64,000 nt of DNA from assembly GCA_021234155.1 (NCBI GenBank), contig JAJEKV010000002.1, positions 22,161,726-22,225,725 on the forward strand, read 5' to 3'. The stretch is from Isoetes taiwanensis. Lineage: Eukaryota; Streptophyta; Lycopodiopsida; Isoetales; Isoetaceae. The position numbers and the translations under genes were made by a program. The notes beneath the pieces were generated by a model, which saw only the letters and a list, made by a program, of their open reading frames with translations, was not told where the DNA came from and searched no databases. How positions within the stretch are numbered: position 1 is the first letter of the stretch; the number at the start of each line of letters is the position of its first letter. Below are positions 1 to 64,000 of the stretch, in pieces.

Positions 1-459
1 TCATGAACCAATCTTCCTAATTTATGATTTATAAAAGACTTCTCTGCCCAGCACTTAAGTGAAAAACAATCAAAACAATGTTACCATGTATTATTCGAAA
101 CAAGAACGGACCTCTTTACTGCAGGGATAGAAGACAGCCACAGAAGATTTGTTCTCCAAAACGATGGAGCAGTAACCAAGTACACAGATATGCATATCAA
201 AATGCAGATCCAAAAATGGGGAGGAGAATGAAATGAGCCATACAGACATTTGAATGCCGCTTGTTACGCCGGATCCAGGGCCAGCAATGGCCAGCTGTTG
301 GACTGGGCAAATCTGCCAAGAATACACTGAGAAGAAGGTTGCCATTCCGGGCAGGAAAGGACAGCATGTCCAAATGTTACACAGGTGGAATTTCGTTCAA
401 TTCACATTCAGTTATCAACAATTAATCGAGTTTAACGATAAGGGTGTTTTTCGTATTTG
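1..459. other. Upstream intergenic DNA, no gene recognised
   Basis: Short open frames on both strands show no recognisable domain, and no repeat structure was seen. It precedes the hairpin and the Crypton-like gene and may hold distal regulatory DNA of that gene. Confidence 0.4.
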
Positions 460-517
460 GTAACGTGCCACCAAAAGGTGGTTTCCAGGTGGAAACCACC
501 GATTGGTGGCACGTTGC
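460..517. repeat. Near-perfect 27-bp inverted repeat (hairpin)
   Basis: The left arm (460-486) and right arm (491-517) match at 24 of 27 positions when one is reverse-complemented, leaving a 4-nt loop (AGGT). Each arm contains CGTGCCACC and GGTGGTTTCC. Such a long stem is unlikely by chance. It could be a small foldback element or a terminal structure of the element carrying the recombinase gene that starts 600 bp downstream; neither is proven. Confidence 0.8.
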
Positions 518-552
518 AAAACGTAAGCCATGCGTGCCCTATGATTTCCGGA

Positions 553-558
553 CACGTG
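553..558. promoter_or_regulatory. G-box (CACGTG) in the upstream region of the recombinase gene
   Basis: A palindromic CACGTG in the context GACACGTGGC matches the plant bZIP/bHLH G-box (ABRE-like) consensus. It lies between the 460-517 hairpin and the first inferred exon of the recombinase gene. Function is inferred from the consensus only. Confidence 0.3.
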
Positions 559-960
559 GCAAAGTTTTCCACATCAGCATTTATATTTTCGAAGGTTCTT
601 GAGTTTTCTGAGAAACACAGAGTAGCAGAGCAGCAGAGAGTTTTTTGCGGACGTTCCCGGAGGGCGCTCGTCGGCGCTTCAAGCCGATTGAGGCCGCCGA
701 GGTCGTATTTGCCTGGATTACATTCTTTTCTTTAGTTTTTTTGGCATTTTTTATGTGCTAATGTCTTTCTTTTGTATTTGTAGGTGAATCTTCGTTTAGA
801 GCAAGTCGGTGCGGTGTTTTGGCATACTAACCTGTTAAATCTCATTGTTCTCGAAGTTTCTTGTAAGAACTTTGTTGATTTTTTTTTGTTTCTTCAATCT
901 TTTGTTAATTTCTGTATAATGTAACTAATCTTGGCGATTTTTTGCTTGCAGAGGAGTTCT

Positions 961-1012
961 AATCTCGGGTAATCTCGGCTAGTCTCGGTAATCTCGGCTA
1001 ATCTCGGTAACT
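961..1012 (+). repeat. Tandem array of a roughly 10-bp TAATCTCGG unit
   Basis: Five imperfect copies of a unit close to TAATCTCGGC follow each other. They sit just inside the inferred non-coding exon (about 952-1047; acceptor TTGCTTGCAG at 951, donor GAG|GTAATA at 1047/1048) of the downstream recombinase gene. Confidence 0.7.
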
Positions 1013-1137
1013 TGCGGGTTCCAGGCGACTTCTTATACATTTTTGAGGTAATATCCTCTGATTTTTTGTTAAGTGTAATTCTTTCTCATGTTTCTGTACT
1101 CACATTTGTTTTCCTTGTGCTGCATGCAGGTTTCAAG

Positions 1138-3410
1138 ATGTCTATTGTTGCTGAAAGGTTTATTAATGTTCTACTTAGGTTGAGTTTAGTTTCTGGACAT
1201 GCAGTTTCTAACTGCTCTGCTAGTATCAGTCCTTCGTTTACACTCCTAAATGAAGAAGACTGTGAGCTTGTTGGATGCACGGATCCTGCTGCAGTCGAGT
1301 TGATGTTACAAGATCTTGGAAATGAGCCATGGTTTAAGGAGGGGACAGTGTACACTGATGATCTTAAGGCACCAAATGATGAAGAGTTTAAGGAGTTTTT
1401 GAAGCTTGATGAGAAGGCTGTCTCTGAAATCGAAAAGGGGGGCGAAGACAAGTCCAAGAAACTTACCAACTGGGCTAGACGTAAGTTTGATGGATGGAGA
1501 AGGTTTGAGAAACTTGATACAAGTCTTCCACTTGAAGATCTCAACATGCTCGAGTTGAATAAGATGCTTGTTAAATTTCTTTTACAAACTAGAAAGAAAG
1601 ATGGTACTCTATACCCTGCCTCCAGGTAAATTCTTTTATTCTTCATGTTTTGATTTCGTTTATTTCTATTTCTTGATTGTTTCTAATTTATTGTTTTCTG
1701 TTGTAGTCTGCATTGCTTACTGAAGTCAATAGGAAGGATTATCAGGAAAAAGCAAGAAGCAAGAATTAATGCTACTGGAGAAAGGGAGGCAAGATTTAAC
1801 ATTCTGAAAGATGATTTGTTTGGTACTACTAGATTGGCATTTGTTCACATGGCATCAAAAGCTAGAGCTTTAGGTATCGGTGTAAAGAAAAAGAAAGCAC
1901 AGCCAATTTCTTATAGCACAGAGCAGGATTTATTAGCTGATATAGATTATCAGATCACACATCCAAAAGGGATTCTGAAGCGACTGTGCTTTTATTTGGT
2001 CAGTAGATTTGCTATCAGAGGTGCTCAGGAACTTTATGATGTGAAGGATGTAGACTTGAGTTTGGAATTTGATGGCAGCAATGAATATGTGCTGTATAAT
2101 GAGAGAAAAAAGTAAGACGTGGGGGATTTCTGTAACCCGGTTTGATGATAGTCATTTCAGACCTGCAATATGGAGCTTTGAGAATGACTTTGTGTTAACA
2201 TATAAACAGTATACTCGTCATTTACCTGGAAAAGAAAATGATAAACCAAAGTGGTTTTTCTGTCAGGCGATTACGAACTTTCGCGGTCAGGTACGCTGGT
2301 TTTCCTTTTTCCTATGCGTTGTTTATTATTTTGTTTTTAATTGTTTACTCTCTTGCAGGTCTGGTTTCAGAAATCACGGGTAGGCAAAAACAATCTTGCC
2401 AAGTGGATAACATACATGAGGTCTTTGTTAGACGTTGATATTTGTAATAAAAGTGGACGTGTATCTGCTGTTACAAGAATGTCGCTTGGTCTAGTTCCAC
2501 CAGATATTGGAGAGCTTGTAACAGGTCATAGGACGACAACTGCATAAGAGAAGTAAGTTTGTATTTATTTATTTGTTTGTCTATTTCCTTTCATGCATTT
2601 ATAATTTTGTGTTCTAATAGGTACGACCGGAGCAAGGAAATCCAAGTTAATGCTGCGATGAATATATTGAGCAAACCTTACAATGAGGATGGTAGTCTAT
2701 GTTTTAAATGAAATGATTAAAGAGAAGGAGAAGGACTTAATGGGAAACCATTCTTCAAAGGTTCTGGTTTACGGTCAAACTTCAATTGGAGGTTAGTTTA
2801 TTTTCCTAGTTTGTTTTCCTAGTTTCAGTTTCCTAGTTTCCTATCTAATTTTGACTAGGTTTTTCTTACAGATATTGTTCCTGATGTTCATGATCACACT
2901 ACGATTACAGGTAAATTTTGGAAACCTTTAGTACTTTTTTGAAATCTTTAGTAGTATTCCAAATGTTAATTTGTAGTTGGTTTCTTGCAGACAATGTTGC
3001 TACTTCGACAGATGATTACCTTAAAGCTCCTATCAAAGTTCCTGTTGATTTAAAAACTGGCGCCAATAACTCTGTAATTCAAGTTTCAGGAAATACTGTA
3101 AAACCAGTTACATCGACAACAAATTCTGGATTGGCCGATGATTTTGATAACGACACGCTTGAAGAAATGATTAAACGCACTTCTTCGCTAGCAAAATACT
3201 TTCCTGGAGAACAGACTATTGTGCAAAACTATGGTAATTTTGTCATTATTATTAGTTATTATTCTGATTTGGTAAACAGGTTTTCAAATGGATGAAAATA
3301 ACCTAGTTTTTGTTTATGCAGGTGGCCAGTCATTTGTGGGCGCAACATTCAATTCTTGCACATTTGTTCTTGCATCAGATGCCGAATACATGAAGAGAAA
3401 TGCTACTTGA
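1138..3410 (+). pseudogene. Crypton-type tyrosine recombinase (DUF3504-like), multi-exon, lightly disrupted
   Basis: This encodes a DUF3504/Crypton-like tyrosine recombinase. Exons inferred from frame and splice sites: 1138-1625, 1707-2290, 2359-2552, 2621-2791, 2872-2910, 2991-3233 and 3322-3410. The N-terminal part has the family's core-binding pattern (LTNWARRKFDGW, then LNKMLVKFLLQTRKKDGTLY, then a SLHCLLKSIGR helix). The catalytic part ends in TGHRTTTA, then EKYDRS across the 2552/2621 junction, giving the His-Arg pair and the expected Tyr nucleophile. The tail has the GATFNSCTF motif common at the C-terminus of DUF3504 proteins. Defects: one extra base in the A6 run at 2106-2111 shifts the frame, an in-frame TAA at 2545-2547 lies just before the Tyr, and the frame also changes near 2690. 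Cryptons excise and integrate DNA without a DDE transposase. Host-domesticated DUF3504 genes exist in animals, so domestication followed by decay is an alternative. Confidence 0.75.
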
Positions 3411-3783
3411 TGGAAATTCAGCTGTATGATTCATATCTGGGAACATTTTGATGAATTCAGGAAGATGGTCTTCTGATGATTTTTTAATCTTATCAATGTA
3501 CTGTTTTAAACTTTTCAATATAAAACTGTTTTAAAACTTTTGAATGTAAAACTTTTGAACTTTAAATGGTTTTGTTTAAATTTGTTTGCCTGTTAAAAAA
3601 GAAATAGAAACTGTGTGTTAAACATTTTGGTAGTCTAGGAAATTGAAGCATGAGCGGCGCCTCTTAGAGTAGGAAACCAAAACATTACCAAAAAATAAAA
3701 ACACAGGGAAAAAAAAGCGGAAATCATAGGGTACTCGTGGTTTACGAATAAGGGAAAAGGCCAGTAAAATGTCAAATTTAAAG

Positions 3784-3809
3784 GCGGGGGTCGCCTCCGC
3801 GACCGCCGC
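3784..3809. repeat. GC-rich hairpin
   Basis: The two 11-bp arms (3784-3794 and 3799-3809) match at 10 of 11 positions around a CTCC loop, within an otherwise AT-rich stretch downstream of the recombinase gene. It may be a 3'-end structure of that locus or part of the inverted-repeat region that follows. Confidence 0.6.
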
Positions 3810-3853
3810 TTTTCCCTGGCCGGGCCGTAAAATTTGCCCCGGGCCTTTGCCCT

Positions 3854-4310
3854 AACGGAAAAGACGGTTGGGCCCAATCCAGCCATGCCACTTGTCATGC
3901 TGCCAGGTGAAAAAAATGGAAAGAAGGAGTAAAAAAAGGCAGAATGACAATAAAAAGGCAGAAAGACAGTAAAAAGTGCAGAGAATAGCGTAAAATTTAT
4001 TACGGCAATGATCTCGGAATAACCAAACTAGAATGAGAATTGTACATAATCAGATAGTAGTAGTTGCTAATCGTTCTCGTCTGGATAGCCCAGTTGGTTA
4101 GAGCAAAGGACTGAAAATCCTTGTGTCAGTAGTTCGAATCTATCTCTAAGCGCAAATGCCTAAGGAGCGTGGTATGAAGTAAGAACGGAAGCAGATGCAT
4201 CTATCATACTCGTACAATCCTTGTTCTGCTTTTCAGTAAAAGAAGGTGCGATACGTGTCACGACGTTATTGCACAAGACGACTGGATTGGGCCCAGCTGT
4301 CTTTTCCGTT
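3854..4310. repeat. 29-bp inverted repeats enclosing the mitochondrial-type trnF
   Basis: Bases 3854-3882 and the reverse complement of 4282-4310 agree at 27 of 29 positions, with the core TGGGCCCAATCCAG in both. The arms enclose about 400 bp including the tRNA-Phe at 4079-4152. No clear target-site duplication is visible just outside, so calling these transposon terminal repeats would be inference. Confidence 0.75.
4079..4152 (+). tRNA. trnF-GAA: tRNA-Phe(GAA)-like sequence of plant mitochondrial type, probably a nuclear mitochondrial insertion
   Basis: The anticodon arm reads AAAGGACTGAAAATCCTT with anticodon GAA. The D arm (AGTTGGTTAGAGC), variable region (GTGTCAGT), TTCGAAT loop and 3' end (TCTAAGC then G) match the native plant mitochondrial trnF closely and the plastid one less well. 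The acceptor stem has one mismatch and two G-T pairs, and the T stem has one mismatch and one G-T pair, which suggests a decaying transferred copy. It has no encoded CCA. Confidence 0.7.
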
Positions 4311-4553
4311 GGTGATAGCGTCGAAAACATCATATACCAAATATCAAGGAATAACACGGGATCACAAATTCCTTAGAACTGGTGACTTTTTTTTTATTGA
4401 AGCTACTCGACGGATCCATCGATGGTGTTTTAGATATTACAACAAGGCTATACCACGAGTTGGAGAGCCAACAGACGTCATAGCCAGGAGCTCGAGAGCC
4501 AAGAAGCAAATAATGGCGATACAAAAACCACTTTCCAATTATGGTATTGTTAA

Positions 4554-4652
4554 GGTAAGCTAACTGATTAATGATTCCTGGTTTGTAGCACCCGAGTAAT
4601 GTAGTAATGTCAGTTGCTGCCAAACCAAGGATCACTTCCCAGTTAGCTTACC
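4554..4652. repeat. Imperfect roughly 100-nt hairpin
   Basis: Outer arms GGTAAGCTAACTG (4554-4566) and CAGTTAGCTTACC (4640-4652) are perfectly complementary. Inner arms at 4572-4584 and 4622-4634 pair with one mismatch, and further pairing (GTAGCA with TGCTGC) continues toward the loop. It could be a small foldback element or a hairpin transcript; no flanking duplication was found. Confidence 0.65.
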
Positions 4653-4789
4653 CTAGTACAATCCTTGTTCTCCCAAGATATAAACATCAAAATGGAGGGC
4701 AAAATTTAACCTCGGTGATCAACCTTTGTTATGTTGGTGGAACACATCTCAACCACATATTCTTATAAAATATTCAATGCTAATGTTTG

Positions 4790-6510
4790 CCAGTTGATTG
4801 ACCCCATATAACAGAAAGGGGTAAAGAAGTTCACATGTATTGTGTATGCTGCCAATAGGGCACAACATCTAGGGCAGCACAAGCCATGGCCATCTCTCTT
4901 GTTAGGAAACGACACTCCCTAGATTCCATGTGGTTTCGGTCAAAGAGCTTCATCATGTAAGTGTTATGGCATCTTGCTATAACATGGATTTCGGCATATA
5001 ATCTAGTTGAAGTTCAGCTGCATATATTTTAAAAGCCTCAAAGGCAAGGTCTTTTGTTCTCGACAAGTAGCACTGAATCTTTCTATTGAAGTGATCAATG
5101 AATGTAATGAAATAATGTTTCCCTGAGATGCCAAATAACATTTATAGGCCCACATGAATCTTTATAGATTAGACCTAAAGTTCCAAAGGTCCTTCTTTTT
5201 GCTTTTTCGAATGGTATCCTAGAGTGTTCCCAAGCATGTATCCAACATACAAATTTATTATTTTTAATGTCTAATACTGATATTAGACCATGTTTATCCA
5301 TACTTCAGATTTCTGATATTTGTCTCACGGTCTTTAATGCCGAACTTCTAACCTAGGAATAGTCAATAAGTTTACATTTGTCATTTTCAAGAGCAAACAA
5401 GTTACCAATGCTTTTTCCAATAAACTTTATCTCATTCACCATAAACACTTTACAATCAAGTCTAGCAAACAAGACTTTGTATCCCACCACTAAATGAGAT
5501 ACAAAAAATAAAGTTTACCCAAACTGACTGCATTCCCATCTAGATCATAGATCTCCAATGATCTTGTTTTTTCAATCTTCTGTGGCTCTCCATTACCAAC
5601 GTGCACATGTTACCAAGCTTTTTATATGTACTCTTGATACTTTGTTATTGATCTCTCTGCTCCACTATCTCGTATTAAAACATACTGTTATTAGACATAT
5701 GAAGATCTTTACTAATTAAGAATGTTGAAATAAAGTTTATCTCTTCATTATCAACTACTTCCCCCTCTTTTTCTTCCACTTCTTGTGTTGTTTAACTGGT
5801 CCTCTTCTTTTACCTTTGTTTATTCCTCCTTCTCGTCCTCTTCCTGTTTCTTTAACCTCCTGTGATATAGAACAGTTTATGGCAAAGTGCCCACGCCCTC
5901 CACAGTTAAAACAACTCCCTTTAGTCTTAGGTTTGAACAGTTCAACTTTAAATACACGGACATGTTACAATGATAGCAGGGACCAATATCTTTTGTGTCT
6001 GTTCTTGCTTTTCTTTCTTCTCCTCTATCTCTATTCAATTTACCCCTGCCTATAAACTTAGATTTAACAGCATAAAGAACCTCAGAAGTTTTATCTTGTT
6101 CATTTTTTAATAACTTTCTCTGATCCATTTCAGTTCTCAAAGTCTGCTCTGCATGCCCTCTGTCCATAGCAGTATTCCTAATCAGCACACACTGCCCATG
6201 AAATAATTTTTATTTGATGTTTTTTCAAAAACATGGTATTAGCAACCTCCAAAACTGCTAACAGATTATTTGTTTTGTTAAAAAACTTAATGACATGATC
6301 ATCCTCATTGAATCCTATTTTAGGTAGTTCTTTCTCAAGTGGTTTGATGCGTAGTGCAAGGAGCTTAAATGCCTGCTCAGGCTTGTAGTTGATCCAATTC
6401 TCCATTTGTAGATGATCAAATAATATAAAGCTTTCTTTAAGGACAAGAAGGCACAATATATGAACATCAACGAAAAATATTCTGCCTCCTAGATCATCAC
6501 TCCAAGGCAT
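4790..6510 (-). pseudogene. Degenerate Ty1/copia gag-pol fragment
   Basis: Read on the minus strand from 6510 down, translated pieces match copia proteins. A gag-like segment (6178-6510) is followed by a zinc-knuckle remnant (CYHCNMSVYLKLNC, near 5960) and a GAG-pre-integrase and integrase start (WEHSRIPFEKAKRR, near 5210). A late integrase piece ending in a PYW motif lies near 4860. Many stops and frameshifts separate the pieces, and no LTR was found at either end. A LINE fragment abuts it at 6538. It is a dead relic. Confidence 0.75.
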
Positions 6511-6537
6511 TCTAGAAGAAAGTAATCCAGAAAGCTA

Positions 6538-8225
6538 TGTAACCTATTAGAAACATCTCTGGAAAGCAGGGGGAGCGTACTTGATGCAACTTTATGATCC
6601 TGCTGGGGTTCCCGATGACGTTCCAATACAAATCGACCCAACAGTAGTGGTAGATGTCACGAAAGGCTTGCGACGTCTTACAAATGGTAAGGCTGCAGAT
6701 TTAGATGGCATGCATGGAAAGTTATTAAAATGGAGTGGACCACAAATTGTTCCTGTCCTTACTAGCATGTTCAACAGAGCCCTTTTAGAATGCTTCTCTG
6801 CACAATGGACTATTAGCAGAGTGATTCCAATACATAAGGAAGGTAATGCTCATTGTCCAGCCAATTACTGCACAATCATGGTCAGCTCATTGTTGGCGGA
6901 AACAAAACTATGCGCACTTGTAGGGGCAGGGTTTAGGCCTAAACATTCCACCATAGTCCATATCTTCACATTGTGGTCCTTGATAGAAGGCAACAGAAAC
7001 AAACGACCAGACTTGTTTTGCTGCTTTGTGGACTTTTTCAAAGTTTTTGATACGGCCCCTAAGGAGAAGCTATGGGAAAGACATAGACGGTTTGGAGTCA
7101 CCTAAGAATTGCGAAATGCAGTGCAAGAAATATGCTCAACTCGAATATTACCATTAAGACAGGTTATCAACAATAGCATTGGAGTCTGCCAAGGGCGCCC
7201 AATCTCTCCTATATTCTTTGACTTGTACATTGATCATCTCAAGAATTGGCTTGCGTATTATAGAGTTGGAGGGATCAGACTTGTGCAACATATCATCTCG
7301 CAGTTGATGTATGCGGATGAGGTGGACCTCTTAGCGTAGACCCCAGCGAGCATGCAGCAACATCTACATGCATTGACTACTTTCTGCCAGACCTTTGGAA
7401 TGCATGCAATTTGGCCAAAACCAACGTTCTTCTTGTGTCGTCTTCAAGGAAACAGAGGTAGCCTTCCTTCACTTATCAGGGCCAAGAGATTGAAGTGGTG
7501 AAAACATACAATTACCTAGAAGTGGAGTTCATTACTATCATGTATTGGAACACTTGTATCGGGGGCATCGAGTGATGACATGTTGGAAAGCTTTTCTATA
7601 CAATATAGAACTGTCACATAATAGAGCTTTATGACTGATCATGTCAATTGCACTTGTTTAGGGTGTTAATATATAGAGCCGGTGCTTCTGTATAGAGTAG
7701 AAGTATGGGGGCTAAGATATCACGTTTTACTTGGGGGGACTTGGAACGGGTATAGAAAGCCTTTCTGACTTGAGCACTTGAAGTCAAGTCTATGGTTTAT
7801 ACCAAATTCTTTTGCAAGAGATCAGTTCCTTATCTCTTCAAAGAGATGTTCTAGAACATCACATTATATACTGCCAGAAAGTGGTAAGAGTAAGAGACTC
7901 ATGCATTCCAAACCTCATCTACACAATGGCCATGGGTCCACAATGCCTTAAAGCTTACTAGAAGGAGAAACAAGCCCTCTAGTTCTCCAGATGGAAAGTG
8001 CAGAAATAGATGCATAACAATGAGGATCACAATAATTTGAAACAATACCTGGACACATGTTTTTTAAGTAAGCTTTGGGATAGCAGTGCTTTGGAGTTGA
8101 TAAAGACATCGCACTACAAGAATCAGATTAATCTCACGCTTGCCGGTCAGTTGATCTTGGTCCCTTTGGAAAGCGTATATAGAGAGTTTCCACTGGCATA
8201 TGATTTGACCCAGATCTAGCAATAT
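6538..8225 (+). pseudogene. LINE (non-LTR retrotransposon) reverse transcriptase fragment
   Basis: The frame from 6581 carries LINE RT motifs in order: NGKAADLDG, RVIPIHKEGN, AGFRPKHST and the A-box-like FVDFFKVFDTAPKEKLW. After a stop at 7103-7105 the same frame resumes with GVCQGRPISPIFFDLYIDHL and the catalytic box as MYADE instead of YADD. Thumb and C-terminal remnants continue to about 8217 with several stops. The first part of the ORF (endonuclease) is missing, consistent with 5' truncation. It is inactive. Confidence 0.8.
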
Positions 8226-8589
8226 AGGTACCTATTTTTTTGTACTTTTCAATCCGGATATCTCTTTGCAAGATGCAGATTTGATGGTAATATGCTTTCT
8301 ATCATCATGTTTGAATCCAGATTCCGTTTTGTGTGTTTGTTATTACATTGGAAAGCTCTCCCTGGGATCTTTCTGATGATGTAGGATACACTCATATTTG
8401 GTTAAGTTTACTGGGTCAAAACAACAAATTTTTGTGCGAATTTGATGGGGTTTCACACCTGATCAAAATAAGATTTGCACAACAGCTATGTCCAGCTGAT
8501 CATTCTGGTCAGAGGAAAAAAATTAAAACTTTTTGTTTTGATGTGTTATAGGAGATGTTGCTTTTTTCGTTCATTTTTGTGATTGTAGG
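8226..8589. other. Gap between LINE and gypsy relics, nothing recognised
   Basis: AT-rich DNA with a short open frame (8333-8551, plus strand) that matches no family I recognise. It may be residual LINE or gypsy sequence too decayed to place. Confidence 0.4.
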
Positions 8590-8879
8590 TAATAAATTGA
8601 GATCACAATTATAAATAAATATCCATTATCTAGAATAGATGATTTATTTGATCAACTTCAAGAATTTACATTCTTTTCAAAGATAGATCTTAGATCTAGA
8701 TTTCATCAAATAAGAATTAAAGACAGTGACATACCCAAAATAAATTTTCTACAAGATATGGCCAAATTTGTAGTTTTCCGTTTGGTTTAACTAGTGCACC
8801 ATCAACTTTTTAATGTTCAAAGAATGATCTTTTTCGTGAATACCTTGGTAAGTTTGTCCTTATATTCTTTGCTATATAT

Positions 8880-9190
8880 TCTAAACGAGGTGCACCTTGG
8901 ACTACCGCAGTCGTTGAATTCGTCGATCCTACGACCCAGACCGTATGTTGGGGCCCGTATGTTGGGGCCGCTGAGCACCTCTCGTTTTGCTTATAGTCAT
9001 TTATGATTGGAGGCACCTATGATTTTGAAATATGAAATACGCTTTCACCTAAGGTTTTGAGGGAATATCGAACCTCCATATGGCTTTGCCTAAGATTTTA
9101 GAATATGAAATACGAGGGCTCGAACCTCTACCAAAATAACTCAATGTCCTAATAAGACTACTTTAACCAAATACCCAGTGAGCTAATGTT
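8880..9190 (-). mobile_element. tRNA-derived SINE-like insertion in the gypsy relic
   Basis: On the minus strand from about 9187 an A-box-like TAGCTCACTGGGTA is followed, about 55 nt later, by a perfect B box GGTTCGAGCCC (near 9115). That is the spacing of a tRNA-derived pol III promoter. About 230 bp of unrelated body follow, including a second B-box-like GGTTCGAT. It interrupts the gypsy RT reading between about 8870 and 9300. The exact 3' end and target duplication are unresolved. Confidence 0.5.
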
Positions 9191-11290
9191 ATTTTTTATC
9201 TTGAATTTATGTTTTTTTTATAACAAGCCATTCAATTGTTTTAGAGATATATGGTCTATGGTTTTACGAATTGTTATTTTTGACATCCATATCAAATCCC
9301 CTTCGAACCCCCTGTTATTTTGCTACATATTTATTCATTCAAAGAAGTGGAAGAACACAGAGAACATTTGAGAACTATTTTGAGTATTTTGAAAAGAGAA
9401 AAATTGTATGCAAAGAAAGTCAAATGTTCATTTGTAGCACAATATTATTTAGGTCATATTGTTTCAGCAGATGGAATTAAACCTGACCTCAAAAACCAAA
9501 AAGGTTGATGCAATAAGACAATGGCCAGATCCAAAAAACCCAAACAAATGCGTTCATTTTTTAGATTTATAAATTCTTTAAGAAAATTGTCAGAATTGTC
9601 TCCACAATTGCAAGTCCTTTGGCAACGCTTACAAAATCAAATATATCTTCCAAATGGGATGAGCAATGTGGGGGAGCTTTCAAAAATTCAGAAAAGGAGT
9701 TCATATAGTAAGATGTATTAGGTTATGATAGATTCCAGTGTGGAAGGGTTAAAAATTGCTTTGATGCAAAACAAGCATGTATGTGCATATATTTCTGATG
9801 TCAAACGAAATTACCCCACTCATGATAAGGAACTGATAGCAATTGTACATGCACTTAGAGCTTAGAGGCACTATGTTTTTAAGAATCATTTTAAGGTGGA
9901 CATTGACCATGCTACTCTTGCATACTTTATGAAACAACCTAATTTAATTTGAGACAATACAGGTGGATGAATTCCTTCGAGTGGCTTTGAGATTAATTAT
10001 AAAATGGGTAGTACAATATAAGATTATACAAATGCTTTGTCTAGACTTCCAGCTTGCTATGTAATAATTATGATTACATCAAATTGATTGGATGAGATAA
10101 ATGATAGTGTTGCTCCAGACAATCATTTTGGACCGAAATGGAAGAAAGTACAAAAGGAGAATTTGGAGATAAAGGACAATTATAGTTTTGAACAAAAAAT
10201 ATTGTAATACAAGTCAAGAGTTTCTATTTCTGAATTGGTCACATTAAAAAGAAATGAATGCCATGATGCAGTAATAGTAGGTCATCCAAGATTCTATGAG
10301 ACATACTTCTTTTGGCTAGGACTAAAAGCCTATGTTCATAAGTATATCCAAAATTGTATGATGTATTCTTGTGTTACGGCAAAACAGATCAGGGCACCTG
10401 ACCTTTTGTAGCCATTGCTTATTCCAAAAAGGAAATGAAAGTTATTACTATGGATTTTATAGTGGAATTGCCAAGGATCCAAATAGGAAGGAATGCTATC
10501 TTTGTGGTAATTGACAGGTTAATCAAACATGCTCAAATCTAAACAATAACAACAACGGAAACTGTTAATATCTTTATTCACGATATTTTCCGTTTACATG
10601 GCATTTCTACAAATATTGTTTCTGATATAGATCCAAGGTTTATTAGTAATTTTTGGACTTTATTTTTCAAGGGAGTTGGAACTCAATTGTAGATGAGCAC
10701 ATCTTGTCATCCAGAAACTGATGGGCAAATAGAATGAGTAAACAGGGTCCTTGAGGACATGTCACAGATGTATTGGCAGGACAATCTAAAGAAATGGAAA
10801 GGTTTGTTACTTTTAACTGAGTTTGTTTACAATAATTCTAAACAGGAATCTATAGGTTTGACACCATTTGAAGCACTTTACGGGCCGGATTATTGTGTCC
10901 CAATAAATTCGTATGATCTTATGGTTAAATAAAACATTTCCAGGTAGATGTTAGAAGAATATGCAGATAAGGTATAACTTATAAGAAATAGGATAGCAGA
11001 GGCACAACATAGGCATAAACAATTTACAGATAAGCATATAGATACATTGAGAGTTCAAGGCCGGAGACTTTGTATATCTCCGTGTGAAGCAAAAGAAAAC
11101 TCAGAATTGGAAGATGTAGTAAACTTGCTCCAAGATATGCTGGTCCTTAGATTCATATAAAAGATGGGGAACCTAGTATATCAATTAGAATTGCCACCAC
11201 ATGTAAAGGTTCATGATGTTTCCTTGTTAGTTTTGTTAAAACCCTCTTTACATGATGGAGATCAATTGATTCGTTCATTGCAATTGATCC

Positions 11291-11352
11291 AATAGAATAG
11301 AATAGAATAGAATATGATTTTATCGTCCACGGAGACCAACTGGCCTAGAACA
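11291..11352 (-). mobile_element. Short LINE 3' end with (ATTCT)n tail
   Basis: On the minus strand the sequence reads TTGGTCTCCGTGGACGATAA and then several ATTCT units. The same 3' terminal block, with other short tandem tails, occurs near 62480 (plus strand) and 41350 (minus strand). That identifies it as the 3' end of one non-LTR family inserted in the gypsy relic. Confidence 0.6.
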
Positions 11353-11460
11353 ATACCTTTGAAGTAATGCTGTCACAAATATTGTAGTATCGAAAACGAA
11401 GGTTGCGTAATAGAACATTTAAAGAAATCCTTATATAATAGGCAGACTATCCTGTAGAAG

Positions 11461-11877
11461 ACACAACCTTGATGGAATTAAATGAGGTCCAAGCAAAACT
11501 AGTAACAGGTGCCTGGCGTTGTCGGTAAATACGGTTTTATTCTTGAGACATAAAATCGTAAATATATCTGCAATATTTCAGAATCCTTAGTAAGCTGTTG
11601 CCAGTGCCTTGTATACTATCGTTAGTTTGATGCATAAATGCTTCATAAACTTGCTAACATGGAGCAAGACAAATGGGTTTGTAAAAATTAAGTTAGTCCC
11701 TATTGAAACACCTGATGTTCCACGCATTAAAGATCGAATGTATAATTAGAATGGTAGAAAGAAAATCTCATGGTAATGTTTATTTGAGTAGTTGAAATTT
11801 TGAGTGTTTTAATCTATTCTATTATAATTTTTATGTAACATAGAAATTTGGGATGTGCATGATATATGTTCTCACTT
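11461..11877. other. Gap, nothing recognised
   Basis: AT-rich DNA between the gypsy relic and the truncated end of the second copia element. It has no open frame of note and no clear repeat structure. Confidence 0.4.
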
Positions 11878-12013
11878 TCAAAAGCAACCACGCAAATTGA
11901 TACAATGGTCATTTGTACATAAGATGTTCCTTGCTTGAACAACATGATAAAGTTGAAGCATACGAAATATCATTGTAGGGTCAATATAAACTTGAAGCAT
12001 ATAAAATCTCGTA

Positions 12014-12475
12014 TCATTGGGGAATAATTGTATTGTAGTTATAAAGCAACATTCTTGTAGCATGTATCATCTTGTGAGCATGGGAAGGCACCATCCTTGT
12101 AGCACAATGTATTGTATTCCTACAATAAAGTTTGAATTCATCAGATATGAACTCTCCTTCTCTATCTGACCTCAAACACTTAACTTTCCTCCATGTTTCA
12201 GTTTCAACTTCATTTACAAATTGCTTGAATATCTCAAAAGCTGCATCCTTTGTCTTTATGCAATAGACAAATGACTTTCTACTAAAATCATCAATTAGGG
12301 TCATAAAATATCTTTTTCCAGATAAACTTGTCACATTTAATGGTCCACACAGGTCTGTGTGAACCAGATCTAACAGACCCTTGGCTCTCTTGAGAGATTT
12401 CCTAAAAGGTAGTCTGCTATGCTTCCCTAATATGCACCCTGCACACTTAAGTTCTTCAGCATTTTTTACTGACAT
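12014..12475 (-). pseudogene. Copia integrase fragment, 3'-truncated
   Basis: The minus-strand frame carries the integrase zinc-finger end (CAGCILGKHSRLPF), then the core with HTDLCGP and FMTLIDDFSRKSFVY, then LRSDREGEF with the second catalytic Asp. Homology stops after DEFKLYCR (near 12115); the remaining 34 codons are unrelated and carry short repeats. The catalytic Glu, the integrase C-terminus, RT and RNase H are absent, so the element was cut here by deletion or rearrangement. Confidence 0.8.
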
Positions 12476-12746
12476 TAATCATTCCCTTTTTCATCAATAA
12501 TTCAATAGTTTTTGAATTCACATGACACATCCTATGATGCCAATTTTTCAATGTTGGATATCCAACATAATTAATGCTGGGCAGAATATGATCATTGCAT
12601 AGACCAAACAAATTCCCAACTCTTTTTCCCAAGAACATTATTTTATTATTGAGCAAAACTTTACAATGCAGCTTCTCAAATAGGACCTTGTAGCCTAGGT
12701 CCACTAATTGAGAGACAGAAATCAAATTCCTTACTAACCCAGGCAC
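12456..12746 (-). pseudogene. Copia protease end and GAG-pre-integrase domain
   Basis: The frame begins with PGLVRNLISVSQLVDLGYKV, the typical end of a copia protease region, and continues to the GAG-pre-integrase motif WHHRMCHVNSKTIELLMKKG. It overlaps the integrase frame by 20 bp in a different frame, so a frameshift separates them. It belongs to the same element as gag at 12958-13869. Confidence 0.8.
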
Positions 12747-12957
12747 ACAGAGAACATTTTCTAACTGTATCTTTTTTCCTTAAGTCAAACAGTTCTAATA
12801 CACCTACATCTTCTATTTCCTGGAGATCCCCATTCCCCTAATTGGACATGTCCTCCCTTCCTTCCTCCGCAACCTTTGAGAATGTTGGAGTTTGCAGCTA
12901 CTGTATTTTCAGCTTTAGAAACTAATATCATGACATTATGGTCAATTTTATTCTATT
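12747..12957 (-). other. Degenerate protease region of the copia element with (TTCTA)n tract
   Basis: This joins gag to the protease end but has lost its frame. A run of TTCTA/TTATA units (about 12949-12990) falls at the end of the gag frame. The same pentamer forms a LINE tail near 11300, so this tract may mark a tiny LINE-tail insertion or independent microsatellite growth. Confidence 0.5.
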
Positions 12958-13869
12958 CTATTCTATTATATTATATTCTATTCTATTCTTAGCAATTGAA
13001 TGCATTTCAGACATACTTACCGCAGCATCTTCATCAAGTTCATCTTCTTCAATACGTTTGTCTTCAGTAAGATTTACTGTGGGATTTCTTTTTGGAGCTT
13101 CTATCCTGTTTTCATATCCTTTTTTGAACATTGTGCTTTTATCCTTACTTTTCCCTTTAGTGCTGCAGCTTGCTGCCATATGGCCCTTGCCTTCACAATT
13201 ATAACACACTATCTCCCTTCCAGCTTTTGGACAGTCAGCCTTAAGATGACCATAACTATCACAATTATAACATGGCCCTATCTTCTTTTTCTCTTTATTC
13301 CTTTTGTATTTTCCAGTGTACAACACTTCAGAAGTTTCCTCATCATCATCATGCAATTTGCTCTGCTCAAACTCAGTTCTTACCATTCTAATAACATGCT
13401 TCTTTGATTTGGTGACATTTCTTAATAGGGTAGCAAGATGAGTATTGTGAGATACTGCTCGAGATATAGCCAGAAGTTGGTATTCTTCATTGAGAATAAC
13501 TCTAGCACCTTCCAAATCTGCTATAATAGAGTCAAACTTCTCAAAAAATTCAGTTATGTTATTCCTCTCATGCAACTTTAATCTTCTCAATTGCTTCTCT
13601 AAGACATCAATTTGAGATGAAGTCTTAGCTTCATATTCTATGATCAAATACATCCACATTTCCTTTGGAGTCATACCTCTTAACTTCAGTTTAATCACAG
13701 GTCCTACCTTGCAACAAATAATTGCATGTGCTTCCATAATCCTTAGCTTTTTGTCCTCTTCACTTACTGCTGCAATAGATGAATTAACTGGTGTACTTTC
13801 AGCAGTTCCCCCTACAGTGGAGCCTTCACCAGTCCCCCCTTGACTAGCTGTCCCTGCACTCAAAGTCAC
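12958..13869 (-). CDS. gag: Copia gag polyprotein with two zinc knuckles
   Basis: The 303-residue frame encodes a Ty1/copia nucleocapsid precursor. It has a UBN2-type gag fold (about residues 40-180, including RGMTPKEMWMYL and LEKQLRRLKL). Two CCHC zinc knuckles follow (CYNCDSYGHLKADC and CYNCEGKGHMAASC, near residues 205-240), with a lysine-rich tail. The frame is intact but its usual N-terminal start is probably upstream near 13990, where coding similarity is broken by stops. The C-terminus runs into the (TTCTA)n tract. It lies between the LTR/primer site and the protease remnant. The element as a whole is dead. Confidence 0.8.
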   Translation of the reverse strand: MTLSAGTASQGGTGEGSTVGGTAESTPVNSSIAAVSEEDKKLRIMEAHAIICCKVGPVIKLKLRGMTPKEMWMYLIIEYEAKTSSQIDVLEKQLRRLKLHERNNITEFFEKFDSIIADLEGARVILNEEYQLLAISRAVSHNTHLATLLRNVTKSKKHVIRMVRTEFEQSKLHDDDEETSEVLYTGKYKRNKEKKKIGPCYNCDSYGHLKADCPKAGREIVCYNCEGKGHMAASCSTKGKSKDKSTMFKKGYENRIEAPKRNPTVNLTEDKRIEEDELDEDAAVSMSEMHSIAKNRIEYNIIE

Positions 13870-14034
13870 AGGAGAGCTTCTAGAAGCATTTGGATCAATT
13901 AAATACCACAGCTTCTCAAATTCCAGAACTTCTCTAATACTTTGCTTTCAAATTTGAAAGCCTCCATCTCCTTTAAATACCTCTATAGAATTGCAGATTA
14001 GCAGCAAATCTGGTTGTCATGTTGCCTGACCTGT

Positions 14035-14047
14035 GCTCTGATACCAA
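14035..14047 (-). other. Primer binding site (initiator tRNA-Met type)
   Basis: On the minus strand TTGGTATCAGAGC immediately follows the end of the 5' LTR. It matches the conserved LTR-retrotransposon primer site TGGTATCAGAGC, complementary to the 3' end of initiator tRNA-Met. Confidence 0.85.
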
Positions 14048-14594
14048 TGAAAAGATCTATAGAGGTTAGTAGCTTGATCACAAGTGTGATAGATTAAACA
14101 ACTTTCAGCTTCAATATCAATTGACAAGTGCAAACATATATCTTATTTGAACCATTGATTTCTCATAATGCAAAAGTATTGTTCATTTGGTTATGCCTCA
14201 AACACTGTAGCAATATATTCAATGATATTTTGCAATGGTCTCCGAGAGCTCAAGCAAGTCGAGGTCACAACCTCTGAAACACAATCATCGAACCAGCTCA
14301 GAATCATCATACCTCCTTCTTAATTTTATTTAGCAGCGATCCGGCCGCATAGGCGGACCGATCTCTGCGCATCCCGGACCGAAAGGCCGACATGCATATT
14401 CAAACGAGATTTGCCTCCATATTATTAGGCCCATGATCTACATACTTAAATTAACATATTCAAAGGTTCACAATGAACCTATAAGTGAATAACCTTCAAT
14501 AGTCTTAACCACATAATGGTTAACCTATATGCACTTCCATCACATATAATTGAAACCTAATGTCTGTCTTGAGAGTCTTGATCTATCTCCAACA
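14048..14594 (-). repeat. 5' LTR of the copia element
   Basis: Read on the minus strand it begins TGTTGGAGATAG and ends TTTTCA directly before the primer binding site, giving TG...CA termini and 547 bp. The matching 3' LTR is absent because the element is truncated in integrase. The outer end is set from the TG start only; a TGTTGTTATG about 30 bp further out is a weaker alternative. Confidence 0.65.
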
Positions 14595-15089
14595 TATAAA
14601 TTATAACATGATCATAACAACAGGAGAGACTAGGCAGAAACTGAGGCCACGAGTGAGCAATCTTGGCGTGGTATGAGTCTCATGGATCAGTTGGTATTCA
14701 ATGGATGTTAACTTTAAAAAACAATTATATTGCCTCGTACGTTTTACAAGTTCCACATACTAGCTCCACGTTGATAACTCACACTTTATGTGATATAAGG
14801 CATGTGGATGTTAAAGAACAATACTCACACTTGATGGGACAAGACTCATGGATGATCAAGAGCAATCTGTTGTACGTTGAGGTAATGTGCCATTTGAACC
14901 TTTCCTAAGAAATCAATTTGTACATGCCACATAATATGTATCAACCTTGCATAAGGAATCAAGTGCTTATTATTTCAGAGACTAGACTCATAAGGAAACT
15001 CCGGGTGTTGATAATAAATTAAATCCTTATAGACTATCATGTATAAAAAGATGGATAAGAAACTCGATTAAACAATTCTAGAACTTCAT
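14595..15089. other. Gap, nothing recognised
   Basis: Bases after the LTR hold an 81-codon open frame (14663-14908, plus strand) with no recognisable domain. No repeats were seen before the GATA tract. Confidence 0.4.
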
Positions 15090-15252
<163 letters not shown>

Positions 15253-15596
15253 GCATAGATAGGGTTTTTGTGATACTATATGGCGCATATGCTTGCTAAT
15301 AGTATAAAATTGGATGATGACCTTAGATGACATTGCAAAGTGCACAACCAAGGTGACGACATTTGACATTGCAAGTGGACTTTGTCGAGAAGGTTGATTC
15401 CTACCAGTCGTTTCTCATTGTCATGAGTAAATGAACTATAGAGCCAATGTGATGCATCGAATAGAAAAAGAAGAGTCTTTTTAATAGTGGATCAACAGGT
15501 GTACAAGACTTGATTACATGCAGGTAAAAGTGTTTCCTTTAGTAGAATGTCCACAAAAAACTGAATAGAATGAGCACTTATGCATTGTAAGCGAAT

Positions 15597-15716
15597 GCCA
15601 CTTGGGAACCATTCCAAACAGAGTAGTACAAATAGAGTTGGAGGGGGCTCGACAAGAGGCGGCAGCCGCAACTTGTTGCGGCCCCTCTGGCTCTATTGGA
15701 ATGGGTCCCAAGTGGC
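15597..15716. mobile_element. MITE-like foldback element
   Basis: The left arm 15597-15622 and right arm 15692-15716 are inverted repeats (GCCACTTGGGAACCATTCC against GCCACTTGGGACCCATTCC) with small differences. The centre contains another palindrome, GCCGCAACTTGTTGCGGC (15665-15682). A clear target duplication was not identified. It lies about 220 bp before the uricase gene. Confidence 0.6.
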
Positions 15717-15936
15717 GTATCACATAATCCCTTGATACATAATCCCTTATACATAATCCCTTTAGTGATAAAATACATACATTTCTTTTTAAATGATTTT
15801 CGTATATCTATTATCTATCTATACTTTATATACAAATCTAAATACGTTCTACTATGAAAAAGAGAGCTTAAAAAGTGCTTGAAATTGCTGTTCTATATTA
15901 TATGCGTGTTTGCCACATTTCTCATTGAGCTAACTC

Positions 15937-18736
15937 ATGGAGAAGACGGAGCTAAGTCACCGGCATGGCAAAGCCAGGGTGCGGATTGGCCGAGTCTGGC
16001 GAGGCCCTCCGGATGTCTTTGTCGAATGGAATCTCACAATCATCCTTGATTCTGACTCCCTCGAAGCTTATACTCTTGGAGATAATTCTGCCGTTGTTGC
16101 CACTGATTCTATTAAAAATACAGTAAGCTCGAATTTTTGTTATTGTTCTTCAGGGGAAGTTTTTGTTTGGGGATGTGCAAAAGTTAGATTATTCCAAGGC
16201 CATTGTTTCTGCCTCCAGGTTGTCTCCGCATTGGCTGGACAATATTGTTAATTTCCTGCATATTCGTGCAGCTCACTGCTTGTAGCCCATGCCATGAGTT
16301 TGCCAAAATGTGCTATGCAATGCTTCTTGAATGAATATTGCGTTCCAAGTGCTCTCTCTGGATGGAGTGTGTACTTGAAGAGTTCTGCCTTTTTACTGCT
16401 AGTGCACATGTCTGTAATCGATCTTAGCATTGCTGCATTCAGCTCATCTGTTGTTTACTAGATTCCCCTGAACCCTCATTATTCTCCCATTTCTCTTTCT
16501 TTGCTTACGCTGAACGCTAAGCTTTTCATTGCTAGACAACAAAAATGATTCCATGACTCTAGAAAAAGGCAAGAGAGAGTCTTCATTATGTTTAGAAAGG
16601 ATCCATGGTGGCAGCTTTCAGGTAATGGCGAATTAAGTTTCTAAAGCCTTTTCTAAGCAGTATAGGTGGTTGGTTGTTAGAAAGAAAGAGGGATCTGACA
16701 ATTTGTATTTGCACAGGTATATGCACTAGCTAAACAATGTGGGGAGCCTGCTTCTATGGAGGACTTTGGTACTCTATTAGCAAAACATTTTTTAAACTTA
16801 TACTTACAGGTCTGTCTCACTTGCCAAATCTTAAGAAATCGAGTGATCTTTTTAATTTGAAAGTTAAGCCTTTTCGGCGTTAAGAATTTTACTTTAAACG
16901 TTAGAGGAAACTATGGAAAAGAGCAGTCAATAAATTCCGTCTTCTTGATGTAATCAATAAGCTTCTGCCTAGGGGTTAATGATTTTCCATCCTTTATGAT
17001 GGCGAGGTTTGAAATGTCTAATTTGCAAAAATTATAACCTTTAAATTTTGTTCCGCGTAGTGTAGCCCTAGAGTACTTAATGTCTTGTCCCATGGGTTTT
17101 TCAAGTACAGGAGTTATGGTTCCCATGTATTACCCTGCGTTGGACTGTTTCTATGATTATTTATGTGTTGGATGTTGGAATTTGAGGAGTTCAAGTCATA
17201 TTTTGACAGATGCTGTATATAACCTAGGCCAATATTGTGGCTGTTAACTAGAGGTCTTCTCATACAGAATGAAGTAATGATGGTTTTTTTAGGATTTGAA
17301 TTGAGTTCATTGAACAGACAAGCTAGCCACTTGCTTGTTTCACATGTCTCTCATGTATTTAACGTTAAGAGGAGTAATTGCCTTGATTGCACAATGATAA
17401 TTTGGCTGGTGCATTTCCAGGTAACAAAAGTGAGTGTGCTGATATCTGAGAAGCCTTGGAGAAGAATTAATGTCAATGGCTCGCCACATGATCATGGTTT
17501 GTATCTGGTCCTGTTTTCTATTTCTCAATAACAGGTGCAGTCCTGTTGTTGAATAGTGTTTCCTGCCAGGATTCAAGCTAGGGCAAGAGAAGCATACAGC
17601 CGAAGTAATCATTAGCCGGGATGGACATGAGAAGATCACGTCAGGCATAAAGGGACTGAGTCTATTAAAGACAACAAAGGTGCTTGATGAGATAAAGAAC
17701 GTTTGATCATACATGTCTCAAAAATCACTCACATTTAGACGAATAAAACCTAATACCTTCTGCTGTCAAATGCACCGTGGATGTTTTTTGGGGGTTTGGG
17801 GGGAGGGGGGTGGGTTTGCTTTTTGGTACAAAGGAAAACAATTAAATATTGGAAGGGCATGGAGGGAGAGGACCTTTCTATGTTCATTAGACTTCAGTTT
17901 AACATTCTGTTCTATTATCACACGCATTTAGACGGATATCTTGGTTGCAAAGACACCAACATGAATGATAAAGCTTTCAACAAGCTTGTTCTAAGATGGT
18001 GTTGTGTTCAGTCAGGATTTGTGGGGTTTGTTCGGGATAAGTATACGTTGCTTCCTGAAGTTGACGAACGCATGCTGGCATCTGAAATTACTGCAACTTG
18101 GAGGTCTGCTTATACATGCGCCTCTTTAATGAGCAGGATCTTTTGAGTTCATCATGCATCTTCATGTAGAGAGTAGTACTTTAGGCATAGAGGAATGCAT
18201 GCGCTTTAAATGGGTAATTAGCATTTTTATCCATAGTCTACGTCATATCTGCAGCTTTTCTACAAAGCCATGTTCATACAACAAGTATCATGATGACGTG
18301 GTTGGTGCACTTATAAATACGTTCTTTGGGCATCCATCTACTGGAGTCTACAGTCCATCTGTGCAGAATACACTTTATCTAATGGCTGCAGAAGTTCTCA
18401 AGAGGTGAGCAAGTTTTGTGGATTTGTTTTACGTTAAGATATTATGTTTGTTGTTAATCATTTTAATAACAATCTGTATTGTCTAGATTTCCGAAGATAG
18501 ATTCTGTCAAACTCAATATGCCCAACCTTCATTTTGTACCAGTTAATATGCCCTCTGTCGGTGCAGAGGTAAGTTGTGGTAAAATAAGTGTGAAGCTTGA
18601 TTTGTTATTGTTACATGCCTATTAAAGTTTTCTTTTGTGATTGCAGTTTAATCATGATATATATTTGCCAATGGATGAACCCCATGGCACAATTGAAGCA
18701 TGTTTAACAAGAAAAGGCATTTCGTCAAAGTTGTAG
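15937..18736 (+). CDS. UOX: Urate oxidase (uricase), eight exons, peroxisomal
   Basis: Uricase oxidises urate to 5-hydroxyisourate in peroxisomes during purine breakdown. Exons inferred: 15937-16122, 16717-16809, 17421-17496, 17570-17679, 18012-18103, 18255-18404, 18487-18568 and 18647-18736, about 290 residues, the usual length. Family signatures are RHGKARVRIGRVWR with the active-site Lys and ATDSIKNT with the catalytic Thr. They continue with PHDHGFKLGQEKHTAEV, SGIKGLSLLKTTK, GFVRDKYTLLPEVDERMLA (substrate-binding Phe and Arg), SVQNTLYLMAAEVL (Gln) and LPMDEPHGTIEACL (His). The protein ends in Ser-Lys-Leu, a type 1 peroxisomal signal. All junctions use GT-AG. The exon 5/6 junction is the least certain, because residues usually present after TATWR are partly missing. 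I see no stop or frameshift. It is the clearest host gene in the window. Confidence 0.9.
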
Positions 18737-20334
18737 CAGTAAGCAATTGTTACCCTCAAACTATTGTATAGACAGTTGTACTCACTAGACCTGGAATGTG
18801 CTGCTGCAGTTTGTTGCAATAACAAATAAAGTTATGCTTGGGCTTCTTTCCATTGTAATTTCAGTCTATGCTAATAGAGGACCACTTTATTCTTGAGAGA
18901 AAATAAGTATAGATCCCAGCTAAGGAACGAAACAAGGTATTTTCTTCACCTTGTTAAATAGCATGAGCAAAATACAAACTTGGAGATATTAGGGGTTATT
19001 CATTGCATTATTAAGTAGTGATTATAAGTTGAAAAAATTTAGCTAGTTAATTTAACTTGGACGGAACGTCACAATATTTCTGCTGAAAAATGTCTCTGGT
19101 GAAAATATGTTTCTAGGTGTTATTGGGTCAAGAAATTGCATTTATTTAACTTCATCCTAGAATGCCAACAGATAAGCTGATCACATTTTCTACCCTAAAC
19201 AGTAGAAAGGAAGAAATTCAGATTGAGAAATGACTTGCTGCATATGTAGAAACGAGTTACTGCATGTGAAGAAGCAAGTTGCCTTGAGGATTGACCACGA
19301 TCCCTCCTTGGTTGTATAGGTGGATATTTCTTTGGCTTCAGATGGCATTCTACCAGTTAAATAGGCAGGACTGCATTCTCATAGAGTATTGAAGCATCTA
19401 AGATTTGATCTTTGAGTTTGTTATTTTTTCGATATATGCAACCTCAACTTGGGATGTTTGAACAGAGAGATCTAGTGCAGTAATTCACGTGGCGACGAAA
19501 TTGTTTATCTTTATTTTCTAAGTATTATTATTTGCATAAACACCGCATCTGTCTATAGGTAAGATTGAAACCAAGTAATCAATAGGTACATTTGCAACCA
19601 AGCAATCCCTTTGCATTGTTGGGGTTTTTTGTAGCCCATTTGAGGTCTCCGATAGCAAATACTTATGAAGAACAATCTTTGCTCATCATTTTCAAAACAA
19701 TTTGCTGGTGGTAATTGTTTGTTTCATAAGCAACTCTTTTGATCTATATTTCATAATTGAAATTACAACTGTGGAGCAACTTGTTATCTACTCATTATTC
19801 CATATAGTGTGAACTTTCATGTAGCTTGAAATGCACTATTTACATTAGTTATTACTTACTGCTTTCAGCATGTTGTTAAGGCTATGCATAATTGGACAAG
19901 AGCTCAAGAAAAGTTATTTTCTACTTTGTTTTTTGAAAAACAAAAGCTTCATTCCATGTCTAGCTACATTTGATTATTTTCTTAGCATATAGGCTCTAGA
20001 CATTTAAACACTAAGTAGCTCGAGATTTTGATATTGCAATAGAATTTTACGTGGCATATGCAAATTTGCAGATTTTTCTCATGTGAAGATATGCAATAAA
20101 ATTAAACTGCATGCTATATACTTTCAAGGTCTTTGAATTGTGGTAAAATTATATTCCTCTTGAGGTGGTATTACAATGGTATCATGAATAACGGATTCTA
20201 CTAGGACCTCATCAAGGATTCCCGTGCAAGACTTGAATTCCTGAAAGGATGGCTAGAAACAAGGGGAATATATAAATTGAACTTGAGCTTCAAATAGAAG
20301 CATAACAATCTTGTAAAGGTTACGTAAACCTTTT
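18737..20334. other. Downstream of uricase, nothing recognised
   Basis: About 1.6 kb of AT-rich DNA with no long open frame and no transposon motif recognised. The first few hundred bases probably hold the uricase 3' UTR and polyadenylation region. Confidence 0.5.
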
Positions 20335-20419
20335 TGGGTTGCCCCTAGGGGGGCAAACCCTTGTTTATGTGGGCTTTTGGCATATCCTAGGTATATGCTG
20401 GAATATACCTAGGATATGC
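20335..20419. repeat. Two adjacent hairpins
   Basis: The second hairpin is perfect: GCATATCCTAGGTATAT (20380-20396) pairs with 20403-20419 over 17 bp around a 6-nt loop. The first (about 20335-20360) pairs GGGTTGCCCC with GGGGCAAACCC with one bulge. They lie just before the PPR pseudogene. They could be a foldback element inserted at its 5' end. Confidence 0.75.
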
Positions 20420-20479
20420 TGTGACTGCGCCAAACCTACTCTTACCTGTAAACTCTCGGTCGCCATTGTTGCTGTGCGG

Positions 20480-22718
20480 CTGGTGTGGGAACTAGTTAAC
20501 CGGCACCGCCAAGCATTAGAGCGAGGTCCATAAGCTGGTGTGGGAACTGGTGTTGGAAGAAGGGGGGAATTGGAAGAATTTATCTCCGAACTTGGCTTAT
20601 CGGCTGGTGCATGACTGCACCCATCAGAAAGACTTGGATTCAGGTAAGCTCCTTCACTCTTTGATGATTCAAAACTGTCGTGATTCTGCTCCCTTCTTAG
20701 CCAACCATCTCATTCGTCTTTTAATGGATTGAAGCGAATAATACATTAAACATGCTTTCAAATCCAGATCATTATTCATGGAATGCAATTATTTATGCTC
20801 ATGCCAAGCCCAAAGATGGTGAGAGTTGTTTTTACAGTTGTATCATGAAATGCAAATTGCAGGCATTTCCACAGACAAATTCACGTTTTTGGCTCTCTTA
20901 AGAGCTTGCAACAGCTTGCCTAGCATGTCGTTCATGGGCAAATATTTGGCACTTATCTCCAATCTGACCTTGTTGTGGAGAATTCTTTGATTAATATGTA
21001 TGCCAATGTGGGAACTCAGAAGAAGCAGAGAGGGCGGTGAACATTTCTAAAAGCCCCAATGTGATATCATGGAATGCAATAATTGCAGGATTTGCTCAGC
21101 ATGATCAAGACCACCTTGCACTAAGTTGTTTTACACATCATGGAATGCAATAATTGATAATTGCAGGATTTTCTCGGCATGATCAAGGCCACCTTGCACA
21201 AAGTTGTTTTACATATGCAGCTTAATGGATCCATGAGCAGTCTGAATGGAGATGACATTTCCTATACCCCTGAGGTCAATATGGAAAATACACTTATTGA
21301 TGTATATGCTGAATGGGGTAGCTTAAAGAAGGCAATCGGGGTCTTTAATAATTTGCAAAATAAAAAGGATGTAGTGTCTTGGGGAATAATGGTATCAGGA
21401 TATGTTGAAAATGCTGAGGATAAATTGGCACTGGAATGTCTTGAGGGGATGCATAAAGAAGGAAAGAGCCCAATAATGTTACATTCATTATGATCTTGAA
21501 AGCATGTAATAGGTGGATTACAGAAGGACAAGTGCATTTATGAACAGGTTAGTGTAGGAACCAGTCCGATTTAGCAACTGGAAGTACACTTGTTGACATG
21601 TATACTAATTGTGGGCACTTGCAGGAGACATGTGGAGTCTTTTGCAGATTAAAAAATCGTAATGTTGTGTCATGGAACGCAATGATTGCAGGCTATGTTC
21701 AACATGAACAAGACCATTTTGCTTAGAGTGCGTCAAAAAGATGCAATATGATGGTATAACGCCTGACAAAGTAACACACCTAAGTGTCCTGAAAGCATGT
21801 GGGAGCATTGATAGCATAGAAAAGTGCTACTGCTTTCATGAAGGTATCATTGAGATTGGGCTATAATATGATAATGCTGTGGGGAGTACAACTGTTGACA
21901 TGTATGTCAAATGTAAGAACCAAGACGTGGCATACAAAGCTTTTCAAACATTGCCAAATAGAAACCTTATGACTTGGAATGCAATAATTCTGGATATGCT
22001 CAAAATGACGAAGGCCTTCTTGCTTTGGATTGCTTTGAAAGCATGCAAAGGGAAGGCACAGATCCAAATGAATACACATTCTCAAGCACTTTAAAAGCAC
22101 GCAGCAATGTAGCAGCAATAGACCTAGGCAGGGGCATCCACAAGACCATCATTAGAAGTGGACTTTGGCCTGATGCTCCTGTAGAAGACGCCCTTATTGA
22201 TATGTATGCCAATTTCGGAGTTCTGTTAGAGGCATCTAAAGTCTTTGATAGAATGCATAACAAAAATCTAGTGTCATGGAATTCAATGGTTGCTGGATAT
22301 GGTCAGCACAAGGAAGCTGGAATGGCAGTACAGTGCTTTGAAGACATGTGTCTATATGGTCTTATTCCAAATGGGACAACATATATGGTGGTATACTTAC
22401 TGCATTGCGTCAAGTGGGTTTTGTCAATGAAGCCCTTTGGTACTTTCAGACTATGAAAGAGTACGGTTGATTAACTCCTGATATGCGTCATATTACCTGA
22501 ATGGTGGACGCTTTAGGTCATGCAGGACTTTTTGATAAAGCCAAAGACTTAATCAGGAAGGGTGCCCAACCAGATACTTACTTGTGGATGACATTGCTTT
22601 GTGCTTGCAGATTGCATTACAGTGTGGACCTGGGAAAGCTCCTTCCTATGTAGATCCTTCTCATGCTCCGGCATATGTGCTTATGTCAAATATTTATGCT
22701 GGCATTCATCTAGGTAGA
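20480..22718 (+). pseudogene. Pentatricopeptide repeat (PPR) pseudogene
   Basis: Successive PPR motifs appear in shifting frames: SPNLAYRLVHDCTHQKDLDSGK near 20590, SWNAIIAGFAQHDQDHLAL near 21070, then DVVSWGIMVSGYVENAED and NVVSWNAMIAGYVQHEQD. They continue with VDMYVKCKNQDVAYKAFQTLPNR, KNLVSWNSMVAGYGQHKEAG and a C-terminal stretch ending SHAPAYVLMSNIYAG near 22700. The first motif resembles the N-terminus of the intact PPR gene at 33775, so the two are related. At least six frame changes or stops and a local duplication (SWNAIIAGF twice near 21070-21170) show it is dead. Confidence 0.85.
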
Positions 22719-22740
22719 TGTGTAGGAAAGTGCCAAACAA

Positions 22741-23147
22741 CCTAAACAATATATATGCTTGTCAGTTCCATATTATAAATATACTGAACAATCCAAGGTC
22801 TCGATGAGCCAAATATGCTTGCAAAGATAGAATTCCCAATTTTAATATAAATGATACAGAACTATATCTAGTATAGCAATTAAGCTGGCTCCAGTTCTGC
22901 AAAGTTGGGCAGTACAGAAGTCTTTTCATGTAACAAACTTCAGGTGTATTTGTATATTGGATCTTAAGCTTTCCGAAGGTCACGAATTGCACCCTAGATA
23001 GTTATGAAGTAATGGTTAACGTGTTAATAGTATTTAAGTGCATGGTTAGAATCCTTTTAGGCAGTTCTTTCTTTAATTATAATAATAAGATCTATTAACG
23101 TCCAACAAAGACCTGTAGGCCATGGGACAACTCTTACAGTTTTACAT
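22741..23147. other. Gap, nothing recognised
   Basis: AT-rich DNA between the PPR pseudogene and the LINE fragment, with no domain or repeat recognised. Confidence 0.4.
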
Positions 23148-23583
23148 CTACTCTCTATTGATAAGAGTATCTTTTTCGCTACAGTCAATGCTCTTAAGGA
23201 GCTCTCTAATAAATTTTGCCACTTGACATATTGTAGAGTATTTTTGGAAAAGAGTTGTCAAGTTCTCGTGTACCCAATCTACTTGGGAGTACCTTTTCCG
23301 AAGTGAATGGAACCGAGGACAATGGATTATTACATGTGATTCTGTTTCTATATCATGCCTACATCTACATATCCTTTCTTCCTTAGGAAGCCCGAACCAT
23401 CTCCCAGTTTCAATCATAAGACGATGTGAACCCATGCGTATTCAAGCTACTGCTTGTACCATTCTGGGGTAGATGTTCTTATGACTAAGATATAACTGAA
23501 TGCCATGTTTTGCTTTCGGATTAAAGCCTGTCAAATAATATATGAACTTTTTCTTATCACAGAACTTAATGCATCGCTCAAAT

Positions 23584-23618
<35 letters not shown>

Positions 23619-24108
23619 TTACCAAAATCAGCCATCGTAAGATGCAATCGATTCAGCCATCGTATTATATCCTTATGCCAGCTTGCTTTTCCTCTCACCC
23701 CCAAGGCCGTGGAGGCCTGAATTGCTACATATGCCAAAGATGTTAAGTCTACTCTTTTATTCAAGTATCGGGCAGTTTGCCAAGCTGCTTGGATCTCCAA
23801 CGGGTATGATCTGCTTTCCATTAACAAAATCTCGTATGACACTGATCTTTTCACTTTAAAAACCATATGTAATAATATTTTCTGTATTTGCTCCAATGCA
23901 TTCCACTTCCATTTGGTAAAGACGGTCCCCATAGTTCACACGCATACAAACCAACAGGCATTACTAATGTGTCAAAAAATCGTTTCCATATTGGCCAAGA
24001 CCGCACATTTGCTTGCCTGCCTTGATTAAGCATCGCATAACATGCTTTCAATGCCGCTGAAATCCTACTGTCAATTCCTTGGGTCCAGCTTCTGCTGCCA
24101 GCATACAC
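23148..24108 (-). pseudogene. LINE C-terminal fragment (RT end and zf-RVT)
   Basis: Three minus-strand pieces read in order. The RT end is GIDSRISAALKACYAMLNQG with PVGLYACELWGP (24108-23851). A middle region is EIQAAWQTARYLNKR (23932-23612). The terminal zinc-finger region is RLMIETGRWFGLPKEERICRCRHD, then ESHVIIHCPRF (23435-23148). A 25-30 bp T run at about 23587-23614 (A run in the element sense) lies between the last two pieces and breaks the frame. The same C-terminal type recurs at 61880-62526 and, more decayed, at about 7700-8220. Confidence 0.8.
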
Positions 24109-24406
24109 CTCATATCCAAGTTATTACTTTATTAAAACACGAGAATAAAAGAAAATAAAAAATAAAGTACATATGTCTCGTTTGGCAGGCCTAAAAAGGT
24201 ATTGCAACCTTTGAGAATAGCATTTTAAAATGCAATGGTAATGGATGATTAGGACTAGAAGATAGTCTATTTGGACAGTTTGCTGCTATAACATTTGAAA
24301 CGACATAGGAGACTCAACTTCAAAACACTGAGTTAGATTTCAGACTTCATGCGAACCAAGCATTGCGGTTGTATCTTAGCAAACATTAATAAGTTCTAGA
24401 CTTCAC

Positions 24407-24950
24407 CTGTGCAAGAACCTAGCAAACTGCTGCCCTTCGTCAAACTCAAAGTCTGTTGGTAGTGGCGCATGGCAACAATCAGAATAAAACCTAGACAACC
24501 AAAAATAAAAGTTATACATCAGATAGAAGATTGAAACAAGAACATTCCTCATATCAAACCAAAGACGTGCAGATAGGCTAGACAAGTTCCAAACTACAAG
24601 AAAAGATAGGCCTTACTTGAATATCTGTATATCTTTGCCACTTGAAATACATATTCTTCAATGACATTTCGTTATACCACATTATACAAAATCTGGCCAG
24701 TGCCTATATCAAAAGTTTGAAAGGCAGGACAATTGTTAAAAGAGATAGTAGACTGGCCACATAAGATGACATGAAATGAAATGGTTTTTGAAAAGTCAAA
24801 CTTACCACTGTACCCTTCCTATTTGCTTGCGTCTGTATTTTTTTCTGCCTCTTTTAAATATGTGGCGAGCTATAAGGCTGAGCCAATTACTGGCACGATA
24901 TGCTAGGTGATTAATTTCTGCATTAGCTGGCCGACATTTCAGTTCTTGAT
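24407..24950 (-). CDS. Exons of an unrecognised host gene
   Basis: Three coding-looking segments occur on the minus strand, each next to plausible splice sites. About 24945-24814 encodes a basic stretch (ASNWLSLIARHIFKRGRKKY). 24703-24617 gives ALARFCIMWYNEMSLKNMYF. 24490-24407 gives FYSDCCHAPLPTDFEFDEGQ. Codons look non-random and the first two join in frame if the donor AGG|GTACAG is used, but the third does not join in frame at the obvious acceptor. I do not recognise the family. The rest of the gene is not visible; a LINE fragment lies just downstream, which suggests truncation. Confidence 0.35.
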
Positions 24951-25031
24951 TTTTTTTTTTTTTTTGTTTATTAATTATTTGATTTGGATATGGCAGATAC
25001 TCGGCTTGTTTGGCACTGAGGTAGTTTATTA

Positions 25032-25581
25032 GTTTGCTTCAATGGCATTGAAGATTGTGATGCAGTGTCAAGCTGGTTTCCGGATGAATTATAGTTCCTA
25101 GACAATGATGTAGTGGCGAAACTCACAAACAAAGACTTCACAGCACACGTTCTAGAAAATACCAAGGTATATCTTCTGCACTAAAATTAAGCCAAAATTG
25201 TCCTTACTTTTCACCTTATTTCATATAACTTTCCACTAATCAAACATTCTTGGATGTACGGGTCTTAGGCATATTGAGATTTAATATAACTGGTGACAAC
25301 AAGGTTGTCAAGACGTGCAATGCTTGCAATAAGGCAGTGTCGGACAGTCTCTGCGACACGTGCAGGAACGACGACATGATAGATCAGTTAACAATGTTCG
25401 GCGATATCGACACTGCATCCAAGACGCTACATGTCACAGTGGTAGGAGCATTGCTTGACAAATTTCTCGATTACCCATTAGGAGGCGCATTAGCTACAAT
25501 GAAGATAGATCCTCAATCATTGCGCCAAAGCGTACTGAAGAGCCGGGGTAAATGCATGTTTGAGCTCAATCGCGGACTCTA
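25032..25581 (+). pseudogene. OB-fold/zinc-ribbon protein remnant (RPA1- or MEIOB-like)
   Basis: A segment from about 25032 (GIEDCDAVSSWFPDE, then FLDNDVVAKLTNKDFTAHVLENTK) ends at a GT donor. A second segment (25250-25581) follows, with CNACNKAVSDSLCDTC, a four-Cys zinc ribbon, then a strand-rich stretch (KTLHVTVVGALLDKFL). This resembles the C-terminal single-strand-DNA-binding OB fold of replication protein A large subunit or its meiotic relative MEIOB. An in-frame TAG breaks the first segment and other exons are not visible, so it is probably a partial or dead copy. It lies head-to-head with the unrecognised minus-strand exons. The family call is tentative. Confidence 0.35.
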
Positions 25582-25599
25582 AATCATTGCATTCGTCAG

Positions 25600-27234
25600 G
25601 ACCCAAACTCACAACACGACCCATAACTATTGAGCAACAAAAGACATGCCTTCACATTTCTAAGCAGCTTTCATTGGCTTGCAACTTCCATGTATTTCAT
25701 GCTATTAAATTCTTAGCAACCTTCTTCATTTTAAAATATCGAGTTCTTCCTTCGTACCCTCAACAAAATTGATATACAAAACAATTCACAGTTCCTAAGT
25801 TCTTTTGCACCCCACTCCTCCTCTTACTTCTCTATTTGAATTCTTCATACATTGCTTCGTATATTATCAAATACTCCATGCTATTAATAAACTCATGGTA
25901 TCAAGTACTCTATTGTCTAAGTAGCAACTTGAATCGATTGTCAAAACATGACTTTGAACTATGATTTAAGTCACTTCACAAAACATGTATTTCCATTCTC
26001 TCCTCTATTAGACTTCTCCTTATGCTTCTGCCATCCTTGTTCCATACCGAGCACCACAGACCAATACGTTACACTCAAACCCCAATGTCCATGTGTCCAG
26101 TTGGATCCTAGTCCAAGAAGAGCTCAACATCTAAGGAGGAGTTAGTGATGCAAATGGGTACCATCATCTTCACAAAATGTCAATGTTCTAAAATAGCAAT
26201 TTTGATTGATTATAAAAACATAACTTTCAAGTATGATTTAAGCCATCTCAACCTCCGGCCACGGAGGGCAACCCTCCGTGCGCAGCACCTTGTTACCTTT
26301 GGGGATTTAATATATCCAACCAACAAGTTGTTGTTTAAATTCCTTGTATGTATGACTTTAAATGCCTAAAGGCGAGCAGTTATGTAGCAACGATAGTGTA
26401 ACTGATTGCTGTTTAAATTCCTGGTATGTTTGACTTCAAATTTTTAAAGGCTAGCAATCATGTAGTATGCTTGCTTGTTCTTTTTAAAACTCAAATGGTA
26501 ACCGTAGGATTTATAGTAATACTTAATCGTTTCCACCAATAGCTGACAACAATGGCACCATACGCCAATCAGACTCTCTTATTCCGATGAGACAAGAGGA
26601 AATCAGGCTCTTGATTGTCGAGCCTGTGTGAAAGACAGGGAAGAGCTGGAGACTTCCTACATCTTAGGGTACGAGTGAACACATCCTGGATTCCGAACAA
26701 GGTCTGTGCAAAGCATATCCTTATGCTCACGTTTCCAAGCATCATACTCAAGAGTACCATCTAATACTAGTCAAGGGCATAGTTCAACTTGTTGGGGAAT
26801 AAGGAGAAAGAGCAAGATCACCAATCTAGTAACCATCTAGAACATCAGAGGTTAGAATAAGAAGCGACATAAGGATGAGGATGCAACAAGGCAACAAGAG
26901 ATCACCGCATCATTGTGGAAGAATATAAACCTTCAACTTTTGAAGGGGCAGAGAGTATTAAAGGAATAATAGTTGAAGTATGGATTGACCAAGTGCAACA
27001 GTTTTGTGCCGACAACTTGTTGAACTCCATCAATGCTACAAGGGTCACACTGTGGCAACTCGAATTTTAGTAGAAGAACCTTGTAGAAACGAGCATAATG
27101 AAGAAGGGCACGATCAAGAGGAAGGACTTCCTTGAAACCTTCCAAAAGGATTGGATCCCAAACGGCTTTATGAGACAAAGGCAGCCTTTGACAATGTTTA
27201 GTGTTTAGTTGTTGCCAATAATGATACCAACAAA
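25600..27234. other. Gap with local duplications, no gene recognised
   Basis: A segment at about 26314-26385 (TTTAAATTCCTTGTATGT and following) is repeated at about 26396-26458. A shorter block (GTATGATTTAAGCCATCTCA) has a relative near 25958. The minus-strand frames at 26569-26760 and 26933-27178 match nothing I recognise. Confidence 0.4.
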
Positions 27235-27239
27235 CATTT

Positions 27240-27687
27240 TGTAACGTTCCTAACCTATATGCCCTTAATCAACTGGGAAAAACCGTCTAGATATTTATGA
27301 GCACTCGCTTTTACCCATTTATGTCGGTGTCTCGGGAACGCGACACCAAAATCCACTCGAGCGGTCTCCAAAGGTCCGTTACTATCTCTCCCACTAGAAC
27401 TACGCTCGTCCTCGAGCATCACAAGACCATAGACCACACCATCCCATGGTGTCCAAAACCAAGTCATGACCTACCATCGAACGGTATTCGGGGTCATACT
27501 TGCCCCATGAAGACTCAAACTCGAGCTCTGCTCTGATACCAAATGTAACGTTCCTAACCGACATGCCCTTAACCAACTAGGCAAAACCGTCTAGATGTTT
27601 ATGAGTAGTCGTTTCTACCTATTTATGCCAGCGCCTCGGGAACGCGCCACCAAGATCCACTCGAGCGGTTTCCATCAGTCCGTTACA
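27240..27687 (-). mobile_element. Complete TRIM (terminal-repeat retrotransposon in miniature)
   Basis: Two 144-bp direct repeats, 27240-27383 and 27544-27687, have inverted ends TGTAACG/CGTTACA and flank 160 bp of non-coding DNA. A primer binding site complementary to initiator tRNA-Met (GCTCTGATACCA on the plus strand, 27530-27541) abuts the right repeat. A purine-rich tract (GGGAGAGATAG on the minus strand) abuts the left one, so the element runs on the minus strand. It is flanked by the 5-bp duplication CATTT (27235-27239 and 27688-27692). No protein is encoded, so it depended on another retrotransposon. The two LTRs differ at roughly 10% of positions, so the insertion is old. Confidence 0.93.
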
Positions 27688-27756
27688 CATTTATAATATA
27701 AATCAAGTCATTTATATCCGATATATAAGATAATATATTGTCATTAATACATCTGA

Positions 27757-29213
27757 TCACCGATAACGCCGATGATCTTCAAGAAAAGTTTTCACTTGGG
27801 CCGTGCTGACTCTTCGCCCTAATAAGTTTCGGAGAACGCCCGTAGAGGAGCCTCCTCGGATGGCTGACACTAGATCTTCAACTGTTCGGTCCGTCATGTG
27901 TGCCACTGTCACTACTAGTCTTCCTTGGCAGAGATGTAGAATAGCGAAGTCAAAGATGCTGAGAGCCATAGACTGCTTCACTAAGATGAAGTGGTCGATT
28001 TGGTCGGTCAGCATTGCATGTCTCCCGAAACCTGAGAGTGCCACGAGCATCTGGACCGCTTCTTTTCCACGTGGGCTGAAGGCTCGTGGAAGACTATGAC
28101 TCTGCCGTTTATAAGGGTGAAAGGGTAGTACCCGAGTGCTTCGCCTATATGAGGAAGTGCTATCCCTATGTCTTGTGGCACTCGTCCAAATGCATGGTCA
28201 TGAAGTCTGCATGGTCCTCATGTAGCGATCGAAAGGTTGCAAGGTTAATCCCTCGAGGTGTAGTAGTTGATGTAGAGGATGTCGGCAAAAGTACTCTTGT
28301 GGTTTTGCCGCTGATCCCCATCCGTACTTGAATTGCTATGGACTTCTTGTCCAACATTGGACCATCTTGGAGAATCTGCCTCTTCTGATCCTGCTATAAG
28401 CCTCAATATCTGAGATGGTTTGCCCCGTGTAGCTTTTTGCTTCGCGGATTCCCTTGGAAAATCTTCTGCCTCCCTATAGATGAAACTATCCAAATCTTCA
28501 TGTTGCTGTAGCAGTGACAAGAGCTTGTCGGTTCTGTAATTTCGCTCTCTGCATTTCGAGAGATTCCTGATGTTCAAGAAAAGGTATTCTTGAACTTCGA
28601 TAATAACGGGGACAGGCTTGTGATGTCCATCCCTATCGGAGCAGCTATTCTTGTTGTATGTTGATCTTGAAGTGCTCCAATTCCTGCTCTGCCATATCCT
28701 GTTCTTCCTGGGAGTCTACGTCGATGAAGTCTTCATCTTCATCACTATGTTCTTCCTCGGTAAGGTCTCCATAGTCCAAAAGCATCTGTTCTTCAATCCG
28801 AGAAGCTAAAGGTTCGACATTGATTGATACATGAAGGGTTCATCTATGACGTTCTGGGTTGATAAGAATATGGATAATGCAGCATTGTACAAAAAGTACC
28901 TCATCTGCCCGGCAATCATTGTCATATAATCCGCCATGCATAAGACTTTATTGTATAAAACCCTGGCAATATTGGGGCACATGACTCTGAGCTGTCTGAA
29001 GAGAGTCCTTGGGTACAAAATTTCCTATGCAAAAGGGCACTTGACACAGACTAGAACCTACTTTCTGTTGGAATTCTAGCAAAATAAAGGGAGTTACAGC
29101 TAGGGTTGCTTGGACATCAAGTTCATTCTGAAAAAGATTATAGATTAGGTTGATGTCTACCTAGGATACATGAGATGATGTGCTGTACCATTCGATAAAG
29201 GAAGCAGTGCCAT
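27757..29213 (-). pseudogene. Protein X, decayed copy (module locus A)
   Basis: Translated pieces align along the whole length of the protein at 54254-55740. Near the start FIEWYSTSSHV matches FVQWYCNSEHI. Then YNAALSIFLSTQNVIDEPF (near 28850) matches PQAALAIFLHYQALNRTGEP, and the acidic centre DEDEDFIDVDSQEEQ (near 28720) matches its EEEEDYEEE. IGEALGYYPFTLINGRVIVF (near 28130) matches MGKALCYYLPSLTKGQIVVF, and ALSGFGRHAMLTDQIDHFIL matches ALSGFAAHSKLRENIDHIIL. The C-terminus, including HMTDRTVEDLV and a basic end, also matches. At least five frame changes occur. The start is the ATG at 29213, about 105 bp after a TATA box. Function is unknown. An H3-fold remnant lies 0.7 kb upstream on the same strand. 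Confidence 0.75.
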
Positions 29214-29314
29214 GCTGAAGTACTAGCTGGGTTTGCAAAAGAGCACCTCTGGAATTTGAAAAATCAGCTTGGAAGCTGAGAGCAAACTTGTGAGGATGTA
29301 CTGAGGTTATGCTT

Positions 29315-29352
29315 CTATTTATAGACAAATCCTAACTGGAATTTTAGGGTTT
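29315..29352 (-). promoter_or_regulatory. TATA box and telo-box of protein X copy A
   Basis: On the minus strand CTATAAATAG (29315-29324) lies about 105 bp before the ATG at 29213. AAACCCTAAAA (29342-29352) lies just upstream of it. The AAACCCTAA telo-box is common in promoters of plant histone, ribosomal-protein and other growth-linked genes. The intact second copy has the same arrangement. Confidence 0.65.
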
Positions 29353-29934
29353 GGAGAACTTCGGGTATTTTGGAGAATTGTATGGCGTTTCTAGGCTAAT
29401 TAAATGTTATAAACATGCTCTAGACAATCTAAGGATTCCAATGCGCAAATCTCAGGTCATTTGTAGTTGTCTAACTCAAGTTATGAGGTTCCAAATTTTA
29501 GGTTACTCATGAGTGTGCCTGGAGGCATTTTGGCGAGGCTAAAATGGTCTCTGGCACAACTTATGAGTAATTGAGTTGTTTTAAGGGCAAAATGAAACAA
29601 AAATGGGAAAGTAAGGGTATGCAGCAAGTAAGGGTATACCAACATACTTTATTTTCAAGAATTCAACATCAAAATTTAAAATCATGCCACTTACTCATGA
29701 GTTGCGCTTGGAGGCATTTTGGCCTCCCTAAAAGTGGTCCCTGGTACAACTCGTGAGTTATTGTCAAAATTTGCCACAATTTTTATTATTTTGAAATAAA
29801 ACAAATTACAATGTATTGGACTAAATGAGGCAATTACATCCTTAAATTTCCACTTTATATATTAAAAAAACGCCTTTTATACAAGCATTAGGATTTTATA
29901 CAGAGTTTAAAAAATTGCTTTAATAACTCATTAT

Positions 29935-30515
29935 CTATCTATGTTTAATAAAACGTGCCAATTGCATGTCTCTCAGCATGCAAATGACCCGTCTCACATG
30001 CAAGGCACATGTGAACGTATCCTCAAACTGTTGAGCTACTTCCATCTCGGTTGCCTCTTGTAATGCCAGTAGGATATCATCATTCATGATGCACTTCATC
30101 TTGTCGAACTTTGCCAGAATTTCCCGAATAAATCTTGCAAACTTCCGTTCGCGGGATAAGACAACGCTAGCTCCACTGGTAATGATGAATCTCCTTCAAA
30201 GATCAGGAGTACAGACAGCTTCCTCCCGTACTTTGCTGGCTTCCTAGACAGCTCCGACTCCTCTGCTGGCTCTCGTAAGGGGTCTTCCTCAGTGTACTTT
30301 GACTTGTAGATATTGTAATACTTCTTGTAAGCGGCATGCATCTTCATTTTTTGTTTGTGTGTCGCCATTTTGTGCACTCTGTCTTCATTTAGGATGTAGG
30401 CGTCCAACTTCTTGCCTCCCTTCTTCCTTTCTGGGTCTGGCCATGCTGGGTAAGGTGGTGGAGGCGATAGCTCTCCCTCTTCTGCTTGCTCCTGCTGACT
30501 CGAAATGTCAGTCTC
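29935..30515 (-). pseudogene. Long-tailed histone H3-like protein, decayed copy (module locus A)
   Basis: The upstream part (30515-30250) gives ELSPPPPYPAWPDPERKKGG, then a Lys/Tyr-rich region with HAAYKKYYNIYKSK. It aligns with the Pro-rich and Tyr/Lys-rich linker of the protein at 62698-63743. After a frameshift near 30250 and one stop, the H3 core follows: KFARFIREILAKFDK, then ILLALQEATEMEVAQQFED, then CALHVRRVICMLRDMQLARF, ending at 29935. These match the canonical H3 positions PFQRLVREI, LALQEAAEAYLVGLFED and [20 protein letters not shown]. The tail start was not found upstream of 30515. It is clearly dead but shows that the linker and fold belong together. Confidence 0.8.
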
Positions 30516-30562
30516 ATTGGGGTCTCTAGTAGGTACCTTAAAATAGCATTTTGACTGCGTGA

Positions 30563-31083
30563 AGAAATAAGGTACTATATTTTCGTGGTGGTCTTAAGTT
30601 GATGGCCTGCTTCACTTTCCTGCTAAGCAAGGCACATCGAGCCTTATGATCATTTGATGTAGGATGGAGTCAACAAGTAAGGCCTGAAAATCATCGAAGA
30701 AGGATTTTCTTCGCATTTTCTAAATTTTTAGACCGTCAAGTATGAACATTATGAATTCAACTACGTCGATTGAAAATTTTGGATGGTGTGTTAGACACGT
30801 TGACATGTTAGAAATCAATGGGGTTAGGCAAGCCTGGTAATCACAAAGGGGTACTTTTACAACGAGACGTTGAACCCATAACCTTGGGCATGGTAAGTGT
30901 GCACATGCTTTCATCATCACCCACACCATCATTTGATTTCGAACATCAGCCATCTACCCTCACCCTCATGCTAGATGCTTGTATAACTACTACAAACTAC
31001 AATAGTGATTAGTCATTTTTGAATCCAATGTTGGGCCTAGTTACAAAGGTTTGTGACGGGCAAGCAATAATTCACCTACAACA
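30563..31083. other. Gap, nothing firm
   Basis: This is where the N-terminal tail and promoter of the H3-like copy would be expected, but I find neither. Short minus-strand coding-looking pieces near 30600-30640 do not match the intact copy. Confidence 0.35.
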
Positions 31084-31112
31084 AGAATAGAATAGAATAG
31101 AATAGAATAGAA
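31084..31112. repeat. Short (AGAAT)n tract
   Basis: Five to six AGAAT units in a row. The same pentamer occurs near 11300 as a LINE tail and near 12950, so it may be a leftover LINE tail. No adjoining LINE sequence is recognisable here. Confidence 0.6.
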
Positions 31113-31297
31113 CAATAATCTAATCGAAATCAGAAAGTGTAGAAATATAACCTAAGATTTTGCATGATTTTTTGCTGGTATTCGTATATGAATACCATAG
31201 AAGGTGATGCTGGCAACCTGGATTTCAAATAAGGGAATCTAAGGTTCGAATGTGGCCTACTATTGGTCGGGACTGCTAGTCTTCACGTGGGCAGCAG

Positions 31298-32956
31298 ATG
31301 GCGAAGACGCAAATGGCCGGCTATTCCGGGTTGGATATGCGTCGCTCGTCTGCTATAACTAGGGATTGGCTGGGCTTTTTGCAGGTACAGTTCCAGGATA
31401 TTGTCCGGCGACTTCGGCTACAGGTAAGCCATTTCTATTCATTGTTTTATTCTGTGATGTCTTTGAAGAGAGCAGTGCGGAATGTGAAAGGTGTCGCTTG
31501 GTTTGTGCCTCCTTCTCTGAGCTCATTGAAAATTGGGTCTTCTTCTGGAGACCCTCAAATTGGAGGGCCTTCTGCTGGCCCTTCTCTTGGGTAGGATTGG
31601 AGTGCCATAGATGTGAGCGTGACTCTGGGTGTGTCTGGGCATGATGTGCCCACAAGTTCTATGATGCCCTTGTTGGTTTTTGCAACAGAAGGTGCCTGGC
31701 TAGAACCGTGGCCATAAAGCATCGTGCAAGTGTGGATCACTTGCACTGCCATGCTATCTTTAGAGCTCGGTTCAAGAGCCCCAAGGCTATGAACGATGCT
31801 ATAAAGAAAGATTTTAATTGGGCCTCAAAGGCAGCAGGTGTGATTCTGGTATGCAAGATCCTGAAGAACACCCGCCTTCATTGCTTTGAAGGCATGGTCA
31901 GGTATTGCATGAAAGATGTTGGTAAAGTCCACTATGTTTGCCATATGCATAATGCTGCTATTGAGAAGGGAAAAGACATGTATTTGAGATGGAGGGCTAG
32001 TGATACGAAGAGCCTTGTTGTCCTTGACAATAAAAATCTTTTGAATAACGGTATACATTGTCAATTACCATGGTCACCGTAGGCTAACTACTAGCCTGTT
32101 GTATACCTTGGCCAGAATGATCCGATATGGGAAGTTTACTCTCTCTAGCTCCTGGATCATACAAACACGGCTCATTTCAATGAGCGCTGGGTTCGAGCAG
32201 CTTGGAGGGTGTTGCTAAATCCTAGCCACTGCATGCCATCCGACATGAGGACCATCTTATTTGGGTTGTCAGCAGGCTTTGTGCCAGTGGAAAGGAATGG
32301 GCCTGGGCGTAGGCGTTATTGGGATGACGCCATTCCTGCTGACGAGGAGGACAATAATTTTGAGGACATACATGATGCTTCTTACAGTGCTGATAACTCT
32401 GATGTGGTCATACTTGAACTTGGTGTTGATTACATCCCCGTCCACAAGGGCGATGGCCATTGGTTGATAGAGTTGCTTGGGCGTCTATTATGCAGTTCAA
32501 TTTTATTATTTTCATGTATTTCTTTGCTATATAGCTGCAGGAGTATTGGAGGCTAACCCGGACCCAGTTCGTGGTGAGGAGCAGCCAGTTGTATCCTTGC
32601 CAGAATCTTTGATCTCATCTGCCATAGATGCATCCCATCCCGACCCCGTTCTATATCCAGCTGAGCTAGAGGCAGTGTTCTTCGCTCAGGAGTTTGTTAA
32701 CAATGTGATTCAGGTGGGCACTGAGGCGGATAGGATTGCAGCATCACTCCGCGTGCTTAGGCGGCAGCTCAAGGCATTCTACATGTCGATTGATAGTGCC
32801 ATATTCGTTGTGGAGTGGAAGCACCTGGGTGTCCCAGTTTCTGAGTTGCACACGCTGCGCTCTCATATGAGCCTTGCAAGAGCCTTGCTTGTTCAGGAGA
32901 TACGTCAGTTAGATGCGGCAATAAGGCATGCGCAGAGTGGCTCAGCCATGAACTAG
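31298..32956 (+). pseudogene. HUH-endonuclease protein, Replitron-like, disrupted
   Basis: The central frame (31708-32082) has VDHLHCHAIFRARF, a His-hydrophobic-His (HUH) motif. It is followed 55-60 residues later by EGMVRYCMKDVGKVHY, the Tyr-x-x-Lys catalytic motif, and by EKGKDMYLRW. That order and spacing is the rolling-circle type HUH endonuclease used by Replitron transposons and CRESS-type Rep proteins. A later frame resumes with HFNERWVRAAWRVLLNPSHC and MRTILFGLSAGF (32177-32460). A helical C-terminal part (32560-32956, LRVLRRQLKAFY) follows a possible intron ending in GCTGCAG. Upstream, 31298-31594 may be a first exon (FQDIVRRLRLQ before a GTAAGC donor). Stops and a frame change at 32080-32180 suggest decay. 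No helicase domain is visible. The Replitron call rests on motif memory. Confidence 0.6.
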
Positions 32957-33301
32957 CGTTCTTATTGTGCTTGTGCTTTGTTGTTTATGTTTTCTTATTT
33001 CCATGTGAGCTTGTGATCCACCTTGATGTGGATGTTTACTGTAGTGCTTGCAGGAGCACCTTGCTATTGGGGAGCTCAACTTCATTGGCTTGGTTGAGTC
33101 TCCTTCAACACATTGTACATTTTGTTTTTAGGTAATGTATGGTTGTGTTGAAAGTGGGTGTTGTTGGCTGTATGCATGTGAACATGCTGCTCATCCGAAA
33201 TCATTTGTCATTGCTACTCAACCGAAATTATTTTGAGATCATTCGTTAAGTCATTCTTTATTACTGTTTGACAGAGGGACTAACTTGTTTGATGTATTAG
33301 T

Positions 33302-33401
33302 GGGCTTCGGCCCCTAGGCATAGCAGCCATTCCTTGTGTGGGATGACTGCTATGCTTGGATGAGCATGGGAATCATGCTGGGGTTCGACTCCCCAGGCTC
33401 A
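33302..33401. repeat. Cluster of four stem-loops downstream of the HUH gene
   Basis: In order: GGGC-TTCG-GCCC (33302-33313); GCATAGCAG...CTGCTATGC (33318-33355) with a second paired block inside; AGCATG-GGAAT-CATGCT (33363-33379); and CTGGGG-TTCGACT-CCCCAG (33378-33396), which is enclosed by TGAGC/GCTCA. The last arm contains a perfect pol III B box (GGTTCGACTCC) and looks like a tRNA T-arm. It may be the hairpin end of the HUH element or a tRNA-derived fragment. Confidence 0.6.
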
Positions 33402-33730
33402 TAGCAATTTGATGGTCATACATGCTGCTGGAATATTCTCTTGTCATAAATATCGAACCTTGGGATGGTTTTCTGTTGGAGGGGTAAGTCAAATGGGGTG
33501 GATTTGACCCATCTTGACTTGCATTGAAGGGCCGAAAGGCCATCAGAGGGAATATGATCTGTAGTATGCCCCAATCCAATGGTCCAAACAAATTTGAAAA
33601 CACCCGAAATGATAATACACCCCACGAATGCTGGTTCAGCAATGAAACGAGAGAAACATATGTAACATATGCCTTGTCCCTAGTTTTTTCTTTTGGCTGT
33701 TAGATCTCCCCACGTCAAGACCCTGCGCAG
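33402..33730. other. Upstream region of the PPR gene
   Basis: No domain was seen. The end (CCCTGCGCAG before 33731) fits a 3' splice site, so an intron probably precedes the PPR exon and the true start codon may lie further upstream. Confidence 0.35.
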
Positions 33731-33774
33731 GTTCTGAGAATGTATGCAAGCAAGTATTGGACGAAGCAGAAGTT

Positions 33775-36700
33775 ATGCTGCAGCAAGGAATTCGTATCAC
33801 CAGAGATTCTGCTTATTACCTCCTCCAGGAGTGTGTCAAGAAAAAGGATATGGAATGTGGTAAGTGGGTGCATTTTATGGTGGTGCAAAATGGGTTTGAT
33901 TCATTAGCTGTTTTTGGCGATCATCTTATTGAGTTGTATTGCTACCATGGACACTTGGTTGAAGCGAATAAAATATTTAACAATATTACATCGCCATCCG
34001 CATGTTCGTGGGAGGCGATTTTATCAGGAAATGCCAACTTAGGACAGTGTAAAGTTGCGATAGAATTACACCGCCAGATGCTCTTGTCTAGTATGAATTC
34101 TGATAGGCATACTTACCTTCCAGTTCTTACGGCATGCACTGTGAAAAAATACCTTATGCATGGTATTATCACTCATGAGCATGTTATAAATTGTGGGTTC
34201 ATATCAGATACTGCCTTGGGAAACACCCTGGTTGATATGTATGTTAATTGTGGACAACTTGAGATAGCATACAAGCTCTTTGACAAGTTGGTCAGCAAAG
34301 ACATAACATCATGGAATGTTGTTATTTCTGGGAGTCTCCAGCATGGGAATAGCTACAAGGCGCTGCTTCTCTTCAATGACATGCAACAAGATGGCATAGA
34401 GCCAAATGAAGTTGCATTTTCGAGTGCACTCAAAGCATGTACCAATATAGGAGCAATATATGAAGGCAGGATTATCCATGAGAGCATCATGAAGAGTGGA
34501 CTTTTATCAGACTACATCGTCGGGTGCAGCCTCATTGATATGTATTTACAACATGGGAACCTCAAAGAGGCAGAAAAACTATTTAACAAATTACCCAGGC
34601 GAGACCTGCTGTTGTGGAATAAAATGATTGGGCAGTATGTTGATCATAGTGATTTTTTCTTGGCTCTAAATTGTTTGGACATCATGCAAAAGGAAGGCCT
34701 GGAACCAAATCTAACATCCTGGAGTTTGATAATCTTAGGATGTATCAAACATGACGAAGGTTCTCTGGCCCTAAACCTTTTTGAGCTGAATCAACACAAA
34801 GGCATTAACCCAAACAAGGCCATATTTTTAAGTGCTTTGAAGGCCTGCATTAAACTTGGAAGAATAGAGCATGGCAGACTCATTCATGAGACTATAATGA
34901 GTAGAGCACTGCAAATCGATCTCGTTGTGGGCAATACTTTGGTTGATATGTATTGTAAGCTTGATTGCCTGGAGGAAGGTTGTAATGTATTTCATAATTT
35001 AACAAAGCGAACCGTAGTCTCGTGGACTGCAATGCTTACAGGTTATGTCCAGCAAGGAGAAAATGTCTTAGCTCTAGAATTCTTTGGAAAGATGCAACAG
35101 GATGGGATTGTACCAAATGAAGTTACATTGTCAAGCGCTGCAAAAGCATGTTGTAGCATAGGAGCAATTGCAGACGGCAGGCTTATCCATGCGCAGGTTA
35201 TCACAAATGGAAATCAGAAGGATATTATTGTGTGGAATATCCTGATTGACATGTATGCTCATTGCATGAGTTTCATGGAGGCTTGCAGAGTATTTGATAA
35301 ACTGTCTGGCAAGAATGTTGCTTCATTTAACACAATGATTGTAGCATGTCTTCAGCATGGTGAATGTGTTATGGCTTTTGATTGTTTCGAACAAATGCGA
35401 CAGAGATCTATAGCGCCAAACCATATCACGTTTTTGGGCATCCTAAGAGCATGTAATAATGCAAATGCAATAGTGCATGGGAGACACACACACGAGATGA
35501 TCATTGGGGATGAAGTTAACTCAGAACCTCTGAGAAATACCCTGCTCGATATGTATGCTAAATGTGGTAGCTTGGAGGAGGCACGTAATGAGTTTGACAA
35601 AATGCCAAATAGAAGTGTTGTGTCATGGAACGCATTAATTTCAGGGTATGTCCAGAATGGAGAGTTTCTTTTAGCTTTAGATCAATTTAGGAATATGGAA
35701 AAGGAAAACATAGTGCCCAATGATGTAACATATTTGGCTATTATTAAAGCGTGTGGTAGTATAGGAGCTTTACACCAAGGTAGGGTTATCCATGAACAGG
35801 TCATTGATAGTGATCACAAGGTGGAAGTTGAGCTGACGAACACCTTGGTTCATATGTATGCCTTATGCGGGGCCACAGAAGAAGCAAGGAAACTTTTTGA
35901 TAATTTTCCCAACCAAAGCCATGGAACTCCTTTATCACAAGGATGTAATGAGAGAGTGCCCACAAAACTAAGGCTGGCTAATGTGGTTTCATGGAATGCC
36001 ATGATAGCAGGATATGTTTGTCGGGGTGAAGGCCTTCTGGCACTTGAATGGTTTAATTTAATGATGGAGCATTATATAGAGCCAAATAAGGTGACGTTCT
36101 CAAGCATCTTGAAAGCCTGTGCCAAGACAGGAGCAGTGGAGCAGGCTAAGCTTATCCATGTTGAGATAATGAAACAAGGACTTCTGACAGATGTCATTGT
36201 AGGAAACTCTCTCATCAATATGTATATCAAACATGGGCATCTTAAAGAGGCATACAAAATCTACAATGTGATGCCAAGTACAGACACGATCTCTTGGGGG
36301 ATATTGTTTTCTGGATATGTTCAGGATGGAACTTCTATTCAAGCTCTACAATGCTTTCAAATGTTTGATCAGGAAAGTATAAAACCAACTATTGTATCAT
36401 GGAATGCATTAATTGCAGGATATACTAACTCTGGGGAGGTGCGTCTGGCTCTAGATTGTTTTGATAGAATGCGCAAGAAAGGCGTAGAACCAAATGAAGT
36501 AACACTTTTATGTGTGCTAAAAGCATGTGCTGAGGCAGGGGCATTGAAACAGGGTAGGCTGATTCATGAAATGATGAAGAACGAAGGCCTTTACTCACAT
36601 GTTATTTTGGGAAATATGCTGGTGAATATGTATGCCAAATGCGGTAGCTTAGAGGAGGCAAGTGAAGTCTTTTACCAGTTGCCAAGCAAAGATGCTGTAT

Positions 36701-37461
36701 CTTGGGACTCAATCATTACAGGCTATGCCAATAATGCAAAAAGTTTTCTAGCCTTAGAATTATCTGAAAAAATGCAAATGGATGACATAGATCCAAACGA
36801 GGTTATATTTTTAAGTGCCATTAAAGCATGTACCAACTTGGGAGCACTGGAGCAAGGCAGGCTGAGGCATGAGTGGGTCATGGAATATGCAATGCAAGTG
36901 GATAATGTTGTAGCGAGCGCCTTGGTTAATATGTATGCCAAATGCGGCAGCTTGGAGGAAGCTTGCAGAGTCTTTAGTAAAATTTTAAACCGAAATGTAG
37001 TCTCATGGAATATAATGATTATGAGCTATGCTCACCATGGAAAGGGTTCTCTGGCTTTAGATTGTTTAGAATGGATGCAGGAGGAGGGAGTACCACCAAA
37101 TGAGACATCCTTTACAGGTATTTTTATTGCATGCAGTCGCGCAGGCTTATTGGACAAAGGTTGCTGCTATTATCAATCTATGAGTGAAAGTTATGGACTC
37201 ACACCAAATGTTTTCCATTGTGCTTGTATGATTGATCTTCTAGGCCGCGCAGGCTGCCTTGATGAAGCAGACGATTTGCTTGAGGTTGTTGTCCAAACTA
37301 GCATGGTAGGATCAAGAGTTTTGCTTAGTGCATACACCACATGTGGCGATGTCAAGGCAGGAAAATATTGTTTTGATAAAATTGTTCATTTAGACACATT
37401 CAATTCAGATGCCAATATGTCCATTCGTTTGCCTAAGTTGCACGGACATTCTTTTGGTTAA
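33775..37461 (+). CDS. Very long PLS-class pentatricopeptide repeat protein without DYW domain
   Basis: PPR proteins bind organellar RNA one base per repeat and guide editing, splicing or stabilisation in mitochondria or plastids. This single uninterrupted frame has about 1,229 codons from the first ATG and some 35 tandem PPR units. Consensus blocks recur, such as VVSWNAMIAGYV, EPNEVTLLCVLKACAEAGAL and NMYAKCGSLEEA. Spacing alternates as in PLS-type arrays. It ends with an E-like region (PNVFHCACMIDLLGRAGCLDEADDLL) and stops about 60 residues later, with no DYW deaminase. The frame stays open upstream to about 33731 behind a likely splice acceptor, so the N-terminus and targeting peptide may be in another exon. 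The insertion NFPNQSHGTPLSQGCNE near residue 725 is not PPR-like. No stop or frameshift is seen, so it is probably a working gene. A dead relative lies at 20.5-22.7 kb. Confidence 0.88.
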   Translation: MLQQGIRITRDSAYYLLQECVKKKDMECGKWVHFMVVQNGFDSLAVFGDHLIELYCYHGHLVEANKIFNNITSPSACSWEAILSGNANLGQCKVAIELHRQMLLSSMNSDRHTYLPVLTACTVKKYLMHGIITHEHVINCGFISDTALGNTLVDMYVNCGQLEIAYKLFDKLVSKDITSWNVVISGSLQHGNSYKALLLFNDMQQDGIEPNEVAFSSALKACTNIGAIYEGRIIHESIMKSGLLSDYIVGCSLIDMYLQHGNLKEAEKLFNKLPRRDLLLWNKMIGQYVDHSDFFLALNCLDIMQKEGLEPNLTSWSLIILGCIKHDEGSLALNLFELNQHKGINPNKAIFLSALKACIKLGRIEHGRLIHETIMSRALQIDLVVGNTLVDMYCKLDCLEEGCNVFHNLTKRTVVSWTAMLTGYVQQGENVLALEFFGKMQQDGIVPNEVTLSSAAKACCSIGAIADGRLIHAQVITNGNQKDIIVWNILIDMYAHCMSFMEACRVFDKLSGKNVASFNTMIVACLQHGECVMAFDCFEQMRQRSIAPNHITFLGILRACNNANAIVHGRHTHEMIIGDEVNSEPLRNTLLDMYAKCGSLEEARNEFDKMPNRSVVSWNALISGYVQNGEFLLALDQFRNMEKENIVPNDVTYLAIIKACGSIGALHQGRVIHEQVIDSDHKVEVELTNTLVHMYALCGATEEARKLFDNFPNQSHGTPLSQGCNERVPTKLRLANVVSWNAMIAGYVCRGEGLLALEWFNLMMEHYIEPNKVTFSSILKACAKTGAVEQAKLIHVEIMKQGLLTDVIVGNSLINMYIKHGHLKEAYKIYNVMPSTDTISWGILFSGYVQDGTSIQALQCFQMFDQESIKPTIVSWNALIAGYTNSGEVRLALDCFDRMRKKGVEPNEVTLLCVLKACAEAGALKQGRLIHEMMKNEGLYSHVILGNMLVNMYAKCGSLEEASEVFYQLPSKDAVSWDSIITGYANNAKSFLALELSEKMQMDDIDPNEVIFLSAIKACTNLGALEQGRLRHEWVMEYAMQVDNVVASALVNMYAKCGSLEEACRVFSKILNRNVVSWNIMIMSYAHHGKGSLALDCLEWMQEEGVPPNETSFTGIFIACSRAGLLDKGCCYYQSMSESYGLTPNVFHCACMIDLLGRAGCLDEADDLLEVVVQTSMVGSRVLLSAYTTCGDVKAGKYCFDKIVHLDTFNSDANMSIRLPKLHGHSFG

Positions 37462-38208
37462 TTACTAATTTGAGTTTTTCACAAACGCCTAAATAACTTT
37501 TGATGACCTGGCAATCTTAAAATTACAATTCCTGCAGCTTAATATAGAGGAGGGTCGCCATTGAGGGTGACGAAACCTTGGAGGATGTGGCAATACCATT
37601 GGTGGACGTGGCAATTTTTCTGGGCGGACATGGAAAGGGCTAGAAATGTTTTGTATAGGCTTTTGAAGGTTCGAAGGTTCGACGACAAACGCAGTTAGGT
37701 TCCGGTGAAGGAATAGAGAAGGCTGGAGTCTTGCAAGGAGGTTTGCAAGTATGATGTCTCCAAGATGAAGGAGATATGTATTTTCATAGATGAACGCTAA
37801 GAAATCGTAAAATAGATTCTTTATTAATCGTAGAATGGATTCAATCAAAATCGTAAATGGAAGCTTAGATTTTCCAAGAACATTTCTAACAGCAGCGAAG
37901 AACGTCTCTTCTTAATGATGGTGTAGCTAAACCGAGCATTTCAAGTATGCATATAATCTTACAAATATAAGATATTAAACTCATGCTATCTAATACGGTG
38001 AGGAACATTTTTTAGATGCTATTGGTGAGAGGAAGGCAGTTGTTGTGTGTGAATGCTCAGGCCCTGTTAACATTTCTACCTTTTGGGTACATGCGTCATG
38101 GGCACTATTATCATGCAAATATGCGTCACATGGACATGACTTATCACATCCCAACTGCTCCATCTCATCAAAGTATGCCATTAGTTCAAGGCTTCAGGGG
38201 TTTACTAA
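37462..38208. other. Downstream of the PPR gene, nothing recognised
   Basis: The minus-strand frame 37489-37848 shows no recognisable domain. No repeat structure was seen. The first part probably holds the PPR 3' UTR. Confidence 0.4.
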
Positions 38209-38521
38209 TGTTGGAATGTTGGAGTATGTGTAATGGGCACACATGAAGAATGACTCAGCGGAAGTGTGCCGAAAGTCCATCAAAGCGTCGGTAGCTCAGT
38301 GGTAGAGTACTTGACTTGCAAGCAAGAGGTCCTGGGTGCGATCCCCAACCCACCCAATCATAGAAGGCTCATTTCTCACATGGTATCAGAGCCATGGTCC
38401 CAAGTAGAGGGTGCTTAACTGCACTGGGATAGTCCCCAGTGGTGTAGAGGTGAGAATGAGCAAAGCTTGGCCAGTGGAAAGCCCAACTCCTGCAGTGATG
38501 GAGTTGCCAAGGAGGGGAGTT
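38209..38521 (+). mobile_element. TRIM-like retrotransposon, truncated at its 3' LTR
   Basis: A 172-bp putative LTR (38209-38380) begins TGTTGGAATG and ends TTCTCACA. It is followed directly by the primer binding site TGGTATCAGAGC (38381-38392). The internal region is only 140 bp and non-coding, and ends with a purine-rich tract (AAGGAGGGGAGT, 38509-38520). A short TGTGGATTG resembling the LTR start follows, and then the similarity stops, so the 3' LTR is missing or heavily eroded. The LTR contains a tRNA-like cloverleaf. An alternative is a tRNA-derived SINE, but the primer site exactly at the LTR end argues for a TRIM. Confidence 0.7.
38285..38355 (+). tRNA. tRNA-Ala(UGC)-like cloverleaf inside a retrotransposon LTR
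   Basis: All arm lengths fit a tRNA: acceptor 7, D stem GCTC/GAGT, anticodon stem with loop CTTGCAA (anticodon TGC), 5-nt variable loop, and T arm CTGGG-TGCGATC-CCCAA. The A box (TAGCTCAGTGG) is perfect and the B box has one change (GGTGCGATCC). The acceptor stem pairs at 5 of 7, the anticodon stem at 4 of 5 and the T stem at 4 of 5. It lies wholly within the LTR of the TRIM-like element, 25 bp before the primer site. It is probably a pol III promoter module, not a tRNA that serves in translation. Confidence 0.7.
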
Positions 38522-41105
38522 TGTGGATTGTTTTTGCAGCCTTGATATTGTAGAAGAGATTGCATCTAACTTGGTCTCAACTTCGCTTGTTGATGATCCA
38601 ATATTATGAGCATAGAATTTGAGCTGGGAATCATCTTTTTGATGACCAGAGGATAGACTATTAGCCTTGAAGTTCATCGTATTCAGGGCCTCTTTGATCC
38701 TGCTGTCACTTTCAAAGCTTGAGCACATTTTTAGGGCTTTGTAGCAGACACTCTGTGCTGTTGTTGAAATTTGTGTTGGCGCAGAAGGATTGAGCAGTTG
38801 CAGATAATAGTTCTAAAGACGAACTTAAAAATTAGAAGCAGGCATAGATACAGAAGAAGATTGGTACGGTGCTGCTGCAACTTATACAATTGAATCTAAA
38901 GCAAATCGGACTTCTATAAATCTTTGGAAAGGCCCCTTCTAACATTGTGATCTATCTTTGTGATGTTTGCAGTGCTGGACAAAAATAAATGATCCTTCTA
39001 TTTCATTTATTCTAAAGCATGCCTCTAAAGCAATGAGCTAAAAGGAACATTTAAGCCAAAAGAAAGTTTGGAGGTTTCACCTTCAAACGATTATAATGAG
39101 CAGTGGAAGAAAAGTAAAGCCAAGACTAGAATTGCCAGGAATTTTTGCTCCAGAGCAGAGGGCTGAGATATGTAGAGGTTCAAGAAAGATTTAGCTTCCC
39201 TTTTCCATCATGGCCTTCAGGCTATAATTTGCTTTTCTGAGGAACTGCAGATTCAGATGCATGTTTCCTGTAAATACTAGATAGTTCCATTCATTTAGTG
39301 ATTTTGGACATGATGAGTGATACGCCATGCAGACGCTGCTATATAGCATTTTAATTTGGCACTGATTATGCAAGAAGAAATTACTTCGAATGATGATTTG
39401 GCAAAAGAATTGTATCTCAGAGATATCATCTTATTCCCTATTGCATTAATGGAAGATTGTAAGTTTGCTCTATTTAATTGCATTCAATTTTATTTTAGAA
39501 CTTATTTTTATGATAATTATTTGTATCATTGCAGGTCTTTGGGATGTCAAATCTGTAAATTCAATGAATGATTTCAAACTTTTAAACACAAGGTTGCTTA
39601 CCAAATTAATTTGGACATGATTGCTGCAAAAGAAAAATGGTTCTCTTCAATTTCGTCATTGTATGTCTTGTAGCCTTCCCTGGGCTGCATGGGATGCCTG
39701 GTATTGTATGGAGGCTGCCACCTCAGCTCTGGTGGTAGCAATACTCAGACCTCTTTGAGACCAAACATATTAAGGTGGCAATACGTACTTCGCATGTTAC
39801 TAGGCTTGCAGTGCAAATTATCTCGTTGGGCATGCTGCAATGTAGCATGAATTGCATTTGAGGTGCATACATGGCTGCCATTCTTTTTATGCGCTTAAGT
39901 GAGCAGCCAATGGGCACCCTCCCCTATCCCTGCATTTTTTTTTTGCGAAGGAATTTGATACACCCTTCTTTCACGCTTTTATTAGATAAATTTTATTTAT
40001 GTTTCATTATCTCTTCACTCAATTGACCATCTATTATTTTGATGTTCACTCAATGTTATCATACCATACCGATCTTCTCCCCATTCAACCGTCCTTCCTT
40101 TTAGTTTTTGTAATGGTTATACCCCATTATTGGGGTCCCATGGCCTATTGGTTTTGGTGGACATTGAAAAATCTTATTCTTTTCTATTCTTTGACAACGA
40201 GAAAAAATAAATGATAAATAAGACAATATAATAAATAAGACTCAATAAAATGAAGAAGAATAAAAAAGTTGAGAAGCCCTAAACCAACTCCATTTGTGAT
40301 ATTTGTGTTATTGTTACACCATCCTCGTCCTCATATTATCCCCCTCCAATGATGGTGGCTTCCTTCCATCAGGATTGCAAGATGTAATGGTCTTCAAGAT
40401 TTTTAACTCATTATTTAATAATCCTTTGATATCTATTTGGTTGTCACACTATCCCCCTCCTCACACTGGAGAGTAAATGCAATACCATTAATTTTAGTTC
40501 TAGGCTGCCTCAACTTCCAACTAGAAAACCCCACAAACACTAATAATTGGGGCTCATAAGACTTTGATACCAAAAATGCAGAAGAGAAGCATGTTTGCTA
40601 TCTCTAATAAGCGATAAATAAAAAATCATGACAAAAAGCATTCAACCATTGAAAACTTTTATTACTAAGGACTTTCGAAGAAGGCCACATTATTACAGAA
40701 ATAAGGTGTTGCCATATTAGGAGTTGCCTTTAAATGCTATGGACATGTTTACTAGTTCATCGTTAACTGCTAACTATGGTGGTTGTTTGGCACAAGTTAG
40801 GCATTTTACTCAACTTCTATTTATTTTTTGGGGAGTATATTTCGTATAGTGCATTTTGTTTTATGTAGCAGGTCTACTATGCACACGTTCATTGTGTGGC
40901 ATGAATTTCACAAACTTGTTCAATTTGTGATGTCGACACAAAGGCATCAAACACACTCCTTTGGTGGATACTTGTGTCTTGTTCAGCTGGAAGGCAATAA
41001 ATGGAAAGCTAGCATTATTTTTTTCTTTCTAATTACTAGAAAATTGCCCACCTTCAGTGGCATTCCATGTGATTGTTCACAGAAGAGGGTGTTCACCCTA
41101 GATTG
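38522..41105. other. Long stretch without a recognised gene
   Basis: A minus-strand frame just after the TRIM (about 38730-38520) gives a polar, coiled-coil-like peptide (SDSRIKEALNTMNFKANSLS) that could be an exon of an unknown gene. Nothing else of note was seen. DNA is AT-rich with small homopolymers. Confidence 0.35.
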
Positions 41106-41107
41106 TG

Positions 41108-41300
41108 CGTGCCACGTCATCAACACAATCTAGGGTTTGATGATGTGGCATACACAATCTAGGGTTTGATGACACGACAATATGAAATGCCACATGGCAC
41201 AATCTAGAGTCTGATGATGTGGCATTGTGGCATGCACAATCTAGGATTTGATGATATGGCACTAAAAATGCAACGTGTCATAATCTAGGGTTTGATGGAA
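41108..41300 (+). repeat. Imperfect tandem repeat with CACAATCTAGGGTTTGATG core
   Basis: About six diverged copies of a block close to CACAATCTAGGGTTTGATGA (then TGTGGCA) are spaced 25-50 bp apart. The spacers contain further GTGGCAT pieces. No coding frame is maintained. Confidence 0.8.
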
Positions 41301-41335
41301 GACGGACATACATACATGATAACTTTATAATATAG

Positions 41336-41500
41336 GATAAGAATTGAATTGAACTAAATTGTATTTATCGCCCATGAAGATCAGATGGCCCATGGGACCC
41401 AAAACAAGTAAACAAAGAACGTTCAGTTGATTACGTGTTTAGGATTAAAAAGCCCCCAGTCCCAAGGGTTTTCGAGGGAAAAATCTTAGTAGTAATAAGC
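41336..41500 (-). mobile_element. LINE 3' end with short tandem tail
   Basis: On the minus strand it reads TTTTCCCTCGAAAACCCTTG, then a G-rich run, then GGGTCCCATGGGCCA, then an ATGGGCGATAAATACAA terminus and a degenerate (AATTC)n tail. The same order (TTTTCCCTCGAAAACCCTTC, GGGTCCCATAGACCG, GTGGACGATAAAAG) ends the LINE at 61880-62526. It is a severely 5'-truncated copy of that family. Confidence 0.7.
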
Positions 41501-41703
41501 TTGCTGATGCACTGTACATTAATACAAGTCAATGTAACGATCACCGCATGTCTAGTACCTCCTGGATAGAAGATGCCAGATGAGGGCATGTTCATCATTA
41601 TATATAGTGGCTGAATATGTGTAGCCAACTCGATATATCGTGCTCGGATAAGTGCAAATGCTGGACAATTATGAAAAGCGTGATATTCATCTTCAACCGC
41701 TGC

Positions 41704-41814
<111 letters not shown>

Positions 41815-41819
41815 TCATC

Positions 41820-44800
41820 CCCCTAATCCGTGATTTGAATATATATTTTTCTTATCAATTTTATTCTGAGGTCGCAATCCACCGCTGATATAATTTTTTC
41901 CGATTTTACTTTTCTCGTAACAAACATAAATATCAAAAGTATCTATTTTACTTTCAATTTAAGTATTGAAAGACCAATTACTTTGATTTATCTTTTGACA
42001 AGATACATGCATATCACCAAAAAGTGTGGCTAGGATTAACATTCATGACAAGTTATACAGACACCAATTATACTAGTTTGCCAAAAAAAGTCAAATTTAT
42101 ATGTCATCCTGAAGCTCGCGACCCCTATTTTTGTTGCTAGATTCCCCAATAATCGGCTCTGCTTCTCTTGCTACTAGGGGCAAGCATTTAACGCTCAAGG
42201 GGTTCTTCTCTCCACATAATATGCAGATTCTCGAGATAACCACTGCTATCATGTTGTGGCCATCTAAACGCTAAAAAATCCTTAATTCTGGTAACAGACT
42301 GGCAATCCATGCAGTTGTGTGTGCTACGTAATCGACAGGAGCCACCGAGGCTGCGGCGTCACCGAGAGGCTGCAGGTCACCGTCCTGCACCGCCTCGTCT
42401 GGCGGCGCCGCATCGACACCCTACGGGGCAGAATGTCCCCCCTCCTGTCGATTATGGGATGTAATAAACATTTATTGGAAATTACGTTCAATAAGTACCT
42501 CCTCTGCCATGGCGAGCAACAGATAAAAGCTCTAGAAAGCAATATAATAGAAGCTCTAAAAGACAATTAAAGCTCTAACTATTCAGATCAAAGCCCAGAA
42601 TCAAGCAGAAGAAGCTTAGATTCAGAGTATCATGAGTATGAGCTTGACTACATAAAGCACTTAGCAAGGAAGAAAGCAGGCCATTGAAAAGGAAAAAATA
42701 GATATAAACTCTGTCTAGAGCTTTCTAATGTTTTTGTTGATTCCTAATATTAATGACCACCAAGGTCGACCTAAACTGCTCCTGATCGCCATCTCATTTA
42801 ACCCTGTGTCACTTTCTGCCAAAAGACTCAACAAAGCTTGGAAAATGGTGCCATAGTGGCCTTCGAAATTTTTTGAAAAATGAAACCTTGAAAATCTGGA
42901 GGATAAGCGCTAGAAATCTGGAAAAACTTGGAGAATGACAAATCTGGCTATGGCGGCCTTCCATAAACAAGCAATTGACGGTGCTCCTGCTCTTCTTAAC
43001 ACTAGAGTTGTTACTGGAACTATTCTGGATTCATCCACCAGAATTGGTCCAGCATGCCCTCTGCCACTTAAACCCAGATATCTAACAAGAGAAATTTCCA
43101 TTTCATAAGGTACCACCACTTTTGGAATCTTCACTCGATTATTTATGGCCATGGAGAATTTCATGACCAATAGATTTACTGTATGTTGTGGCGATTGCCA
43201 AAACCTTATAGAATCCAGCAGTTTTTACGTCAAGCCAGAATTGCATTTTCTAAGCTTCTAGTATAAAGGGGTCCAAATGTTTCTAAAATTGAAAGTAATT
43301 GATGTTTTATGATAAAACATGTTGATTTGCATATTTCCATGTTTTATTGCTATTAGAGTCATCAAACCATATTTAGCTCAGAAAAGCTGTTTGAGGTTGT
43401 GAATTATTTCTCCTTTACTATAACAAGTTTTGACGTAAGACTTGTGGCCATAAGTTGTTAACTCTAAGAGCTATAATTCAATAATTTCTTGGAGTGTCCA
43501 TAAGTTGTGTTGATCTCAATTTTCATGAAAGAAAATTCGACACTGAATCCAGGACAAAAACAGAACTAAAATATATTCAAGCTTTCTAAGGGCAATAAAT
43601 GATGCATGCCATACATTCCACTTATATCTACATAATAAAGAATTTTATCAACTTAAATATGATGAATAACCATGTATTCTTTATATTTAGAAGTGGTTAT
43701 CAGTACACAAAATTGGAGTTTAGTTAAGGTAATAGTACAAAAAACTCATCTTTCATGATAGGCAATATTTTTTTTATGAATGTGACCCTTCCTTGGCAAC
43801 GTAGACCTTGAATTTCATTTAAAAGTAACACATTATGTAGAAGATTTTATTTAAAATAGAAATGGACCATTTCTAATTTGTACTTAGGCTTGTCATATTC
43901 TAAAGCAAGATAACATTCTATTTTCAACTCATGATTGATGAAACATGTGATAGAAGCCAAAATATAGTTTGTGTTATCTTAGTGCAAAACACACGATGAA
44001 ATCTTCTTATTTTTTTACTATCATAATCTTAGGACACATGTTTGCTACTTAGTAGTTCCTATTTTATAGATATAAGAATAATAACTTTAGCTTATTTTTC
44101 ATGATAGACTATAATTTTTATGGATTTAAGCTTCATTGGCAATACAGATCTTCAATTTGATGTTAAAAATAACATACTACTATATGTAAGACTTGAATAT
44201 AAATAGGCATGGACCATTATGGTCCATTATTAGACGAATTGGCTATAGAAGCAAATCTCTCTAAGTATCATTACCAATTCTATTTATTGTTCATTTGTCA
44301 CTTATACAATGATATGGTGATTTTCTACCTTCTCTAGCATAATTTTTGGAAAGGCGAGCAGAGATTCATATAGGTTCAATTTGCTTGTGCTTCAACATTA
44401 CCATTAAATAAACGAATCTAACAACCAACTAATTTTTCCAAATCGAATACTATACATGGAATGTATATATTCCTAAGGCGAATTTAAAACTAATTAAGAT
44501 GAGGATGTTCTGGCTTTTTGAATCCTAAGCCATGTGGACCAGCAATAGGAAACAGACGTAGTCATCTATCTTTATTTTTTATACTTATATCTTTTCATAT
44601 TTGTTCTTCATTCTTTTGCATTACTTCTACAACTTGAGAGGTTTGAAAATACAAGTTTTGAGTTCACCATTTAACGCATAGGTTTATGAAATCCATGGAA
44701 CGCGTAATCTAATAGATAACCTAGAATAAACACTAGAAAGTTTACTCTAAACCTTAAGATCATAAGCATTGATTATTTTTAATGAATGGAGTAGTTCATG

Positions 44801-46306
44801 AGTGCTTACATCCCGCAATTGAAACTGAGATCAATTAACATTAGGGAGTTCTTAATTTTAAAAAGAAGGTAGACCAGTAACGGTACCAGAAAAACAAACC
44901 TTTCTTGATTTCTTGTGAAAAAATGCTGTGCTTTTTTAACGTGTTTGTTTTAGAGTGATTCCATATTATGGTAATCTTTCATAATATGATTTTTTGGAGG
45001 ATGACTTTTAATCATAACTCCTATATAGGCATAAGTTATCAGTCACTTGCAAATGAAAAAATAAAAGAAAATGAAAACTTCATTATTAAGGCTAATAGAC
45101 ATTTTCCTTAGATAAAGCAAGTTGTCTACTACTTATATTCAAAATTTTAGGTCAAAATTCATTTCCCTACAAAAGTTAGAGATTTGATTTGGAAATATCT
45201 TTCTGGAAACCAGTATTAGTTCATAAAAAAAGAAACAACAGTTTTGACTCTGTCATGTTCAAACAATTCTATCTCCCTTCTCAGACATCGGATTGAGGTG
45301 CAGTTTTTTGTGTTTTACTCTCTAACTCGTGAAAAAAATGAAAAAAATAATGAAAAAAATCATAAAAATCTTCTTACCGAGATAGTATTACTTTATCTAA
45401 ATGTGAAGCAAAACAAACTTGACTCCATTGCTTTTACCTAAGTGTAACTCTCATAAACGGGGACCAATAGATTTTAAGGTATTTTTCCCATGCAATATAA
45501 CTGCCAATAGATTTTTAGGTATTTTTCACATGAATATGACTGCCATATATTAACATGTAAGAAGGGTTTGACTGATTATTGAACCTTTGATTTTATATGA
45601 ATTTTAAAGCAAACAGTGCAAATGCACCTTTTCTCATACATTATGTGACGACTCTAGTGTTAAACCCTAAAGAGCAATGTACTGGTAAACCTGGCTATGG
45701 CACCCGCAGTTGAGAATGTAGGACCTGGCTATGGCGGTCTTCTGAAAAAAAGAATTTGAGCGGCGCCGCCATGAAGAGGCAAAGAAATATTTATGCCATA
45801 TAGAAATGACGTAATATACAAGTAATTTGCAGTAAGATTTATTACGTATCATATGAATCTTCGCATTCTCGCTTCCGTCAGCCAACATTCCTCTTGCTAC
45901 TAGGATATGTAATCTGTAGCCTGCAACCTGCTGCATACCATGTAATGTATTCTCCCATATCTCGTGCATGTCGGGAGTTAGTAAGAGAATTTGCAATCCG
46001 CCCTTAAGAGCTGGATAAATCGATAATTCGAATTTTGCTCGGATATATTGATTTGGAATTTCAAAAAAATTGCTCGTTAGACCATCATTCTTCCTCTCAC
46101 CCCTGACGCGAGTAGGATGTATTGGCAGTATCATTTTTCTAAGCTTTCAAATCCCTTAACCCATTTTTACATTTAATTGCTATCTTCCATACGAGTTAAG
46201 AATTCCAAAGAAATAAGGAAATTGAAACAAAACACTAATTATAGGCATTCTAAAGAAACGGTGAAATTGAAACAAACACAATAATCACTAACCTGAAGAT
46301 AGCTAT
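41820..46306. other. 4.5 kb AT-rich region without recognised genes
   Basis: No open frame with a recognisable domain. A diverged duplication is visible: a block at about 43760-43840 (CATGATAGGCAATATTTT onward) has a related block about 350 bp later (44100-44190). The phrase CTGGCTATGGCGG recurs at 42948 and 45727 and, with CTCTTGCTACTAGG at 42166 and 45888, hints at a second shared repeat. The minus-strand frames 42910-43170 and 45667-46134 are unassigned. Confidence 0.4.
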
Positions 46307-47863
46307 TGTGACGCTCCTTGCGCTATATACGACAGCCCGACGTATACATCGAAGGACCTTCCCCATCCAACGACACCCGTCGTATGGACCCTCTATCTAA
46401 CTCGCATCTGGGGTCCAGACGATCGAGTAGAGGACACATAGGTGTCATTCCGTCCCGTCCTCTATGGGTTCCCTATGTCAGCGGAAGCAAAATATATAAC
46501 ATAAGCACTAGCAATAATAACAACAGACTACCTCGAAGGGTAGTGATAATCCATCTAACCATGTCATCAAATACAACAATACAATGAATGCATCAAATAC
46601 ATCAAATAGAGGTTCCTACCCAGGGCTCAGACTCAAGGGGGAGTCGACTGACGGCTGGGGACCTCCAGATAGAACAGACCGAGTTATGGCAATGACTTGG
46701 GCTGGCAATAGACAATGGCTAGGGTTGACCACTCCATCCGCCCCTCCTGTGCATACTTTTCAGATAGGCTAAATCAGGCTCTGACGTGACTGTAACCTGC
46801 CGGAGACGTAATCCCATGGTATCACCCAACGAGACTACTCTGGGTTGCATCTCCCTGGTCCGATGAGGTAGGAAGGGTTGCATCTCCCCCTCCCGTAGTG
46901 CAATGGCTCCATCAGCAGCTAGAGGATCGTGGCGACACACGTCCGTACCCGACTGAACTCCCCAAAACAAGAGCCAAGCCGACACTTGCAACTCTTGAGA
47001 GTCAGGGCGACACCATTGACCCAGGAAGTGTCAGACCCATACCCGGTCTACACGAAGTGACCGACTATGAGCCTAGCCCGCTATGGGACCCCAGTAGCCG
47101 CGCTCAGCAGGGTCCTCCCTCCACTTTGCCACTGACCCCGTTGTGTGGTGCTCAGTCACTCCATAGCCTCCATAGCCAGGTGGGCTCTATGCACAGGCCG
47201 CATAATAATGGGAACTAGTGGGTCTAAACTAGGAGCATCATCCACTAGTGGCTATTAAGTCTCTACCCCCCTTCCCAATACACAAGAGGTGTAAATATGA
47301 GATCAACCAACATCATATCAACATAATCTTGATAATAAAAGAGAAGAACAACTAATCATAATCATACATCTAACCTATAGTTAGGGTTCATTGATTTGGG
47401 TTCATGTTCAGAACAATAGGTTCTAGAATGGCTCTACTGCAATACGAGAATCTATTTGAAATACCTGCTCCTGACGCGCTGCCGCTAATTCCCTGGTTCT
47501 CCATCTCTGGCAACTGTTGTTGCAACCCAGGCTGTCGAAGACGGTCTTCAAGTCGGAGCTCTGATCGCGAACTGGTGGGTCTGAGGTTGGTGGAGCCAAA
47601 AGTGGCTAGGGTTTAGGGTTTAGCCTTTTATATGTTAGGGTTTACATGAGTGCCACTTGGCTTCTATAGGTGCATCTATGTGGCGGTATGCCTATAAGGT
47701 GAGGCCATGTGGAAATGGCTTCTTACCTTAGGTTGGCTAAGTTATAGATAACTTAGTCATTACCCCCACATTGGTCGTATACATGTCTAGGGATGTAGAA
47801 AAGTATGGTGACGTGGCCGTAAAATATACGTACGTATGCCGTATATTTTAGGGAAACGTCACA
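46307..47863 (-). repeat. 3' LTR of the chromovirus
   Basis: A 1,557-bp block with inverted ends TGTGACG/CGTCACA. On the minus strand it directly follows a polypurine tract (47864-47876), as a 3' LTR must. It is GC-richer than its surroundings. Small open frames inside show no recognisable domain and are probably fortuitous. The matching 5' LTR is not found before the window ends. Confidence 0.8.
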
Positions 47864-47876
47864 TTCTCCCCCCCTT
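47864..47876 (-). other. Polypurine tract of the chromovirus
   Basis: On the minus strand AAGGGGGGGAGAA lies immediately before the LTR start TGTGACG, the expected priming site for plus-strand DNA synthesis. Confidence 0.85.
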
Positions 47877-48627
47877 GGGTTAATGCTGTTCTCATCATTA
47901 CATAAGGTGAACCTGCATCACATATCACAACACATATGCACCAGAACACTTCAATTTTATTACAATTATGAATTATTAATGCCAATTACATCAATATAAT
48001 TGTGAAGCTATAATCTCATTCTGAAAATTTATATAGCTCCAACAATTTATTTATTTAAATTTATTTATTATGATAGATTATAACATTCATAGAGTTTTAT
48101 AACATAATGAAATGTTATAACTCCTGTTTTTGTCATGACGCGCTCCCTCTTGACAATCCCCTCTCTTCTATTGGCCCGCAAGAGCACATCATGTTAGTTT
48201 AATTAGTAATTTGTGGTTTTGTAAGGGTACACCCCCTTTTATTTTAATTTAACCTACATGAATGCAACATTTCCCCGGCGTAGGGAGAGGATGCTTCCCC
48301 CATAGTGGCCGTGGAGATGCGTGCTATCATGCCTAAGATGAATGCACGACTAATACCTACACCTTTCGTCACCCTTGGCGTAGGAGGTGGCTTCTCCTTA
48401 ATAGCCATAGACTATAGGTGGTTCCCTATTATGCACCTATCCATGACAGTTCTAGGACTTATGCATGCCTAATTACTTATAGGGATGACATCATGGCGTA
48501 GGGAACGTTAAAGGTGATCCCATCATCGCCCATGATCTCATGCTTAACCTACATGCGTCTTGGCTACACAAAGGTGATTGCGTGGACTCTTTGAGCCGTC
48601 AAGGTCGTCGCTACTTAATGCCTGCGC
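47877..48627 (-). other. Non-coding segment between pol and the 3' LTR
   Basis: About 750 bp after the chromodomain stop. It holds no recognisable frame. Short blocks recur (GGCGTAGGGAGAGGATGC, GGCGTAGGAGGTGGC and GGCGTAGGGAACG on the plus strand), so it looks like a locally repetitive 3' untranslated region. Confidence 0.5.
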
Positions 48628-49206
48628 TCACCTTGCCGAATCATTGCTGACGATGACCGTGGCGAGCTGGCCTTTGCATTGCTCCATAAACTGTGGGTAC
48701 TGCTTCTCAAGATCAGATTTAAGTACCCATGTCGCGTCTTCCACTGGCAAGTGTCTCCACTTGACCAAATATTGGAGGAACTGAGATCTCCTTGTTTTCT
48801 TATATGCCTTGTCAAGAAGAGCTTCTGAGACGATCTCAAGTTGTTCTTCGGTCATTTCCAACAAGGTTGGAGTCTCCAATATTTCCTCCGGATTAGGAGT
48901 ATGCTTTTTCAAAAGGCTTACGTGGAAGACTTTATGAACCTTCAAGTGGGTGGGGAGATCCAATTTATAGGATTGGTTACCTATTCTCTGAATAATTTTG
49001 AATGGTCCCGCCCACCTTGGAGCAAGCTTCTTGCAATTTCCGATTCTGAGCTTTGCTTGTTTAACTTTTATCTTAAGCCAAACATTATCCCCTACTTGAA
49101 ATTCTCTTTCGGTTCTATGCTTATCGGCTATGCTCTTTTGTCGACTTCTTGCTGCCAATAAATAGCCTCTAACTTCATCAACTAATTGCTGCATATCAGT
49201 CAACAT
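48628..49206 (-). CDS. pol: Chromovirus integrase C-terminus with chromodomain
   Basis: 192 residues. The integrase C-terminal (GPY/F-type) region reads [20 protein letters not shown], then [15 protein letters not shown] chromodomain (about residues 130-180) follows: [20 protein letters not shown], ending QYPQF. Chromodomains direct integration to heterochromatin. The frame overlaps the end of the main pol frame by 7 bp in a different phase, so a small indel split one original pol frame here. Confidence 0.88.
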
Positions 49207-51704
49207 TTGTTGAGAAACTTCAACCTTGTGTCTGGTGTTAGAGATTGATAGCCATAATTTATCATGAAGGGGAACATTTGCGAGGATTCCTGCTTGGTAC
49301 TGTTATATGCAAACTCTACCAAGTAAATATAGTCACCCCATTTTGACTGTTTATTCCATACATAGTTCCTCAACATGTCTTCTAATATTCGATTGGTCCG
49401 TTCCGTTTGCCCATCGGTTTGGGGATGATATGCTGTACTCATGGACATTGTCTCGATCGTGTTGAAGAAATCCTTCCAGAAGGCACTTATGAACTTAGGA
49501 TCTCTATCAGAGATGATTTCCCTTGGCATCCCATGCAATCTAAATATTTCCTTTGCAAAAAGCAAGGCGGTATCCAAAGCTGTATCGGTGGTTCGATACG
49601 GCAAAAAGTGAGCCATCTTTGATAGCTTGTCGACCACAACCATTAAGGCATCATGGCCTCTTGGTGTTCTTGGGAGTCCGGTTATAAAATCCATGCTCAC
49701 AACTTTCCATTTAGCATTTGGCACTGCCAAGGGTTCTAAGGTCCCTGGAATTCGGAGTTGGTCCGCTTTTGTTTGCTGGCACAATTGACACTGCCGAATA
49801 TAGTTGGCGATGTTCCTTTTCATGCTTGGCCAGAAGTAACTACTTCTTATCTTGAAGTAAGTTTTCATGAACCCCGCGTGGCCGGCTATTGGGCTATTAT
49901 GAGTATCATGAAGAATTAATTTCCTTACTCCCGATGCCTCTGGGACGCAAAGTTTGTCCTTGTAGTATAAAAGATTACCTTCCTTTTTATATCTTTTATA
50001 AGCTTCTTTTTCTTTGTCTGTCCTTGCTTCTTTGCAAAGACTAGCCCATATTTCCTTGAATTCCTTGCTTGAAGGCAAGACTTCTTCAATCTTTTTCCCG
50101 AATTCATTGGACAAGGTGGAGATGGCATTGCAATGCACTCGAGTTTCCAATGGTCGGCGAGAGAGTGCGTCGGCAACCACGTTTAATTTGCCTGGCTTAT
50201 AGACTATCTCGAAGTCATAATCTTCGAGGAATTCCATCCAGCGTCTTTGCCTCAAATTGAGGAGTGGTTGTGTGAAAATGTATTGGAGGCTCTGGTGATC
50301 AGTATCTAACTGAAATTTCCTACCAAGCAAATAATGCCTCCAAATACGAAGAGCTCTTACAACAACTAGAAGTTCTTGATCATGGGTTGGATAACGTTGT
50401 TCAGCGTCATTTATCTTCTTAGAATCATAGGCTACCACTCTTCCTTCTTGCATGAGAACTCCACCAGTTGCTACTAGCTTGTCCTTGTTTGGATCTGGTA
50501 GGGTGAGCACTGGTGCTGTTGTTAAGGCTTCTTTGAGCTTTTCGAATGAAGCTTGAACATTCTCTCGCCAATGTGCCCCCCAATCTTTTACCTTTTTATT
50601 CTTGGTAAGGTCCGACAAAGGAGATGCCCACTTAGCGAAGTCCTTTACAAATTTGCGGTAGTAACCTGCTAAGCCAAGAAAACTTCTTACTTCCGAGACA
50701 TTCTTTGGTGCTGGCCAATCCACTATGGCTTCTATTTTTACTGGGTCCGTTGAGATTCCCTCTGTTGTGACCATATGCCCCAAATATTCCACTCTACTTG
50801 TTGCAAAGTGACATTTGGAAAGTTTAGCGTACAAACGATGTCGTCTTAGCTTTTCTAATACCCTCCTCAAATGTACGACATGTTCTTCCATAGACTTGCT
50901 ATAAATTAGAATGTCATCGAAAAATATGATGACAAATTCATCTAGAAAGTCCTTGAAGATGTCATTCATCAGGCGCATGAACGTTGCTGGAGCATTTGAT
51001 AGACCAAAAGGCATGACTGTGAACTCATAATGCCCGTGCCGCGTTCTGAAGGTGGTCTTATGGATATCCTCCTCCTTGATTCTTATTTGGTGATAACCAG
51101 ACCTTAAATCAATCTTTGAAAAGAGCTTTGCTCCTTGGAGCTGGTCCATTAGATCATCCGCTCTTGGCAATGCATATTTGTTCTTTATCGTTTGCTTGTT
51201 GAGCTGACGATAGTCAATGCACATCCGTAGACTTCCGTCTTTCCTCTTGACGAAGAGGATGGGTGCACCAAAAGGTGATACACTTGGCCTAATGAACCCA
51301 AGCTCTAACAATTCTTGCAGTTGCTTTTTGAGCTCAGCTAGCTCAGGTGTGCTCATCTTATAGGGGGCTTTGCTAATTGGTTTTGCATCTGGTGCAAGAG
51401 TGATTTCACATTCGACACCTCTGTAAGGCGGTAATTCTCGGATTTCATCCGGAAATAGGTCATGAAATTCTTTAATTAACTTGCCAATTGCCCTAGGTAA
51501 TTGTTTCAAATTTTCATCCTCCTTCTTATTCTTTTCGTTTGGGTCTATGGCTTCTAGCCTAAGGATATAATCAACCTCATCCTTGGAGATGCATTTACGC
51601 AATTGCTTTAATGACATGCACTGCATTATTGAGGCAATTTTCTTACCTTTGACCAAAAAACGTTTGCCCATTAGGTGCCATGATTGATATCTCGTGTTTA
51701 TCAC
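49200..51704 (-). CDS. pol: Chromovirus (Ty3/gypsy) pol: RT, RNase H, integrase
   Basis: 834 residues on the minus strand. RT (about 110-290): [45 protein letters not shown] and the catalytic FFDDILIYS. RNase H (about 380-510): [18 protein letters not shown] and ADALSRRP remain, but the segment that should hold the first catalytic Asp (TDAS) is deleted, leaving [11 protein letters not shown]. Integrase (about 590-830): an HHCC finger ([14 protein letters not shown], then [10 protein letters not shown]), Asp in [10 protein letters not shown], Asp in SDRDPKF and Glu in TDGQTERTN, so the DDE triad is complete. The protease side is in another frame because of a shift near 51690. The RNase H deletion makes self-replication unlikely. 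Confidence 0.93.
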
Positions 51705-51772
51705 AATCGATCACTGCTTTAGCTGGCTTTAAGAATTCCATGCCAACTATGAGATCATATTTTTCAATATCT

Positions 51773-52427
51773 TTATTTAAGTCTATCTAGGGATGCTCCC
51801 AGGGATTGGGCTTTGTGGCTAAAGGTTCCACGACAGTTTCGCAATCTTGAGAATTCTATGGGCGCCTCAAGTTTGTTATATTCAGGTTAGTTCTTTGACA
51901 GATTGGATTTACAGGAAGGGATTGTGATGATAATGCCGAGCTAGGGACATCCAAATGCGGAGATATATTATGCACCGGACTTTAGAGAGGAGTTTGGCGG
52001 CTGGGCTTGTTCTAAGCCTAGCCAACTTGAGGATGACCGTATTTTCCCAACAATGCAGCATTGCATCAAGATCCCTCTTAGTGTCGGACGCGGATCGTAG
52101 AGGGCAGTGAGCAGTGGCAGCTCTTTGGATCAGTGTGGCAGGCTTTTCTACAAAAATATGTCTCTTTATCTGGTATATTTTCTGTTATTTGTGAAAGTTT
52201 TTGTGCTTAATTTTACCAAGCCATAACAGGGCTATCTGATTTGCTAAAATATTTCCAATCTAACTCTTAAGGAGTTCTGAATAAGCATAGCTTATGGGAA
52301 GCGAAGATGTTGAGGTATGCTCCTGTAGTAACTTCCCATATTGTTGATGCATGTACTCTTTTATTCTGATAATATAAAAATGGCACCTTCATGGTGTCAC
52401 CTTGCGTCCAAAAAAAAAAAAAAAAAA
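51773..52427 (+). mobile_element. 5'-truncated LINE inserted in the chromovirus, with TSD and poly(A)
   Basis: About 640 bp on the plus strand ends in a run of 17-18 A after CACCTTGCGTCC. It is flanked by copies of ATATTTTTCAATATC (about 51758-51772 and 52427-52441), a target-site duplication of about 15 bp. The duplicated target encodes the DIEKY residues of the host protease region, which reads on as YDLIVGMEFLKPAKA beyond the insert. The insert carries only decayed LINE 3' sequence. It is younger than the chromovirus copy. Confidence 0.85.
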
Positions 52428-52435
52428 TATTTTTC

Positions 52436-52813
52436 AATATCCATGACTTCAGTCCCCATGTTCAAATTTGCCCCGCTCAATGTTATATCAAAGTTCACTC
52501 TTTTTCCTTTTGTATGGCGTATTGCTCCACTTGCCATGCTCACTGGTCTGGGATTTGACTTGAGGATCTTTGTTTTGAGTAGCACTGCCATTCTAGGAGA
52601 TGCGAAGTTGCGGGAGCTTCCTGTGTTAATTAGGACTCGATAGGGTTTATCATCTATAATGCCCTCTGCTGAAATGACAGTAGATTGACTCTCCTCATTT
52701 TTGGTTAATTCTACACTCACCTTCGATGAAATCTTGGGCCTCCTCCTCGTCGACGTCAATGTCTGTTGGGGAATCCCATCCTTCAAGATCTGCCATAGCT
52801 GCTTGCATGACAA
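52436..52813 (-). pseudogene. Chromovirus protease region, split by the LINE insertion
   Basis: The frame carries YRVLINTGSSRNFAS, the retroviral-type aspartic protease site, but with Asn-Thr-Gly in place of the usual Asp-Ser/Thr-Gly. It continues to TEVMDIEKY, where the LINE interrupts it. The remaining part of the domain lies on the other side at about 51695-51772 ([19 protein letters not shown]). It overlaps the end of the gag frame in another phase, which may be a normal gag-pol shift or a mutation. Confidence 0.8.
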
Positions 52814-53282
52814 AAGGACACTCGTGAGTGCGATGTCCTGGTTGGAAACACCTGAAGCACAACTTTTTCTTTATACATTCGTCCCTTTTTTCCTTAGGTA
52901 TGCTGTTCAAAAATTGCTTCACAGACTTTCCCGCCGAGGGACCTGCTGTATAAGGTTCCTTAAATGGTGTCTTTTTGTCATTTTTACCCTGGTACTGTTG
53001 TGCTCTTTCCTGTGCAGGGGTTGACGCTTTTTGGTTGAAGCTACCTGTTGCTTTCCCTTTGTCGTAATACGACTGTCTTTGCGTTGGGTTTTGCGGTGTC
53101 TCCTCTAGACTCAAAGCCTTATCCTCTGCTTCCCCTACTGTCCGGGGGTTTATTGCACGGACTAATCTTTTGATGTTGCTATTAAGCCCCTCTATATAGC
53201 CATCAACTGCCTGACTTTCTGATATCCTGGGAACATTTAACCTTAACCTCATAAACTCCTCTGTGTATTTGGCTACAGACAA
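52695..53282 (-). CDS. gag: Chromovirus gag, C-terminal part with zinc knuckle
   Basis: Starting within the gag domain (VAKYTEEFMRLRLNVPRI, then VDGYIEGLNSNIKRLVRAIN), the frame runs to a CCHC knuckle CFRCFQPGHRTHEC (near residue 145) that binds RNA. An acidic C-terminus follows. The N-terminal gag half is in another frame at 53307-54068; the two are separated by 24 bp containing an in-frame stop and a shift. Confidence 0.88.
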   Translation of the reverse strand: MSVAKYTEEFMRLRLNVPRISESQAVDGYIEGLNSNIKRLVRAINPRTVGEAEDKALSLEETPQNPTQRQSYYDKGKATGSFNQKASTPAQERAQQYQGKNDKKTPFKEPYTAGPSAGKSVKQFLNSIPKEKRDECIKKKLCFRCFQPGHRTHECPFVMQAAMADLEGWDSPTDIDVDEEEAQDFIEGECRINQK

Positions 53283-53306
53283 ATTCCCTTGGTCCAGGCG
53301 GTAGAA

Positions 53307-54068
53307 CTATTGTATCTGACGGCTAGTATGTGAGCGTGGCACGCAATGCTTACGGAAAGCCTTGCTGAAGGTTTTGAATCGACAATTGTTTCTCCTTAGC
53401 CTATTTGACTTTGCATACCCCTTCCACCATATGCGCGCTGGTCCTATCAAGTTGGCGGTTGCTACCTTGCCAATATCTTTGTCCTTCATGTCATATGAAT
53501 TCCCGAATTCTTCCATCTCATCTAGCCAAGCTTCAGCTTCCATTCCTGATCTGTCTTTCCCTGAAAATTGTCCCAGCTTGCGTGTTTTCCAGACATTGCT
53601 CATTGCACTGTCTATTTTCTTTTGATAATCCTCTGCTCTGCGGTGCTTGTGCCTGCTATGTAAGCTGTCTGAACTGCTGTCAGAGTCACTATCTGAGCTA
53701 TCGTCCGAGCTGTCATCTGAGCTTGAACTCGAAGAATTTTGGTATCTTCTAGTCCTTCTCTTTCTCTTGTTGTGTCCGGACGACTGTGCGGCAGGTTGTG
53801 GTTCTGGCTGATTGTTGAGTTGATGTTCCTCTTCCTGAAGAGGTGGTTGTTGTGGCCCATACTCCTCCCCTCGAATGAGTGGGATGACAATCTGTACCAA
53901 TTCGCGCATCTGCCTGCCCATTTCTACCAGGCGTCTGTTTATCTCTGCTGGTGTCATCTCGACCTCCTGTGCTTCTCGGCCGAATAAGTTTCTTGGTGCC
54001 CAATTAGAGGCTTGGCCTTGACTTCCTTGATTCTGTGAAGTGGTTGTGAAGTTCCTGGCTGCAAACAT
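53307..54068 (-). CDS. gag: Chromovirus gag, N-terminal part
   Basis: 253 residues. A Gln/Pro-rich start is followed by a basic patch (NKRKRRTRRYQNSSSSSS) and a Ser/Asp run (residues 115-140). The gag core begins with VWKTRKLGQFSGKD and EAEAWLDEMEEFG, typical of Ty3/gypsy gag. It is separated from the C-terminal gag by a frame change near 53300. Upstream, on the same strand and only 186 bp away, lies the stop of protein X. No LTR or primer binding site intervenes. Confidence 0.85.
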   Translation of the reverse strand: MFAARNFTTTSQNQGSQGQASNWAPRNLFGREAQEVEMTPAEINRRLVEMGRQMRELVQIVIPLIRGEEYGPQQPPLQEEEHQLNNQPEPQPAAQSSGHNKRKRRTRRYQNSSSSSSDDSSDDSSDSDSDSSSDSLHSRHKHRRAEDYQKKIDSAMSNVWKTRKLGQFSGKDRSGMEAEAWLDEMEEFGNSYDMKDKDIGKVATANLIGPARIWWKGYAKSNRLRRNNCRFKTFSKAFRKHCVPRSHTSRQIQ

Positions 54069-54253
54069 TAATCAAGGATGTCTGTTATGTACTATGGTTA
54101 CTAAGATATAATTGCTATGGTATTTATCTTACTCGTTGAAGAACTTATAGCAAAACACTTAAAATCATAATAAGAAAATTACATATTTGATCTCAAAATT
54201 TGAGTTCAAGAATACTATTTTAAGATATATCTAAATTCTGAGGTCCTTGGGCT

Positions 54254-55740
54254 CTAGTGCTGACGTCGACGTTCGGGTTTGAAGTGCTCCTTAATGTCTT
54301 TGAGTTTGAGGCCATGGCCGACGTTTCGTAACATGTTCCATGTCGAATGTCCTTCAAGTGCTGGAGCTATCTTTTTTCGGGGCAAGTCATGTGTCATGTG
54401 TCCATCTCGAAGGTATCCCGAGCAAAATCAAGATAATGCAAGGCCACAGATCTCCTAATTAGAATTATGTGGTCAATGTTTTCGCGAAGTTTAGAATGAG
54501 CCGCGAAGCCGGAGAGTGCTGATAGCAAGTAAACTGCCTCTTCTCCTCTGTGGCTAAATTGCTTGTGAAAAACTACTATTTGGCCTTTAGTGAGCGAAGG
54601 AAGATAGTAGCATAAAGCTTTTCCCATGCCGGCTGCCGATCCGGACCCTTTCCTCATGGCTGCCTGACCCAGTATTTCTATCGCCATCAAGTCATCATGA
54701 TCCTTCTTCATCGATATGGCACTATCAAGGTTAATGTGACAGCCCCTCAGAGTTTGGCCCCATGATGAGGTGGCTTGCTTGGGTTTGGCTATGCTCCCAC
54801 TCTTAAACAGTCTTGCTTGAATTACCTGAAACTCATCCTCATCTGGAAGATCTTGGTGCTGCATTCGATGCTTGATAAAATCATATGCTTGTATGTCGGT
54901 GATGTTCTGTGTGGTATGGGTCTCCTTTTCAGCTATCTCTCTTGGAAGCTCCTGCTCTGAATAATCGATGAAGTCATCGTTGTAAGCATCAATGATGATA
55001 GCCAGGAGTTCATCCAAGCGGAGACCTTGATCAATGCAGTACGGTAGGTGTAAGATATCATCTGCGAAAAGGTACTCCTCCCCTTCGATAATAATTGGCG
55101 TAAGAGATGTGATTCCCACTTGGGGAGCTGTTGCCTTTCTTGGGAGGTCTTCTGTGGTCTTGATGTACTTCTCCAACTGTTTGGCTAATCTGGGTTCATT
55201 TTCGAAGTCATAGACTTCTTCCTCATAATCCTCTTCTTCCTCCTGATGTTCCGCCGATGGCCCCTCGAGAAGGTTCGACTTGATGTGCATTTCTTCTAAA
55301 TATGGCCTAGCTGCCCTCGTATTCAATGGTGCTAGATCAAGGGGTCGCACTGACGGTTCCCCTGTCCTGTTTAATGCCTGATAATGCAAAAAGATTGCTA
55401 AGGCTGCTTGTGGTGATAAATATTTGTGCCCTTGAACCTTGCATGTCATGTATGTGGGCATTCTTTCTGTCCTTTTTATAATTGTTTTCCTTGATATATG
55501 GCTCAGTGCTGCCGTGATAGCTTTTAGAGAGATCCACGTTCCGATTTGTCCTTGAAGTCTTACTTCCTGGCTTTGGAGCTCTTGATTGTATCGAGCAAGG
55601 ATATCTTGATAATAGAGTGTCCTGGATATTGTCTCATTCAAATCAAAGGTATGCTGAAATACTTGAAATACCTCGTCCATTGGTGCTTCCCTGATATGCT
55701 CTGAGTTGCAGTACCATTGAACAAATTCTGTAGGCGCCAT
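54254..55740 (-). CDS. Protein X, unrecognised roughly 490-residue protein (module locus B)
   Basis: I do not recognise this family. From the ATG at 55740 (MAPTEFVQWYCNSEHI) the frame runs about 448 codons to a stop at 54394. A frameshift there hides a C-terminus that continues to 54254 and matches copy A (MTHDLPRKKIAPALEG, basic end RRRQH). Visible parts: a helical N-terminal half, a hydrophobic-helix block (SPQAALAIFLHYQALNRTGE), a strongly acidic centre (EEEEDYEEEVYDFENEP) and a conserved C-terminal block (GKALCYYLPSLTKGQIVVFH, then ALSGFAAHSKLRENIDHIIL). No zinc finger, protease, polymerase or transposase motif is seen. A TATA box and telo-boxes lie about 105-145 bp upstream. The ORF start further upstream, at 55854, overlaps the TATA box and is not used here. 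The acidic centre next to a histone-like partner invites a histone-chaperone idea, but that is speculation. Confidence 0.75.
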
Positions 55741-55841
55741 GGAACTATACAAGGTGCGAATAAAAGCTGTGTAATGGAATAAGGAGTATGAAAAAAATCG
55801 CCTAAGTGAGCTTCTTGTGGCTTGAAGTAGGAGGTGAAGGA

Positions 55842-55886
55842 TATATATACTCAAAACGGCGTTTAGGGTTTCATTCTAAACCCTAA
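55842..55886 (-). promoter_or_regulatory. TATA box and two telo-boxes of protein X copy B
   Basis: On the minus strand TATATATA (55842-55849) lies about 105 bp before the ATG at 55740. Upstream are AAACCCTAA (55862-55870) and, on the opposite strand, a second AAACCCTAA (55878-55886). The TATA-to-ATG distance matches that in copy A. Confidence 0.65.
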
Positions 55887-56004
55887 TTTTTCTAATGTTT
55901 ATGTTTGGTTATGTTGAGTGGCTCTTGGGGCTTGGAATTCACATAATCCCTTAGTGCCCCTTTATTTTAATTGTTTGTCATTAATATGGCAAGTTAGTCT
56001 AGGC

Positions 56005-56032
<28 letters not shown>
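56005..56032. repeat. (A)28 run
   Basis: A plus-strand A run following AGTCTAGGC. It may be the poly(A) tail of an old retroposon and one edge of the DNA that split module locus B. No matching duplication was identified. Confidence 0.8.
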
Positions 56033-56036
<4 letters not shown>

Positions 56037-59000
56037 GGCTAATCACAAGTGGCTTGGCACAAGGTGCCATTAAAGATTAAAGGAGGTCGTTCAAACCTAT
56101 ATAAAATCCAACAGAGTATAGTGTGAGGAAAACAAATAAAAATAAAGGGTTAAACTAGCAGAACTGCAGGGTTGGGAAGAAGGCTAGGCAGCCGGGCTCA
56201 TCTTGGTTTTTTCCGTGGTGATTCGGATCGGCGGCGATCTTCTTAGGTTTTTTTTTCTCTTCCGCCGGTATGCCTGCAAAGGCTTGGTTGCCTTTGTGTA
56301 ATGTTAGGGAGATTTAAGAATTGCGCGTAATGCACGTCCCTACTACTCAATCATGTCTAAATAAGCATTTGGTAGGAGTATGAGCATTTGACAGGTTGAG
56401 TGGGTAGAGCAAAATTTGCATGGCAAGAAATTTATAATTTTTTTGGATAATCAAAAGGCTTCTGCTTTTGGATGAATACCTTCCCTGGCTAACGTTTTGA
56501 AGAAAACTTTAATCTGTACATCACAATCTTTGCTTTTGCTTTTAGTTATTTAGAAGAACCAAAAGAGCACTTCTAGTTTATGATATGAGCTTTTGAGATT
56601 GGCCAATGGAAAGAAAACTAGCTTTTTGGGCACATAAATGGCGAAAACGAAGTACAGACAAGTAGTTCTCTTTCTTCTTCCTAGTATGTAAGATCATTCT
56701 CGAGGTTCCTGAACAAAGCATGAAGAGTTATGCACTCTGACAGTCTGCTATATATGCCTCACACAGTCTGCCATTTTTCCTTTCTACATGAATGTACTTA
56801 GCCTTTTGGATACTTGTACAATCCTTGCACTATAATGATGTAATAAATTCATAGAAAAAATTTGTGGCCTTTTAACGGACTCTGCACAGAGTAAGGAACC
56901 AACCAGTTAGCAAGAACTGGCCCAAGGCTCTAACCCTTCTTCTAGTTTCTCGTAGTTTGGTGTGGATTTTTCTATTCATGAATTAATCCATGAGTTAATG
57001 CTTTGTAAATTTCCTTTTATATGAAACACGGAAATGCACAAAGTAGTGTCAGAGAGAATAAATATAAATTTGAAAGATAATAATAAAAGGATTAAAAATG
57101 AATGTTCATAATATAGTACTTCTTAGATAATTTATTCAATCCAAGAACTCGTGCTACGTTTTGGAGTTTTGGAGCAGTTAATTGCTGCATTCTACATAGG
57201 AGACAGCATATGGTTCTTGCCTAAAAATGAAGTATGGGATATTGATCTGCAGTTGATTCCACATATACTTTTCTAATAGATATGTTCTTTAATATGAGGA
57301 TTTTTTTTTCGAGTCTTATTGTCATAGCTTGACTTGGTCCAGCTGTTTGGAAAGCATTATTATGGAAGTACTAATGGATGTCATACTATTCTTGAGGTGG
57401 CACACATAACAATTTACATTGACTTCTATTGTATTCCAATCATTTTTATGAGTACAAGATAATACATATACAGAATGTGAATTGAAGGAGTCCAGTACGA
57501 TCACTCCTCGGTTCTACATGAGGAGTTCAGGTTGATTTTTGAAAAGGTGCCAACCACTTAAATGACATCTCTGAAGCTTGAAGAACGTGTCGTGTATAGA
57601 AGCAGCTCCAAAGGATAATTTTATGTTGTATTTCTGCTCATTGCCAGTTGCATCTGGATCTGTAATAAACATCTTGAATGAGCATCATGTGCATGCTTAA
57701 GTGCTTTGTTAGATATGACAAATGTCGACAAACTGTGGGATACATGCCAATGAAGATGTTAACTGAGATGCATTAAATTGATACAGTTTAAATCTAATGT
57801 GACAAAAGACCATATACTGAAGTAGAATATGTTCATTTACGAAGACAAACGTGCACAAAAATATTAAGAACGTCTTTTGAACTCAACAAGGAAAAGTTAT
57901 CTTTATGTGTACATTTAGGGAGGCCGTCGTAATGCACACTAACATTCAGACCATCTTCTGAACTCAACAAGGAAAAGTTAACTTTATGAAAACTTAACAG
58001 CAGACTATAAGTTAGCTATAATATGCTCCAAGGAGTCTTGACCTGTTTGAAAATTACAACAAGACAATAGAACACGAAACAAGAGGTCAAGAACATTAGG
58101 TCCTAAGAGGAAAATCCTGAGTTCAATATTTGGATTCTTAAAACTCAATCAGATATGATTGTTGCAATTGGTATTCCTAGAAACAAAGATTCAATAAAAT
58201 ATGACCATTGGTCATTATCTTCTGAAGCATCCTTTGCACTTGCATGGAGAAAACCATTAAACTAAATGGTTCAAATTAATCAATCTGCACATCTATTAAT
58301 ATGGATAATCTGTATATTATATAGTTATACTTTCATATCTTAGCCAGAAAATTTACCAGGTTGTCAATGGTAATTCAAAGGGGTGCCTAGCTGCAACAGG
58401 CAGCATTTATGTATGAAAACTCAACTAATCCCTTGGCTGGATGATCAGTTTGACCATTGTATTCTAAGTTTCCATGTTCATTTGAATTAATGAGACTGTA
58501 AAAAATAGCATGGTAAGCGCTGTAATTGTTTACTACTACAACTTTACTACATTATCCATCCTGGAAAAATGGTTCAGGCCTGTATATGATTTTAATACCT
58601 CATCTTAAAAGAAAGAGTTCTCGATATATTTGTAACATTTGGATATGTTATATCAAAGCCACAGGTGATGGTACACCTTTACATTATTGCAGACAGTTTG
58701 AATGTCAATTTGCATAGCCCCATATTTGAGAAGGTAATAATGCTACCAAGGGCTGCTGACAGGATCATGACGGACAAAAACTACAAGTGAAATGTTTCTG
58801 TATAAGCAATGAAAAAACACATGGGTAGAAGGGCTGCTGTGAGACAGATCTTATAGCTGTACTACATGGCAAGATATGTATAGAGAATGAAAAACTAGAC
58901 GCCACAAATTGATTGACGCCACAAATTGATTTTCCACCTTTCCTATTCAAAAATCACGAAAATTTTAAAATCAGCCCTAAGATCAGTTACTTACCAGAAT

Positions 59001-59880
59001 TTGTCTAGGTTCGTAACATTCAGATACCAATTTCTCCTGTCATATGAGCAGAGGAAAAGATAAAGCACTGCAGTAATACGAACAGGGAGAAGCATTACAA
59101 AACATCATAGATTTGAGAGGGAATCAACAAGCAGGGGATTTCTGAAGTTTAGCGCCCTACTGGTTGTTGTGCTGATGAAAATGCTGACGGAGTTGAAAAG
59201 GATCTGTAGCTGCTCGGCGAGTTGGGGCCGCTACTGTGCCGAAGTCGAAGAAATGGAATGAAAAAAAATGGCGAGCGAAAAAAAAAAGCCTCCATAGCCG
59301 GCCGGGACGCGCCGCCATAGCCAAGGCGAGCGCCAAGATCAAGATCGAGCGCCAAACTCCTTCTTGGGTTTTCTAATTTTCATGGCCGTCCGATGCGAAA
59401 TTAAGAAATCTAATGGTTGAGATTAAAAATAGCTGACGTGGCACGACACGTGGCATAGCTAGGAATGCAGGAAATCGGGCAAGGGGGGTTAGGCAACCCT
59501 GCTAATCAAATGTGAGTCGTAGTAAAGAAGGCATTAATTCCCCCGCATTAATTCCCTATAATGCCAAGGAGCAAAATTGATGTCAAAAAGAACGAAAAGG
59601 TTATCTGTTATATGTTATATGCAAGAAAAGGGCATTGCCCTGCTAAATGGCGAATTTGAAAGAGACGGTTTAGGGTATGGTCGAGCAGAAATGAAGGAGA
59701 ATATCCGAGGCAGTGGTGGACTCGGCTGCTCCTCGCGACACACCCCGCGCCTGGAGCTTAGGCGAATGTTTGGCAGGGTGTTTGGGCGCGGCATGCGTCG
59801 CCTCTGCTGTTATTCTGCTGAATCCCCTTCTATTTTTGCAGGTCTTGGCGAATCTCACTCTGTGTTGCATATCTTTGCCG
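56033..59880. other. AT-rich stretch, no gene recognised
   Basis: A direct duplication of about 35 bp (GAACTCAACAAGGAAAAGTT at about 57880 and again about 79 bp later) and a 17-bp tandem duplication (GACGCCACAAATTGATT, 58896-58931) are visible. A GC-rich minus-strand island at about 59150-59360, with small open frames, could be a first exon or promoter of an unseen gene. Nothing more can be assigned. Confidence 0.35.
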
Positions 59881-59881
59881 A

Positions 59882-60025
59882 ATCTCCTTCTATTTTTGCA
59901 GATGGTTGCTTTTTTTCTTGAAGATATGGCTTCATTCAGCTGGAGGCGACTGGATCTCCTTCTATTTTTGCAGATGGTTGCTTTTTTTCTTGAAGATATG
60001 GCTTTATTCAGCTGGAGGCGACTGA
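59882..60025 (+). repeat. 72-bp tandem duplication containing TTTTTGCAG sites
   Basis: Two copies (59882-59953 and 59954-60025) are nearly identical, and a partial third lies before them (about 59823-59850). Each carries CTTCTATTTTTGCAG, a good splice-acceptor-like sequence. The whole unit stays open in one frame, but the peptide (FLQMVAFFLEDMASFSWRRL) matches no known family. Confidence 0.8.
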
Positions 60026-60789
60026 TGCCGCGCCAGAAAGGTCCTCGAAGGTTTGGGTTGAGGCCAGGGCGCGGCATGAGTCACCCTGTGCCATGTTTCG
60101 GCTTATTCTGTCTGCCTATCTATGTTTGATTCAAACAAGTCTACTTCTGCTACAACTAGATTTTTACAGTTATGATTAGGAGTTGGGTAAGAAGCGTCAT
60201 ATTTTCGGCTTGGGTATGTTTCAAGTTCCTACAGACTCGAATGGCGTCCTATTTCCAGCTTTGCTATGTTTTAAACTATGTTATAATCTGGACTTGTCAC
60301 TAAATATATCTTCGAGCTTCTTTTTTTTTTTTTCAATTTCGGCCTCCTAAGGATCTTCTTGCCACAGATTTAGCTGCAATGACAGTTTCAAGTAAGTCTA
60401 TACCGGCTGTTAATAAGTTTGTTAACTAAATTTCCAATGGAGTTTAACTACAGGCCAAGCTATTATTGCTTATATTCTACGTGTTCAAGCTGTTAACATT
60501 GAGTTATTACAATTTTATATTACTCTAGATTAGTCTCTACTCAATACCAGCAGCTGGATTTAGCACTAAAGTCTATCAACAGTTGAGCACAGCTGATGAT
60601 TGTAACGGCTTAAGTACAATCTGTTAACACAATATAATGTTTTAAGCTCATTCTATTTTACGTTCACTCCCATTGAATATTTATCTGGTATCACTCATAT
60701 CTGGTATCACTCATATTTATCTGGTATCACTCATAGTTAAAATACTATTCTATAAGCGTTAGAAAATTTAATATACCATATACCAAAAT
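60026..60789. other. Gap, nothing recognised
   Basis: AT-rich DNA between the 72-bp duplication and the LINE, with a short triplication of ATCTGGTATCACTCATA at about 60680-60740. Confidence 0.45.
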
Positions 60790-61875
60790 TTAATGTATGG
60801 GAAGAGAATGGACGTCCCTTGGCATTAGTTCATCCTCGCATCTTTAAGAAATGGAGAGACCATGGGATCTTAAAACTGCAGCATCTTTGGGAAAACGATA
60901 GATGGATCTCCTGGATGGAATTTAGACTCAAAGTGCATAGAGCAGGGGAGGGTGATAGAAAGATACTACGAAAGATTCTAGGTACTGTTAAGCTTCTCTC
61001 AGGGTCTACTGGTCCTGAGGAAAAGTGGTCCTGTGCAGGTAAGGAGACATACAATGTTGCAAGTATATATCGGGCCCTTTGTGATGACTCCCCTCTTAAA
61101 GCAGAGGCTATGAATGGAACAGTGGCTAAGCTCCTCTTAGCAAACTCCTGGAAAACCTTATGCTCTAGGAGAATACAATTTTTTAGATGGGAGGCTCTCC
61201 AAGGAGGTCTCAACACTAAAGTGAAGCTGGTCCATAGAGGAATTGTGTCTTCAGACCTATGTCCTCTGGGGTGCTAGGCTAGCGAATCTCTTTCACACCT
61301 CTTCTTCTGTCCAAGAATTACTGAGTTCTGGTTTTGGGTATGCCCTATTATGAGACTGCATATGCATCAACTTCGATGGCCGAATGTTGTTATGATCTCA
61401 GACAGAGATTGCATTGACGCCTCCCTGGTTAGTGTGGCTCTCTGGATTATATGGCGACATCGGTGCGATGTCACTTTGGGGGGGAAATCTATCTCTATTG
61501 AGAAACTTAAGAGTCTTTTTAATAAGGAAGTTGCTTTAATGGCATTGTCCCACCACAGGAAAATGGGGATGAGTTACAATAGGGGATTGGACAGAATTGG
61601 TAAGATTGAAGGATTTTATAACTACTTTAAGTGCTATTGGATGAGCTCTGAGGACCCAGACTTTCATGATAGGTCTAATGGTGGAACAGTTTGAGTTTAG
61701 TGGAGAAAGCAATCTGAGCAACTGACCAGATAGGGTCTCTCTACCATTATGTTGTTGTGGAATAGGACTTCCCTTAGTACGCACATCATGATGCATAGAG
61801 AACCCATATAATAGCCCTAATGCTTCCTATTTGTCCCATTGGGGACTCTCTGTATCTTTATTATTATTAATAATA
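60790..61875 (+). pseudogene. L1-type LINE 3' fragment with zf-RVT domain
   Basis: The frame from 60819 carries the plant L1 zinc-binding reverse-transcriptase C-terminal region: AGKETYNVASIYRAL, then RRIQFFRWEALQGGLNTKVK, then LCPLGC. The normal continuation follows after a stop (SESLSHLFFCPRITEFWF, then SLVSVALWIIWRHRCDVTLG). A 3' UTR with CCCATTGGGGACTCTCTGTA and a (TTA)n/AATAAC tail ends near 61875. It is 5'-truncated and inactive. Confidence 0.85.
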
Positions 61876-62526
61876 ACAAAAAACACACTCTTACCCTGGT
61901 CAAAATGGCCCATTACAAGGAGCACATCAACCCCGTGTTAGCCCGGGGCCCACAGCTCTACCTGCGTTCCCAGCTGCCCCTGAAAAAGCGCAGGCTCATT
62001 GCCTCCATTCGCACAGGTGCCCACCATCTTCGCGATCGAGGCGGGCGGGTGGATTGGGGAGCCCGCCAGACCGGGCTCTGTCGGTCTTTGTCAAGCGGGT
62101 GCCGTTGAGGATGAGTCTCACACTTTCGAGTTGCCCGGCGTTGGTCGGTCGGGCCGGATACGCCCCTTTAGTGCGGCTGGGCGTGCCCTTGCATTTGGCG
62201 ATGAACACACCGTCGAAGACGTGCCACGGGGTCATACATCCAGAGGTACCGGACCTGCGAGGTCACCTTTGCCCCCTTTGGTTGTCCCGACGACTAGGCA
62301 CTGAGGGGTGGTGCATATTTGTATATATTGGGATGTTTACGCATTTTATATGATTAGTACGGTTTGTCGGCCATTGATTTCGCCACGGTTTTTCCCTCGA
62401 AAACCCTTCGGGGCGGGGGTTTTTTAATCCGGGCAGTAATCCGCTTGCTGCGTTTTTGTATTGGGTCCCATAGACCGATTGGTCTCCGTGGACGATAAAA
62501 GTAACTTCCTTCCTTCCTTCCTTCCT
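61876..62526 (+). pseudogene. Second LINE 3' fragment with short tandem tail
   Basis: Pieces in two frames give YLRSQLPLKKRRLIASIRTG, then LCQAGAVEDESHTFELPG, the terminal zinc-finger region of a non-LTR element of the same type as at 23148-24108. The 3' UTR (CCCTCGAAAACCCTTCGGGG, then GGTCTCCGTGGACGATAAAA) ends in (CTTC)n. It follows the L1-type fragment in the same orientation. Confidence 0.8.
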
Positions 62527-62556
62527 CAAAAAAATAAATAAATAAATAAATAATAA
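62527..62556. repeat. (AAAT)n microsatellite
   Basis: Six or so AAAT units follow the LINE tail and mark the edge between the inserted DNA and module locus B. Confidence 0.85.
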
Positions 62557-62697
62557 CTTTGTAGAAGCACTATAGCTTTACAATTTTATGGAAACAAGGT
62601 GATTTTATAGATTCCTAAGCAAAGTTTAATACATAGTCCTTTAATGTAGAAGAACATTTAAACATATAAAACGAACACCTTTGAACATAAACATTTA

Positions 62698-63743
62698 CTA
62701 ATAATTATGACAAGATTTCATGATTCTGTAACTCTTCAAAAATAATCCAATATATATATTTTCCTTCCGTATTCGTTTTGCCAAATTCATGTCCTTCGGC
62801 ATAACAGTGACTCGTTTTGCGTGAATAGCGCAGAGATTTGACTCCTCAAACAACTGACACAACTCTGCCTCAGCTGCTTCTTGACAAACCCTGAGCATCA
62901 TAGGGGTAACCCTATATTGCGTCGTAAATTCCTGCATAATTTCTCGCACTAGCCTCTCGAAGGGGGCTCTTCGAATCAAGAGATTTACGCATTGTTGAAA
63001 ATGCCTAATTTCTCTTAGGGCCCTGGAGTGCTTTGAGTTTGGCCCATGCTTTGCCGGTTTTTTCGGCTCCTCCGGTCGAGGTGGGGGTTTTCGAATATCC
63101 GCTGGAGGTCTTCCTCCTTTTACAAATCTGGGAATCTTCAGTGTGCTATACCAATGATTATAGGCAACCCATTGTTCCATATATGCACGGTAATCTTGCA
63201 ACTTCCTCCGGTATTCCCGATCCTTCTGGAGACTTAATGGTCTCTCCCCTGCTCTGTATTTCTTATCTGATTTCCCATGGGTAGGCCATTTCGGATATGG
63301 TGGTGGCGGTGCTATCACTTGCTCTGGGAGATTTTGTTCTGTTTGCTCCTGATGTCCTTGATCACGAATTACTAGACTCAAGTTACCATACCTATCAAGG
63401 CGGCGTTTAGATCGTCTCTCCCGTGCAATTGACTCGTCTTGTTCCCGAGTCCTCTGTGGCCATGTGTGTTACTTTTCTCTTACCCCAGCGTACGTCCCTC
63501 CTTTTTTGCGATTCTGAGTCCTCTCCCTGCTGCGATTCTTCTTGTTCTCGTGATTCTGACTGCTGTTCTTCTGACGATGACTCCGCATAATCTACTAATA
63601 CCACCGTCTCGTCTTCTTGTGAACTCCGTTCGTCGGATGATTCTTCGCTCTCGCTTCTTGGATGTTTCTCAGGGTAAATCTGCTTGCCTATGCTTACGTT
63701 CACGAGCTTGGTATTTCCTGGCGGTGGCTTTTGTACGTGCCAT
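62698..63743 (-). CDS. Long-tailed histone H3-like protein (module locus B), two frameshifts
   Basis: The ATG at 63743 opens [20 protein letters not shown], closely matching the canonical H3 tail start MARTKQTARKS with Lys4, Arg8 and Lys9 kept. After a stop at 63669 the next frame, +1, encodes an acidic Ser/Glu-rich stretch ([36 protein letters not shown]). A second +1 shift near 63400 leads to a Pro-rich (PPPPYPKWP) and Tyr/Lys-rich linker. The last 110 codons are an H3 fold: [72 protein letters not shown], plus 20 extra residues. Loop 1 has canonical H3 length. H3 normally has about 136 residues; this locus spans about 348 codons. Histone H3 forms nucleosomes with H4, H2A and H2B. The frameshifts probably make this copy dead, unless hidden splicing or sequence error explains them. 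Confidence 0.88.
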
Positions 63744-63854
63744 ATCAAACTGCTCTGGAGTTGGATGAAATAGAGATCTCCTTTTTGGAGAGAAGGTAAC
63801 TTAGAAGGGATTTAAGGAGCAGATTAAGGCAAAATTATTGCGGCCAAATTAGGG

Positions 63855-63930
63855 TATATATAGGGATATTTACGATTATTTATTCCAACCACCTTTATTT
63901 ACATTGATCCTATAATATTAGAACCCTAAA
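63855..63930 (-). promoter_or_regulatory. TATA box and telo-box of the H3-like gene
   Basis: On the minus strand TATATATA (63855-63862) lies about 115 bp before the ATG at 63743. TTTAGGGTT (63922-63930), an inverted telo-box, lies 60 bp further upstream. The arrangement resembles both protein X promoters, suggesting the pair was expressed together from separate promoters. Confidence 0.6.
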
Positions 63931-64000
63931 ATTCTCCAATGGTCCCTAGGTTATTTATTGTGGATTTGCACCAAATTCCACCGGGAAGTCTATTTTGGCG

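Follow-up and report, generated by a model that had tools for sequence, protein, structure and literature searches.

Genes for histone H3-like proteins have been described from transposable elements of fungi. According to the accessible part of the original report, hAT DNA transposons of Pyrenophora tritici-repentis carry an H3-like gene, H3L, which has insertions in its N-terminal tail and matches neither H3 nor CenH3 completely, together with another ORF of unknown function; 26 nearly identical copies and ESTs are reported (PMC3538342). From Pseudocercospora fijiensis and relatives, hundreds of H3-like copies in hAT elements are known, RIP-damaged, mostly truncated and, in the portion of the study available, taken as captured host sequence (PMC6710886). 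Among plant LTR retrotransposons, additional ORFs are carried by, for example, Grande, RIRE2 and Retand, found more frequently in the stretch from pol to the 3' LTR, as stated in the accessible sections of a review on such elements, in which the word "histone" is absent (PMC7264820). Among the papers listed from the open-licence PubMed Central literature (a corpus without preprints), titles and opening lines of abstracts did not reveal any LTR retrotransposon with a core histone gene, and an H3-bearing retrotransposon is not mentioned in the available main text of the Isoetes taiwanensis genome paper (PMC8566536). Within the literature covered, in part as excerpts, the closest precedent for the locus described here is the H3-like gene of the fungal hAT DNA transposons.

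With the latter, so far as the accessible report describes them, the I. taiwanensis elements share a transposon-borne H3-like gene, an insertion in the tail, a companion ORF and many copies, but they differ in being plant LTR retrotransposons of two diverged families, in the 224-276-residue linker and in showing measurable purifying selection (PMC3538342). In contrast to the P. fijiensis copies, as characterized in the available text, some of the Isoetes copies are in one frame and conserved (PMC6710886). Similar to Grande, RIRE2 and Retand, extra conserved genes are found beside gag-pol, whereas in Isoetes these genes precede gag and one of them encodes a core histone, judged against the accessible part of the review (PMC7264820). 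Finally, the elements resemble group II chromoviruses, which are Ty3/gypsy elements having an integrase C-terminal chromodomain in which the first cage residue, and usually the third as well, is missing, and for which an interacting factor in plants is stated as not found; in contrast to the Isoetes elements, an element-borne histone gene is not mentioned for them in the sections available (PMC3350952).

The H3-like locus and the element around it

The DNA analyzed here, referred to as the window, is a stretch of 64,000 nucleotides from contig JAJEKV010000002.1 of I. taiwanensis. Its H3-like gene belongs to a retroelement arranged on the minus strand in the order H3-like gene, inserted DNA, 486-aa ORF2, gag, pol with chromodomain and 3' LTR:

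62698..63743, minus strand, broken H3-like gene (three reading frames with stops)
63743-63672, minus strand, tail frame of the H3-like gene (stop after 24 codons)
63748-63407, minus strand, acidic linker in a second frame (ORF reading)
63381-62698, minus strand, linker 2 and H3 fold in a third frame (ORF reading)
60372..62640, no strand assigned, first interruption of the element, located downstream of the H3-like gene (tblastx collinearity with locus L002; limits approximate)
60819-61277, plus strand, ORF within this first interruption, presumably LINE-like (ORF list)
55964..59727, no strand assigned, second interruption, between H3-like gene and ORF2 (tblastx collinearity; limits approximate)
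54394..55854, minus strand, ORF2, 486 aa, no Pfam family (ORF list, Pfam)
52695..54068, minus strand, gag with zinc knuckle, in pieces 53307-54068 and 52695-53282 (tblastx, Pfam)
52427..52693, minus strand, protease region (similarity to the protease part of L037)
49200..51704, minus strand, reverse transcriptase, RNase H and integrase (Pfam RVT_1 1.1e-38, RT_RNaseH 2.8e-26, Integrase_H2C2 5.8e-19)
48628..49206, minus strand, integrase C-terminus with chromodomain (Pfam Chromo 1e-09, 38.6 bits, cut-off 25.1)
46307..47864, minus strand, 3' LTR, ending CGTCACA at 46307 (LTR comparison)

The gag assignment is based on a tblastx match of 87.6% between positions 53654-53172 and the gag part of a structurally complete element elsewhere in the genome (L036), the Ty3_capsid and zf-CCHC Pfam matches in 52695-53282 being below their cut-offs. 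A partial 5' LTR located just outside the window (L038, 223-711) is 97.75% identical to the last 489 bp of the 3' LTR (window 46305-46793). In the chromodomain, the middle Trp is kept and no aromatic residue is present at the positions of HP1 Y24 and Y48 (by eye against the HP1 motif), which we take to be the group II pattern.

Translations, Pfam and PDB matches confirm the order of tail, long linker and H3 fold, running from 63743 to 62698 on the minus strand, that had been proposed in a first-pass annotation made from the sequence. The fold gives a Pfam Histone match of 100.9 bits (7.5e-29, cut-off 26.4), a second Pfam Histone match is at 1e-27, and the closest PDB chain is an H3 (1p3b_A, 9.9e-31). 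Within the linker, an acidic part comes first and a Pro/Tyr/Lys-rich part second. The idea of a single frame for tail, linker and fold fails in the window itself, where three frames with stops are needed, but holds elsewhere, as 11 ORFs in one frame show. Because these 11 other loci hold tail, linker and fold in frame, the architecture is not an assembly artefact, as had been argued before, and the absence of any other one-frame copy, named as one of the findings that would speak against the fusion, did not materialize. Nor is splicing required, since other copies are read in one frame; a spliced gene as well as separate genes for tail and fold were dropped as models. The window copy itself cannot be read in a single frame.

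CENH3 is distinguished from H3 by a longer loop 1. The alignment of the fold with H3 is ungapped through this loop, so that the earlier remark on its canonical length stands, whereas the kinship with CENH3 hinted at from the start of the fold is unsupported by loop 1, the sole criterion applied. CENH3 and its counterpart CENP-A have a divergent H3 fold and a divergent N-terminal part. The element protein resembles them in both respects but differs in the canonical loop 1 length and in belonging to a retrotransposon present on many contigs.

A second, decayed copy in the window, for which the same order of linker and fold had been put forward, was located as follows:

29944..30560, minus strand, decayed H3-like gene, the second in the window (fold not in the frame of linker 2)
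27823..29205, minus strand, decayed ORF2 just downstream of it (tblastx matches to ORF2 of L036)

It is matched at 38% identity over 73 aa (E 1.8e-10), and linker 2 with the motif PPPPYPAWP does precede the fold (about 30560-29944, minus strand), but in another frame, and a MARTK tail was not seen upstream.

Complete elements and one-frame copies

The genome contigs (1110 contigs with 1,658,258,908 bases) were searched with the 227-aa ORF of the window, 150 out of 11,004 candidates being scored. At contig C1105 (L036/L037), an element of about 13.1 kb was found, the LTRs of which are 97.5% identical over 1638 bp, have the ends TGTGACG...CGTCACA and are flanked on both sides by the target duplication GGTCA. 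The 5' LTR is followed by the primer site TGGTATCAGAGC (checked in this one element), presumably complementary to initiator tRNA-Met, and then by an H3-like ORF of 369 aa, ORF2 of 504 aa, gag, protease, reverse transcriptase, RNase H, integrase, a truncated chromodomain and the 3' LTR. The Pfam matches from gag to integrase are in Ty3/gypsy order over L036 and L037 and spread over several frames, and the Chromo match in L037 reaches 18 bits, under the cut-off of 25.1, where the frame ends early. As gag and pol are split over frames, this element is complete in structure but not in its coding capacity. Likewise, an element at C1034 (L034/L039) has LTRs 94.95% identical over 1664 bp with the target duplication GAGCT on both sides, and a third one (L035/L040) did not show a 3' LTR in the 7 kb examined, bringing the combination of LTR pair, TG...CA ends and target duplication to two out of three elements. 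Upstream of the H3-like gene, a 5' LTR is present in five of six long loci, the exception being L032. In this Ty3/gypsy LTR retrotransposon (chromovirus), the H3-like gene comes first; it sits within the mobile element and is amplified with it. Having LTRs and gag-pol, the element is not a hAT-like DNA transposon with terminal inverted repeats. The initial view of a plant H3 variant gene must accordingly give way to that of an accessory retrotransposon gene located between 5' LTR and gag.

By eye and without a shuffled control, TATA-like boxes TTTAAATA are discernible before the H3-like gene in all five aligned long loci of the family represented by the window element (family 1), and TATAAAA before ORF2 in three out of three loci, again by eye and without such a control. 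These boxes suggest that the H3-like gene and ORF2 may have separate transcripts. A bacterial promoter scan of the region was set aside as uninformative for a plant.

The linkage between both genes is far above chance. Comparing the 150 scored H3-like hits with 88 scored ORF2 hits, 26 of the former are followed on their own strand by an ORF2 hit at most 12 kb away, at a spacing of 0.6-2.6 kb in 24 of the 26 pairs, and a single pair is in reverse order, the expectation by chance being about 0.05. Among the matches listed, 62 of the 88 ORF2 hits are without an H3-like hit upstream, as are 9 of the 17 ORF2 hits closest to that of the window (at least 61% identity), and a part of the elements may be without an H3 gene. 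From a collection of 5.8 billion proteins, 7997 candidates were scored, and at the sensitivity of that search they did not include a relative of ORF2. In the collection of viral contigs, relatives were found neither of ORF2 nor of the H3-like protein at the sensitivity applied there.

Uninterrupted ORFs of 338-385 aa, starting with MARTK and including the whole fold, are present in 11 of 38 loci examined: among the 30 best-ranked loci (L001-L030) there are 6 of them, and among 6 longer loci picked for long open frames there are 5. The elements at C1105 and C1034, with their 5-bp target duplications, account for two of these 11. An open frame of at least 340 aa surrounds 85 of the 150 scored hits. 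Counting stops inside the matches (80 of 150 hits) was dropped as a measure of decay, because the aligned stretch can pass a natural stop, as it does in L002. In the one-frame ORFs, 10 residues belong to the H3 tail, the next 139-192 to an acidic linker (net charge -9 to -21), a further 84-86 to a basic linker (net charge +12 to +20) and 99-103 to the fold. Hence, tail and fold are 224-276 residues apart, in contrast to at most about 40 residues, including K14-K36, in H3. The tail reads MARTK[QAS]T[AY]RK in all 11 ORFs, corresponding to the ARTKQTARK of H3, with the MART[K/R] start given by construction. For family 1, the claim of an H3 tail with K4 and K9 kept is borne out, K9 being present in 22 of the 23 MARTK starts listed.

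Synonymous differences are near saturation throughout the 11 ORFs (pS 0.63-0.68). Non-synonymous ones differ by region, with pN rising from 0.091 for the tail (first ten residues) and 0.094 for the fold to 0.185 for linker 2 and 0.304 for the acidic linker, values from pairs that are not independent and that favour the fold and the first five residues, since the ORFs stem from a protein-similarity ranking and a MART[K/R] start was required. With this bias in mind, the amino-acid sites of tail and fold vary far less than the synonymous ones, and both parts appear conserved across diverged copies.

The fold is identical to H3 at 53-56 of 99 positions (about 55%). All 11 one-frame folds keep C110, H113, A114, R116, D123, L126, R129 and I130, which we take to be positions of the H3-H3 four-helix bundle, of H4 pairing and facing chaperones. 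Equally invariant are R63, R69, R72, K115, T118, M120 and K122, all but the last presumably DNA-facing in H3. K56 is replaced by Q and F84, presumably a minor-groove contact, by V in 11 of 11 folds, K79 is kept in none of them, R49 in 9 and R83 in 10. Positions 87, 89 and 90, which we assume to steer H3 chaperones, match neither H3.1 nor H3.3. Where canonical H3 has its lysines between K9 and the fold, the element protein has the acidic and then the basic linker; K4 and K9 stay. Because of the exchange at F84 and the incomplete retention of R49 and R83, nucleosomes with the element H3 may be unusual or may not form.

AlphaFold2 modelling of the 227-aa ORF resulted, at modest confidence, in the histone helices plus a long helix in linker 2 (mean pLDDT 67.8, pTM 0.35), and the top Foldseek matches of this model are nucleosomal H3 chains with low TM-scores (best E 2.0e-06, TM-score on query 0.30-0.31). 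The linker helix comprises about 30 residues (residues 51-81 of the ORF, window 63231-63139, minus strand) in pLDDT blocks of 80-87; the stretch is recognizable in other copies, and Pfam does not name a domain in it.

Below an E value of 0.001, the protein database gave 1922 matches to the window fold and 1906 to the 369-aa ORF. The linker motifs PYPxW and GPNSxHxR are absent from the best 120 proteins of either set. Among these best 240, 122 of the 129 proteins of at least 200 aa are tandem H3 concatemers, including the top apparent relatives from tick and whitefish (P0001 and P0002), which were dropped for this reason. Another database protein, P0003 (174 aa, source ENA), is H3-like with a MARTK tail and a Trp/Tyr-rich insertion in the tail.

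A second family and the H3 tree

Searching the genome with canonical H3 (150 of 9002 candidates scored) revealed 15 host H3 loci at 96-97% identity and a further 135 hits at 69-85% identity. A sample of 15 out of the latter (L056-L070; C1018:19365198-19371530) represents a second family. In 7 of 13 loci scanned (L058-L070), one-frame proteins of 408-421 aa are encoded, in which a linker connects an N-terminal region, starting with MA[NIP]TKS or a similar sequence, to a fold much like the H3 fold of the host. The MARTK tail is missing from family 2; some of its linkers show an ARKS-like motif. Downstream of the fold, an ORF2 relative is found in 11 of 15 loci (21-30% identity, E down to 1e-13), starting within about 300 bp of the fold end in 6 of the 11. 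At L060/L071, a frame comes next whose gag shares 59% identity with the family 1 gag over 157 aa; part of a protease and a piece of integrase lie in it as well. As reverse transcriptase was not found in the 3 kb examined, this copy may be deleted at that gene. The LTR and primer site of family 1 were not found in the 15 family 2 loci with their 1.5-kb flanks. The order H3-like gene, ORF2 and gag-pol characterizes the clade; for family 1 the whole order has been demonstrated, for family 2 a part of it. In L057, ORF2 and gag of family 1 run straight into an H3 fold and ORF2 of family 2, an arrangement that reads as a nested insertion or a recombinant between both families.

In the seven family 2 ORFs, pN and pS are 0.012 and 0.464 for the fold and 0.099 and 0.613 for the N-terminus, the ranking by H3 similarity favouring the fold. 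For a tree of folds, 12 sequences from family 1, 7 from family 2, 4 of the 15 host H3 loci and 8 other H3s were used; CENH3 was not part of the set, and a ninth H3, P0017, was left out. Family 2 (support 100) is placed beside a host H3 sequence (support for this pairing 69). Family 1 has a long branch to itself (support for the split 100). This topology is compatible with one H3 capture as well as with two, and long-branch effects are likely. P0003 is placed between ordinary H3 and family 1, possibly by long-branch attraction.

Possible roles of the element histone

Transposon silencing works through marks on histone H3. We predict that the element H3 pairs with host H4 and probably takes the place of host H3 over element DNA, which would give nucleosomes short of several silencing lysines, a proposal with about even odds of being right. 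In this scheme, the H3-like gene and ORF2 would be expressed, each from its own TATA-like box, the element H3 would combine with host H4 to an H3-H4 tetramer, and this would be deposited on the element's own DNA. The tetramer is predicted because four-helix-bundle, chaperone-facing and most DNA-facing residues are kept. Nucleosomes with the element H3 would be without tail K14-K36, K56 and K79 and would bear a long charged arm. The element might benefit by resistance to H3K27/K36-dependent silencing or by a more open, K56ac-like nucleosome. It is the predicted tetramer and the lack of these lysines that make us favour a replacement histone. The retention of K9 in family 1 is a poor fit to a histone built simply to escape H3K9 methylation.

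Somewhat more tentatively, and with slightly less than an even chance of being right, the elements could be thought to maintain a private chromatin, in which an element H3 with re-engineered tail forms nucleosomes with host H4 on element DNA. Families 1 and 2 would then have split an ancestral H3 between them, the former keeping an ARTK-ARK tail on a diverged fold and the latter a near-canonical fold under a new N-terminal domain, and this would be the first selfish core histone known from a retroelement.

Alternatively, the protein could serve as an integration tether. The deposited element H3, methylated at K9, would be read by the chromodomain of the element's own integrase, so that new copies land beside old ones. 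This is rather unlikely but retains some weight, as family 1 conserves K9 and a chromodomain is present in the window integrase; moreover, the interacting factor of plant group II chromodomains is stated as not found in the accessible text (PMC3350952). The model is weakened by the missing cage residues at Y24 and Y48, as judged by eye, and by the lack of a MARTK tail in family 2.

Less probable still is a soluble decoy, acting outside nucleosomes by occupying H3 methyltransferases or H3-H4 chaperones and thus starving the silencing machinery. A tail mimic on a long acidic linker and the intact chaperone-facing residues would suit such a protein, and the acidic stretch could even act as a built-in histone chaperone. 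On the other hand, a decoy would need neither most of the DNA-contact and H3-H3 residues, which are also kept, nor the fold of family 2 that is nearly free of amino-acid substitution.

We consider it improbable that the gene is a mere passenger, derived from a host H3 messenger transduced once and spreading with the element without benefit to it. Plant retrotransposons are known to capture genes, as the available part of the review states (PMC7264820), and many copies are indeed broken, with only the 6 of 30 best-ranked loci reading through from tail to fold. Nevertheless, pN is far below pS over a deep divergence, with constraint differing by region, and the H3 gene has been retained in two diverged families. 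Origin from a host gene of the CENH3 type or for a variant H3, copied by neighbouring elements, can hardly be reconciled with the data, since a fold divergent enough for CENH3 is outweighed by the position of the gene inside LTRs with target duplications, by a loop 1 without insertion and by the separate host H3 genes.

If the favoured reading of a replacement histone is true, a retrotransposon with its own selected H3 would represent a direct counter-move in the silencing conflict and, at the same time, a natural experiment on the H3 residues that silencing needs. The parallel with the H3-bearing fungal hAT transposons suggests that H3 may have been taken up by mobile elements more than once.

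Apart from the H3-bearing element, apparent Ty1/copia remains were noticed by eye at 12014-13869 (minus strand; gag zinc knuckle and integrase-like ORFs), and a long simple repeat at 15037-15369 (minus strand) translates into YLSI repeats. A 1234-aa ORF at 33757-37461 (plus strand) resembles a long PPR protein, and PPR-like fragments are located at 21161-22456 (plus strand), both again by eye; such ORFs are in line with a plant of heavy RNA editing.
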